The notes under the pieces are model-generated. The model searched no databases. It saw only the letters and a list, made by a program, of their open reading frames with translations, and was not told the origin of the DNA. A DNA stretch of 41,924 nucleotides from Bdellovibrio sp. (GTDB lineage Bacteria; Bdellovibrionota; Bacteriovoracia; Bacteriovoracales; Bacteriovoracaceae), in contig DYOQ01000022.1 in the NCBI GenBank assembly GCA_020720455.1, positions 1-41,924 of the forward strand, read 5' to 3'. Positions 1-41,924 of the stretch are shown piece after piece. Both the position numbers and the translations under genes were made by a program. Numbering within the stretch: position 1 is the stretch's first letter; every line of letters begins with the position of its first letter.

Positions 1-220
1 AGTGCCGACTATTTCTCCGACTAAATCGATTTGTTATTTTTTTGATTAATATTTTAAAAACACAAAAAGTAGGCACTTACGGCCTCACGTATAAAGGCAA
101 CGGCAAAGAAAGGTATGAGGGTTGCCTGCATTAATAAAGATTTTAGTTAACTATTTAATAAGGCCTCCGAAAAGAAGTTGATGAGGAAAGACCTCGGCCA
201 ACGAGTTAAAGGTGGTTCTT
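1..220 (+). promoter_or_regulatory. Unassigned leader region with competing stem-loops upstream of the lipoprotein gene
   Basis: No coding region is visible here. Several short helices can be drawn. A perfect 7-bp stem joins 95-101 to 121-127. CCTC at 83-86 can pair with GAGG at 117-120, which crosses that stem and would make a pseudoknot. In a second block, GAGG at 183-186 can pair either with CCTC at 164-167 or with CCTC at 192-195. CTCG 193-196 can pair with CGAG 202-205 just before the ribosome binding site. Both blocks begin GGCCTC and contain an AAAGAA/AAGAA tract before ATGAGG, so they may be diverged copies. I do not recognise a known riboswitch class. Short helices arise easily by chance, so this is tentative. 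Confidence 0.3.
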
Positions 221-1606
221 ATGCTTAGATTTAATGCTGTAGTTTTACTATTCTCTCTTCTGATATTTGGGTGTATGCCTGATAAATTAGATAAGTGGGA
301 TGTCGATAATGGGACTTCTAAGGGTAGCAGTACTCCTAGCGGAAGTACCTTGGCCACTACGTCGACAGCGCAGATGATTTTAGGTGATGAGACTAAAGCT
401 AAAAAAGGAGCTACATTTGACCTCTCTCATAAATTGCACGCTGAGAGTTCTGTCTCTGGTGCTTGTGAGATTGAGACGGTTGGTATAGCGGGAGCTCCTG
501 TTCAAAAGTTGTGCTGGTTAGATGCTGATGAGTTAGATCTATTTTTTTATGGGATGGCCTTGAATTTTTACGTGGAAAAAGAGGCGTGCGATTATGTCGG
601 ATACAAAGGGTATACTTTTTTTAATTTTCAACCTGGGCGAACAGAGGTGACAACTGCACAACACGTTGTTGTGATCGAGACAAATGGATGTTCGATGCCA
701 GTAGATGGTGAAGGCAATCATTACGTAATTTCAGCACCGATATGTTATTTTGATCGAAGCGATATTGGTCAGCCTAATTGTGATGCTGGAACGATACGCT
801 ACAAAACTGCAAGTGTAGTTAAAGATGATAATGATAATTGTCCGAATCCTGCTACTATTGCAAATGGTGGTATTGATATTGCGGATAAGGAAACGGTAGT
901 AGATTGCAGCGGTGGTTCCGGTTACTATGTTTGGAATAACTGTTTAGAAGGACCAGGTAAAGATTCAGCAGAAAAAATGTTTGCGGCGTCTACAATCAGG
1001 GCCGATCTTGATGGTTATGCTCATGGATATATTGGCCCATTTGAAACAGTGTGGGAGTCTGATGGTGTAGATAAACCATTTGATTATGATAAACCAATTG
1101 ATAAAAAATTTGGCAATAGTAATATCTATCTTGCAAACTATAACAAGTTCTGTGCAAGCAGTACTAATACCCTTCAATATAATATTGCTGGGGTTATTGG
1201 TTATTCTAAGTTTCAAAATGACATTGTCCCTACAACAGTTGCCACTGATTACATTAAAGAGTCTGGTGCTGGGCCACGGAGTGATAAAACAAATCCGTTT
1301 TACGAATGGACCTGTTACGATAAAGCGTGGGATGTTAAGGCGAAAATTAGAGTGGTAGTAAGAGAGTGGAACGCTAGGTTTACTTCAGATGCAGATTATC
1401 TAAAGCTTGCAAATCCAGATTGGAATGCTGTTGCTGGAGACGAGATGATGGACAGAACTGGCGATGAGTATGAGAATGCTGGTTCTTGGCTAGATGCTAC
1501 TGATTGGGATGACCTAGCTAATACAACTTCAATGGGTGTATGTACAGGATCTCGGCCATCAGGAACTTTTTATATTTCTTATCCTAATGCACTTGAGGTC
1601 AGGTAA
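221..1606 (+). CDS. Cys-rich lipoprotein of unknown function
   Basis: A 461-residue exported lipoprotein. The N-terminus is a short signal peptide ending in a lipobox (IFG-Cys, Cys18). An in-frame GTG lies at 212, but the purine-rich AAAGGTGG at 208-215 is correctly spaced only for the ATG at 221, so that start was chosen. The mature part holds about twelve further cysteines spread along the chain, consistent with several disulfides in the periplasm or on the cell surface, plus many Asp/Asn and aromatic residues. I recognise no enzymatic motif. Two bases separate it from the sigma-54 activator that follows, so the two are probably co-transcribed. The regulator may therefore respond to, or control, this envelope protein. 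Confidence 0.8.
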   Translation: MLRFNAVVLLFSLLIFGCMPDKLDKWDVDNGTSKGSSTPSGSTLATTSTAQMILGDETKAKKGATFDLSHKLHAESSVSGACEIETVGIAGAPVQKLCWLDADELDLFFYGMALNFYVEKEACDYVGYKGYTFFNFQPGRTEVTTAQHVVVIETNGCSMPVDGEGNHYVISAPICYFDRSDIGQPNCDAGTIRYKTASVVKDDNDNCPNPATIANGGIDIADKETVVDCSGGSGYYVWNNCLEGPGKDSAEKMFAASTIRADLDGYAHGYIGPFETVWESDGVDKPFDYDKPIDKKFGNSNIYLANYNKFCASSTNTLQYNIAGVIGYSKFQNDIVPTTVATDYIKESGAGPRSDKTNPFYEWTCYDKAWDVKAKIRVVVREWNARFTSDADYLKLANPDWNAVAGDEMMDRTGDEYENAGSWLDATDWDDLANTTSMGVCTGSRPSGTFYISYPNALEVR

Positions 1607-1608
1607 TA

Positions 1609-2928
1609 ATGAAACGATTAAACATTTTAGTTGTAGAAGATGATGATTTACAGCGGCTTGGATTAGTTTCTGTCTTAAATGATTTTGGGAAAGTTGATGA
1701 TGTAAATAGTTCTATTGCAGCAAGAGATAGAATGGAAAAAGGTAGATATGATGTGGCTTTTTTTGATCTTGATCTTGAATATGATTTAGCAGGATTAGAT
1801 CTTGTAACGGTTGCAAACAGTAAAGGAATATACCCAGTTGTCTTAAGTGCAAGAGATTGCGAAAAGGTAATTTTAAAAGCGTATCAGAATGGGTGCGAAG
1901 ATTTTCTTGCAAAACCTTATAAACGAGATGTTATTGAAAAAATTTTGCGAGCATATAATTATTTTGTCTCTCCTCAGAAACAAGGGCCGTTAGAAAGTTT
2001 TATTACTGAAGATAAAGAGATAAGGAAACAGCTAGAGAGCGTAAAAAGCATTATTAAATCTGATCAGCCAGTATTGCTTCTGGGCCCAACGGGAACTGGT
2101 AAAAGTTTTTTGGCAAAAAAAATACATGAGATAGTTTTTGATAATGATAAATTTGTTGCTCTTAATTGTGCTGAGTTGCCTGATAATTTATTAGAGTCAG
2201 AGCTATTTGGGTACGAGCCGGGGGCGTTTTCTGGAGCAAATACAAAAAAATTGGGAAAGTTGTCACTAGCTGATGGCGGGACGCTGTTTCTTGATGAGAT
2301 AGCTACGATGTCACCGGCCGTTCAGCAGAAATTATTGAAAGCAATAGAAGAGCAAGAGTTTTATCCTCTTGGGGGTACAAAAAAAATAAAAACTAAATTT
2401 AGACTCACTAGTGCTACCTGTGAAGATCTCGGCCAGATGGTAGAATCTGGTGATTTTAGGAAAGATCTATATTATAGAATTGATGGGTTTAAAATTAATC
2501 TTAAACCACTTGCAAGTAGAATGGGAGATATTCCAGCATTAATACGTCATCTGAATAAGGAGAGCGTAAGAAGGGTTGTATATCAAGAAGAAGCTATAAA
2601 TGTTTTAATGAAATACAATTGGCCAGGTAATGTTAGAGAGTTAAAGAAGATTAATAAAATGTTGCAATTAAAAGGTGACGGTATTATTAGGGTGGAAGAT
2701 CTTCCTGAACATATTATTAAGGCAAAACAAACGATCGCTGCGACAGGATTTGTTAATGAGGCCCACTTTTCTTATATTGAAAAAGAGGGCATTAAAGATT
2801 TTCTTAGACACATCAAGAAAGAAGTTATCACTCATTATTTAAATAAGAATGATAATAAAGTCAGAGAGACCGTGAAAGAGTTAGGTTTATCAAATAATTC
2901 TTTTTATAAAATCATGAAGGATATCTAG
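1609..2928 (+). CDS. Orphan NtrC-family sigma-54-dependent response regulator
   Basis: A 439-residue transcription activator with three domains. Residues 1-118 are a receiver domain (acidic pocket Asp11/Asp12, probable phospho-acceptor Asp53, Ser80, Lys102). Residues 128-365 are an AAA+ sigma-54 activator domain: Walker A GPTGTGKS at 159-166, Walker B ending LFLDE at 226-230, arginine-finger region FRKDLYYR at 283-290 and WPGNVREL at 338-345. Residues 395-439 are a Fis-type DNA-binding helix-turn-helix. The sigma-54-contacting loop reads GAFSGA (205-210) instead of GAFTGA. The family melts sigma-54 promoters using ATP. No histidine kinase gene adjoins it, so its signal partner is elsewhere or absent. 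The flanking genes encode envelope proteins, and a sigma-54 promoter lies about 4 kb downstream. Confidence 0.93.
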   Translation: MKRLNILVVEDDDLQRLGLVSVLNDFGKVDDVNSSIAARDRMEKGRYDVAFFDLDLEYDLAGLDLVTVANSKGIYPVVLSARDCEKVILKAYQNGCEDFLAKPYKRDVIEKILRAYNYFVSPQKQGPLESFITEDKEIRKQLESVKSIIKSDQPVLLLGPTGTGKSFLAKKIHEIVFDNDKFVALNCAELPDNLLESELFGYEPGAFSGANTKKLGKLSLADGGTLFLDEIATMSPAVQQKLLKAIEEQEFYPLGGTKKIKTKFRLTSATCEDLGQMVESGDFRKDLYYRIDGFKINLKPLASRMGDIPALIRHLNKESVRRVVYQEEAINVLMKYNWPGNVRELKKINKMLQLKGDGIIRVEDLPEHIIKAKQTIAATGFVNEAHFSYIEKEGIKDFLRHIKKEVITHYLNKNDNKVRETVKELGLSNNSFYKIMKDI

Positions 2929-2932
2929 CTTT

Positions 2933-4519
2933 ATGTTACGGGCAATCCTTGTTGTCATTTATCTAATCACAAATATTGATGCTTCATCTGCTAAAGGTGA
3001 ATGTATGACCTGTTCATCTTTTGAAGCTATCACTAATTTGGCCAGCGATTATGTTCCTATTGCGAAAGAGATGAGCGCGTATAATCCAAATGGCATGAAA
3101 CAAACAAAATTTACTATGGAGATGGTAAAAGATATTTTTGATATTGAAGGGACAGTGTCTAGTTTCTCGCTTGGCCCTTGTCATAAAAAAAACGCGGTAG
3201 TAAAGGGCCCGTATAATATTCACAATGTTTTTGAGTTTAATTATGACAGCGTAAATCTTCTGGCCGAGGCGCTCTCAAGTTGTAAGGCCAAAAATGATCT
3301 AGACCAGATATTAAAACGGGCAAGTTTACTTAAGGTTAAAGATAAGCTTGAGCTTGTAGAGAAGTTGTTTAAAGATCCCAAAGCCCCAAGCTTGAAATGT
3401 TTGTTGAAATATTTAAATGTTAAGAATAAGAAACCCTCTCTTAAATATTTTGCAAACACTAAGGCAAAATTTCTACAAAAAATTGGGGTGTATGACATTA
3501 ATTTTGTTTCTCATATAGACATTAGTGGGCTTCCAGCTATATCACTTGTAGTAGGCACTGGAGGAAAGCATGGGGTTTATAATGGAAAGATATATCCAGT
3601 TTCTCATTTGGGTAGTTTGTATGGTAAGCAGAGTAAAGTTTACGATGTTAATTGGAAACAAGATTTTGTTGTCGAGTCAATGCTTTTAGATATGATATAT
3701 AACAATCATTCTCGAGACATAAACAGTTTAATTTTTCATGGTGCCGACGGTATCGACTATCACTGGTTGGTAAATGAAGAAGAGCATAATGGTAAGGTCG
3801 ATATTTTAATATCGCTAATTAGTGACAATGAAATTTCTGATCAAGATCAAGTGAAGTTAAAACGCTATTTAGATGAAGAGTATGTGTATAAAAATCAAAT
3901 TGGAACAGATGAAACTCCAAAGATCAGCTTTGGCGTTTCAAAAAGTATAACTGATAGTGTTGGTGGTGATTTAAAAAATATTGGTAATGATGTCTATAAT
4001 GTAGCTATTTCTAAAAACAAGTATAGAGGTGATGTCGGATTAGAGCTTATGGCACTTGATGGTAAAAGTTTTGAGGTGACGGCCGGTCTTGGAGCTGAGT
4101 TTAAATATGGTAGTGATGAGTTGTCTGTAGATTCAGCAAATCGTAGTCCTGTTAATTATAAATATGCAGTAGTTGATGGTACATTAAAGAGCAAGGATTC
4201 TACGCCCGTCCTTAAGGCAATATATGAAGCAGGGAGTATAGTTGATTCAGCTATTTTTGAAGCTACCTACCGAGATGATAAAAAAATCCCAATTGAAATT
4301 GACGTAGGTCACAGATATGACAGAGTCAAAGATGGTAAATTTGATATTTTTACTGAGCGTGGCCATAAAAGTTTTGTGCGTTTCATTCTTCCGTTAAAAG
4401 AGTACGTTAATGTAAGTGGTGATCTCGTTATGGAGTTTAATCACATAGATAATAATAATGATGAAGGTAGTAAGTTAAAAAATGCAGGGTTTGTTTATCT
4501 CAAGTTTTCTAATCATTAA
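2933..4519 (+). CDS. Secreted or outer-membrane protein of unknown function
   Basis: A 528-residue protein with an N-terminal signal peptide (hydrophobic stretch about residues 2-14, cleavage probably after the Ala/Ser-rich segment ending near residue 20). The mature N-terminus has a CxxC pair (ECMTC), followed by a helical region rich in Lys and Leu to about residue 190. The C-terminal third alternates polar and hydrophobic residues with Gly-Asp turns, as in beta-barrel strands, and ends FVYLKFSNH. The terminal residue is not the usual aromatic, so a barrel is only possible. It starts four bases after the sigma-54 activator gene, with AAGGA inside the end of that gene, so it belongs to the same transcript. 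I do not recognise a family. Confidence 0.75.
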   Translation: MLRAILVVIYLITNIDASSAKGECMTCSSFEAITNLASDYVPIAKEMSAYNPNGMKQTKFTMEMVKDIFDIEGTVSSFSLGPCHKKNAVVKGPYNIHNVFEFNYDSVNLLAEALSSCKAKNDLDQILKRASLLKVKDKLELVEKLFKDPKAPSLKCLLKYLNVKNKKPSLKYFANTKAKFLQKIGVYDINFVSHIDISGLPAISLVVGTGGKHGVYNGKIYPVSHLGSLYGKQSKVYDVNWKQDFVVESMLLDMIYNNHSRDINSLIFHGADGIDYHWLVNEEEHNGKVDILISLISDNEISDQDQVKLKRYLDEEYVYKNQIGTDETPKISFGVSKSITDSVGGDLKNIGNDVYNVAISKNKYRGDVGLELMALDGKSFEVTAGLGAEFKYGSDELSVDSANRSPVNYKYAVVDGTLKSKDSTPVLKAIYEAGSIVDSAIFEATYRDDKKIPIEIDVGHRYDRVKDGKFDIFTERGHKSFVRFILPLKEYVNVSGDLVMEFNHIDNNNDEGSKLKNAGFVYLKFSNH

Positions 4520-4580
4520 GAGCTAGTATTTTTTGAAAAGATTAGGTAGATTGGCGACAATTTATATGTAGGATGTTGCA

Positions 4581-5426
4581 ATGAGTTCTAAAAATTTATT
4601 TGTTGAGTATGTGAGAGCTTTTCTTGATGAAGATGGGGTAGATAAAAACCACTTTTATACCTCGAGACTTCCAACTACAATGGTAGGCTGTCATTTGAAG
4701 TTTAAATCTGAAATGGTTATTTCTGGAATGGAGTATTTTACAGCAGTATTTGAAGCACTGGGTGCAACTAATATAGATAATAGCTTACTTCAATACGAAG
4801 GAAAATATGTCAATCAAGAAAATTCAAATGAGTTGATCTTTGCACTTCCCTTTGCGACTGCACTAACTGGAGAGCGTTTGGCATTAAATTTATTACAGCG
4901 ATCATCTTCTATTGCTACATATACAAAAAAATTTGTGGATAAGGCAGAAAAATATGGAATAAAAATTCTTGATACAAGAAAGACTACCCCTAGTCTACGA
5001 TCATTAGAAAAATACTCTGTTAGAGTTGGTGGTGGATTTAATCATAGATTTGACCAACAAGATCTTTGGATGGTTAAAGATAATCACAAGAAATTTTTTG
5101 GAGGAATCACTGAGGCGGTTAATTTTTTTAACTCAATTGGAACCTTTTATTCTTCAATTGAAGTGGAAATTCATTCATTAACAGAATTAAAAGAGGCAAT
5201 CAATTTAAAGATTCGCCATTTAATGTTAGATAATTTTACACCAGACGATGTGGTAACGGCGGTTCAGATGAAACCTGCGGGTATTACTTATGAAATATCT
5301 GGTGGAATAAAATTAGAAAATATTGATAGGTACTTAATTAGTGGTGTCGATGCAATTAGCGTCGGGGCAATTACTAATAATGCTCCTATTGTAGATATAT
5401 CTTTAAAAATATCAAAGGCAGGTTGA
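4581..5426 (+). CDS. nadC: Quinolinate phosphoribosyltransferase (NadC)
   Basis: A 281-residue enzyme, the normal length for NadC. It converts quinolinate and PRPP to nicotinate mononucleotide with loss of CO2, in cytoplasmic de novo NAD synthesis. The family hallmark is clear: the segment DTRKTTPSLRSLEKY (about residues 134-148) followed by GGGFNHR and VKDNH, which carry the Arg/Lys residues that bind quinolinate and PRPP. Near the C-terminus ISGGI and the VDAISVGAIT segment match the phosphate-binding end of the barrel. AGGA at 4571-4574 is a good ribosome binding site for the ATG. It overlaps or abuts nadB, forming a two-gene NAD operon. nadA is not in the window. Confidence 0.96.
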   Translation: MSSKNLFVEYVRAFLDEDGVDKNHFYTSRLPTTMVGCHLKFKSEMVISGMEYFTAVFEALGATNIDNSLLQYEGKYVNQENSNELIFALPFATALTGERLALNLLQRSSSIATYTKKFVDKAEKYGIKILDTRKTTPSLRSLEKYSVRVGGGFNHRFDQQDLWMVKDNHKKFFGGITEAVNFFNSIGTFYSSIEVEIHSLTELKEAINLKIRHLMLDNFTPDDVVTAVQMKPAGITYEISGGIKLENIDRYLISGVDAISVGAITNNAPIVDISLKISKAG

Positions 5427-5428
5427 GA

Positions 5429-6988
5429 GTGGCTTCATATCAATTTGATGTGTTAGTTATTGGAAGTGGAATTGCAGGATTATCAACTGCGGCCAAGTTG
5501 GCCGATGCGGGAAAAAAAGTGGCGATAGTCTCTAGAGATGCTGATCCAAACGAAACCAATACCAATTATGCTCAGGGTGGAATTATATATATAGCAAAGG
5601 ATGACGATTCGATTGAGCATGACATTCAAAGCGCAAGTTCTGGAACATCAAGTGTTGAAGCGATTGATGTTTTACTGAAGCGCTCAGGTGATATTTTAGA
5701 AGATGTTTTGCTTAAGAAAGCAAAAACATCATTTGCAAAAGATGATTCTGGCAATCTCGTTTATACAAAAGAGGCTGCACACTCTAAAAAAAGAATTTTG
5801 TACCATGGAGATTATACAGGTAAGGAGATTCAGACATCACTTTGCAAATATCTTTTAGAAAAAAAAGATAATGTAAAATTTTTAACATCACATACAGTAA
5901 TCGATTTGCTGACACCTTCACATTCAGGTGTGAATTTGAAACAAAGATACGAACCAAATAAAGTGGTTGGAGCTTATGTTTTTAATAGACTAACTTCAGA
6001 GGTTATTAAAATTCATGCGGCAGTAACAGTTATAGCTACTGGTGGGATAAGTTCACTTTATCTTCACCATTCCAATTCGGAAGGTTCTAGAGGTGATGGC
6101 CATGCTATGGCATTTAGAGCAGGGGCCCAAATTATTAATATGGAGTTTATTCAGTTTCACCCGACAACATTTTTTGACCGTTCTACTCATAGACGTTTTC
6201 TTGTCAGCGAAACAGTAAGAGGAGAAGGTGGCCGTTTGATGAATTCAGATGGTGAATATTTTATGCAAAATTACCATCATGATGCTGAGTTGGCCCCTAG
6301 AGACGTGGTTTCTAGAGCTATTTTAGATGAGATGATCAAAACTAAGCATGAGTGTGTCTATTTAGATATATCTTATAAAGACTTTAAATGGATAAAAGAG
6401 AGATTTCCTACGATCTATTCTCATTGCAAAGATAAAGGTATCGACATAACAACTGTTCCAATTCCTGTCGTTCCAGCTGCCCATTATTCTTGTGGTGGGA
6501 TAAAAACAGATATGAAAGGGCAAACAAGTATCCCACATCTTTATGCTGTTGGAGAAGCAGCCTGCACGGGCCTTCATGGAGCGAATCGGCTTGCCTCAAC
6601 TTCATTACTCGAAGGCCTTACTTTTGGTTATCTTGCAGCTGAAGATATTATTGAAAAAATAGATAACATAGAGATATATCCTGATAATAAAATAAGAGAG
6701 TGGGAGAATGGAACGATTGAGCCCGATTTGGCCTTAGTTCAACAGGATTGGCTGACACTCAAGCAGACTATGTGGAATTATTTGGGTATTGCAAGATCCT
6801 CCAATAGGATCTTAAGAGCAAATGCGATGTTTAAAGAGTTGCGTGATGAGATTCAAAGATTTTATCGCAATTCGATGTTAAAAGATGAATTAATAGGTTT
6901 AAGAAACGCTGTAGATGTCGCGATGATGGTGCTAAATGCCTCCAACCAAAACCGCGAATCGGTGGGATGTTTTTACCGAAAAAATTAG
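5429..6988 (+). CDS. nadB: L-aspartate oxidase (NadB)
   Basis: A flavoprotein of 519 residues that oxidises L-aspartate to iminoaspartate, the first step of NAD synthesis. The N-terminal FAD-binding Rossmann motif GSGIAGLSTA appears within the first 20 residues. It is followed by the family motif TNYAQGGI and, in the middle, by EFIQFHPTT, RGEGG and the HYSCGGI segment. The active-site and FAD segment near residue 370 contains GLHGANRLASTSLLEG. The C-terminal helical domain ends slightly short. A TTG at 5423 would overlap nadC, but the GTG at 5429 sits six bases after AGG (5420-5422) and is the better start. It is translationally coupled to nadC, whose stop codon lies just upstream. Confidence 0.96.
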   Translation: MASYQFDVLVIGSGIAGLSTAAKLADAGKKVAIVSRDADPNETNTNYAQGGIIYIAKDDDSIEHDIQSASSGTSSVEAIDVLLKRSGDILEDVLLKKAKTSFAKDDSGNLVYTKEAAHSKKRILYHGDYTGKEIQTSLCKYLLEKKDNVKFLTSHTVIDLLTPSHSGVNLKQRYEPNKVVGAYVFNRLTSEVIKIHAAVTVIATGGISSLYLHHSNSEGSRGDGHAMAFRAGAQIINMEFIQFHPTTFFDRSTHRRFLVSETVRGEGGRLMNSDGEYFMQNYHHDAELAPRDVVSRAILDEMIKTKHECVYLDISYKDFKWIKERFPTIYSHCKDKGIDITTVPIPVVPAAHYSCGGIKTDMKGQTSIPHLYAVGEAACTGLHGANRLASTSLLEGLTFGYLAAEDIIEKIDNIEIYPDNKIREWENGTIEPDLALVQQDWLTLKQTMWNYLGIARSSNRILRANAMFKELRDEIQRFYRNSMLKDELIGLRNAVDVAMMVLNASNQNRESVGCFYRKN

Positions 6989-7048
6989 AAATTTCCTAGA
7001 AAGTGTCAAATAGTCACCTCGTTCTTCGAGCAATCACATAGTTAATTT

Positions 7049-7064
7049 TGGCACGTATCCTGCA
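7049..7064 (+). promoter_or_regulatory. Sigma-54 (-24/-12) promoter
   Basis: The sequence TGGCACGTATCCTGCA matches the sigma-54 consensus TGGCACG-N4-TTGCW at all but one defined base (C for T next to the -12 GC), with the GG and GC elements at the required spacing. Transcription would begin near 7075, giving a leader of about 60 bases for the gene at 7136. It lies in the 147-base gap after nadB, the expected place for a new transcription unit. Sigma-54 promoters need an enhancer-binding ATPase, and one is encoded at 1609-2928, although a link between them is only inference. Confidence 0.8.
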
Positions 7065-7135
7065 CTTATGTTTTGTATGAGGCCTAGGATGGGCCGATGT
7101 AATCAAGGAAGATTTTATAGTTAAGGAGCTTGGAT

Positions 7136-7489
7136 GTGACTATTGCGGGAATAAGAGGGATATTGGTAGTAATTGTCTTTATGACATTGCTTGTATCAGG
7201 TGAGATCCGCGGGGTAACAGTAGATGGGCAGTGTCCCGATCTATTAATAGGGGAAGTTACTTCAGTAGACAACGTTCAAGCTCCTTATGCTTTAGCTAGC
7301 GTTCAATTAGAAAAAGTTAAAGTTAGTTTTTTGCTAAAGCAGATTGTCGAAAGTACAAATTTTCAAAATGGAATTGAAAATTTTGAAATAACAATTTTGA
7401 AAAATGGGCCACAAGAGTTTGTTGTTGGAAAAACATACATGGTTGGCCTTAACGGCAAATGGTTTTGTAGTGCTAGCAAGATAGAGTAG
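7136..7489 (+). CDS. Small secreted protein of unknown function
   Basis: A 117-residue exported protein. The hydrophobic N-terminus (GILVVIVFMTLLVSG) is a signal peptide or membrane anchor. The mature part carries one Cys near its start and one near its end, and looks like a small beta-rich domain. Three start candidates lie close together: TTG 7130, out-of-frame ATG 7134 and GTG 7136. The strong site AAGGAG at 7123-7128 is seven bases from GTG 7136, so that start was chosen. The ATG at 7134 is immediately followed by TGA, making a start-stop pair that overlaps the real start. It is the first gene downstream of the sigma-54 promoter. Confidence 0.72.
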   Translation: MTIAGIRGILVVIVFMTLLVSGEIRGVTVDGQCPDLLIGEVTSVDNVQAPYALASVQLEKVKVSFLLKQIVESTNFQNGIENFEITILKNGPQEFVVGKTYMVGLNGKWFCSASKIE

Positions 7490-7493
7490 TTTT

Positions 7494-7518
7494 TTTGCAA
7501 CTCAGGACGAGTTGTAAG
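7494..7518 (+). promoter_or_regulatory. Intergenic hairpin between two operon genes
   Basis: CAACTC (7498-7503) and GAGTTG (7509-7514) form a perfect stem around the loop AGGAC, extendable with wobble pairs to about ten pairs. It lies in the 48-base gap between the small secreted protein gene and the metalloprotease gene. A T-run precedes the stem but none follows it on either strand, so it is not a standard terminator. It may mark an RNA processing or stability site. Confidence 0.45.
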
Positions 7519-7537
7519 CTGTGTCTATGGAGAGACG

Positions 7538-8326
7538 ATGGATTTACTTCGCATTTTATTTCTGGTTTTTTTTACATTAATAGCATTTAGAGCGAAAAGT
7601 TATGAAGTGACGATAGACTTTAAAGAAGGTATGTACTGGACGATACTCCCAATTAAAATGTATCGGTATGTGCTAGATTCATCAATGGCAGAAGATTTGA
7701 AAAATGCAACGGAAGTATCAGAAGATGATTGGGAGAGTAACGTCGGTCAAGATCTCTGGGAGTTTGTAGGCGATGTAGGAGTTAGAAGTGGCGGGATGTT
7801 GGTTAATAATATTAGATGGTCAGATAATTTCGGTAATGAAACAGGATATGATCCAAGTACAACCCTAGCGATTACAATCAGGTTTAATAATGGTTCAATC
7901 TTTACGAAGACCGAGGTTATCTTAAATGGTAATCATAATAATTTAAGAAATAATATAGGTGGCATGTTGTTAAATACAGTGATGCATGAGCTTGGACACA
8001 CTATTGGTCTTGATCATACTAATCAGTATGCGATTATGGCCCCGTATTCAAATGATTTAAGAGCTCTCCAATATGACGATATCGAGGGTGGGAAATATGT
8101 TTACAAGGTAAATGCAAGCAGACAGTCAAGTGGGTATAGTGAGTACCTCTCGAATAAAAAAAGGGGTGGAATAGATCAAATAGGAGCGTGTGGTAGTATC
8201 GATATTACTAGTGGAGGAGATGAATCAAACGTAAGCTTTATGAGTTCACTATTTTTAGGATTACTTGCTACTTTTGGTTGGTTATTGTTTACGGCAAGTT
8301 TTTCCAAGCGAAAGTTGACCACTTAG
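7538..8326 (+). CDS. Exported matrixin-type metalloprotease with C-terminal membrane anchor
   Basis: A 262-residue zinc protease. It has an N-terminal signal peptide (residues 1-20), a domain with the complete metzincin zinc site HELGHTIGLDH at 150-160 (His150, His154, His160, catalytic Glu151), and a Met-turn at AIMAP (Met167). The site and Met-turn spacing fit the matrixin (M10) group. No N-terminal cysteine-switch propeptide is visible. After the domain comes a Ser/Gly-rich linker with a lone Cys218 in GACGS, a hydrophobic helix at about 234-254 and a basic tail (SKRK). That arrangement resembles bacterial C-terminal sorting tails. It should act outside the cytoplasm on proteins. A GGAGAGACG stretch precedes the ATG. 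It is the second gene of the sigma-54 unit. Confidence 0.9.
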   Translation: MDLLRILFLVFFTLIAFRAKSYEVTIDFKEGMYWTILPIKMYRYVLDSSMAEDLKNATEVSEDDWESNVGQDLWEFVGDVGVRSGGMLVNNIRWSDNFGNETGYDPSTTLAITIRFNNGSIFTKTEVILNGNHNNLRNNIGGMLLNTVMHELGHTIGLDHTNQYAIMAPYSNDLRALQYDDIEGGKYVYKVNASRQSSGYSEYLSNKKRGGIDQIGACGSIDITSGGDESNVSFMSSLFLGLLATFGWLLFTASFSKRKLTT

Positions 8327-8337
8327 TGTTATAGATC

Positions 8338-8383
8338 TTCGTGTCGATAAATAGCCTAGAGGTGGACAATGTTTATCGACGAA
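8338..8383 (+). promoter_or_regulatory. Hairpin enclosing a ribosome binding site and start codon
   Basis: GTCGATAAA (8343-8351) is a perfect inverted repeat of TTTATCGAC (8372-8380). Beyond a two-base bulge the pairing continues with TTC (8338-8340) and GAA (8381-8383), for 12 pairs in all. The 20-base loop contains the ribosome binding site AGAGGTGG and the ATG (8369-8371) of the next gene. Such a fold would keep initiation in a closed loop and could limit or regulate translation of that gene relative to the protease gene before it. Confidence 0.6.
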
Positions 8384-8842
8384 CCTAGTTCAAAATATAT
8401 ATTCTTCTTAAATCTTGAAGAGAAACTTCCAAAATATTTTTTTGAGTTATCTGCTAAATTTTCTTCTAGAAATGTATCGCTGGTTCCAATAAGTATAAAA
8501 GAGTTACAGCGAATTCCAACAGCTCCAAACGTATCTGTTTTAACCGTCACTCGTAGTTTTAGTTCGTTGCAAACATTCCAGTCAATAAGGCGTGTTTTTT
8601 TAGATGTAGCTATTCAGAATAAAAAATATCTTTTTTTCCATCTGACATCATTTAGCGTTAACGATTTAGATTTTGCGAATGCTAGAAGGTGGGGTTATTA
8701 TTATAACTATAAACTACCTGTGAATATGGATAATTTAGCAAGCGATTTATCAGATATATTGTGTGTACGCTGGGATAAAACTAATAAGTGGCCAGGTGGA
8801 ACAAGAGTTCCGCTTGATAAAACTGTCACCTCTGGTGTTTAG
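8369..8842 (+). CDS. Hypothetical protein (157 aa), third gene of the sigma-54 unit
   Basis: A 157-residue cytoplasmic-looking protein with no signal peptide and no recognised motif. The first half is rich in aromatic and basic residues (KYIFFLNLEEKL, KYLFFHL), and the second half contains RRWGYYYNYKLP and an Asp/Leu segment. The hydrophobic pattern in residues 35-100 (VSLVPISI, VSVLTVTR, YLFFHLTSF) suggests an alternating beta-alpha fold, and the start is reminiscent of a small receiver-like or signalling domain, but no defining residues are present. The ribosome binding site AGAGGTGG lies inside a hairpin loop. It belongs to the same run of genes as the metalloprotease and may share its regulation. 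Confidence 0.65.
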   Translation: MFIDEPSSKYIFFLNLEEKLPKYFFELSAKFSSRNVSLVPISIKELQRIPTAPNVSVLTVTRSFSSLQTFQSIRRVFLDVAIQNKKYLFFHLTSFSVNDLDFANARRWGYYYNYKLPVNMDNLASDLSDILCVRWDKTNKWPGGTRVPLDKTVTSGV

Positions 8843-8865
8843 ACTGTTTTGCAGCTGAGGGTTAA

Positions 8866-9297
8866 ATGAGTAGTGAAGATGTCCAAAGAAAATATGCGGT
8901 GTTAGTCCAAATTAAGCTGGATGCAACTAGATTATTTGATAGGATTTCTAAGCGTAGATCAGAATATGTATCCATCTTTGCGGTTAAAAGAACACGTGAT
9001 CATTTTAAACAGATCTTTGCAAATAGGTATAGTAGTGTTGGTATATCAGAGCTAAAAGATTGCTCAGATAAAACAATTTCTGCAATTGATGCTTTTTATA
9101 ATAAAGTTGATGATCTGTGGTGGTATTTGCAACATACTGAGGATATGCCTGGTACAGTTGAAGATAGACTAATTAGAGAAATTAAAAATATCGGTCGCTT
9201 TTACGATGAGTTATTGTTATATCTGGATCAAGAATTAAAAGGAAATGATGATGAGAGCGAGATTCCACCGCTTGAGGGGATTATTAAAGAGAGTTAG
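8866..9297 (+). CDS. Hypothetical helical cytoplasmic protein (143 aa)
   Basis: A 143-residue protein with no signal peptide. It is rich in charged residues and Leu/Ile at helix spacing throughout, so it is probably all alpha-helical. A double Trp (DDLWWYLQHTED) sits near residue 85. The C-terminal 25 residues are acidic (DDESEIPPLEG) and look flexible. I do not recognise a family. The ribosome binding site GAGGG precedes the ATG. Its last 50 bases overlap the start of the methyltransferase gene in another frame, so the two are translationally coupled. Confidence 0.65.
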   Translation: MSSEDVQRKYAVLVQIKLDATRLFDRISKRRSEYVSIFAVKRTRDHFKQIFANRYSSVGISELKDCSDKTISAIDAFYNKVDDLWWYLQHTEDMPGTVEDRLIREIKNIGRFYDELLLYLDQELKGNDDESEIPPLEGIIKES

Positions 9298-9994
9298 AAA
9301 TTGGTGGAGTATTGTCCTAGTGTTTAGCGTTTTAATTTTTGCTCCGCTAATCCATGCTAAGCATAATATATCATCAAGTCGGTATGAACTTTTATCTGGG
9401 TCAAAACGGAATTCGCCAGATTCAAAAAAATTTTGGGATGGGCAATATAATTCTGAAAAATATATCTACGGCAAAGCTCCTGCAAAGTTTCTGGCTCAAA
9501 ATTATGATTTTATTCCTGGCCAAAGTAATGTTTTAGACGTTGGAATGGGTGAGGGTAGAAATGCAGTTTTTTTAGCAAGAAAAGGATATTTGGTAACAGG
9601 CGTTGATATTAGTTCAGTAGCAATTAGAAAAGCTGGTGTTTTAGCAAGAGAGTTTGGAGTTAGAATTAATACGGTGACAGCGTCAATTGATGATTATAAG
9701 GCCCATCCAGAGTCACTAGATGCAATAATCTGTTTTTATTATGTTGATCGAAGTATTAATAAGAAATTGATTTCATGGTTAAAACCTGGTGGGATATTAA
9801 TATATGAAGCCAATACAGATCTTCAGATGAATGTCAGAGATAACATTCAACAGAGTAAAAAATATCTGTTGCGTCCAGAGGAGTTGCTAAAAATGTTCCC
9901 AGGTCTTCAAATTTTAAAATATGAAGAACCACTGCATAAGAAGGATTTTACAGCGAGTATTATCTTACGAAAACCTAAAAAAAATAAAGTTTAA
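9248..9994 (+). CDS. Probable exported class I SAM-dependent methyltransferase
   Basis: About 248 residues. The catalytic part is a class I methyltransferase: a family lead-in FWDGQYNSEKYIYG at about residues 63-76, SAM-binding motif I LDVGMGEGRN at about 97-106, and acidic motif II GVDIS near 120. The style resembles TehB/thiol-type methyltransferases, and the substrate is unknown. Unusually, a very basic start (RARFHRLRGLLKRVR) is followed by a hydrophobic stretch (IVLVFSVLIFAPLI) and an Ala-x-Ala-like site, IHAK, as in a signal peptide or anchor. Three ATGs stand in a row at 9245-9253. AAAAGG at 9237-9242 best fits the second or third. It overlaps the previous gene by about 50 bases. Confidence 0.85.
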   Translation: MMRARFHRLRGLLKRVRNWWSIVLVFSVLIFAPLIHAKHNISSSRYELLSGSKRNSPDSKKFWDGQYNSEKYIYGKAPAKFLAQNYDFIPGQSNVLDVGMGEGRNAVFLARKGYLVTGVDISSVAIRKAGVLAREFGVRINTVTASIDDYKAHPESLDAIICFYYVDRSINKKLISWLKPGGILIYEANTDLQMNVRDNIQQSKKYLLRPEELLKMFPGLQILKYEEPLHKKDFTASIILRKPKKNKV

Positions 9995-9996
9995 AA

Positions 9997-10923
9997 ATGA
10001 AAATCAGTAATAGCTTATTTTATAGAAACGTGACGGCCTTAGATTTTGCTTATGTGGTTGCAGATTTAAGAGTGATTGGAAATTCACTCTATGTCGATGT
10101 GGAGTTTGCTGGAGATGAAGATGCCGATGGCGTTTTGTACGATTTTTCAAGCGCAAAACATCATGTAAAAAAACTAATTGATAAGCATATTGATCATAAG
10201 TTTATTGTTCCAGATAAGATGGTGACAAAATTAGAAAACGAAATGATAGAAGTTTTTGTTGGTGGTGTTTATTATAAGGCCCCTCGCGAAGCGTTCTGTT
10301 TGATTGATACTAGCATGAAACTGTCAATTTCTTATGATGATATTGAAAAACACGCGACAGAAATTATTTCAAAAGAGTTACCACTAAATGTTAAGAGTAT
10401 AAAGATACACCTTAGAGAAGAAGAAGGCAGCGGCCCCTTCTTTTGCTACACTCATGGGCTAAAAAACCATTATGGCAATTGTCAAAGGTTGCTTCATGGC
10501 CATCGTAATCAATTTGAGATATGGACTTCTGGGATTAGAAGAAGTGATCTGGAACATAGATTTGTTAAAAGTTTTTTTGGGGGAGATGTTCATTTTGTTT
10601 TCTGGGATAACGTTGTAAACAAAAAAGAAATTAGCTCTCTTTGTGATAATGAAATTCCAATAGGGAGAGTTTCTATCGGCGGAAAAACAGTACTGACTTA
10701 TATAAGTTCACAAGGTACATTTCATTTGAAAATACCGACATCACAATGTTATTTTGTAAAAACTGAAACGACAATCGAAAATTTATCTAGATCTTTCGTA
10801 GATCACTGTGTGAAAGAGTTTAAGCTTATTGGTGATCTTTCAAGTGGTGATATTGAGGTTAGAGCGTACGAAGGTATTGGAAAAGGTTCTTGTGCAATTT
10901 GGTCGGGTAAGTGCAAATATTGA
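9997..10923 (+). CDS. Two-part 6-pyruvoyl-tetrahydropterin synthase / QueD-like protein
   Basis: A 308-residue member of the T-fold pterin enzyme family. These enzymes act on dihydroneopterin triphosphate, for example to make 6-carboxytetrahydropterin for queuosine. The protein is about twice the size of QueD. The N-terminal half has the strand and helix pattern with YDFSSAKHHVKK and the family motif IDHKFIVP (about 65-72). The C-terminal half carries the zinc and catalytic residues: His153 in THGLKNH, Cys162 as nucleophile candidate and His167/His169 in the HGH motif. Larger homologues of this kind exist as poorly characterised PTPS proteins. Its start follows the methyltransferase stop by two bases, without a strong ribosome binding site, so coupled translation is likely. 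It closes the sigma-54 unit. Confidence 0.82.
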   Translation: MKISNSLFYRNVTALDFAYVVADLRVIGNSLYVDVEFAGDEDADGVLYDFSSAKHHVKKLIDKHIDHKFIVPDKMVTKLENEMIEVFVGGVYYKAPREAFCLIDTSMKLSISYDDIEKHATEIISKELPLNVKSIKIHLREEEGSGPFFCYTHGLKNHYGNCQRLLHGHRNQFEIWTSGIRRSDLEHRFVKSFFGGDVHFVFWDNVVNKKEISSLCDNEIPIGRVSIGGKTVLTYISSQGTFHLKIPTSQCYFVKTETTIENLSRSFVDHCVKEFKLIGDLSSGDIEVRAYEGIGKGSCAIWSGKCKY

Positions 10924-10943
10924 CAAGTTAATTCATGCCTAGG

Positions 10944-10977
10944 TTGTTATCATTTTTAAAAATCATATAATGTTAAT
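10944..10977 (+). promoter_or_regulatory. Promoter with no leader before the gene at 10978
   Basis: A perfect -10 box TATAAT lies at 10966-10971, with TTGTTA (10944-10949) as a partial -35 at 16-base spacing. Transcription would start about seven bases after the -10, at or next to the A of the ATG at 10978. No Shine-Dalgarno-like sequence is present in the 25 bases before the ATG. Together these suggest a leaderless mRNA. A further TTGACA at 10920-10925 could serve a second, upstream promoter. Confidence 0.5.
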
Positions 10978-11712
10978 ATGGATGAAGTTAAGGATAAGTG
11001 GCTTTTGAGTTGCGTGCTAGTAATTTTACTGGGCCTCTCTTTCGTCTTAAAGGCGAGTACAAAAGACGAGCTAGATCCTAGGGTGGGCCTCAAAGATGAG
11101 GATGGAATTTTTTCAGGTAGAGTTTCAAAGATAAATGAGAGCGCATCGCTTCTGCGAGTTAAGGTTGAGTTTGAAAATTTTAAATATTTGAACAAGAATG
11201 ATCGCGTAGATTTTTGGACAGATACATCACCAGCTTTTAAATGTCGTGGCCTAGTAGTTGGTAAAAGTCCTGAGTACTTGTTAATGAAAGTTCCTGATTA
11301 TGTTCACTGTAAGAAATTTGTTCAGATGAGTTACGGAAGCTATCTGAAATTCTTTAGTCAAGATTTCCTTGATAATATTAAAAAGGGTAAATCGTTAGTT
11401 GGAGTATTGCTGAAAAAACAGATGGCACTTTCAAGCAAGGAGAGAAGATATAAGCAAGATCTGGATAAGTACATTGAGAGGGTTGGAGGATTAAGTCAAC
11501 GCTACCAGATATTAAGAGATAAGTTAGAGCAAGAGTGGAAAGATGAATTATCAAAAGTTGAACAAGATAAGACTGAGTTGTTGGTTGAGTATAATGAAGT
11601 TAGAAAAAAGCTAGATGATGTTAATCACAAGCTTGAACAGTATAAGGTTGCTGATGATAATTTAGAGATGGATCGGTGGTCGCTTGATCCTAAGTTGTAT
11701 TTTAAAAAATAA
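10978..11712 (+). CDS. Membrane-anchored coiled-coil protein of unknown function
   Basis: A 244-residue protein. A short charged start is followed by one hydrophobic helix (about residues 9-24, LLSCVLVILLGLSFVL), which should anchor it in the inner membrane with the rest in the periplasm. Residues 40-130 form a compact domain with two cysteines (FKCRG and VHCKK), possibly beta-rich. Residues 145-225 are a long Lys/Glu/Leu-rich coiled coil. It ends WSLDPKLYFKK. I do not recognise the family. The flagellar or cell-division style of membrane anchor plus coiled coil suggests a structural role, but that is only a guess. The missing ribosome binding site and the adjacent TATAAT make a leaderless transcript likely. 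Confidence 0.7.
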   Translation: MDEVKDKWLLSCVLVILLGLSFVLKASTKDELDPRVGLKDEDGIFSGRVSKINESASLLRVKVEFENFKYLNKNDRVDFWTDTSPAFKCRGLVVGKSPEYLLMKVPDYVHCKKFVQMSYGSYLKFFSQDFLDNIKKGKSLVGVLLKKQMALSSKERRYKQDLDKYIERVGGLSQRYQILRDKLEQEWKDELSKVEQDKTELLVEYNEVRKKLDDVNHKLEQYKVADDNLEMDRWSLDPKLYFKK

Positions 11713-11745
11713 TTATGGTTAAGAGTTAAGAGCGAAGGGTTACAG

Positions 11746-12780
11746 ATGACAGCGTATTTTGCAAGAAGATTGTTACTGATTGTTCCTACTTTTATTGGAA
11801 TAACACTAATGGTGTTTACAATTACCAGAATGGTTCCAGGAGGGCCACTTGAGCGGATGATGTCGAAAATGCAACAAATGGATCAAAGTTCAAATGTTGG
11901 AAAATCTACTAATAATAATTCAAACAAATCCTCCGCCCTATCAGAAGATCAGCAGGAGCAGTTGAAAATTTATTATGGGCTTGATAGGCCAATTTATATC
12001 TCATATTTTATCTGGCTTAAAAAAGTTGTTACATTTGATCTTGGAACTTCTACTAGATACAACGAGCCAGTTTGGGAGATTATTAAGAGCAAGTTTCACG
12101 TTTCGTTAACGTATGGACTTCTTGTCCTTGTGATCTCATACCTTGTTTCAATTCCTATGGGGATATATAAAGCATTAAAGCATTCAAGTATTTTTGATAA
12201 TATCTCTTCGGCATTTATTTTTATTGGTTATTCAATTCCTAACTACGTTATAGGGATCGGGTTAATTGTTATATTCGCGGCAAACTTGGATCTCTTTCCA
12301 ATGGGTGGGTTTGCTAGCGAAAATTTCAGTGATCTTACGATGTTTGAAAAGTTTGCGGATATCGTATGGCATGCATTTTTGCCGGTAACCTCATATCTTG
12401 CTGCCTCTTTTGCAGGTATGACTTTTTTAATGAAAAACACCATGATGGATAATTTATCTGCTGATTATGTTAGGACAGCTATGGCAAAAGGTTTGTCATT
12501 TAGAAAAGCAGTGGTGGGCCATGCATTAAGAAATAGTTTGATTCCGATTGCAACTTCATTTGGGAATAGCATCTCTGTTTTAGTTATGGGCTCATTCCTA
12601 GTTGAAACTGTTTTTAATATCGATGGTTTTGGTTTACTTGGGTATGAGTCAGTAGTGGAAAGAGATTATCCAGTGGTACTTGGTGTGCTAGTGATCAGCT
12701 CACTTCTTTTTTTAATTGGAAATATTCTTTCAGATATTTGTGTAGCACTTGTCGACCCTCGGGTCCAATTTTCCGAGTAG
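11746..12780 (+). CDS. yejB: Peptide ABC transporter permease, YejB type
   Basis: A 344-residue inner-membrane permease of an oligopeptide importer. It resembles YejB from start to end: an N-terminal helix with RRLLLIVPTF and the family motif MVPGGPLE (about 29-36), then about five further membrane segments, the EAA loop near AKGLSFRKAVVGHALRN, and the C-terminal signature GFGLLGYE...RDYPVVLG and LVDPRV. Between residues 46 and 64 is an Asn/Ser-rich insertion at the place where YejB also carries a loop. It begins a five-gene transporter operon (B, E, binding protein, two ATPases). GAAGGG is the ribosome binding site. In enterobacteria the Yej system imports peptides and microcin C. Confidence 0.93.
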   Translation: MTAYFARRLLLIVPTFIGITLMVFTITRMVPGGPLERMMSKMQQMDQSSNVGKSTNNNSNKSSALSEDQQEQLKIYYGLDRPIYISYFIWLKKVVTFDLGTSTRYNEPVWEIIKSKFHVSLTYGLLVLVISYLVSIPMGIYKALKHSSIFDNISSAFIFIGYSIPNYVIGIGLIVIFAANLDLFPMGGFASENFSDLTMFEKFADIVWHAFLPVTSYLAASFAGMTFLMKNTMMDNLSADYVRTAMAKGLSFRKAVVGHALRNSLIPIATSFGNSISVLVMGSFLVETVFNIDGFGLLGYESVVERDYPVVLGVLVISSLLFLIGNILSDICVALVDPRVQFSE

Positions 12781-12788
12781 GTTTATCA

Positions 12789-13841
12789 ATGATTAAATTT
12801 AAAATTAATCCACTAACGCAAAAAAAAATAAAACGGTTTAGAACTATTAAGAGGGGTTATTATTCTTTCTTACTTTTATCTTTAATATTAGGATTAAGTT
12901 TGTTTGGTGAACTCATGGTAAATAGTCGCGCCTTGATTGTTAGTTATAATGGTAAGCTCTATTTTCCAACATACGGTGCAATTATTACTGGTAAGACTTT
13001 TGGGCTTGAATACGGTTATGAGACAAATTATCGTGAGTTAAGAGATAAGTTTAAATCAAGTAGTAGTAGTGACTGGTTAGTTATGCCAATTGTCCCTTGG
13101 AATCCGTATGAGAATGATTTAAAAGAAGGGGCGTTTCCGCCGCTTCCACCTGATTCTTCAGTGGGACATTTCTTGGGGACCGATACAACTGGTAGAGATA
13201 TTTTAGCGAGATTATTCTATGGTTTTAGAATAGCGATTCTATTTTCTTTTTTGTTGGTCGCAGTCAATTATTCAGTTGGAATATCAATAGGCTCAGCAAT
13301 GGGATACATTGGTGGAAAGTTTGATCTGTTTTTTCAACGGCTAATCGAGATTTGGTCCAATGTTCCTTTTTTGTACATAATAATTATTATCTCTTCAATA
13401 ATTACTCCTAGCTTTTTTTCTTTGATTTTTATCATGTTAATGTTTGGTTGGATGTTTATGACATGGCAACTTAGAACATCAACCTATAAAGAAAAAGCAA
13501 GAGAGTATGTTTTAGCAGCTAAAAGCCTTGGTGCTAGCGATGCTAGAATAATTTTTAAACATATAATTCCAAATACAATATCGGTGATTGTAACGTTTGT
13601 ACCTTTCTCTGTAGCTTCAGGTATTGCAGCTCTTACCTCGTTAGACTATTTGGGCTTTGGCCTTCCTGCACCGACACCAAGTTGGGGAGAGTTATTAAAG
13701 CAAGGGACTGCTAACTTAAATGCACCGTGGATTGTTTCTTCTGTTGTTGTGTCGATGATACTAGTTTTAATGATGATTACGTTTATAGGAGAAGCTGTAA
13801 GAGAGGCATTTGATCCTAAAAAATATACTACATATGAATAG
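12789..13841 (+). CDS. yejE: Peptide ABC transporter permease, YejE type
   Basis: A 350-residue second permease of the same importer. The N-terminus (RTIKRGYYSFLLL...GLSLFGELM), the periplasmic segment with PPLPPDSSVGHFLGTD and DTTGRDILAR, and the C-terminal LDYLGFGLP...GELLKQG and GEAVREAFDPKK all follow YejE. The cytoplasmic EAA loop that docks the ATPase is visible at AAKSLGASDARIIFKHIIPN. A GTG at 12738 would overlap yejB by 43 bases, but AGG at 12779-12781 is seven bases from the ATG at 12789, which also gives the family-like N-terminus. The ribosome binding site overlaps the yejB stop, indicating coupled translation. Confidence 0.93.
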   Translation: MIKFKINPLTQKKIKRFRTIKRGYYSFLLLSLILGLSLFGELMVNSRALIVSYNGKLYFPTYGAIITGKTFGLEYGYETNYRELRDKFKSSSSSDWLVMPIVPWNPYENDLKEGAFPPLPPDSSVGHFLGTDTTGRDILARLFYGFRIAILFSFLLVAVNYSVGISIGSAMGYIGGKFDLFFQRLIEIWSNVPFLYIIIIISSIITPSFFSLIFIMLMFGWMFMTWQLRTSTYKEKAREYVLAAKSLGASDARIIFKHIIPNTISVIVTFVPFSVASGIAALTSLDYLGFGLPAPTPSWGELLKQGTANLNAPWIVSSVVVSMILVLMMITFIGEAVREAFDPKKYTTYE

Positions 13842-13853
13842 TTGGAGAGTGTT

Positions 13854-15728
13854 ATGAGATTAATGTTATTTCTGTGTTTTTTGTTATTAGTTGGTGGGTG
13901 TTCTAAAGAAGTAGTTAAGAGTGATCTGGATAAAAAGATTGCGGCATATGTGAGTGTGCCGATTCCCATTGGTGATGTGAAAGATTTGGATGGTTTAAAA
14001 TGGGAGACTAATAATAACGATCCTGTGTTTTCCGATTCTGCTGCCAAAAAAGGAGGAAAAATAAATATTAATATGAGTTCATTTCCTCTTACTCTTAGGT
14101 ATGTCGGCCCAGATTCTAATGATGGGTTTAGATCATATATCGATGGTAATAAAATGGGGCTTCTGGGAATTCAGCCTGTAACCAATAATTTTATTCCAGC
14201 ATTAGCGACAGCGTGGGCGCTTGGAAAAAATTTTAATTCGGTATTTTTTAAGTTAGATAAAGACGCCAAATGGTCTGATGGAAAGCCTATTACCGCTGAT
14301 GACTATGTTTTTGCATTGGAGTTTATGTTGTCAAAACATATTATCGCTCCTTGGTATAATAACTATGCAGAAGAGTTTTTTGAAAAAGTTGTTAAGTATG
14401 ATGATTTTACGATAGGAATTTTTACTAAGAAGAAACATTCTAAATATGAAATGTTGCTTAACTACGGTGCTGGTTATGTACCAGAACCGAAACATTTTTT
14501 CTTGCCAGGGTTAGATAAAGATTGGGTTGTAAACTATCAGTGGAAAGTTGCACCAAATACAGGAGCATATAATATCTCAGAAGTTAAAAAGGGGAAGAGT
14601 GTACAGTTTAAGAGAAATGATAATTGGTGGGCAAAAGAGAAGCTTTACTATAAAAATAGATTCAATGTGGATGTTGTTGAGATTAAAGTTGAAAGAGATG
14701 ATTCTGTAGCTTGGCAAAAATTTTTAAAGGGTGAACTAGATCTCTTCTACTTAAATATCCCTGAGTACTGGCATGTTAAATCAGACATTAAGAGCGTTGA
14801 ACCTTTTGCTAAAGGTTACATCAATAAGCTTTGGTTTTATACCAATGCTCCTCAACCAAACTATGGAATTTTTCTTAATCTTGATTATGAACTATTTAAA
14901 GATATAAACGTTAGGAAAGCATTCGGACACGCGATGAATGTTGATAAAGTGATAAAGACAGTTTTGCGAGGGGATTATGATAGGCAGTATACGAGTCAAG
15001 ATGGTAGAAATGAGTATACAAATTTAAAAATTATCCCTAGAGAGTTCTCGCTTGCAAAAGTTGATGAGTACATGAAGCTTGCTGGATGGGATAAGCGCGG
15101 AGATGATGGAATAAGAGTTAAAGATGGCAAGAGAATGGAAGTTGTTATGACATCTGGATATGCACACCATCAGGATAGAATGGTAATTATTATGGAAGAG
15201 GCCAAAAAAGCTGGGATTGAGATTAAGCTTAACTTGATGGATGGATCAACCGCATTCAAGTCAATGTTAGAAAAACAGCATCAAATTGCTTGGACAGCGT
15301 GGACTGGCGGAATTCTTCCAGACTATTGGCAGTTTTATCATTCAGATAATGCTCATAAAAAACAAAATAATAATTTCACCAATACTGATGATAAGGAGAT
15401 GGATAAGTTAATAGATGATATGCGTAACGAGTTTGACGATAAGAAAAAACAGGAGTTAAGTAGAAAAATTTTGCAAAGAGAGTTTGACCTAGCTGTCTAC
15501 GTTCCAACTTTTTCTGTTCCCTTTTCAAGAAAGGGCCACTGGCGTTGGATTCAACTACCTAAAGAGCGTGGAGTAAATGATAAGGATGGGCCGATCTTAG
15601 ACCCGTTCGTAATGGGAAGGTTTTGGATTGATGAAAATGTAAAAGCTGAAACGTTGCAGGGAATGAAAGATGGCAAGAACTTTCCACCAGTAGAGATAAT
15701 AGATACAACTTATAAAAGGAAAAACTAG
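13854..15728 (+). CDS. yejA: Periplasmic peptide-binding lipoprotein of the Yej-type importer
   Basis: A family-5 extracellular solute-binding protein of 624 residues, close to the length of YejA. The signal peptide ends in a clear lipobox (LVGG-Cys, Cys16), so it is lipid-anchored rather than free in the periplasm as in E. coli. Family features include the segment KWSDGKPITADDYVFALEFM near residue 145, YNISEVKKGKSVQFKRND, and FLNLDYELFKDINVRKAFGHAMN. The TTG at 13842 is in frame, but GGAG (13844-13847) is spaced for the ATG at 13854. The gene sits between permease and ATPase genes in one operon. It should capture oligopeptides and hand them to YejB/YejE. Confidence 0.92.
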   Translation: MRLMLFLCFLLLVGGCSKEVVKSDLDKKIAAYVSVPIPIGDVKDLDGLKWETNNNDPVFSDSAAKKGGKININMSSFPLTLRYVGPDSNDGFRSYIDGNKMGLLGIQPVTNNFIPALATAWALGKNFNSVFFKLDKDAKWSDGKPITADDYVFALEFMLSKHIIAPWYNNYAEEFFEKVVKYDDFTIGIFTKKKHSKYEMLLNYGAGYVPEPKHFFLPGLDKDWVVNYQWKVAPNTGAYNISEVKKGKSVQFKRNDNWWAKEKLYYKNRFNVDVVEIKVERDDSVAWQKFLKGELDLFYLNIPEYWHVKSDIKSVEPFAKGYINKLWFYTNAPQPNYGIFLNLDYELFKDINVRKAFGHAMNVDKVIKTVLRGDYDRQYTSQDGRNEYTNLKIIPREFSLAKVDEYMKLAGWDKRGDDGIRVKDGKRMEVVMTSGYAHHQDRMVIIMEEAKKAGIEIKLNLMDGSTAFKSMLEKQHQIAWTAWTGGILPDYWQFYHSDNAHKKQNNNFTNTDDKEMDKLIDDMRNEFDDKKKQELSRKILQREFDLAVYVPTFSVPFSRKGHWRWIQLPKERGVNDKDGPILDPFVMGRFWIDENVKAETLQGMKDGKNFPPVEIIDTTYKRKN

Positions 15729-15732
15729 TTTT

Positions 15733-16725
15733 ATGGAGAAGATATTAGAGGTTAAAAATCTTTCTACTGCTTTTGCTACTGATTCTGATTTGATTACCGT
15801 CTTAGATGGAGTTAGTTTTGATTTAATAAAAGGTAAGACGCTTGGAATTGTTGGTGAGTCTGGATGTGGGAAGTCGGTTACTTCACTTTCAATTATGAGA
15901 CTTCTTCCGCGTCCTGCTGGACGAATTACTGGTGGAGAGGTTTTATACAGGGGCACAGACCTGACAAAGATCTCATTAGGTGAGATGCATAAAATTAGAG
16001 GGAATAAAATTGCGATGATTTTTCAGGAGCCAATGACAGCGTTAAATCCTGTGCAAAAAATTGGAGACCAGCTCGGGGAGTCTTTTAGGTTACATTTTCC
16101 AAACATGAATGATGATGAGGTTCGGGCGCAGTCACTCAACATGTTAGAGTCCGTTGGAATTTCTGATATTAGAAGAAGATTGCGAGAATATCCTCACCAG
16201 CTTTCAGGTGGTATTCGTCAAAGAGTAATGATTGCGATAGCACTTGCGTGTAAACCTGATATTTTAATTGCCGATGAGCCGACCACTGCACTTGATGTTA
16301 CCATTCAAGCCCAGATTTTAAAATTAATAAAAGATTTGCAAAAAGAGAATGGAATGTCGGTGATGTTTATCACTCATGATTTAGGAGTAATTGCAGAAAT
16401 TTGCGACGATGTTGTTGTTATGTACACTGGCCATGTTGTAGAAAAAGGAAGTGTGAATGATATTTTTGAAAATCCAAAACATCCATATACAAAGGGGTTG
16501 TTAGAGTCTATTCCGAGATTAGAGCATCCAAGAAAAACAAAACTTAAAATTATTGAAGGGATGGTTCCTGATCTTCTTAACCTCCCAAGTGGGTGTAGAT
16601 TTGGGAATAGATGTCCTTATATAGTTGATGAGTGCAAACAAAAAGTACCTGTGCTTGAAAAAGTGTTGGATGCACATTATTCAAAATGTCTCAAACATGC
16701 GAGTTTCATGAAGGAAAATGTATGA
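15733..16725 (+). CDS. oppD: Oligopeptide ABC transporter ATP-binding protein (OppD/YejF N-half type)
   Basis: A 330-residue ATPase for the peptide importer. Walker A is GESGCGKS (41-48), the Q-loop is IFQEPMTALNP (about 96-106), the ABC signature is LSGGIRQR (157-164) and Walker B is ILIADEP (177-183), followed by the switch histidine in FITHDLGV. The C-terminal extension has the Cys-rich OppD motif (CRFGNRCPY...DEC...C) that in related DppD proteins holds an iron-sulphur cluster. In E. coli the Yej system uses one fused ATPase, YejF, whereas here two separate genes encode the halves. It overlaps the next gene by four bases (ATGA). Confidence 0.94.
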   Translation: MEKILEVKNLSTAFATDSDLITVLDGVSFDLIKGKTLGIVGESGCGKSVTSLSIMRLLPRPAGRITGGEVLYRGTDLTKISLGEMHKIRGNKIAMIFQEPMTALNPVQKIGDQLGESFRLHFPNMNDDEVRAQSLNMLESVGISDIRRRLREYPHQLSGGIRQRVMIAIALACKPDILIADEPTTALDVTIQAQILKLIKDLQKENGMSVMFITHDLGVIAEICDDVVVMYTGHVVEKGSVNDIFENPKHPYTKGLLESIPRLEHPRKTKLKIIEGMVPDLLNLPSGCRFGNRCPYIVDECKQKVPVLEKVLDAHYSKCLKHASFMKENV

Positions 16726-17699
16726 AAGAGTATATTTTAGAAGTAGATAATTTGACCAAACATTTTCCGATAAATGGTGGAGTTTTACTTAGAAAGGTTG
16801 GGGATGTTCATGCACTGAATGGTGTTACATTTAAAGTTAAGAAGGGCGAGACTCTAGGAGTTGTCGGTGAGAGTGGCTGTGGCAAGAGTACGCTTGGAAA
16901 AACCTTACTTAGGCTACATCGGCCTACTAGTGGTAGTGCGAAATTTCTAAGTAAGGATCTTTTTTCTATTGAAGGAAAAGAGTTAAGAGAGATGAGAAAA
17001 GATATCCAAATGATTTTTCAAGACCCGTATGAGTCACTTAACGCAAGACACTCGGTAAGGTCGATTTTGCATGAGCCATTTGAAATTCACAAAATTGGAG
17101 ATTATGAGTTTAGAGAGTCTGAAGCAAAAAGACTTTTAAATAGAGTCGGGTTACCTCCTTCAGCATTAGATAGATTTTCCTTTGAGTTTTCGGGAGGACA
17201 AAGACAGCGGATCGGTATTGCTCGTGCTATTGCTCTAAATCCAAAGCTGGTCGTGTGTGATGAACCTGTTTCGGCATTAGATGTTTCTGTTCAATCCCAA
17301 GTCTTAAACTTGATGCTTGAGTTACAACAAGAGATGGATCTAACATATATTTTTATAGCGCACGATTTAGCGGTTGTTAGACATATTAGCGATAATATAG
17401 CTGTTATGTATCTTGGAAATATTGTTGAATATACCGATGCTGACACTATTTATGAAAAACCAAGACATCCTTATACAAAAGCTCTGATTTCAGCAATACC
17501 TGTTCCTGATCCTCGGTTCAAAGGAGTTAAGCAAGTATTAGAAGGTGATATTCCAAGCCCAAGAAGATTGCCAACGGGTTGTCACTTTCATACGAGATGT
17601 CCTATTGCTACTGATAAGTGTAGAAAAGAATCTCCGATTTTAAGAGATGCCACTGGTACTTCAGAACAAACGCATTTGGTATCATGTCACTATATATAG
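16722..17699 (+). CDS. oppF: Oligopeptide ABC transporter ATP-binding protein (OppF/YejF C-half type)
   Basis: A 325-residue second ATPase of the importer. Walker A is GESGCGKS (49-56), the Q-loop is IFQDPYESLN, the signature is FSGGQRQR, and Walker B LVVCDEPVSALD is typical of OppF. The switch histidine is in FIAHDLAV. The C-terminal Cys motif (CHFHTRCP...DKC...C) is complete. An upstream in-frame ATG exists at 16686, but AAGGA (16711-16715) is spaced for the ATG at 16722, which overlaps the oppD stop as ATGA. The product should pair with OppD to energise YejB/YejE. The stop at 17699 is close to the next gene start. Confidence 0.94.
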   Translation: MKEYILEVDNLTKHFPINGGVLLRKVGDVHALNGVTFKVKKGETLGVVGESGCGKSTLGKTLLRLHRPTSGSAKFLSKDLFSIEGKELREMRKDIQMIFQDPYESLNARHSVRSILHEPFEIHKIGDYEFRESEAKRLLNRVGLPPSALDRFSFEFSGGQRQRIGIARAIALNPKLVVCDEPVSALDVSVQSQVLNLMLELQQEMDLTYIFIAHDLAVVRHISDNIAVMYLGNIVEYTDADTIYEKPRHPYTKALISAIPVPDPRFKGVKQVLEGDIPSPRRLPTGCHFHTRCPIATDKCRKESPILRDATGTSEQTHLVSCHYI

Positions 17700-17710
17700 A
17701 GTTAAAATCT

Positions 17711-18880
17711 ATGTATAGGTTTGCTCTTATCATCACACTCATCACACTGACAGCTTTTAGCGTTTCTGCGTTTGCAATTGATAGGTATCCACTAGACTAT
17801 GAAAAAACTGCTTATGATATTAGTAGTGAGTACCAAAAATATACCCGTGCAAAAAAACTTGGAGCTAAATCAACATTTGAGAATGAAGAGTATGCTACGT
17901 TTGGCGGGAACTATTTTTTAGTCGGCCAATATCCTTATTACCCATATTGGAGTGATGCTGATTACGAGTATGACGAGTTTGGCAAAATAGTAAGAGTGAA
18001 AAGAGTGGTTGACACTAATCATAACAATCCTAATAAGATTACTTATCGGATCATGCCGTATTTTTATACGATGAGTGTTAGCGGTAACAGCTCTGATATA
18101 TCTTCAACTGGCGCAGGGATCTATCTTTCAAGGCAGAGGAAAAAATTCGTAACATCGCTTGCGTATGAGACAACAGGTATTGGTAATAATGGTGAGGTTA
18201 AGGCCGGACAATATGAACTAGCATTTGCCTTAAGAAATGGCGTTACGGATAGTTTTGATTTGGCCGGTGGTTTTCACAGAACGAGTGGTGAAAATGTAGA
18301 TAAATCATTCTATCGGGCAAATGTGTACACCATTGAAGCAAAGGTAACATCGCTTACAAAAAATTGTTTGGGAGTATCACTTCACCTCTCTCAGTATAAT
18401 AGCTATGGTGAACCATCTGATGTGGCCGTAGGTATTAGTAGTGACAAGTTTGAAGTGAAGCAGTATTCACCATATTTAGGGTTTGGTTTTGATAACGTCG
18501 CTTTCTCTGGTGATGTTTTGTATTTAACAGGGTGGGTAGATATCATTGATACAAATAAGTCACCACAAAGTAGGTACGAGGTTAGTAATTATAAGGCAGT
18601 TCATATCGCAGGAAGGTATGACCTAGATAAAACTCATTACTATCTTGAAGCTTGGCTTGGAGATCAGCGATTTTTGGTTAGCAATGATGGTTTTGTTGTA
18701 AATAATTTAACGTTTATAAAAGATGGTGGAGCTACTCTTTATGTACTTCATGAGTTTGAGTCGAATATATTTGTAAAAGGTCAAATTGATTTGTCATCGG
18801 TTTATGATTATGACACAGAGGCCACGAGGTGGAGTGGAAGTGAGACTCGCGTAACTATTTCAACCGGGTACTCATTTTAG
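17711..18880 (+). CDS. Probable outer-membrane beta-barrel protein downstream of the peptide importer
   Basis: A 389-residue exported protein. The signal peptide is clear (MYRFALIITLITLTAFSVSA, cleaved near FA). The mature protein is rich in Tyr and in alternating polar/hydrophobic strands with Gly, Asn and Ser turns. It ends in ITISTGYSF-type strand spacing with a terminal Phe, the usual signature of barrels assembled in the outer membrane. I do not recognise a specific family. An ATG at 17684 overlaps oppF, but the ATG at 17711 gives a normal signal peptide. It directly follows the importer genes, so it may be the outer-membrane entry route or an unrelated porin-like protein. That link is inference. 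Confidence 0.72.
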   Translation: MYRFALIITLITLTAFSVSAFAIDRYPLDYEKTAYDISSEYQKYTRAKKLGAKSTFENEEYATFGGNYFLVGQYPYYPYWSDADYEYDEFGKIVRVKRVVDTNHNNPNKITYRIMPYFYTMSVSGNSSDISSTGAGIYLSRQRKKFVTSLAYETTGIGNNGEVKAGQYELAFALRNGVTDSFDLAGGFHRTSGENVDKSFYRANVYTIEAKVTSLTKNCLGVSLHLSQYNSYGEPSDVAVGISSDKFEVKQYSPYLGFGFDNVAFSGDVLYLTGWVDIIDTNKSPQSRYEVSNYKAVHIAGRYDLDKTHYYLEAWLGDQRFLVSNDGFVVNNLTFIKDGGATLYVLHEFESNIFVKGQIDLSSVYDYDTEATRWSGSETRVTISTGYSF

Positions 18881-18888
18881 GAGTTATT

Positions 18889-19566
18889 ATGAGAATAAAA
18901 ATGAGAATTATATTTTGTTTTCTATTGATGAGTTCATTTATAAATATCGTTTTGGCCGAATCTTCTAAGAAAGATAAATACGCACAAGTTGTGTTGCTTA
19001 CAGGAGAAGGAACGTCAGAAAAAAACAAATTAAAGTTACATGATTGGATAGATAGAAAAGCGATACTGTCAACTGGGCCAGCTTCATATCTAAAAATCTA
19101 TATCCCATCAGAGTTTGTAACGATACTTCTTGGCCCTTATACAAAAGTTATATTTGGTGGATATAGTTCTGGAATGTCAAATTATGTATCTACTCACACT
19201 GTTGAAAATGGAATGTGTCGAGTCGTTGCTTCGAATAAACGTGGTGGGCGAGTACCGTTCTTATCTATTGAAGGGGTGTCAGCAACAGTAGGCCTTGCTG
19301 TTGGTGATATAATATTTACGACAACAAAAGCTTTTAATGAATCTGAACTTATTGTTATGAGTAAAGATGCAACTTTCAATGCAAAAGTAGGGAGCGAAGA
19401 GGATAGAGTTGGAGTCGTAGTTAAGCAAGGTGAGTGGTTAGGTATTGGGGGTAGGTTTGGAGAAAAGATTAGAGATAAAATGAAACTCTCTATTCAGTTA
19501 TACTCTCATTATAACTATTTTGGAGAATTAGCTAGCTCGAATCCTTCTAGTTTAAATCTAAAATAA
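18889..19566 (+). CDS. Exported FecR-domain protein
   Basis: A 225-residue exported protein. The signal peptide (IIFCFLLMSSFINIVLA) ends near residue 25. The mature part has a FecR-type small beta domain: WIDRKAILSTGPASYLKIYIPSEFVTILLGPYTKVIF (residues about 49-85), followed by further strands (TVENGMCRVVAS, FLSIEGVSATVG). Free-standing periplasmic FecR-domain proteins are common and usually of unknown role, unlike the sigma-regulator FecR with its N-terminal cytoplasmic part. AGGAG at 18879-18883 overlaps the stop of the previous gene, so it belongs to that transcript. Its last 52 bases overlap the 3' end of the convergent tonB gene. Confidence 0.75.
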   Translation: MRIKMRIIFCFLLMSSFINIVLAESSKKDKYAQVVLLTGEGTSEKNKLKLHDWIDRKAILSTGPASYLKIYIPSEFVTILLGPYTKVIFGGYSSGMSNYVSTHTVENGMCRVVASNKRGGRVPFLSIEGVSATVGLAVGDIIFTTTKAFNESELIVMSKDATFNAKVGSEEDRVGVVVKQGEWLGIGGRFGEKIRDKMKLSIQLYSHYNYFGELASSNPSSLNLK

Positions 19567-20081
19567 AAAATTAGTTTGTTCGATGGAGTGGGATCTGTTT
19601 TGTGATTTTTCTTGAACGCATTTTTTATAGCATCTATAGCTGCATCATCAAGTCGTTTAAACCCTGATGATTTTATCACAACCGTCTGAATGAGCTCGTT
19701 GTTACTGTTTATGGTTACTTCAATCCTGTTTTCTCCCTCTTCTTTAAGTATCCTAGAGAGTTTGGGATAGTTAGGGTTGATTGTAATTGAGTTATTACCG
19801 CCTAGTGTAGCAGTAGGCGTAGACTCTTTTTTTTTGTTTTCGGTAATGTTTTTTGAATCTTGTTTTTTATGAGTTAGTGCTGGTTGAGTTTTGGATAGTT
19901 GTTTTGCCGTTGTACGAGAATGAGAATAAGAATGAGAATGAGAATGAAGAAAGGTTACAAATTTATGGTTGGTTATTGTATTTGTATTTGTATTTGTATT
20001 ATTGCTACTATGTGATGATAATTGGATCGCAACTACGAGATGAATAAGTATTGATAAAAAGATTGCAAGTGGATGGATCAT
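19515..20081 (-). CDS. tonB: TonB-family energy transducer, co-transcribed with btuB
   Basis: A 188-residue TonB-like protein. It has one N-terminal membrane helix (HPLAIFLSILIHLVVAIQL), a low-complexity periplasmic linker and a C-terminal TonB domain (about residues 105-180) with YPKLSRILKEEGENRIEVTI and LDDAAIDAIKNAF. The linker has unusual Asn-Thr (NTNTNTNT) and His-Ser (HSHSHSYSHS) runs, encoded by tandem hexamers, instead of the usual Pro-rich segment. TonB transmits inner-membrane proton energy to outer-membrane receptors. The gene overlaps btuB by four bases (ATGA), so it is expected to serve that receptor. ExbB/ExbD are not in the window. Confidence 0.88.
   Translation of the reverse strand: MIHPLAIFLSILIHLVVAIQLSSHSSNNTNTNTNTITNHKFVTFLHSHSHSYSHSRTTAKQLSKTQPALTHKKQDSKNITENKKKESTPTATLGGNNSITINPNYPKLSRILKEEGENRIEVTINSNNELIQTVVIKSSGFKRLDDAAIDAIKNAFKKNHKTDPTPSNKLIFYFRFKLEGFELANSPK
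19916..19945. repeat. Tandem hexamer repeat (GAGAAT x5, one imperfect)
   Basis: Five consecutive six-base units on the plus strand, four GAGAAT and one AAGAAT, lie inside tonB. On the coding strand they give the His-Ser repeats of the linker. Because the unit is two codons, gain or loss of copies would change linker length without breaking the frame. Confidence 0.9.
19978..20001. repeat. Second tandem hexamer repeat (GTATTT x3, plus partial)
   Basis: Three perfect GTATTT units with a fourth imperfect one, also inside tonB. On the coding strand they encode the Asn-Thr run. Two unrelated hexamer tracts within 90 bases of one linker point to replication slippage as the source of linker length. 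Confidence 0.88.
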
Positions 20082-21913
20082 AAATCAATCTTTATTCCTG
20101 AAAAAAGAGAGATGCCGATAGCGCCTTGTTCTTTGTAAATGGCCACTTTCTTATTCGTAATATTATAAATATCAAAAAAATATTGTGTGCTATTTTGTTT
20201 GTAGCTTGTACCGAGATCGATTTTTGTGTTGCTGCCTAGTTTTTCACCTGTTGGATAATCTGAAGACATTTGAGCGCTAGTTGTCTTTACGTTGCACCAA
20301 AATGTTAGTTTTTTTAAACTATAATCAACTCCAAGTTTGCCAGTATGTAACGGACGAAGTGGAAGCCCTTGATGAGTTGTTAAGTTTTTACAGTCATTTA
20401 AACTATAACTAATATTTAAGTGGAGATTATTATTTAGGTGTAACTGCTGTGAAAATTCACCACCTCTTATTTTAACTTTGCTATTGTTGTAATACTTTTG
20501 AGCCGATAAGTTATACTCAATCATATTTGCTAAAAGAGTTTGATAGATTGTTATCTTACTTGTTTTTGAACTAATAGAGAATGCTAACGACTGAGATGAC
20601 TCTTCTCTAAGCGTTGGTTCACCATACTGAGAGTATAGTTGAATGAGTGAGGGGTATTTGTATCCAGTAGCGTACTCTGCTGTTGCATCTAGTTTATCAT
20701 CAAATAAATGTTTTGTGACTTTAGTATTAATTGGATACTTGATTTCTTTAGAGGTAAGGTTGTAACTTCCTCTCGTTCCTATTGATATGTTAGTTTTATT
20801 AAACTCCTTATTTGCAATCATATAAGCATAACTGTTAGATAGATTGTTTCTTGTCATTGAATACGAATCAGTTTTACCCTCTTCGACTAAGTGGCCAACT
20901 CCAGAGTCTATGTTCAAAAAATTTGGCAGGGTTGCCTCTAGCTGTGCTTTAACTTCATTTTTATTTGCGTGAAAAAAATTACTGCTAATATTTTCTAACT
21001 CGTTATCAGCTTCATCAACATATGAACGCTTAATCGTTGAGTGTGAAAAGCTGAGCTTTGTTTTTGTATCACCATCATTAAAGTAGCTAGTTAAGGTTTG
21101 ACCGATTAGATATTTTTCATTAGTAGAGATGCTGTTGTCATCATCTTTGTAAAAATCATCTAGTTCATATCTATTTTTACTGTATCTAGTTGTTAAGGTT
21201 AAGTTTGAACTATCTCCAATACTCTTGGATAATGTATCGCTAATAGCATATTGTTTATATCCGTCTGTTTCACCACCTCTAAAAAGTGAAGTGCCATCAC
21301 TACTACTGTGATTAAGCGATATTTTATTTTTGATATCCAAAAATGGATTAGAATTGTTGCTTATGTTTGCAAATACTGAATTGAAACTTCCGTATCCTGC
21401 TGTTGTTTCAGTTTTTTTAGAAAAGTTTTCGCTAATTGTCGATATGTCAATGACCCCCCCCGTCGCTTGAGGCCCGTGTTTTACGTTGTTTGGCCCATGG
21501 ATGACGTCTATTTTTTCTACTCCACTACTATTAAAAAATGAAAAATCATATCGTCTATTTCCTGGGTCCATGGGGTCGTTTAGTTCCACTCCGTCGTATA
21601 AGACTAGAACATATCCAGCAGGGTTTCCCCTTAAGAAGATACTGCTGTTTTTACTATGTATTGAATCACTCTCAGTTTCAACCCCTGGAAGCGTGCTAAG
21701 TGTTTTACTAATATTTTGCCCGTGTGGTTCATTAAGCTTCTCTGCACTAATTTTTGTTTCAATAGTTTTTTTGGGTGATTCAATATTTTTTGCAATAACC
21801 TCTATTACGTTATCTTCAGTGTGGCCAAGTGAATAGAATAAGAGTGAATAGAATAAGATCGTAAAAATAATGAGTAAAACTAATGAAATATTTAACGATT
21901 TGCCATTGTTCAC
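20078..21913 (-). CDS. btuB: TonB-dependent vitamin B12 receptor (BtuB-like)
   Basis: A 611-residue outer-membrane receptor. The N-terminal hydrophobic export segment is followed by a TonB-box-like stretch (DNVIEVIAK). The plug domain then shows ISKTLSTLPGVET, IFLRGNPAGYVLVLYDGVELNDP and VEKIDVIHGPNNVKHGPQA. The rest is a beta-barrel with Tyr/Asn/Ser-rich strands, ending in GIKIDL rather than an aromatic residue. The GTG start at 21913 is preceded by a strong GGGAGGA site. The cobalamin riboswitch immediately upstream identifies the substrate as cobalamin or a corrinoid. tonB is downstream and btuFCD is divergent. The size and plug match BtuB-type receptors. Confidence 0.93.
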   Translation of the reverse strand: MNNGKSLNISLVLLIIFTILFYSLLFYSLGHTEDNVIEVIAKNIESPKKTIETKISAEKLNEPHGQNISKTLSTLPGVETESDSIHSKNSSIFLRGNPAGYVLVLYDGVELNDPMDPGNRRYDFSFFNSSGVEKIDVIHGPNNVKHGPQATGGVIDISTISENFSKKTETTAGYGSFNSVFANISNNSNPFLDIKNKISLNHSSSDGTSLFRGGETDGYKQYAISDTLSKSIGDSSNLTLTTRYSKNRYELDDFYKDDDNSISTNEKYLIGQTLTSYFNDGDTKTKLSFSHSTIKRSYVDEADNELENISSNFFHANKNEVKAQLEATLPNFLNIDSGVGHLVEEGKTDSYSMTRNNLSNSYAYMIANKEFNKTNISIGTRGSYNLTSKEIKYPINTKVTKHLFDDKLDATAEYATGYKYPSLIQLYSQYGEPTLREESSQSLAFSISSKTSKITIYQTLLANMIEYNLSAQKYYNNSKVKIRGGEFSQQLHLNNNLHLNISYSLNDCKNLTTHQGLPLRPLHTGKLGVDYSLKKLTFWCNVKTTSAQMSSDYPTGEKLGSNTKIDLGTSYKQNSTQYFFDIYNITNKKVAIYKEQGAIGISLFSGIKIDL

Positions 21914-21939
21914 GACTTCCTCCCCCTCGAAGGTTTTAA

Positions 21940-22020
21940 CGTCAAAGTTTTCCGCATCAGGTTTTCGGGCTATTATACCGTTGCGGGGCAGTCCTGATTA
22001 TTACAGTGTTCCCCTGATTG
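21940..22020 (-). promoter_or_regulatory. Cobalamin riboswitch controlling btuB-tonB
   Basis: Read on the minus strand, the region contains the conserved cobalamin aptamer core CCCCGCAACGGTA (21976-21988), preceded by a GGGGAACAC...CAGGACTG stretch and followed by AGCCCGAAAACCTGATGC, the B12-box-like end. ATCAGG (22018-22013) can pair with CCTGAT (21961-21956) to close the aptamer. No stem followed by a T-run lies between it and the GTG at 21913, while the Shine-Dalgarno GGAGG is close by, so control of translation initiation is more likely than termination. High B12 should lower receptor and TonB production. Confidence 0.93.
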
Positions 22021-22030
22021 CAGATTGGTG

Positions 22031-22059
22031 ATACTACTGTTTGATATAGTAAAAGTCAA
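22031..22059 (-). promoter_or_regulatory. Sigma-70-type promoter for the btuB riboswitch transcript
   Basis: On the minus strand, TTGACT (22059-22054) and TAGTAT (22036-22031) are separated by exactly 17 bases. Transcription would start near 22024, just upstream of the riboswitch aptamer, as expected for a leader that must include the whole aptamer. The match is 5/6 at -35 and 4/6 at -10. Confidence 0.6.
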
Positions 22060-22119
22060 AATTTGAGTGTTGCCATGTAGATTTAAACCTAGTAGCTTGC
22101 TCGAAAAGATGGATATGCG

Positions 22120-23214
22120 ATGAGAAGTAAAGTTATTAACCCAATGCTCTTTTGTTTTTTGCTGATTTCAACTTGGCAAATTGCTCTTTCGAACGAAGGG
22201 TACATAAAATATGCTAAGTTGCTCCAAATTGAAAAAAGAGACAAAACATTTCTAGTAAGAATCAAATCAAGTTTTGAAAGTAAAGCTTGGAATAGTTATA
22301 CACTAACAGCAGGATCTAAAAGAATAGTGGCGTTATCAGCAACACATGTCGCTTCACTGGATGAGATAGATGCTCTAGATAGCTTAGTCGGTGTTGAATC
22401 AATACGGTATATATCGAATGAAAAGGTTAAAAAGTTATATAGCGAAAAAAAAATAGTTGAGATCGGTTACCCAATCAATGTTGAGAAAATTGTCCGGATT
22501 AAGCCAGACGTAGTTTTTACTTATGATGTCTCTGGTGAGAATCAAATTTCAATTGCTAGGTTGAATAATCAGATAATTATGACGATACCGCTTACTGAAT
22601 ATCTAGAGAGTACACCACTAGGAAGAGCGGAGTGGATCAAGTTAATTGGAATTGTTACAGGTAAAGAGAGAGAGGCTTTTGCGGCATTTGAGAAAATAGA
22701 AAAAAAATACCTAGAACTTTCATTGATGGTAAAAAAAAGTTCTGAGTTGCCACGAATTGTTGGAGTTGGAGATGGAAGTGGTGATTATTGGACTGCCCCA
22801 TCAGCAGATAGTAATTTTGTTCAAATGATAAGAGATGCAGGTGGCTCATACTTGTGGAGTGAAAATAGTTTCAATCGGCCAATTTCAGTGAGTAAAGAGT
22901 CTGCGTTTGTCAAAATGAAGAGCGTAGATTTTTGGCTAGTGAACAATAGATGGAATTCACTTGATGAGTTAATTGCAGATGATAAACGATATGAAACTAT
23001 TTTGACAGCTATTGGTGATAATGTTTATAACAACAATTTAGACGGTGATAATGAGAGCGGGGGATACAATTTTTGGGAGCGAGCATTTGTTCGGCCAGAT
23101 ATATTACTCGAAGAACTAATTGCAATTTTCCATCCGAAACTTATCAAACATAAGTTTGTGTGGTATCATAAGTTATTATTAAATAGTGTATCTGTAAAAA
23201 CTGGAGCTAGGTAG
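22120..23214 (+). CDS. btuF: Vitamin B12 ABC transporter substrate-binding protein (BtuF-like)
   Basis: A 364-residue periplasmic binding protein of the BtuF/FecB helical-hinge class. A signal peptide (NPMLFCFLLISTWQIALS) is cleaved near residue 24. The binding-protein pattern follows: SKRIVALSATHVASLDEIDALD, EIGYPINVEKIVRIKPDVVFTYD and a long inter-lobe helix (REAFAAFEKIEKKYLEL). The C-terminal lobe ends ELIAIFHPKL, the usual end of the family. It is divergent from btuB and directly precedes btuC and btuD, so cobalamin is the likely ligand. The ribosome binding site is weak. No riboswitch is seen on this strand, so only the receptor side appears B12-controlled. Confidence 0.9.
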   Translation: MRSKVINPMLFCFLLISTWQIALSNEGYIKYAKLLQIEKRDKTFLVRIKSSFESKAWNSYTLTAGSKRIVALSATHVASLDEIDALDSLVGVESIRYISNEKVKKLYSEKKIVEIGYPINVEKIVRIKPDVVFTYDVSGENQISIARLNNQIIMTIPLTEYLESTPLGRAEWIKLIGIVTGKEREAFAAFEKIEKKYLELSLMVKKSSELPRIVGVGDGSGDYWTAPSADSNFVQMIRDAGGSYLWSENSFNRPISVSKESAFVKMKSVDFWLVNNRWNSLDELIADDKRYETILTAIGDNVYNNNLDGDNESGGYNFWERAFVRPDILLEELIAIFHPKLIKHKFVWYHKLLLNSVSVKTGAR

Positions 23215-24242
23215 TGCTTAGGAGTAATGAGTCGTTTAAGATAATCATTCTTCAGGTTTGTTCAATCTTGATTTTAGCGTTGGCCATCCTCTCCGTTGGC
23301 CCAGTGGAGATATCGTTTAACGAAATTCTTTCCTTTGTGTTTGGTGGTAAACTCAGTGTTGAAAATGAAGCGATACTTGTTAGTTTTCGGCTCAGCAAGA
23401 TGTTTACGGCAATTGCTGCTGGATCTGCCTTGGCAATTTCTGGTCTTATAATGCAGACCTATTTTAATAATTTTTTAGCTGGCCCTTTTGTTTTAGGTGT
23501 TCATAGTGGGGCATCTCTTGGGGTTGTCATCTGGTTGGCATCAACTTCATTTTTTTTGGGAGAGAGTAACTGGTTGGTCTCACTTGGACTTCCTCTTGCA
23601 TCACTAATAGGTGCTGTGCTAGTAATGGTAGTTCTTATATTTCTTGCTCCTGTTATCAGCAATAAATCGTTACTCCTCGTAATGGGAGTACTTTTTAGTT
23701 ATTTTACATCAGGTATAATTTCAATTTTCATATCAATAGCTCGTGATAGTGATATCAGATCATTTTTAGTCTGGAGCCTAGGTAGCTTCGAAAAAATATC
23801 TGGGGATCGTTTAATTATTATGAGCTCAGTTATTATGGTAGGATCTGTAATATCATTTCTATTCTCATCGACGCTTAATACCCTTTTTCTGGGTGATAGA
23901 TATGCTCGTTCAGTCGGCGTTTCTATTAAGCGTGTTCGATTTTTTGTAGTTATGCTAACTTCTGTTTTGACAGGTACTGTAACTGCATATTGTGGCCCTG
24001 TCGCTTTTATTGGAATGATTTCTCCTCATGTGACTAGATTTGTATTTAAGATTGGAGATCACCGCGTCCTATTGCCAGCAACAACACTTACAGGAGCTAT
24101 CCTTGCAATGTTTGCAGAGCTTTTGGTTTCAATTGATTTTGGAATTGGTGTCACGATCCCACTCAATGCAATTCTTGGTATTATTGGCGGTCCGATTGTT
24201 TTTGCAATTTTGTGGCAAAATCGTAAAGGATTTGCCATATGA
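23214..24242 (+). CDS. btuC: Vitamin B12 ABC transporter permease (BtuC-like)
   Basis: A 342-residue FecCD-family permease with about ten hydrophobic membrane segments. Family motifs are FRLSKMFTAIAAGSALAISGLIMQTYFNNFLAGPFVLGVHSGASL split over residues 53-98, and YCGPVAFIGMISPHVTR in the cytoplasmic ATPase-docking loop (about 262-278). The C-terminal GIGVTIPLNAILGIIGGPIVF is also typical. It starts with GTG at 23214, overlapping the btuF stop by one base, and ends overlapping btuD by four bases (ATGA). It should move cobalamin across the inner membrane. Confidence 0.92.
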   Translation: MLRSNESFKIIILQVCSILILALAILSVGPVEISFNEILSFVFGGKLSVENEAILVSFRLSKMFTAIAAGSALAISGLIMQTYFNNFLAGPFVLGVHSGASLGVVIWLASTSFFLGESNWLVSLGLPLASLIGAVLVMVVLIFLAPVISNKSLLLVMGVLFSYFTSGIISIFISIARDSDIRSFLVWSLGSFEKISGDRLIIMSSVIMVGSVISFLFSSTLNTLFLGDRYARSVGVSIKRVRFFVVMLTSVLTGTVTAYCGPVAFIGMISPHVTRFVFKIGDHRVLLPATTLTGAILAMFAELLVSIDFGIGVTIPLNAILGIIGGPIVFAILWQNRKGFAI

Positions 24243-24946
24243 GTAAAGAGCTAGTTTTAGAGTTTAAAAATCTTGTTATTGGTTATGATAATGAGTTGCT
24301 ATTAAATAATGCCTCACAGAAGTTATATCTAGGAGAGGTCGTTGCGCTAATTGGAAGAAATGGTTGTGGAAAAAGCACTTTATTAAAAACAATATCAGGT
24401 GAAATGTCCCCTCTTAGTGGTAGTGTTGAGCTATTTTCAAAAAATATAACGAGGATATCGCCAAAAGAGTTAGCACGGATGGTTTCAATCGTTACAACTG
24501 TACATCCTGATATCATAGGTATGAGTGTTGAGGAGGTTGTTGCGCTGGGGCGCTATCCGTATTTAAATCTACTCGGAACTCTAACATCTACTGATGTTGA
24601 AGTGATTAATAAAGCGTTATTGCTTTTTGGAATAGATATCGTAAGAAAGAAAAATTATAATCAGCTTAGTGATGGACAAAAGCAACGCGTGATGATTGCT
24701 CGGGCCTATGTTCAAGAGACCCCGCTAATTATTCTTGATGAACCAACAACATATTTAGATTATATTGGCCGCGAAGATATCCTGACTATACTAAAACAAC
24801 TCACTAATGATGGTAAAAGAGCAATTGTGTTTTCATCTCACGACTTGGATTTGATCCAGAAAAATATTGAAACTGTTTGGGCATTTACAAAAAAAAGAGG
24901 GTTTGTTGTTGAAGCTCCAAGCGATGTTTTAAAAGGAGAAATTTAA
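24239..24946 (+). CDS. btuD: Vitamin B12 ABC transporter ATPase (BtuD-like)
   Basis: A 235-residue ATPase. Walker A is GRNGCGKS (39-46), the signature LSDGQKQR (143-150) is the variant common in BtuD/FhuC-type importers, Walker B is LIILDEPT (163-170), and the switch His is in FSSHDLDL. It completes the btuF-btuC-btuD import unit, with overlapping start and stop codons at the btuC junction. The short length, without extra C-terminal domain, fits the family. It is followed after one base by the YciB-like gene, which may share the transcript. Confidence 0.92.
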   Translation: MSKELVLEFKNLVIGYDNELLLNNASQKLYLGEVVALIGRNGCGKSTLLKTISGEMSPLSGSVELFSKNITRISPKELARMVSIVTTVHPDIIGMSVEEVVALGRYPYLNLLGTLTSTDVEVINKALLLFGIDIVRKKNYNQLSDGQKQRVMIARAYVQETPLIILDEPTTYLDYIGREDILTILKQLTNDGKRAIVFSSHDLDLIQKNIETVWAFTKKRGFVVEAPSDVLKGEI

Positions 24947-24947
24947 G

Positions 24948-25523
24948 ATGACATCATCAATATTATGGGCCGGGATTTTGCCATTGTTAGCGTTTGTTAT
25001 AATGGATAGTTTCTTAGGCATTCGAGCGGGGCTCATTGCTGCTATTGTCTTAGCTATTGCTGAAGCGATATATACATACATAACATTTGGCGAGCTCGAT
25101 GTAGTAACACTTTCATCTGTACTTCTTGTTGTTGTTATGGCCATTGTAGCATTTGTCAAAAACAAACCAATATTTTTTAAATTTCAACCAGTGATACTGA
25201 GTGTTGCTATTGGATTTTTATTACTAATTACTTATTGGTTTAATCATCCACTTCTTTATGAGATGATGATTAAGTATCAATCAAAACTTCCTCCAATGGC
25301 CATTGAGCAATTAAATAATCAAGCGTATGTACTCTTGCTTAAAAATAGTTCTCATTATCTAGGTTATTTTTTTATCGCTCATGGCATCGTCGTTGCTTGG
25401 TCAGCACTAAAATTATCTAACTGGTGGTGGATAATTATTAGAGGTATAGGGTTTTGGATTTTTATGGCAATGGGCATTGTAGCATCGACAATCGTTACTC
25501 AGTTGAATCTCTCAAATATGTAG
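24948..25523 (+). CDS. YciB/IspZ-like inner membrane protein
   Basis: A 191-residue protein with about five or six hydrophobic membrane segments. The spacing and the segment KPIFFKFQPVILSVAIGFLLL followed by HPLLYEMMIKY resemble the YciB (intracellular septation protein A) family, in which KW/FK...P...PL is conserved. Such proteins influence envelope and cell-division integrity, and their precise function is not settled. GGAGAAA before the ATG is the ribosome binding site, overlapping the btuD end, so it may be read through from the B12 operon. Its last 12 bases overlap the convergent response-regulator gene. Confidence 0.7.
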   Translation: MTSSILWAGILPLLAFVIMDSFLGIRAGLIAAIVLAIAEAIYTYITFGELDVVTLSSVLLVVVMAIVAFVKNKPIFFKFQPVILSVAIGFLLLITYWFNHPLLYEMMIKYQSKLPPMAIEQLNNQAYVLLLKNSSHYLGYFFIAHGIVVAWSALKLSNWWWIIIRGIGFWIFMAMGIVASTIVTQLNLSNM

Positions 25524-26201
25524 AACGTATCCTCTAGATTTGATGGTCTTAATATTTCGAGAAAATGGAGCAGTCTTCTTTCTCAGATTTGATAAATGAG
25601 TATCCATATTTTGATTTTGAACATGAACATCAGGCCACAAAAGCTCTTTCATATTCTCTTTTGAGTATACTTTGTTTGGGTTTTTAGCTAGCAGATGAAG
25701 AATTTTAAACTCAATTGGTGTCAAATTAATTTTTTTATTAGAGATTTCAGCTAGCTGCATTTCACAATCAAGAGTAAATTCTCCAAAGCTAATTTTAGCA
25801 TCATAATGTTGCGCTACATGTTTGCTTGGGCAAGCAGAATCAATTTTGTTACTTATTCTAGCAACAAGCGCTCTTAGAGATATAGGTTTAGTGATAACAT
25901 CAGCAGCACCTGCCTCAAGACCTCGAATAACGATATCTTCAGACTGATCAGCTGTAATAAAAATTACAGGAATACTTGGGTGGCACTTTGATAATTTTTC
26001 TTTATATAGATCAATGCCGTTAACAAATGGCATGTGAACATCAAGTAATATTAGATCTGTTTTATGATCATGCAGATATGGGCAAAGTTCGTGTGGATTG
26101 CTTATAAGTTGTAGATCGAAAAATCTTTCCATATACAGTTTGTAGACCTCGAGGTTCTCGATTGTGTCATCAACAATTGTAACGTGATTCATATTTTTCA
26201 T
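25512..26201 (-). CDS. OmpR-family response regulator
   Basis: A 229-residue two-component regulator. The receiver domain covers residues 4-118, with acidic pair Asp11/Asp12, phospho-acceptor Asp54 in LLDVHMP, Thr83 and Lys105 in TKPIS. The C-terminal winged-helix domain covers about 135-229, with LTPIEFKILHLLAKNPNKVYSKE and the recognition helix region NMDTHLSNLRKK, and ends IKSRGYVL. The family binds DNA as phosphorylated dimers. No kinase gene adjoins it. It lies 45 bases downstream of the radical SAM gene but has its own good promoter and no ribosome binding site before either ATG, so it may be translated from a near-leaderless mRNA. Confidence 0.92.
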   Translation of the reverse strand: MKNMNHVTIVDDTIENLEVYKLYMERFFDLQLISNPHELCPYLHDHKTDLILLDVHMPFVNGIDLYKEKLSKCHPSIPVIFITADQSEDIVIRGLEAGAADVITKPISLRALVARISNKIDSACPSKHVAQHYDAKISFGEFTLDCEMQLAEISNKKINLTPIEFKILHLLAKNPNKVYSKENMKELLWPDVHVQNQNMDTHLSNLRKKTAPFSRNIKTIKSRGYVLHI

Positions 26202-26210
26202 ACTGGGCGA

Positions 26211-26239
26211 AGTATATTATATATTTATGAATCTTCAAA
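26211..26239 (-). promoter_or_regulatory. Promoter directly before the OmpR-type regulator
   Basis: On the minus strand, TATACT occupies 26216-26211, with a TTGAAG-like -35 about 16 bases upstream. The predicted start is near 26204, only about three bases before the ATG at 26201. No purine-rich ribosome binding site fits in between, which implies an almost leaderless transcript. Confidence 0.45.
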
Positions 26240-26246
26240 CAATTTT

Positions 26247-27164
26247 TTATTTATAGTGCCTACCCTGATAAGTTTTACGCTGTTCCATGATAAATCTTAG
26301 TTTATTAACCATTGTTGTATAATCGTAATGCCATGCCGGTGCGATGCACATTTCGCTGGGAGAGTAGTCAAAAAGTCGTTCTATTACTATATTATTATTT
26401 AAGTATTCAAGAAACAAAATGATTGAATCTACGTACTCGTCGAATGTTTGGAGTTTCCAGCTGTTTTGAATGAACTCTTCGGCGATGGCCGTCCCCTTTA
26501 TGATCTCAAGATTATGAAGCTTTAAAAATGTTATAGGTAAAGTAGAGATTGTTTTAGCTGCTCCTACCCATGTGTCTATATTTTCACCAGGTAATCCAAT
26601 GATCATATGTGCACAAATGTTAATATTTCGTTTGGAAGTCGCAATTATAGCGTTAGTGGATGTTTCTGTTAAGTGGCCTCTGTTTATTCGTTTTAGTGTT
26701 TCATTCTCAAAAGATTCAATTCCGTATTCAATGGTTAAAAAGCATCGTTTAGAAACTGTTTCTAGATAATCAAGTATTTCATCATTTACGCAGTCAGGGC
26801 GTGTTCCAATAGATATTCCTACTATTTGTGGATGCTTTATCGCCTCTTCATAAAGAGATTTAAGTTGTTCTATTTTACCATAGGTATTTGAGTATGTTTG
26901 AAAGTATGCAATATATTTATTGGTCTGATATCGTTTGCCAATTCGATTGATAGCGTTATCTATTTGCCACGTAATAGATTTACCTCTAAATTTGGTTGCA
27001 GTTGAAAAAGAGTCGTTGTTACAAAATGTGCAACCACCAATACCAACAGTTCCATCTCTGTTTGGACAAGTAAATCCACCATCTAATGAAATTTTTTGTA
27101 CCCTCTCACCAAAATGTTTTTTTATGAAGGTAGAATATTGGTTATAGAGAAATTTATTGCTCAC
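26247..27164 (-). CDS. YhcC-type radical SAM protein
   Basis: A 305-residue radical SAM enzyme of the YhcC/TIGR01212 group. The iron-sulphur cluster cysteines are Cys33, Cys45 and Cys48 (CPNRDG...GGCTFC, an extended spacing typical of this group). The barrel shows YIAYFQTYSNTYG, VGISIGTRPDCV, LTIEYGIESF and HMIIGLPGE. Its reaction is not established. The group is related to Elp3-like proteins and is widely conserved. It starts with GTG at 27164, five bases after RNase G, so the two are an operon. The length is normal for the family. Confidence 0.9.
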   Translation of the reverse strand: MSNKFLYNQYSTFIKKHFGERVQKISLDGGFTCPNRDGTVGIGGCTFCNNDSFSTATKFRGKSITWQIDNAINRIGKRYQTNKYIAYFQTYSNTYGKIEQLKSLYEEAIKHPQIVGISIGTRPDCVNDEILDYLETVSKRCFLTIEYGIESFENETLKRINRGHLTETSTNAIIATSKRNINICAHMIIGLPGENIDTWVGAAKTISTLPITFLKLHNLEIIKGTAIAEEFIQNSWKLQTFDEYVDSIILFLEYLNNNIVIERLFDYSPSEMCIAPAWHYDYTTMVNKLRFIMEQRKTYQGRHYK

Positions 27165-27169
27165 ACTTA

Positions 27170-28753
27170 TTAATACTCTTGTGGAGAGATCTCGTATTGT
27201 TCTATATGGTAGTTATTTTCTGAGCGAATAACGATCGGTTTTTTAATCATCTTCTCTATTATCTCGATTAGTTCGCTATTTTCTCCACATAGTTCTGCTG
27301 TTACTTCAGGGTGAGCGTAGATATAAATTTTTTGGCCCTCACTATTCTTAGCAACTTTTGAGAGTTCTCGAATGAGCTCATAACTTACAGAAGAAGGAGT
27401 TTTTATTATTCCAGTTCCTTCACAGTATGGACATTGGCGACACATTAGGCGAGTTAGTGTATCTCTAGTTCGTTTTCTTGTCATTTCAACTAGTCCAAGT
27501 TCAGAAATTGGAAGGACGTTTGTTTTGGCCCGATCTTTTTTTAAGCATTCAAGCAAGAACTGATATACTGTCTCTTTGTTTTCAGTTTTTTCCATGTCGA
27601 TAAAATCTATAATAATTATCCCTCCGCAATTTCGTAATCTTAGTTGATATGTAATCTCTTTCACCGCTTCCATATTGGTTTTAAGAATTGTCTCCTCGAG
27701 ATTTTTTCTACCAATAAATTTTCCAGTGTTAACATCGATAGAGACTAGCGCTTCTGTTTGATCTATGTTGATTGAACCGCCAGATTTTAAGAATACTTTG
27801 TTGCTTAATGCTCTTTCTAGCTCGATATCCGCACCGTAATATTCAAAAATAGGAGCATCGCCATCATATAGTTTGGCTTTTCCTTTTAAGTCAGGGAGGT
27901 ATTTTAGAGTGAATTTTTCTACTTCGTTTAGACTCTCTTTCGTATCAACAATAATACTATCAATCGATTCGTCAGCAATATCTCGTAAAACTCTTTGAAC
28001 AAAGGTTAGATCTTTGTATGCAAGATATGGTGCCTTTGCTTTCTCACATCTTTTTTGCGCCTCTTTCCATATTTTTGAAAGCATTATCAGATCGCTTTTT
28101 AAAATTTTGCTTGAATGTCCTTCGGCAACAGTTCTTGCGATAATACCTTTTCCATCGGGCTTAATTGATTTGATGATCTCCTTGAGTCTCTCTCTTTCTT
28201 GTTCACTTTCTATTCGTCTTGAAACACCAGAGTGTTCAATAAATGGCATAAAGACAATGTGTCTTCCAGGGAGAGTTATATGTCTAGTGACTCTAGGCCC
28301 TTTTGTTGAGATTGGCTCTTTTGCTACCTGAACAACAATCTCATCTCCTTCATGTAAAAATGATTCGATAGCGATTGGTGGCCTAAATTTCATATCTACT
28401 GATTCTGATAGTGTGCTTAACTCATCAGGAATTGTTTCCGTTGCGCTATTTTCATTCTCAAGATTTCTTTGTTCTTGACTCCTTCTTGCTATTTCACGTT
28501 GTTCTTCAATTGTAGGAATGTAGGCATCATCAACGTATAAGAATGCTGCTTTGTTATGGCCAATATCGACAAATGCAGATTGCATTCCAGGAAGTACTCT
28601 TAACACTTTGCCTTTGTAAATATTTCCGACGTAAGGGAAATTATCACCTAGGTCTGTCTGCCTTTCCATCAAATAATCGAGTATTTCTCCGTTCTCCGAA
28701 AGGACTGCTCGGTACTCATTTAATGTTTGATTTATAATTATCTCTTTTGCCAT
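27170..28753 (-). CDS. rng: Ribonuclease G/E family endoribonuclease
   Basis: A 527-residue single-strand-specific endoribonuclease that matures rRNA and degrades mRNA. The S1 RNA-binding domain (about 35-165) begins GNIYKGKVLRVLPGMQSAFVDIG and carries an acidic/Gln-rich insertion at about 83-123. The catalytic DNase I-like domain has Asp340 in SIDVNTG and Asp383 in IIDFIDME, the magnesium ligands. The zinc-link is CRQCPYC (438-444). The C-terminal small domain is present, while the long degradosome scaffold of RNase E is absent, so RNase G is the better name. AAGGA precedes the ATG. It heads the operon with the radical SAM gene. Confidence 0.94.
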   Translation of the reverse strand: MAKEIIINQTLNEYRAVLSENGEILDYLMERQTDLGDNFPYVGNIYKGKVLRVLPGMQSAFVDIGHNKAAFLYVDDAYIPTIEEQREIARRSQEQRNLENENSATETIPDELSTLSESVDMKFRPPIAIESFLHEGDEIVVQVAKEPISTKGPRVTRHITLPGRHIVFMPFIEHSGVSRRIESEQERERLKEIIKSIKPDGKGIIARTVAEGHSSKILKSDLIMLSKIWKEAQKRCEKAKAPYLAYKDLTFVQRVLRDIADESIDSIIVDTKESLNEVEKFTLKYLPDLKGKAKLYDGDAPIFEYYGADIELERALSNKVFLKSGGSINIDQTEALVSIDVNTGKFIGRKNLEETILKTNMEAVKEITYQLRLRNCGGIIIIDFIDMEKTENKETVYQFLLECLKKDRAKTNVLPISELGLVEMTRKRTRDTLTRLMCRQCPYCEGTGIIKTPSSVSYELIRELSKVAKNSEGQKIYIYAHPEVTAELCGENSELIEIIEKMIKKPIVIRSENNYHIEQYEISPQEY

Positions 28754-28854
28754 ATAATTTTTTCCTTAAAGTATCTCCGTTTTACAACTAGAGGGGTTGT
28801 TAAGATCGCCAAATAAGAATAGAATGAGAACTAAAAGTCCTAATACAGTATAGA

Positions 28855-29277
28855 CTAATAGTTAAAAGAAAATAAGAGAGACTGGTTTTCCGCTTTGGTG
28901 TCATGTTTTGTATTTGCAAAACTTTCGATATGCCAATTTTTACGTGCGCTTGTGTCAAAAGTTGGTGATAGGCCACCTTGCTGAGCGTAAGCTAAGTGGT
29001 TTTTTCCTGCTTGTCCCCACAATACTACTGAGACGCCAACAATAATACCGATGGCACCGCCAACGATAATATTTTTTAAATGATTTTCAGGTTCGTCTAC
29101 AAATGAAAGTGTCGAAAGACCCAGAATTGCGCCTCCAATGGAAGTTCCAACGATTATAGAAAGATCTTGTACAGAATCATCTGTAAAGGATGCGCCACTA
29201 CTAGCACCATATGCGGTAGTAAAAAATAATGATAGGGACAGAATAAGTGAAACTAAAAAGGTCGGGTATTTTTTCAC
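28855..29277 (-). CDS. Small membrane protein with glycine-rich helices
   Basis: A 140-residue protein. A signal peptide (PTFLVSLILSLSLFFTTAYG) is followed by two Gly-rich hydrophobic helices, about 40-62 (SIIVGTSIGGAILGLSTLSF) and 70-87 (IIVGGAIGIIVGVSVVLW). A polar tail of about 50 residues ends in FSFNY. The glycine-zipper-like helices suggest oligomeric membrane insertion, perhaps in the outer membrane, as in small Gly-zipper proteins. I do not recognise the family. The start is GTG with GGAG five bases upstream. It has its own promoter and is divergent from the nucleoside operon. Confidence 0.68.
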   Translation of the reverse strand: MKKYPTFLVSLILSLSLFFTTAYGASSGASFTDDSVQDLSIIVGTSIGGAILGLSTLSFVDEPENHLKNIIVGGAIGIIVGVSVVLWGQAGKNHLAYAQQGGLSPTFDTSARKNWHIESFANTKHDTKAENQSLLFSFNY

Positions 29278-29309
29278 ACTCGCTCCGTAAGTAAAATGTC
29301 CATCTGTTA

Positions 29310-29339
29310 AAAATACATCCTAAATTAAAAATCTGTCAA
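29310..29339 (-). promoter_or_regulatory. Sigma-70-type promoter for the small membrane protein
   Basis: On the minus strand a perfect -35 TTGACA (29339-29334) is followed after 18 bases by TATTTT (29315-29310). It lies back-to-back with the plus-strand promoter region of the thymidine phosphorylase gene, so the two promoters may affect each other. Confidence 0.55.
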
Positions 29340-29340
29340 T

Positions 29341-29375
29341 TTGCATCTTTACGTATGTGGTAATATTATTATTAG
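29341..29375 (+). promoter_or_regulatory. Promoter region with no leader before thymidine phosphorylase
   Basis: TATTAT at 29364-29369 lies 17 bases after TTGCAT (29341-29346). The overlapping TAATAT (29361-29366) has an extended -10 TG at 29358-29359. Either would start transcription within three bases of the ATG at 29376. The bases before the ATG are only A, T and one G, with no ribosome binding site. This looks like a leaderless gene. Confidence 0.45.
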
Positions 29376-30704
29376 ATGAAAACTTCAGCATATGAAATAA
29401 TTAAAAAAAAGAGAGATGGTCAGACTTTAACTGAGTACGAGATAAAATGGTTTATCGATTCACTTGTTTCGGGAGAGGTGAAAGATTATCAAATGTCAGC
29501 ACTCTTGATGGCGATTTTTTTAAACGGTTTAGATGTGTTTGAGACTGCTGCTCTTACAGATGCCATGCTTAATTCAGGAACAACGTTAAATTTTAATGAT
29601 GAAAAGGTTATTGATAAGCATTCGACAGGTGGAGTTGGTGATAAGACATCTTTCATTCTTGCTCCTATAGCAGCAGCGTGTGGTGTAAAGGTTCCAATGA
29701 TAGCTGGAAGGGGCTTAGGCCATACGGGTGGGACTGTTGATAAAATTGAAGCGATACCAGGTTTTAATGTATCTATTGATACGAATAGTTTTAAGAAAAA
29801 ATTAGATGAGCTTGGTCTGGTGTTAATTGGCCAGACAAAAGATATTGCCCCTGCCGATAGAATCATTTATGGGTTAAGAGATGTGACTGCGACGGTTGAA
29901 TCAATTCCTCTTATAACTGCATCTATTATGAGCAAGAAGCTTGCAGAAGGTACGAGCGGAATTGTTATGGATATTAAAGTTGGATCAGGTGCGTTTATGA
30001 AAACGCTTGCTGATGGAAGGAAGCTTGCAAAGTCAATTCAAAATACTGCCACAAGATTTGGAAGAAATATTTTTACTATTATATCTGATATGTCACAACC
30101 ACTTGGGACACATATCGGAAATAGTTTAGAGCTAATAGAGTGCTTTGAGATTTTAAAGGGCAACATTGAGAATGATTTAAGTGAATTATCGTTAGAGTTA
30201 GCAGGGGCCATGGTTTATCTTGCAGGTATTTCAAAAACCCATGCAAAAGGTAAGCAAATGGCAAAGAGCGCTCTAACATCAGGAAAAGCGCTTGAAAAAT
30301 TTAAAGAGATGATTATATCTCAAGGCGGAGATTCTGCTGTAATTGATAATTATGATATTATGCCGTTAGCGAAATGTCGTTACGATGTTGTTGCAAAAAA
30401 TTCTGGATTTATTACAACAATTGATTGTGAGAGAGTAGGTATGATGATTGTTGATCTTGGTGGTGGCAGACGCAATGTTGGAGATAAGCTAGATTATGGC
30501 GTTGGAATGATTATTGATAAAAAAGTAGGGGATAAGATTAAAAAGGGTGATGTGATTGTCACGTTCTTTTATAATCAAAATCAAGAGAGTTTAGTTGGTG
30601 CTCTTGCAGATGAGTTTGGAACTAAAGTTATAAAAGTTGGTCAAGGGAAACCTAAACAGAGTAGACCTCTTATTATTGAGACAATGGAAAAATGGAGTAA
30701 GTGA
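29376..30704 (+). CDS. deoA: Thymidine / pyrimidine-nucleoside phosphorylase
   Basis: A 442-residue phosphorylase that splits thymidine or deoxyuridine (possibly also uridine) with phosphate into base and (deoxy)ribose-1-phosphate. The catalytic signature is complete: KHSTGGVGDKTS (81-92, phosphate site), AGRGLGHTGGTVDKIEAIPG (110-129), KKLAEG and the DIKVGSGAFMK segment. The C-terminal alpha/beta domain has GGGRRNVGDKLDYGVG. The length matches DeoA and Pdp, and the sequence alone does not separate the two specificities. It begins a nucleoside salvage operon with overlapping or abutting genes. No Shine-Dalgarno precedes the ATG. Confidence 0.94.
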   Translation: MKTSAYEIIKKKRDGQTLTEYEIKWFIDSLVSGEVKDYQMSALLMAIFLNGLDVFETAALTDAMLNSGTTLNFNDEKVIDKHSTGGVGDKTSFILAPIAAACGVKVPMIAGRGLGHTGGTVDKIEAIPGFNVSIDTNSFKKKLDELGLVLIGQTKDIAPADRIIYGLRDVTATVESIPLITASIMSKKLAEGTSGIVMDIKVGSGAFMKTLADGRKLAKSIQNTATRFGRNIFTIISDMSQPLGTHIGNSLELIECFEILKGNIENDLSELSLELAGAMVYLAGISKTHAKGKQMAKSALTSGKALEKFKEMIISQGGDSAVIDNYDIMPLAKCRYDVVAKNSGFITTIDCERVGMMIVDLGGGRRNVGDKLDYGVGMIIDKKVGDKIKKGDVIVTFFYNQNQESLVGALADEFGTKVIKVGQGKPKQSRPLIIETMEKWSK

Positions 30705-31528
30705 TGTACGAGAAGTTAACGTTAGCAGCAGAGTATATAAGAAAGAAAAAAGATAACGCTCCTAAAATTGGTTTGGTTTTAGGTTCGGGACTTGGTTCGT
30801 TAGTCGATTGTATTGAAGATAAGTTTGAAATTCCTTACGGAGAGATTCCTTTTTTTAGAGAGACAACGGTTGAAGGACATGATGGAAGGCTTATTTTAGG
30901 AAAAATTGATGGTGTTGAAACTGTTGTTTTGCAGGGTAGATACCATGTGTACGAAGGAATACCAATGGAAGAGGTAGTTTTTCCAACCAGAGTTTTGGCA
31001 ACATTAGGAATAGAAGTTCTAATGTTAACTAATGCTGCTGGTGGTATCAATACAACTTATACCCCTGGAGAGCTAGTTTTAATAAAAGATCATATCAATA
31101 TGATGGGAAAAAATCCGTTAATAGGCCCTAATATTAATGAGCTTGGCCCACGGTTTCCTGATATGACTCAAGCGTACGATCTAAGGCTTCAGGATATTAT
31201 TAGAAGATCAGCGGCAGAGTGTGGATATAATATACATAGTGGCGTCTATATTGCGTTACAAGGACCAACATATGAGACACCTGCGGAAGTTAGGATGTTA
31301 AGAATTATGGGAGCTGATATGGTTGGTATGAGCACGGTCCCAGAATCAATTGCTGCAAACCATCTTGGTCTAAGAGTGTGCGGAATTTCATGTATTACTA
31401 ATATGGCAGCAGGAATAAAAGATGAAAAATTGAGTCATGATGATGTCAAGGCCCAAGCAATTAAAGTTATGTCAACGTTTACAAATATTTTGAGAAAGTC
31501 GATTAAAAGTATAGGGAAAGAGATTTGA
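30704..31528 (+). CDS. punA: Purine nucleoside phosphorylase (trimeric PNP/MTAP family)
   Basis: A 274-residue enzyme that cleaves guanosine or inosine with phosphate. Motifs are GLVLGSGLGSL (phosphate-binding loop, about 22-32), EGHDGRL, QGRYHVYEG (about 77-85), LTNAAGG, the family signature GPTYETPAEVRM and MVGMSTVPE near residue 210, and ITNMAAG. The style is the class II trimeric PNP. A GTG at 30701 is in frame, but GGAG (30694-30697) is better spaced for the ATG at 30704, whose first base is the last of the deoA stop codon, so the genes are translationally coupled. Confidence 0.94.
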   Translation: MYEKLTLAAEYIRKKKDNAPKIGLVLGSGLGSLVDCIEDKFEIPYGEIPFFRETTVEGHDGRLILGKIDGVETVVLQGRYHVYEGIPMEEVVFPTRVLATLGIEVLMLTNAAGGINTTYTPGELVLIKDHINMMGKNPLIGPNINELGPRFPDMTQAYDLRLQDIIRRSAAECGYNIHSGVYIALQGPTYETPAEVRMLRIMGADMVGMSTVPESIAANHLGLRVCGISCITNMAAGIKDEKLSHDDVKAQAIKVMSTFTNILRKSIKSIGKEI

Positions 31529-31529
31529 T

Positions 31530-31961
31530 ATGAGCAAAAATAGTAGCGAAATAATTATTCGTAATATGAGAGAAGCCGCTATTGCAGTATCGGATAATGC
31601 GTACTCGCCATATTCTGGAGCAAAAGTTGGATGTTCTATAATAACAACGTCTGGGGATATGTTTGTTGGCTGTAATGTTGAAAATTGTAGCTATGGCGCA
31701 ACAGTTTGTGCTGAAAGAAATGCAATTTTTTCAGCAGTTGCCACAAGGGGCGAGATGAGACTTTCAATAATCTATGTTTACTCGGAACATGGTTGGACTC
31801 CTTGTGGAATGTGTTTGCAGGTTATAAGTGAGTTTGCGTTAGAGGATACACAAGTTATTGTTGGAAATAGACAAGGTAAGGAGATTGTTTATTCTGTCAA
31901 AGATCTATTTCCAAAATCATTTACACCAGTTGATTTATCAAAGATAAAGAAGAACAAGTAG
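31530..31961 (+). CDS. cdd: Cytidine deaminase
   Basis: A 143-residue zinc enzyme that deaminates cytidine and deoxycytidine to uridine forms. The substrate segment AYSPYSGAKVG (24-34) is followed by the catalytic CAE motif (Cys60, Glu62) and the second zinc site PCGMC (Cys92, Cys95). The size is that of the homotetrameric small type. It begins one base after the purine nucleoside phosphorylase stop and feeds the phosphorylase of the same operon with uridine or deoxyuridine. The C-terminal Lys-rich tail is a little longer than usual. Confidence 0.95.
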   Translation: MSKNSSEIIIRNMREAAIAVSDNAYSPYSGAKVGCSIITTSGDMFVGCNVENCSYGATVCAERNAIFSAVATRGEMRLSIIYVYSEHGWTPCGMCLQVISEFALEDTQVIVGNRQGKEIVYSVKDLFPKSFTPVDLSKIKKNK

Positions 31962-31968
31962 GAAAAAA

Positions 31969-33294
31969 TTGAACTCGAAAAAAGCTGCCTCTGGAAGAGA
32001 CTTGTTAAAGAATATGACTTTTTGTGTTTTTGATCTAGAGACTACTGGAGGTAATCAGCAGTCAGACAAGATTATTGAAATTGGTTTGGTTAAAATTTCA
32101 AATCTTGAAGTTGTAGACCAAAAAGATTTTTTGATTAAGCCTGAAATACCAATCCCCGATTTTATCCAGAGATTGACATCGATTACTCCGAAAAAAACTG
32201 CGAAGGCACCTATTATTGAAGATGTGATTGATGAGATTGTCGCATTTATGTCGGATTCAATTCTTGTGGCCCACAACACTTCTTTTGATGTTCCATTCTT
32301 CAACTCTGTCCTGAATAGGCTTGGTAAAAGCAAACTGGATAATAAGACAATTTGCACCAATTTGATGACAAAATATTTGATTCCTGGACTTATGAACTCG
32401 AATTTAAATTATATGTCTAATATCTTTGGCATTGGCCATCAACGGGCCCATCGAGCAAAAGATGATGCTTATGCAACAGCACTTCTTTTACTTAGATATT
32501 TGAATATTTTTATTGAAAAAGATATTAAGAAAATTAATCACCTCTATTATCCTAAAAATAGATATGAACTAGATCGTGCTAGTTTTAAAAAAAATGAAAT
32601 CTCCCCAAGTAAGTTAGTTGAGAGAATCAAGTCACTTGGTTCCGATTCGTTCACACTTATTTTAAAGGGTGAACAAGGGGAGATTGAGTTTGTTGTTGCG
32701 GATACAGTTAAAAATTTAACTGAAAGTTTTTATCTAGATGTGATTAAGGATAATAAGTGGCAGACGGCAACTATTAATCTCTTTGGTAATTTACCGGAAG
32801 CGTTTATTAGTATTAGGCCTTACTTAACTAAGCTTAGTAAAACAAATAGTACAAAAGCGATGGATTATGTTTTTAAAAGACATTTGGGCCATGATAATTT
32901 TACTTTGACCGCAAAAACATATGATCATACTGAAAGCAAAAAAGGTTTTTTGATTTTGCATCACTTAGTCCCGGAACAGTTTGTGGCGATTAATCTCGTA
33001 AATGTATCTGCTAAAGATAAGTTGATATTTAGATATCCAGGCCATGAGAAAAAGATTTGGCAATATTTGAAAGCAAGAGCTAAAACTGTTTCTAAGAAAA
33101 AAGCTCCAGTTATTGCAGGGAGAGATGAAGTATTAGAACTGTTCTTATCTCTTTATGTGGAAAATACAGATGCTGGAATTATGTTCATTGATACAAATGA
33201 AGTAAAGGCCGGCAATTTCGATATTGATGAACTATTGTGCGATTACATTTCTAATTCACCAAATCCGAACGATTACCCTAGAAGCTATATCTAG
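31969..33294 (+). CDS. DEDDh exonuclease with an uncharacterised C-terminal half
   Basis: A 441-residue protein. Residues 15-190 are a DnaQ-like 3'-5' exonuclease: FDLETTG (Asp22, Glu24), LVAHNTSFDVPF in the middle, and the terminal HRAKDDA that gives the DEDDh pattern. This part resembles DNA polymerase III epsilon. The C-terminal 240 residues (after YYPKNRYEL) do not resemble polymerase-interaction or UvrC-like domains that I can recognise. They alternate strands and helices. It starts with TTG at 31969, five bases after AGGA, and closely follows cdd, so it belongs to the nucleoside operon. Degradation of nucleic acid ends into nucleotides would fit that context, although repair or proofreading is equally possible. 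Confidence 0.85.
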   Translation: MNSKKAASGRDLLKNMTFCVFDLETTGGNQQSDKIIEIGLVKISNLEVVDQKDFLIKPEIPIPDFIQRLTSITPKKTAKAPIIEDVIDEIVAFMSDSILVAHNTSFDVPFFNSVLNRLGKSKLDNKTICTNLMTKYLIPGLMNSNLNYMSNIFGIGHQRAHRAKDDAYATALLLLRYLNIFIEKDIKKINHLYYPKNRYELDRASFKKNEISPSKLVERIKSLGSDSFTLILKGEQGEIEFVVADTVKNLTESFYLDVIKDNKWQTATINLFGNLPEAFISIRPYLTKLSKTNSTKAMDYVFKRHLGHDNFTLTAKTYDHTESKKGFLILHHLVPEQFVAINLVNVSAKDKLIFRYPGHEKKIWQYLKARAKTVSKKKAPVIAGRDEVLELFLSLYVENTDAGIMFIDTNEVKAGNFDIDELLCDYISNSPNPNDYPRSYI

Positions 33295-33360
33295 AAAAAA
33301 TACATTAGACACTAGAAGCGTTTTTTGTAACAATTTGTTGATTAAATGAGGTTAGATATT

Positions 33361-35490
33361 ATGACAAATGATTCGTTGATTAGTAAATGGAAGAGCTTGG
33401 CGCAGAAAGAGTTAAAAGATAGAAAGCTTGAAGATCATTACTGGAATGGCCCTGAAGGGATTAACGTTAAGCCACTATATACAAAAGATGATTTGAGAGA
33501 AATTGAATTTCTTGATTCGCTTCCAGGAATTAACCCATTTGTTAGAGGTCCAAATGCAACGATGTATACAAAGAAGCCTTGGACGATTAGGCAGTATGCT
33601 GGGTTTTCAACTGCGAAAGAGTCGAACGACTTTTACCGAAAGAGTTTAGCAGGAGGTGCGCAAGGGATCTCGGTTGCTTTTGATCTTGCAACACATAGAG
33701 GTTATGACTCAGATCATCCAAGAGTCACTGGTGATGTCGGTAAGGCCGGGGTTGCCATTGATAGTGTAGAAGATATGAAAGTTCTTTTTGATGGAATACC
33801 TCTTGATAAGGTATCTGTCTCAATGACGATGAATGGGGCAGTTCTTCCTATTCTTGCAAGTTATATCGTAGCAGCTCAGGAGCAAGGTGTTTCAAAAGAG
33901 AAACTTTCTGGAACGATTCAAAATGATATTTTAAAAGAGTTTATGGTTAGAAATACATATATCTATCCACCTAAAGAGTCGATGCGAATTATCTCAGATA
34001 TAATTGAGTACACGTCTAAGAATATGCCTAAGTATAACTCTATTTCGATATCTGGCTATCATATGCAAGAAGCTGGGGCCGATGCTGTGATGGAGTTGGC
34101 TTTTACTCTTGCTGATGGCAAAGAGTATATTAAAACCGCACTACGTACTGGACTAAGTATAGATTCATTTGCGCCTAGGCTATCGTTCTTTTTTGGAATG
34201 GGGATGAGTTTTTATATTGAGATTGCAAAGTTAAGAGCTGCAAGATTCTTGTGGGCCAAGATTGTAAAAGAGTTTGGGGCAAAAGATGAAAAGTCTATGA
34301 TGCTTAGAACTCATTGCCAGACGTCTGGTTGGTCACTGACCGAGCAAGATCCATATAACAACGTGATCCGAACGACTCTTGAAGCATTAAGTGCAGTATT
34401 TGGAGGAACGCAGTCACTTCATACAAATGCACTTGATGAGGCCGTGGCCCTACCTACAGAGTTTGCGGCAAGAATTGCGCGAAATACTCAAATCATAATT
34501 CAAGAAGAGAGTCATATCACCGATGTAATTGATCCGTGGGCCGGTTCTTATATGATGGAAAGATTAACAAAAGAGATGATCGATAAAGCGGTCGCTATTA
34601 TTAAAGAGATTGATGATGCTGGTGGAATGGCAAAGGCCATTGAAGATGGAATACCAAAGTTAAAAATTGAAGCAGCGGCTGCAAAAAAACAGGCCCTGAT
34701 TGATAGTGGTGCTGAGACTGTTGTTGGTGTAAATAAATATATTAACGAAAATGAAGTTGAGATAGACGTACTTGAAGTTGACAATCATGCGGTAAGAGAT
34801 GAACAAATTGCCAACCTAAAAAAATTAAAAGAAAAAAGAGATAAGACACTTGTGGCCAGTGCCCTTGCTGATTTAAAAAATTATGCCATTAATGGTATTG
34901 GTAATGGACTTCAACTTGCCATAGAGGCAGCAAGAGTTCGGTGCACCGTTGGAGAAATTTCCGAAGCGTTAGCCGGGCCCTGGGGTAGGTATCAAGCAAG
35001 AAATAGAACCGTTAGTGGGATTTATGGTGACGTGATGAAAGATAATGATAAATGGGCAGAGATTGAGAAAAAAATTAAATCGTTTGAAAAAAAACATGGA
35101 AGAAGGCCGAGGAAACTAATTGCAAAAATGGGCCAAGATGGACATGACCGTGGCTCAAAAGTTGTAGCAACAGCTTTTGCTGATGCAGGGTTCGATGTTG
35201 ACTTGTCGCCACTTTTTTCTACTCCATCTGAGATTGCAAAACAAGCTGTAGAAAATGATGTCCATGTGGTTGGTGTGTCTACGTTAGCGGCAGGCCATAA
35301 AACGTTAATTCCAGACTTAATTGAAGAGTTAAAAAAATTAAAAGCTGATGATATAATCGTAGTCTGCGGTGGTGTAATTCCAAAACAAGATTATGACTTT
35401 CTTTTTAAGAGTGAGGTAAAAGCAATCTTCGGCCCGGGGACACCGCTACTAGAATCGATTAGTAAGGTGTTGGATATTTTAAATGAGTAG
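33361..35490 (+). CDS. scpA: Methylmalonyl-CoA mutase, single-subunit B12-dependent form
   Basis: A 709-residue cytoplasmic enzyme that interconverts (R)-methylmalonyl-CoA and succinyl-CoA with adenosylcobalamin. The N-terminal barrel shows [42 protein letters not shown] and [14 protein letters not shown]. The C-terminal cobalamin-binding domain has DGHDRG (from residue 593), with His595 as lower axial ligand. The length fits the large catalytic subunit or the homodimeric form, and no small subunit gene is present. An ATG at 33346 is in frame, but GAGG lies eight bases before the ATG at 33361. It overlaps meaB by eight bases. Imported B12 from the btu locus would supply its cofactor. Confidence 0.96.
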
Positions 35491-36442
35491 TATTGATATA
35501 AGACAACTCTTAAGTGGTGATGTGCGAACACTCGCTAAAGCTATTACGTTAATTGAGAGTAATAAGAGTAGTGATCGTAGTAAAAAATTTGCTCTGCTAA
35601 AACAGATTGAACCACACGCTGGAAATAGTATCAGAATTGGAATTACAGGGGTTCCTGGAGTTGGTAAATCAACATTTATTGACACTATTGGAACAATGTT
35701 TACTAGTAGAGGCGAGAAAGTTGCGGTGGTTACAATTGACCCTACTTCTCCATTGCATGGCGGAAGTCTTCTTGGTGATAAATCCCGAATGAATAATTTG
35801 GCGCAAGGCCCTAATGCGTTTATAAGACCGTGTCCAAGTGGAGGGACTCTTGGGGGTGTAGCATCTAAAACTTTTGAAACAATTAAATTGTGCGAAGCTG
35901 CTGGTTACAATGTGATTATTGTTGAAACTGTAGGTGTTGGACAGTCTGAGTTTGAAGTGAAAGATATTGTTGATTTTTTTCTGTTAATGATTCTTCCAAA
36001 TTCCGGTGATGATCTTCAAGGGATTAAGAAAGGTATTGTCGAATTAGCAGATCTAATAGTCGTTAACAAATGTGATGGAGAGGCAGCTTTGCAAGCAAGA
36101 GAGAGTGTAAACTATTACTCAAGCGCCCTACAGCTGATCCAAAAAAATTCTAAATGGAACCCAAGTGTAGTTATGTGTAGTTCTATAGAAAAAACAGGGA
36201 TGCTAGAGATCGTTCAAATATGCGATAATTATTTTAAGGCATTGAAAAAATCACTAGATGCTATTCGACTTGAGCAGCAAGCGAAGTGGTATCGTAGGCT
36301 TGTTCGTGAATTTATTCTTTATGAATTCGAACATAGTAAAACTATGTCGAAAGAGATTAACTCAAATGAAAAACTGGTTTTAAGTAAAATCGCGACTCCA
36401 GTTGAAGCAGCACTGAAAACAGTTTCAAAACTATTTCGCTAG
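35483..36442 (+). CDS. meaB: MeaB/ArgK-type GTPase chaperone of methylmalonyl-CoA mutase
   Basis: A 319-residue P-loop GTPase that gates delivery of adenosylcobalamin to the mutase and protects the mutase from inactivation. The P-loop is GVPGVGKS (56-63). [19 protein letters not shown] and [13 protein letters not shown] are the MeaB switch segments, [10 protein letters not shown] is the G3 region and VNKCDG the base-specifying NKxD motif. The C-terminal helical dimerisation part is present. It overlaps the mutase gene by eight bases, the classic pairing of these genes. Its last four bases overlap the end of a convergent gene. Confidence 0.96.
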
Positions 36443-36828
36443 GGCCTTGGCATCGGAGCATTGCCTCTTGTGCAGTTTAGGTTAAATCCAATTCGGTTAT
36501 GTTGGCCGCTAAGAGAAGCTTCTGCTGGAAAGTTGTTTCTGCTTCCTGGGTCAGCAACTTTGATAGTTAGTTCTTGGAAACCTTCATCAGATCTGCTTGT
36601 TGGGCCAGAAAAATCTACAGTAAACCCTAGAGCAAAGTGGACATATTTTGCAAGAACAGTAGAGACACCTTGCGGCCCTTCAACTGTGATCGCTATATCG
36701 TCACTATCAATTATTTGGTGGTTTCTAATTAAAATTTTGTACGAATCTTGAGTACTATTACATCTGTAAAGATCAGCAAAAGTAGGTAGCGCAAAAAGCA
36801 GAGAAATTATCACTATTAGTTTATTCAT
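36439..36828 (-). CDS. Small exported protein of unknown function
   Basis: A 129-residue protein with a signal peptide (LIVIISLLFALPTFA) and a mature beta-rich domain of about 110 residues with two cysteines, at YRCNST near the start and LNCTRG near the end, probably one disulfide. No family is recognised. It overlaps the preceding 496-residue gene by eight bases, so the two exported proteins are translated from the same transcript as the carboxylase genes. Its 3' end overlaps meaB by four bases. Confidence 0.68.
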   Translation of the reverse strand: MNKLIVIISLLFALPTFADLYRCNSTQDSYKILIRNHQIIDSDDIAITVEGPQGVSTVLAKYVHFALGFTVDFSGPTSRSDEGFQELTIKVADPGSRNNFPAEASLSGQHNRIGFNLNCTRGNAPMPRP

Positions 36829-38311
36829 CCTTAACCTCCATCATAGATGTAATATCAATATATATTTTTTTACCATCTTTATCAATTCGGATACCTTCTC
36901 CAACCATATATTTATTTAAAAAATAAAAAAGAAGATTCTTAGAAGTGATTCCAAGAGGTAGTTTAGTTTTTTCTACAAAAACTACTATCTCACTTTTGTT
37001 GTTGCTGTTTTCTATTGTTGCAGTTCCATACATTTCAAAGTCGAACTCAAACATCGCCCAGTCAATATTACTGGTTAATGCGTATTTGCCACCATTAACA
37101 GTTACATCGATATTTTTGACAGCTTTGGTTCCATCTTTTTTCTTCTTAAGTGTGGTTCTGGATACAGACGGTTTCATCGCTTTGACAATATCGTATTCTA
37201 TAATTTTTTCTACGTTGGTAACTTCTTCTTTTGGGTTAGTTGAGATATTTGTAACGTGAATACTGCTACTATGTAAGCAGCCACTAAGTATATCGATAGG
37301 GGAGAATAGATCGCTCTCTTTTAATTTTGTGCAAGCAAAGGTTGTATCGTGCAATGTGGTGAAATCAGCAACTGAGCGTATTGTTAGTGAAGATAGATTG
37401 GCACGAAGAAGCTCATTTTGAACACTAGCACTGTTTAGTGCTATGTCATATCTCTTGTTTGCGGCAGTATCGTTATAGCTGACAGTTTTGCCGTTAATCA
37501 ACATATCGTTTAGACAAACTTCTGCTAAATTTTTAATATCGAATTTTACATAGTCAGGATCTTTTTTGCACTCAACTTTTAATCCTGCTCCAGTCAGCAT
37601 TCCAGTATTAAGAATATCTAGGCTGAGCTTTTTTGCATCAACTATAATTGATGTATCGCTAACTGTAATGGCATTTATTTCTGTGTTAAGGTTAAAGTTG
37701 TTTGCTTTGTCTCTTGTGGCGCTATCGTGAAGTGAAATAGCAACGGATACTGGTTGATCTTTTGTTCTACTATTTAGAGTTGCTTGAGTTAAACATCCAA
37801 TAATTAATGAATCAGTAGAAAGTTCTGGATGCGATGGATGTTTGGTACAAAATATTTTAGCATTTGAAAAATCTACATCTGCCGTTGGTATCGATGCTTT
37901 AATATTTTCGCTATCGATCAAGAGATATTTGCCGTGCATTTTTAGTTGGGTGTTTTTGATTCTACCGTTTTGTAATGTGTTTATGATATTACCGTCTGCT
38001 AGCGAAAAACCGATGTTGACGTATTGGCCCTTGAACCCGACAAACCCTTTTCTTGCAAATATTTCTGAGTCAAATAACTTATCTTTATTGTCTAATGCAA
38101 GAGTAAGATCACCTTTAAAAAATTGGACGCTAGTAAAAGAGACTTGTCCGGCGATACCATTTGATTGAAACGCTTTGGCGCGATCATATTCGAGGGACAC
38201 AATAGAAGCATCAAGAGAGGTTTCATATTGATTTGCAAGCTCTTCTTGAGCAATAACTCCAAACGATGAAAGACTTAAAAGCAGAAGCAGACAAGATAAA
38301 TATTTAATCAT
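36821..38311 (-). CDS. Exported protein with three Cys-pair repeats
   Basis: A 496-residue protein with a signal peptide (YLSCLLLLLSLSSFGVIA, cleavage near AQ). The mature protein is made of short beta strands with Asp/Asn turns, in the style of LptC/AsmA-like or beta-helical periplasmic proteins. Three units each hold two cysteines exactly 18 residues apart, with Leu after the second: Cys155/Cys173, Cys248/Cys266 and Cys327/Cys345. The units lie 93 and 79 residues apart and each begins with a strand (KIFCTK, KVECKK, FACTK). The C-terminal 130 residues lack this pattern. The function is unknown. It starts two bases after the biotin carrier gene and so sits in the carboxylase operon. Confidence 0.78.
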   Translation of the reverse strand: MIKYLSCLLLLLSLSSFGVIAQEELANQYETSLDASIVSLEYDRAKAFQSNGIAGQVSFTSVQFFKGDLTLALDNKDKLFDSEIFARKGFVGFKGQYVNIGFSLADGNIINTLQNGRIKNTQLKMHGKYLLIDSENIKASIPTADVDFSNAKIFCTKHPSHPELSTDSLIIGCLTQATLNSRTKDQPVSVAISLHDSATRDKANNFNLNTEINAITVSDTSIIVDAKKLSLDILNTGMLTGAGLKVECKKDPDYVKFDIKNLAEVCLNDMLINGKTVSYNDTAANKRYDIALNSASVQNELLRANLSSLTIRSVADFTTLHDTTFACTKLKESDLFSPIDILSGCLHSSSIHVTNISTNPKEEVTNVEKIIEYDIVKAMKPSVSRTTLKKKKDGTKAVKNIDVTVNGGKYALTSNIDWAMFEFDFEMYGTATIENSNNKSEIVVFVEKTKLPLGITSKNLLFYFLNKYMVGEGIRIDKDGKKIYIDITSMMEVKDE

Positions 38312-38313
38312 AG

Positions 38314-38817
38314 TTACTCCAAGTCGATCATTAGAACGCCTTGTTCAAGCGCATCACCCTCTTTAACATAGATGGTTTTGACAATGCCATCAGTTGGGCT
38401 TTTAATCTCATTTTCCATTTTCATCGCTTCGAGGATGACGACAGGATCACCTTTCGATACGTGGTCTCCAGAGTTTACCAGTATCTTGACTACCTTGCCA
38501 GGCATGTTTGTAATTAATTCACCATCGTTACTGCCCGAAAGTCCAGAAGGCTTAAACCCTCTATACATTTTCATAACACGGTTAACATTTAACATCTCTG
38601 TTGGCATGTCTTGTTTCGCAACTCTTTTCCAGCTGATACTATCTAAAGACGTATAATATTTACCTGCCATCTGTCTGACAAAAACTTTTTGGGGGCCGAA
38701 AACTTTATTTTTATCTATGTGGTTAAAAGTGTACTCAACCATCTCTGGTGAGTGAATTTTGCACTTGTTTAGATCGACGATGTACTCATTATCGGTATCT
38801 ATAAAATAGTATCTCAT
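38314..38817 (-). CDS. Biotin carboxyl carrier protein of propionyl/acyl-CoA carboxylase
   Basis: A 167-residue carrier. The C-terminal biotinyl domain (about 98-167) has the biotinylation motif EAMKM, with Lys133 as the attachment site, flanked by the usual SGDHVSKGDPVVILE and IKSPTDGIVKTIYVKEGDAL. The N-terminal 90 residues are a distinct domain that may tie the carrier to the other subunits, as the BT domain does in fused alpha subunits. In many propionyl-CoA carboxylases this domain is fused to the biotin carboxylase, whereas here it is a separate gene one base away. The biotin swings between the carboxylase and carboxyltransferase sites. Confidence 0.92.
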   Translation of the reverse strand: MRYYFIDTDNEYIVDLNKCKIHSPEMVEYTFNHIDKNKVFGPQKVFVRQMAGKYYTSLDSISWKRVAKQDMPTEMLNVNRVMKMYRGFKPSGLSGSNDGELITNMPGKVVKILVNSGDHVSKGDPVVILEAMKMENEIKSPTDGIVKTIYVKEGDALEQGVLMIDLE

Positions 38818-38818
38818 C

Positions 38819-40261
38819 TCATATTCCTTGTTTTACAGCTTCTATTCCAGCAATTTTTTGGTAGACCTCTGTTACGTAGATCCCGATGTCTACTAGATCT
38901 TGGGGTTTTTCTTTACTGATGAAATTAGTGCTGTATTTCCCATTAATAAATGATTCGTTATCAATAATTACTTTGTGTAGAGGGATGTTGGTCTTAAGTC
39001 CTTCGATTAAAAGTCCATTAAGAGCGGCCTTCATTTTTCTTATTGCAACTGGTCTAACGATTCCTTTTGTTACAAGTTTTCCTATCATCGGATCAAAATC
39101 AGGAGTTACTTTGAGCCCACTATAAATACAGTGGTCAAAACGAGTACCTTGAGGAAAGGATGTTTCAAATCCTGTTATGGTTCCAGGACTTGGAAGCATT
39201 GTTATAGGATCTTCTGCACATATTCTACATTCAATAGCGTGGCCAGTTCTTGTAATCCATTTTTGTTCTGGAATACCAAGAGGTTCTCCAAACGCTGCTT
39301 GGATCATACAGACAATTAGATCGATTCCAGTGATCTCTTCCGTAATTGGGTGCTCAACCTGAATCCTTGTGTTCATCTCTAAAAAAAAGAACGATCCATC
39401 TTCGGCCATAACAAACTCAACTGTCCCTGCTGAGTCATATCCAACGGCCTTTGCCACTTTGACTGCTGTATTACAAACAGCTTGTCTTAAATCTTCTCTT
39501 TCTCCGATAAATGGGGATGGTGCCTCTTCAATAATTTTTTGATGTCTACGCTGAATGGAGCACTCTCTTTCAAAAAAATGATATGTATTTCCTTTTTTAT
39601 CAGCAAGAATTTGAACTTCAATGTGTCTTGGATTTGTTATATATTTTTCTACAAGAAGGCCACCATATCCAAATGCTGATTCCGACTCTCTTACAACGAC
39701 ATCGAAATTTTTTTCAATGTCGCTACTGTTTTCACACACCCTCATTCCTCTTCCGCCACCACCTGCTACAGCTTTTAGAAGAACAGGATATCCTATCTCT
39801 GTGGCCATCTTAATTGCTGAGCTCTTGTTTGGAACTGCATCACTTGAACCCGGGATAACAGGAATTCCTGCTTTCATTGCGATCTGTTTAGAGGTTGCCT
39901 TATCTCCCATTTTTTTAATTGCATCAGAGTTTGGCCCGATAAAAATAATTTTTTCTTTTTCAAGTCGTTCAACAAATTTAGCATTCTCAGATAAAAAACC
40001 ATAGCCAGGGTGAATAGCGTCTATGTTGTTATTTTTTGCAACCCTAATTATGTTGTCAATGCTTAGGTAGGTGGAGCTGTTGGTGTTTCCTTCCAAATGA
40101 ACCCATTCGTTGCAAAATTCTAAGTGCGAAGCGTGAATTTCATTATCAGTCCAGACGCCAACCGCAGTGTGCCCTAGTTCATTGATTGCGCGAGCTATCC
40201 TTGCAGCAATCTCACCTCTGTTTGCGATTAAAATTCGTTTTGGGTTATTTTGTTTTTTCAT
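38819..40261 (-). CDS. accC: Biotin carboxylase subunit of propionyl/acyl-CoA carboxylase
   Basis: A 480-residue ATP-grasp enzyme that carboxylates carrier-bound biotin with bicarbonate and ATP. The N-terminal motif is ILIANRGEIAARIARA (10-25), followed by HPGYGFLSENA (84-94). The ATP-binding glycine loop is GGGGRGMR (167-174), and the catalytic segment is EMNTRIQVEHP (295-305). The C-terminal domain includes GHAIECRICAEDP. It could serve acetyl-CoA or propionyl-CoA carboxylase. The neighbouring PccB-type carboxyltransferase makes propionyl-CoA the better guess. It overlaps pccB by four bases (ATGA). Confidence 0.94.
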   Translation of the reverse strand: MKKQNNPKRILIANRGEIAARIARAINELGHTAVGVWTDNEIHASHLEFCNEWVHLEGNTNSSTYLSIDNIIRVAKNNNIDAIHPGYGFLSENAKFVERLEKEKIIFIGPNSDAIKKMGDKATSKQIAMKAGIPVIPGSSDAVPNKSSAIKMATEIGYPVLLKAVAGGGGRGMRVCENSSDIEKNFDVVVRESESAFGYGGLLVEKYITNPRHIEVQILADKKGNTYHFFERECSIQRRHQKIIEEAPSPFIGEREDLRQAVCNTAVKVAKAVGYDSAGTVEFVMAEDGSFFFLEMNTRIQVEHPITEEITGIDLIVCMIQAAFGEPLGIPEQKWITRTGHAIECRICAEDPITMLPSPGTITGFETSFPQGTRFDHCIYSGLKVTPDFDPMIGKLVTKGIVRPVAIRKMKAALNGLLIEGLKTNIPLHKVIIDNESFINGKYSTNFISKEKPQDLVDIGIYVTEVYQKIAGIEAVKQGI

Positions 40262-41838
40262 AGTTGAATATTCCCATGTTTTCTTTTTGGACGATCGACC
40301 TTCTTTGTTTTTAAAACTTTGAAATACTCATATAGTCTCTCCCTCGTTTCTTCTGGAAAGATGACCTGATCGATATATCCGACTTCAGCAGCTTTGTATG
40401 GGCCCGCAAACTCTTTTTCATAGTTCGAAATTAGCTCAGCTTTTTTTATGTCGAAATCTTTTCCTTTTAAACCTTCTAGTTCATTTCTAAAAACAATATT
40501 AACGGCCCCCTCTGCTCCCATAACAGCAATCTCAGCAGTTGGATATGCAAGATTAATATCGGCCATTAGGTGTTTTGATGCCATGACGTCGTATGCCCCA
40601 CCATAAGCTTTTCTTGTTATTAGTGTAACCATTGGAACGGTAGCTTCTGCATAAGCAAAAAGTAGTTTTGATCCGTGCTTGATAATTCCATGATGCTCTT
40701 GATTTACGCCAGGAAGAAATCCAGGGACATCAACGAGAGTCAGAATTGGAATATCAAAGGCATCGCAGAAGCGAATAAATCGTGCAGCTTTGTTTGATGA
40801 ATTGATGTCAAGCACCCCTGCAAGTATTTGTGGTTGATTAGCAACGATTCCAATTTTAATTCCACCAATAGATGAAAATCCACATACGATGTTTTGAGCG
40901 AAATCTTTATGTACTTCAAGAAACTGAGAATCATCGATGATGTCGAGAATAATCTCTTTTATGTCATAAGGTTTTTTTGGATTAGCAGGAACTATATCTT
41001 TTAATTTTTTATTAACTCTATTTACAGGGTCAGAGACAAGGCGGTCTTTGTTTTCTGTAAAATTAGAAGGCGGGATAAAGTGTAGTATCTCTCTTACACG
41101 TTCGAACGCCTCATCTTCGTTTGCGCATTTAAAATTAGCAACCCCGGATTTTTCATTGTGTGTTCCTGCTCCACCGAGCTCTTCTTTCGTAATCTCTTCA
41201 TGGGTAACTGTTTTTATAACATCAGGGCCAGTTATAAACATGTATGATGTTTTATCTACCATGATGATAAAGTCCGTTATTGCTGGAGAGTAGACAGCGC
41301 CACCCGCACATGGGCCCATGATTAGTGAAATTTGAGGAATAACACCTGAGCAATTAACGTTACGATAAAAAATATCGGCGTATCCGGCCAAAGATTCAAC
41401 GCCCTCTTGAATCCGAGCTCCGCCAGAATCATTGATTCCGATTATCGGTATTCTTGTACTAAGGGCAAAGTCCATTACCTTGCAAATTTTCATTGCATGA
41501 GCATGGCCAAGGGCACCTCCCCAACAGGTGAAATCTTGAGAAAAAAGGGCGACTTTTTGGCCATTTATTTCAGCAATTCCAGTTACAACACCATCGCCTA
41601 GAAATTTCTTTTTTTTATCCATTTCAAACTGAGTACATTTATGAGTGACAAATCTATCAAACTCCATAAAAGTTCCAGGATCAACAAGTCGATCTATTCG
41701 CTCTCTCGCACTATACTTACCTTGTGCATGTTGTTTGGCGATTCTATCTTCGCCACCACCTTCCTCTGATTCAGCTCTTAGATGATTTAGAAGGGATCGT
41801 TTTTCTTCAAGTACCGATGTTGTGTTAATCTCTGTCAT
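40258..41838 (-). CDS. pccB: Propionyl-CoA carboxylase beta (carboxyltransferase) subunit
   Basis: A 526-residue carboxyltransferase that moves CO2 from biotin to propionyl-CoA, giving methylmalonyl-CoA. It has the two crotonase-like halves of PccB. The N-half contains FSQDFTCWGGALGHAHAMKI, GINDSGGARIQEGVESL and MGPCAGGAVYSPAITDF. The C-half contains LVDVPGFLPGVNQEHHGIIKHG and TRKAYGGAYDVM. Size and motifs match PccB rather than the split AccA/AccD. It is the first gene of a five-gene minus-strand operon with its own promoter and a strong AGGAG site. The product joins the mutase pathway encoded on the other strand. Confidence 0.95.
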   Translation of the reverse strand: MTEINTTSVLEEKRSLLNHLRAESEEGGGEDRIAKQHAQGKYSARERIDRLVDPGTFMEFDRFVTHKCTQFEMDKKKKFLGDGVVTGIAEINGQKVALFSQDFTCWGGALGHAHAMKICKVMDFALSTRIPIIGINDSGGARIQEGVESLAGYADIFYRNVNCSGVIPQISLIMGPCAGGAVYSPAITDFIIMVDKTSYMFITGPDVIKTVTHEEITKEELGGAGTHNEKSGVANFKCANEDEAFERVREILHFIPPSNFTENKDRLVSDPVNRVNKKLKDIVPANPKKPYDIKEIILDIIDDSQFLEVHKDFAQNIVCGFSSIGGIKIGIVANQPQILAGVLDINSSNKAARFIRFCDAFDIPILTLVDVPGFLPGVNQEHHGIIKHGSKLLFAYAEATVPMVTLITRKAYGGAYDVMASKHLMADINLAYPTAEIAVMGAEGAVNIVFRNELEGLKGKDFDIKKAELISNYEKEFAGPYKAAEVGYIDQVIFPEETRERLYEYFKVLKTKKVDRPKRKHGNIQL

Positions 41839-41859
41839 ATATTCTCCTCTGGGTTGAGA

Positions 41860-41888
41860 AGTATACTACAAGAACTGGCCCACAACAA
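41860..41888 (-). promoter_or_regulatory. Sigma-70-type promoter for the propionyl-CoA carboxylase operon
   Basis: On the minus strand, TATACT (41865-41860) follows a weak -35 TTGTTG (41888-41883) at 17-base spacing. The predicted start near 41853 leaves a leader of about 15 bases containing AGAGGAGA, a strong ribosome binding site before the ATG at 41838. Confidence 0.5.
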
Positions 41889-41924
41889 TGGTTGAACACT
41901 TCCTGACATAAATTATCAAGATAC

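Follow-up and report, generated by a model that had tools for sequence, protein, structure and literature searches.

The locus that begins at the sigma-54 site of the window (the whole 41,924-nt stretch of DNA analyzed) is best explained as a stack of three modules of the Bacteriovoracales cell envelope, which were discernible across 36 genera; a conserved promoter-like element marks each of the three. Our working explanation of what this stack does, the best that we can offer and a tentative one, is that a surface protease and its regulatory partner stand ahead of an older peptide-uptake locus. It builds on observed genes, their order and distribution, conserved elements, and predicted folds; from these we infer promoter activity, protein contact, substrates, the coupling of protease and importer, and what u1, u2, mt, and cc do. 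On a sigma-54 signal, the surface protease would most likely cut envelope or prey proteins under its partner's control, and the importer would then take up the peptides released by the protease. The features are listed in Table 1.

Table 1. Features of the locus, with positions in the window
Feature	Position	Strand	Basis
Sigma-54 (−24/−12) promoter TGGCACGTATCCTGCA	7049..7064	+	Sole exact match in the window
sec, small secreted protein with two invariant Cys; fold predicted as NTR/TIMP-like	7136..7489	+	Alignment of 14, AlphaFold, Foldseek
mtx, matrixin-type metalloprotease, signal peptide and C-terminal Cys-TM-basic tail	7538..8326	+	Pfam M10, PDB matches
Zinc motif HELGHTIGLDH of mtx	7985..8017	+	HExGHxxGLxH in 51/55 relatives
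Tail at the C terminus of mtx, with an invariant Cys (CGSI), a hydrophobic stretch, and a basic end	8189..8323	+	Alignment
Sigma-28 (FliA)-like element before u1 (TAGTGTTA...GTCGATAA)	8324..8350	+	12/16 matches
u1, receiver-fold protein, C-terminal WPGGRRAKLP-type motif	8369..8842	+	AlphaFold, Foldseek
u2, conserved protein, no signal peptide seen	8866..9297	+	Syntenic in 32/36 genera
mt, class I SAM methyltransferase-type protein, N-terminal signal/anchor	9245..9994	+	Methyltransf_25, 54.5 bits
ptps, tandem PTPS-family protein, optional lodger	9997..10923	+	PF01242, two stretches
Promoter-like element of sigma-70 type (TTGTTA-16-TATAAT), 12 nt ahead of the cc ATG	10944..10971	+	Conserved NATAAT
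cc, exported coiled-coil protein	10978..11712	+	123/129 genomes, 47/48 genera of the order
oppB, YejB-type oligopeptide ABC permease	11746..12780	+	NCBIfam, top match YejB at 270.6 bits (cut-off, 445)
oppC, YejE-type permease	12789..13841	+	NCBIfam, top match microcin C permease at 284.6 bits (cut-off, 439)
oppA, oligopeptide/nickel-type solute-binding protein	13842..15728	+	NCBIfam
oppD ATPase	15733..16725	+	NCBIfam
oppF ATPase	16722..17699	+	NCBIfam

A preliminary description, made from the sequence alone, had proposed a sigma-54 promoter followed by a tight run of six genes, and both proposals held up. The site is conserved across Bacteriovoracales, and the six genes in the window are separated by gaps of 48, 42, 23, −53, and 2 nt. 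The identities given to them were also borne out (a small secreted protein, a matrixin, two unknowns, an exported methyltransferase-type protein, and a two-stretch PTPS), as was the export of several products. The same description had suggested a search for the gene order in related genomes, and we found the order sec-mtx-u1-u2-mt-(ptps)-cc-oppABC kept in many Bacteriovoracales genera. The run did not, however, end at position 10,923, where it had been closed: the conserved gene cc comes next, and then the opp genes. The interval first delimited stops one gene short of module 3.

The sigma-54 site fits the near-consensus TGGCAC-N5-TTGC, with GG at −24, GC at −12, and fixed spacing. The pattern YTGGCACN6TGCW had 8 sites in the 2.7-Mb genome, against none for the reversed pattern, and the genome carries an RpoN gene. 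Upstream of the first gene, the motif was present in 49 of 55 loci headed by sec but in only 6 of 959 other genes; by genus, the site occurred in 14 of the 17 that bear the protease head and in 1 of the 19 that do not (P value = 3 × 10−6, uncorrected for kinship). On these sequence patterns, the site appears to be associated with the protease head only and not with the whole locus. The proposal that one switch governs the protease, the methyltransferase, and PTPS was not supported: sigma-54 follows the head only, and conserved promoter-like elements precede u1 and cc. On account of these elements, we rejected one operon as the sole architecture.

In module 1, sigma-54 would switch on sec, with its predicted NTR/TIMP fold, together with mtx. 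The protein mtx scored 31.7 bits against Pfam M10 (cut-off, 24), its PDB matches were MMP catalytic domains, and it could be classed as a matrixin (M10) by HExxHxxGxxH and a Met-turn within the matrixin domain; its zinc motif is intact, with the ligand residues invariant in the alignment. In the tail, C218 was invariant in 15 aligned sequences, and CG followed by S or T was found in 51 of 55 relatives. This tail may hold mtx in the envelope or sort it to the surface, and sec may act on mtx as an inhibitor, a cofactor, or a cleaved partner.

The start codon of sec is the GTG at 7136. The AlphaFold model of the protein (pLDDT 83) matched, in Foldseek, the PCOLCE NTR domain, TIMP-2, the meteorin NTR domain, C3/C4/C5, and agrin NtA among others; several NTR families were among the top matches, with a best E value of only 0.015 and a TM score of about 0.49. 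The first of its two invariant cysteines lies, by eye, about 6 to 9 residues past the end of the signal peptide. A search of PDB sequences gave only a weak match, to an unrelated protein. A comparison of sec with the exported OB-like family that precedes other matrixins gave no significant result in hhalign.

Next, we looked into how sec and mtx were distributed relative to each other. They were both present or both absent in 65 of 66 loci and, counted by eye, were adjacent in 69 of the 73 sec-bearing genomes; in one genome (G029) they stood together, apart from the rest of the locus. The exceptions were genus g34, with sec and no mtx, and four genomes with mtx and no sec (G003, G028, G108, and G137). 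Each gene underwent about 6 changes on the cc tree. When kinship was taken into account, the starred independent pairs agreed for sec and mtx; with only 3 such pairs, significance was out of reach for both the sec-mtx and the site-mtx linkage. In 20 of the 36 genera, mtx was not found at the locus while the remainder persisted, and modules 2 and 3 were present also in genera without the protease.

Across the 36 genera, the modules were lost independently of each other. Together with the separate promoter-like elements and the groESL-like genes found upstream of the locus in many relatives, this pattern favors three independent transcription units that share no function and have simply been inherited as neighbors near groESL. 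We consider such a neighborhood unlikely: even deeply diverged genera keep the order, as does the window, in which nadB precedes the cluster, and u1, u2, and cc stay joined at about 26 to 50% protein identity.

Module 2 would consist of u1, which lacks the usual acceptor Asp, u2, an exported mt with a SAM-methyltransferase fold, and sometimes a PTPS lodged behind. At a threshold of at least 11 of 16 matches, the sigma-28-like element preceded 68% of the u1 genes in an inner position and 43% of those in first position, compared with at most 1.5% of other operon genes and about 1 to 2% in shuffles. A FliA gene is present in the genome, and to judge from the element, the control of this module is probably of the sigma-28 type. 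For u1, the AlphaFold model (pLDDT 81) had its best Foldseek match in XynC REC (E value = 6.8 × 10−5), with CENP-M also high, and PDB sequences yielded nothing useful; it does not pass as a response-regulator receiver, as the fold matches but the acidic pair and acceptor Asp are not conserved. No Pfam family exceeded its cut-off for u2, which is a helical protein. A signal-type hydrophobic N terminus was found in all 66 full-length copies of mt, of which 52 had SAM motif I intact and 14 had it lost or degraded; some loci are missing mt.

SAM is not expected beyond the cytoplasm. A bolder reading, in which a sigma-54-controlled, surface-anchored TIMP-MMP-like pair is joined by a true SAM methyltransferase working outside the cytoplasm (e.g., on prey or envelope material), the one locus both digesting prey peptides and importing them, seems to us decidedly improbable.

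The ptps product scored 48.7 bits against PF01242 (cut-off, 22.4) in two stretches; phmmer found no match for the tandem PTPS in the PDB. The slot between mt and cc was filled in 14 of 36 genera, by the tandem type in 9 and a single-domain type in 5, with 3 changes of state on the cc tree, and no PTPS was found at the locus in the other 22. The short single-domain PTPS appears to be absent from genomes with the tandem one, and a second, canonical PTPS is encoded elsewhere in the window's own genome. Being optional and of two types, PTPS does not define the locus; the reuse of the same slot likewise excludes mere noise.

These results bear on the shared pathway suggested by the preliminary description. 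Spelled out, a single sigma-54 operon would produce a modified peptide or cofactor, or process one, the protease processing, the methyltransferase tailoring, and PTPS supplying a pterin step. The close spacing of all six genes and the recurrence of PTPS in one slot speak for it. Against it stand the separate elements before u1 and cc, the export of mt and its degraded SAM motifs, the many genera with no PTPS found at the locus, the second PTPS, and the fact that no precursor peptide was recognized. Shared pterin or peptide biosynthesis is unlikely, and the one-operon version of it can be given hardly any credence.

In module 3, cc and a YejB/YejE-type oligopeptide importer would be expressed from a −10 promoter that adjoins the start codon. 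NATAAT stood 9 to 16 nt before cc in 59 of 79 loci, compared with 5 of 404 other genes. PDB sequences gave nothing useful for cc. It is the most constant member of the locus, and oppA lies beside it in 26 of 36 genera. The ABC genes are present also in genera without the protease; protease and importer are therefore not obligately coupled. Promoter-like elements of three types lie on the module borders, which would explain the gain or loss of a protease head before an older uptake locus.

The YejB/YejE class takes in peptides and muropeptides (PMC9790009, PMC10128002), and YejBEF-YepA of Agrobacterium is reported to recycle muropeptides (PMC9790009). Modules 2 and 3 may alternatively serve envelope or peptidoglycan maintenance, recycling muropeptides or signaling the state of the envelope through the importer; the protease head would then not be a feeding tool but would regulate an envelope protein in a lineage-specific way. 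The permease type, the Agrobacterium precedent, the persistence of both modules without the protease, and the altered cell wall caused by the Mtz-Tim pair of Listeria (PMC8235301) agree with this alternative, but oppA is nearer to oligopeptide/nickel types and no murein enzyme was recognized in the cluster; we regard it as somewhat improbable.

With a surface protease ahead of an uptake locus as the preferred reading, the locus offers a lineage-wide, testable system in a family with predatory members. It also places a protease with a putatively TIMP-like partner (by predicted fold) in Gram-negative bacteria, and it contains a methyltransferase fold that is exported in every full-length copy, whereas its cofactor would not be expected outside the cytoplasm. 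As the preliminary description had supposed, our literature search found no described system with this gene combination, and no paper describing this locus emerged for a Bacteriovorax sigma-54/matrixin operon.

Parts of the locus nevertheless resemble known systems. The permeases oppB and oppC are closest to YejB and YejE of YejABEF/YejBEF-YepA but score below the curated cut-offs; the importer of the window differs further in that two genes, of OppD/OppF or DppF type, encode its ATPase, and in the type of its solute-binding protein. Like the QueD/6-pyruvoyl-tetrahydropterin synthase family, ptps matches PF01242 and has a CxxxxHGH-type stretch in its C-terminal half; unlike QueD, it is a tandem 300-aa form (equivalog TIGR03367, 39.7 bits; cut-off, 89.25). 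The tail of mtx shares with MYXO-CTERM/myxosortase substrates a Cys-containing motif, a TM stretch, and a basic end (PMC11980579), yet no MYXO-CTERM model in NCBIfam matched (MXAN_2677/2678, 23 bits; cut-off, 250). Its zinc domain is like that of animal matrix metalloproteases, but no cysteine-switch propeptide motif was seen by eye before the catalytic domain. The predicted fold of sec may be NTR-like, as in animal TIMP/NTR domains, but sec differs from TIMP in the alignment of 14, with no mature N-terminal Cys1 and two conserved cysteines in place of the six-Cys pattern, and had no NTR/TIMP sequence match in Pfam. The nearest precedent for sec-mtx is Mtz-Tim, a metzincin/TIMP-like pair found in Listeria and further Gram-positive bacteria (PMC8235301). 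The partner in that pair is a lipoprotein whose gene comes after that of the protease and is subject to a CI/Cro switch; in contrast, sec has no lipobox by eye in the alignment and precedes its protease behind sigma-54, and mtx has an anchor-type C-terminal tail. In both pairs, the gene of an exported metzincin adjoins that of an exported partner; the likeness of the partners to TIMP would be one of fold and not of sequence, with the fold of sec weakly supported.

The cluster is real and conserved. Its six leading genes lie where the preliminary description had placed them, namely, sec (a small signal-peptide protein), mtx (a matrixin-like protease), u1, u2, mt (a methyltransferase), and ptps (a PTPS-like enzyme), with successive gaps of 48, 42, 23, −53, and 2 nt. 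Pfam matches above the cutoff were obtained for mtx (matrixin), mt (methyltransferase), and ptps (PTPS) and for none of sec, u1, and u2; the next gene, cc, matched no known family. Using one genome per genus, we found the locus in 36 genera (genera per gene: cc, 36; u1, 32; u2, 32; mt, 30; oppA, 26; mtx, 16; and sec, 13), some counts being lower bounds because contig ends cut loci and mtx lies on another contig or at another place in G024 and G029. The same gene order was conserved in 79 species-level loci, and the combination was, as had been supposed, not described in the papers searched. Across the order, cc occurred in 123/129 genomes (47/48 genera), and most genomes carry a second, distant cc paralogue elsewhere (E values of about 1e-17 to 1e-24). 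The window, contig C8, belongs to a genome of 2.7 Mb, and named relatives of its genes came from Bacteriovoracales-type MAGs and strains (e.g., Bacteriovoracaceae, Halobacteriovorax, and Bacteriovorax). The upstream neighbor in the window is nadB; in many relatives, the locus lies 3' of groES-like (~95 aa) and groEL-like (~550 aa, GroEL-type sequence) genes.

Features of the cluster and its surroundings in the window
Feature	Sequence	Positions
NtrC-type response regulator		1609-2928
sigma-54 site	TGGCACGTATCCTGCA	7049-7064
sec		7136-7489
mtx		7538-8326
sigma-28-like element of u1	TAGTGTTA...GTCGATAA	8324-8350
u1		8369-8842
u2		8866-9297
mt		9245-9994
ptps		9997-10923
cc promoter-like element	TTGTTA-16-TATAAT	10944-10971
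cc		10978-11712
oppBCADF		11746-17699
TonB/uptake genes		19515-24946

The sigma-54 site, 71 nt upstream of the sec GTG start, is the only exact match within the window and one of eight genome-wide (reversed control, 0). The genome encodes RpoN and several enhancer-binding proteins, including, 4 kb upstream of the promoter, an NtrC-type response regulator with a sigma-54 activation domain, a possible activator of the site. The motif was present ahead of the leading gene in 49/55 loci headed by sec and in 2/14 headed by u1, and it preceded 6/959 other genes; by genus, it occurred in 14/17 of those whose locus has sec or mtx as its head versus 1/19 of those lacking such a head. Since the motif tracks this head, the site goes with the protease head and not with the entire run. 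Several other sigma-54-like sites in the genome (L132-L142) sit 5' of small secreted proteins or lipoproteins.

A sigma-28-like element (TAAAGTTT, GCCGATAA; counted at ≥11/16 matches) precedes 68% of the u1 genes that lie inside a run and 43% of those that come first, versus 0 to 1.5% of other operon genes and 11% of unrelated genes; FliA is encoded in the genome. A NATAAT box (usual form, TGGCATAAT) preceded cc in 59/79 loci versus 5/404 unrelated genes. In most of these 59 it begins 12 to 13 nt 5' of the start codon, and, given usual promoter geometry, a transcript would begin at or near that codon. With the sigma-54 site tied to the head and conserved elements before u1 and cc, the single switch proposed for the whole run was not supported. 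All three elements are candidate promoters, known from sequence, and readthrough from the sigma-54 promoter into later genes may occur.

The proposed pterin/methyl-transfer pathway fared no better. PTPS fills the slot between mt and cc in only 14/36 genera and is of two types (9 tandem, 5 single-domain). Among PF01242 matches in relatives, judged by eye, tandem-PTPS genomes had no short single-domain PTPS (~150 aa), and the two types seem mutually exclusive between genomes. Because the short type was not found in tandem-type genomes, exchange of equivalent enzymes is suggested rather than an operon-specific role. The window's own genome has a second, canonical PTPS on contig C46. After a contig-cut fragment (L109) was set aside from 67 mt matches, all 66 copies had a hydrophobic, signal-type N terminus; SAM motif I was kept in 52 and lost or degraded in 14. 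Some loci lack mt altogether, and it showed at least 7 state changes on the cc tree. The predicted fold of u1 is (beta-alpha)5 and receiver-like, with neither the acidic pair nor the conserved acceptor Asp at the receiver site; CENP-M matched the model nearly as well as receivers did, and thus the fold alone is no proof of signaling.

In the importer, oppB is nearest to YejB and oppC to YejE. PMC9790009 and PMC10128002 describe Yej-type importers as transporting peptides and the importer of Agrobacterium as also carrying muropeptides. The main rival reading gives the locus a role in envelope or peptidoglycan upkeep. We tentatively favor, at somewhat below even odds for the mechanism as a whole, a sigma-54-linked surface protease (mtx) that would be controlled by a regulatory partner (sec), this head having presumably been placed in front of an older locus for envelope and peptide uptake. 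Elsewhere in the window lie genes for a TonB-type protein and a TonB-dependent receptor, together with a periplasmic-binding/permease/ATPase set similar to systems for siderophore or B12 uptake; in relatives L040 and L043, a gene like that for this binding protein lies directly 3' of cc.

The presence of sec and mtx agreed in 65/66 loci, and by coordinates sec directly adjoined mtx in 69/73 sec-bearing genomes; unpaired cases were sec in genus g34 and mtx in G003, G028, G108, and G137, and in G029 the pair lies away from the remaining cluster genes. mtx has an intact zinc motif, and its tail combines an invariant Cys with a hydrophobic stretch and a basic end. sec has two invariant cysteines, and its AlphaFold model (pLDDT, 83) repeatedly drew NTR/TIMP-type structures among its top matches (PCOLCE NTR, TIMP-2, meteorin NTR, complement C3/C4/C5, and agrin NtA), in a weak search (best E value, 0.015) where a DUF2500 structure ranked equally high. 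Across the phylum, members of a different exported OB-like family are encoded directly 5' of other matrixin genes (L153-L155, L157, L159, L160, L162, and L163), one of them having a weak Pfam NTR match (E value, 0.044); matrixin reading frames in L116 and L155 appear broken, possibly through assembly errors. Pairing of matrixins with exported OB-like partners may be general. A published parallel of the sec-mtx pair is Mtz-Tim of Listeria, a pair whose TIMP-like lipoprotein is cleaved by its metzincin (PMC8235301).
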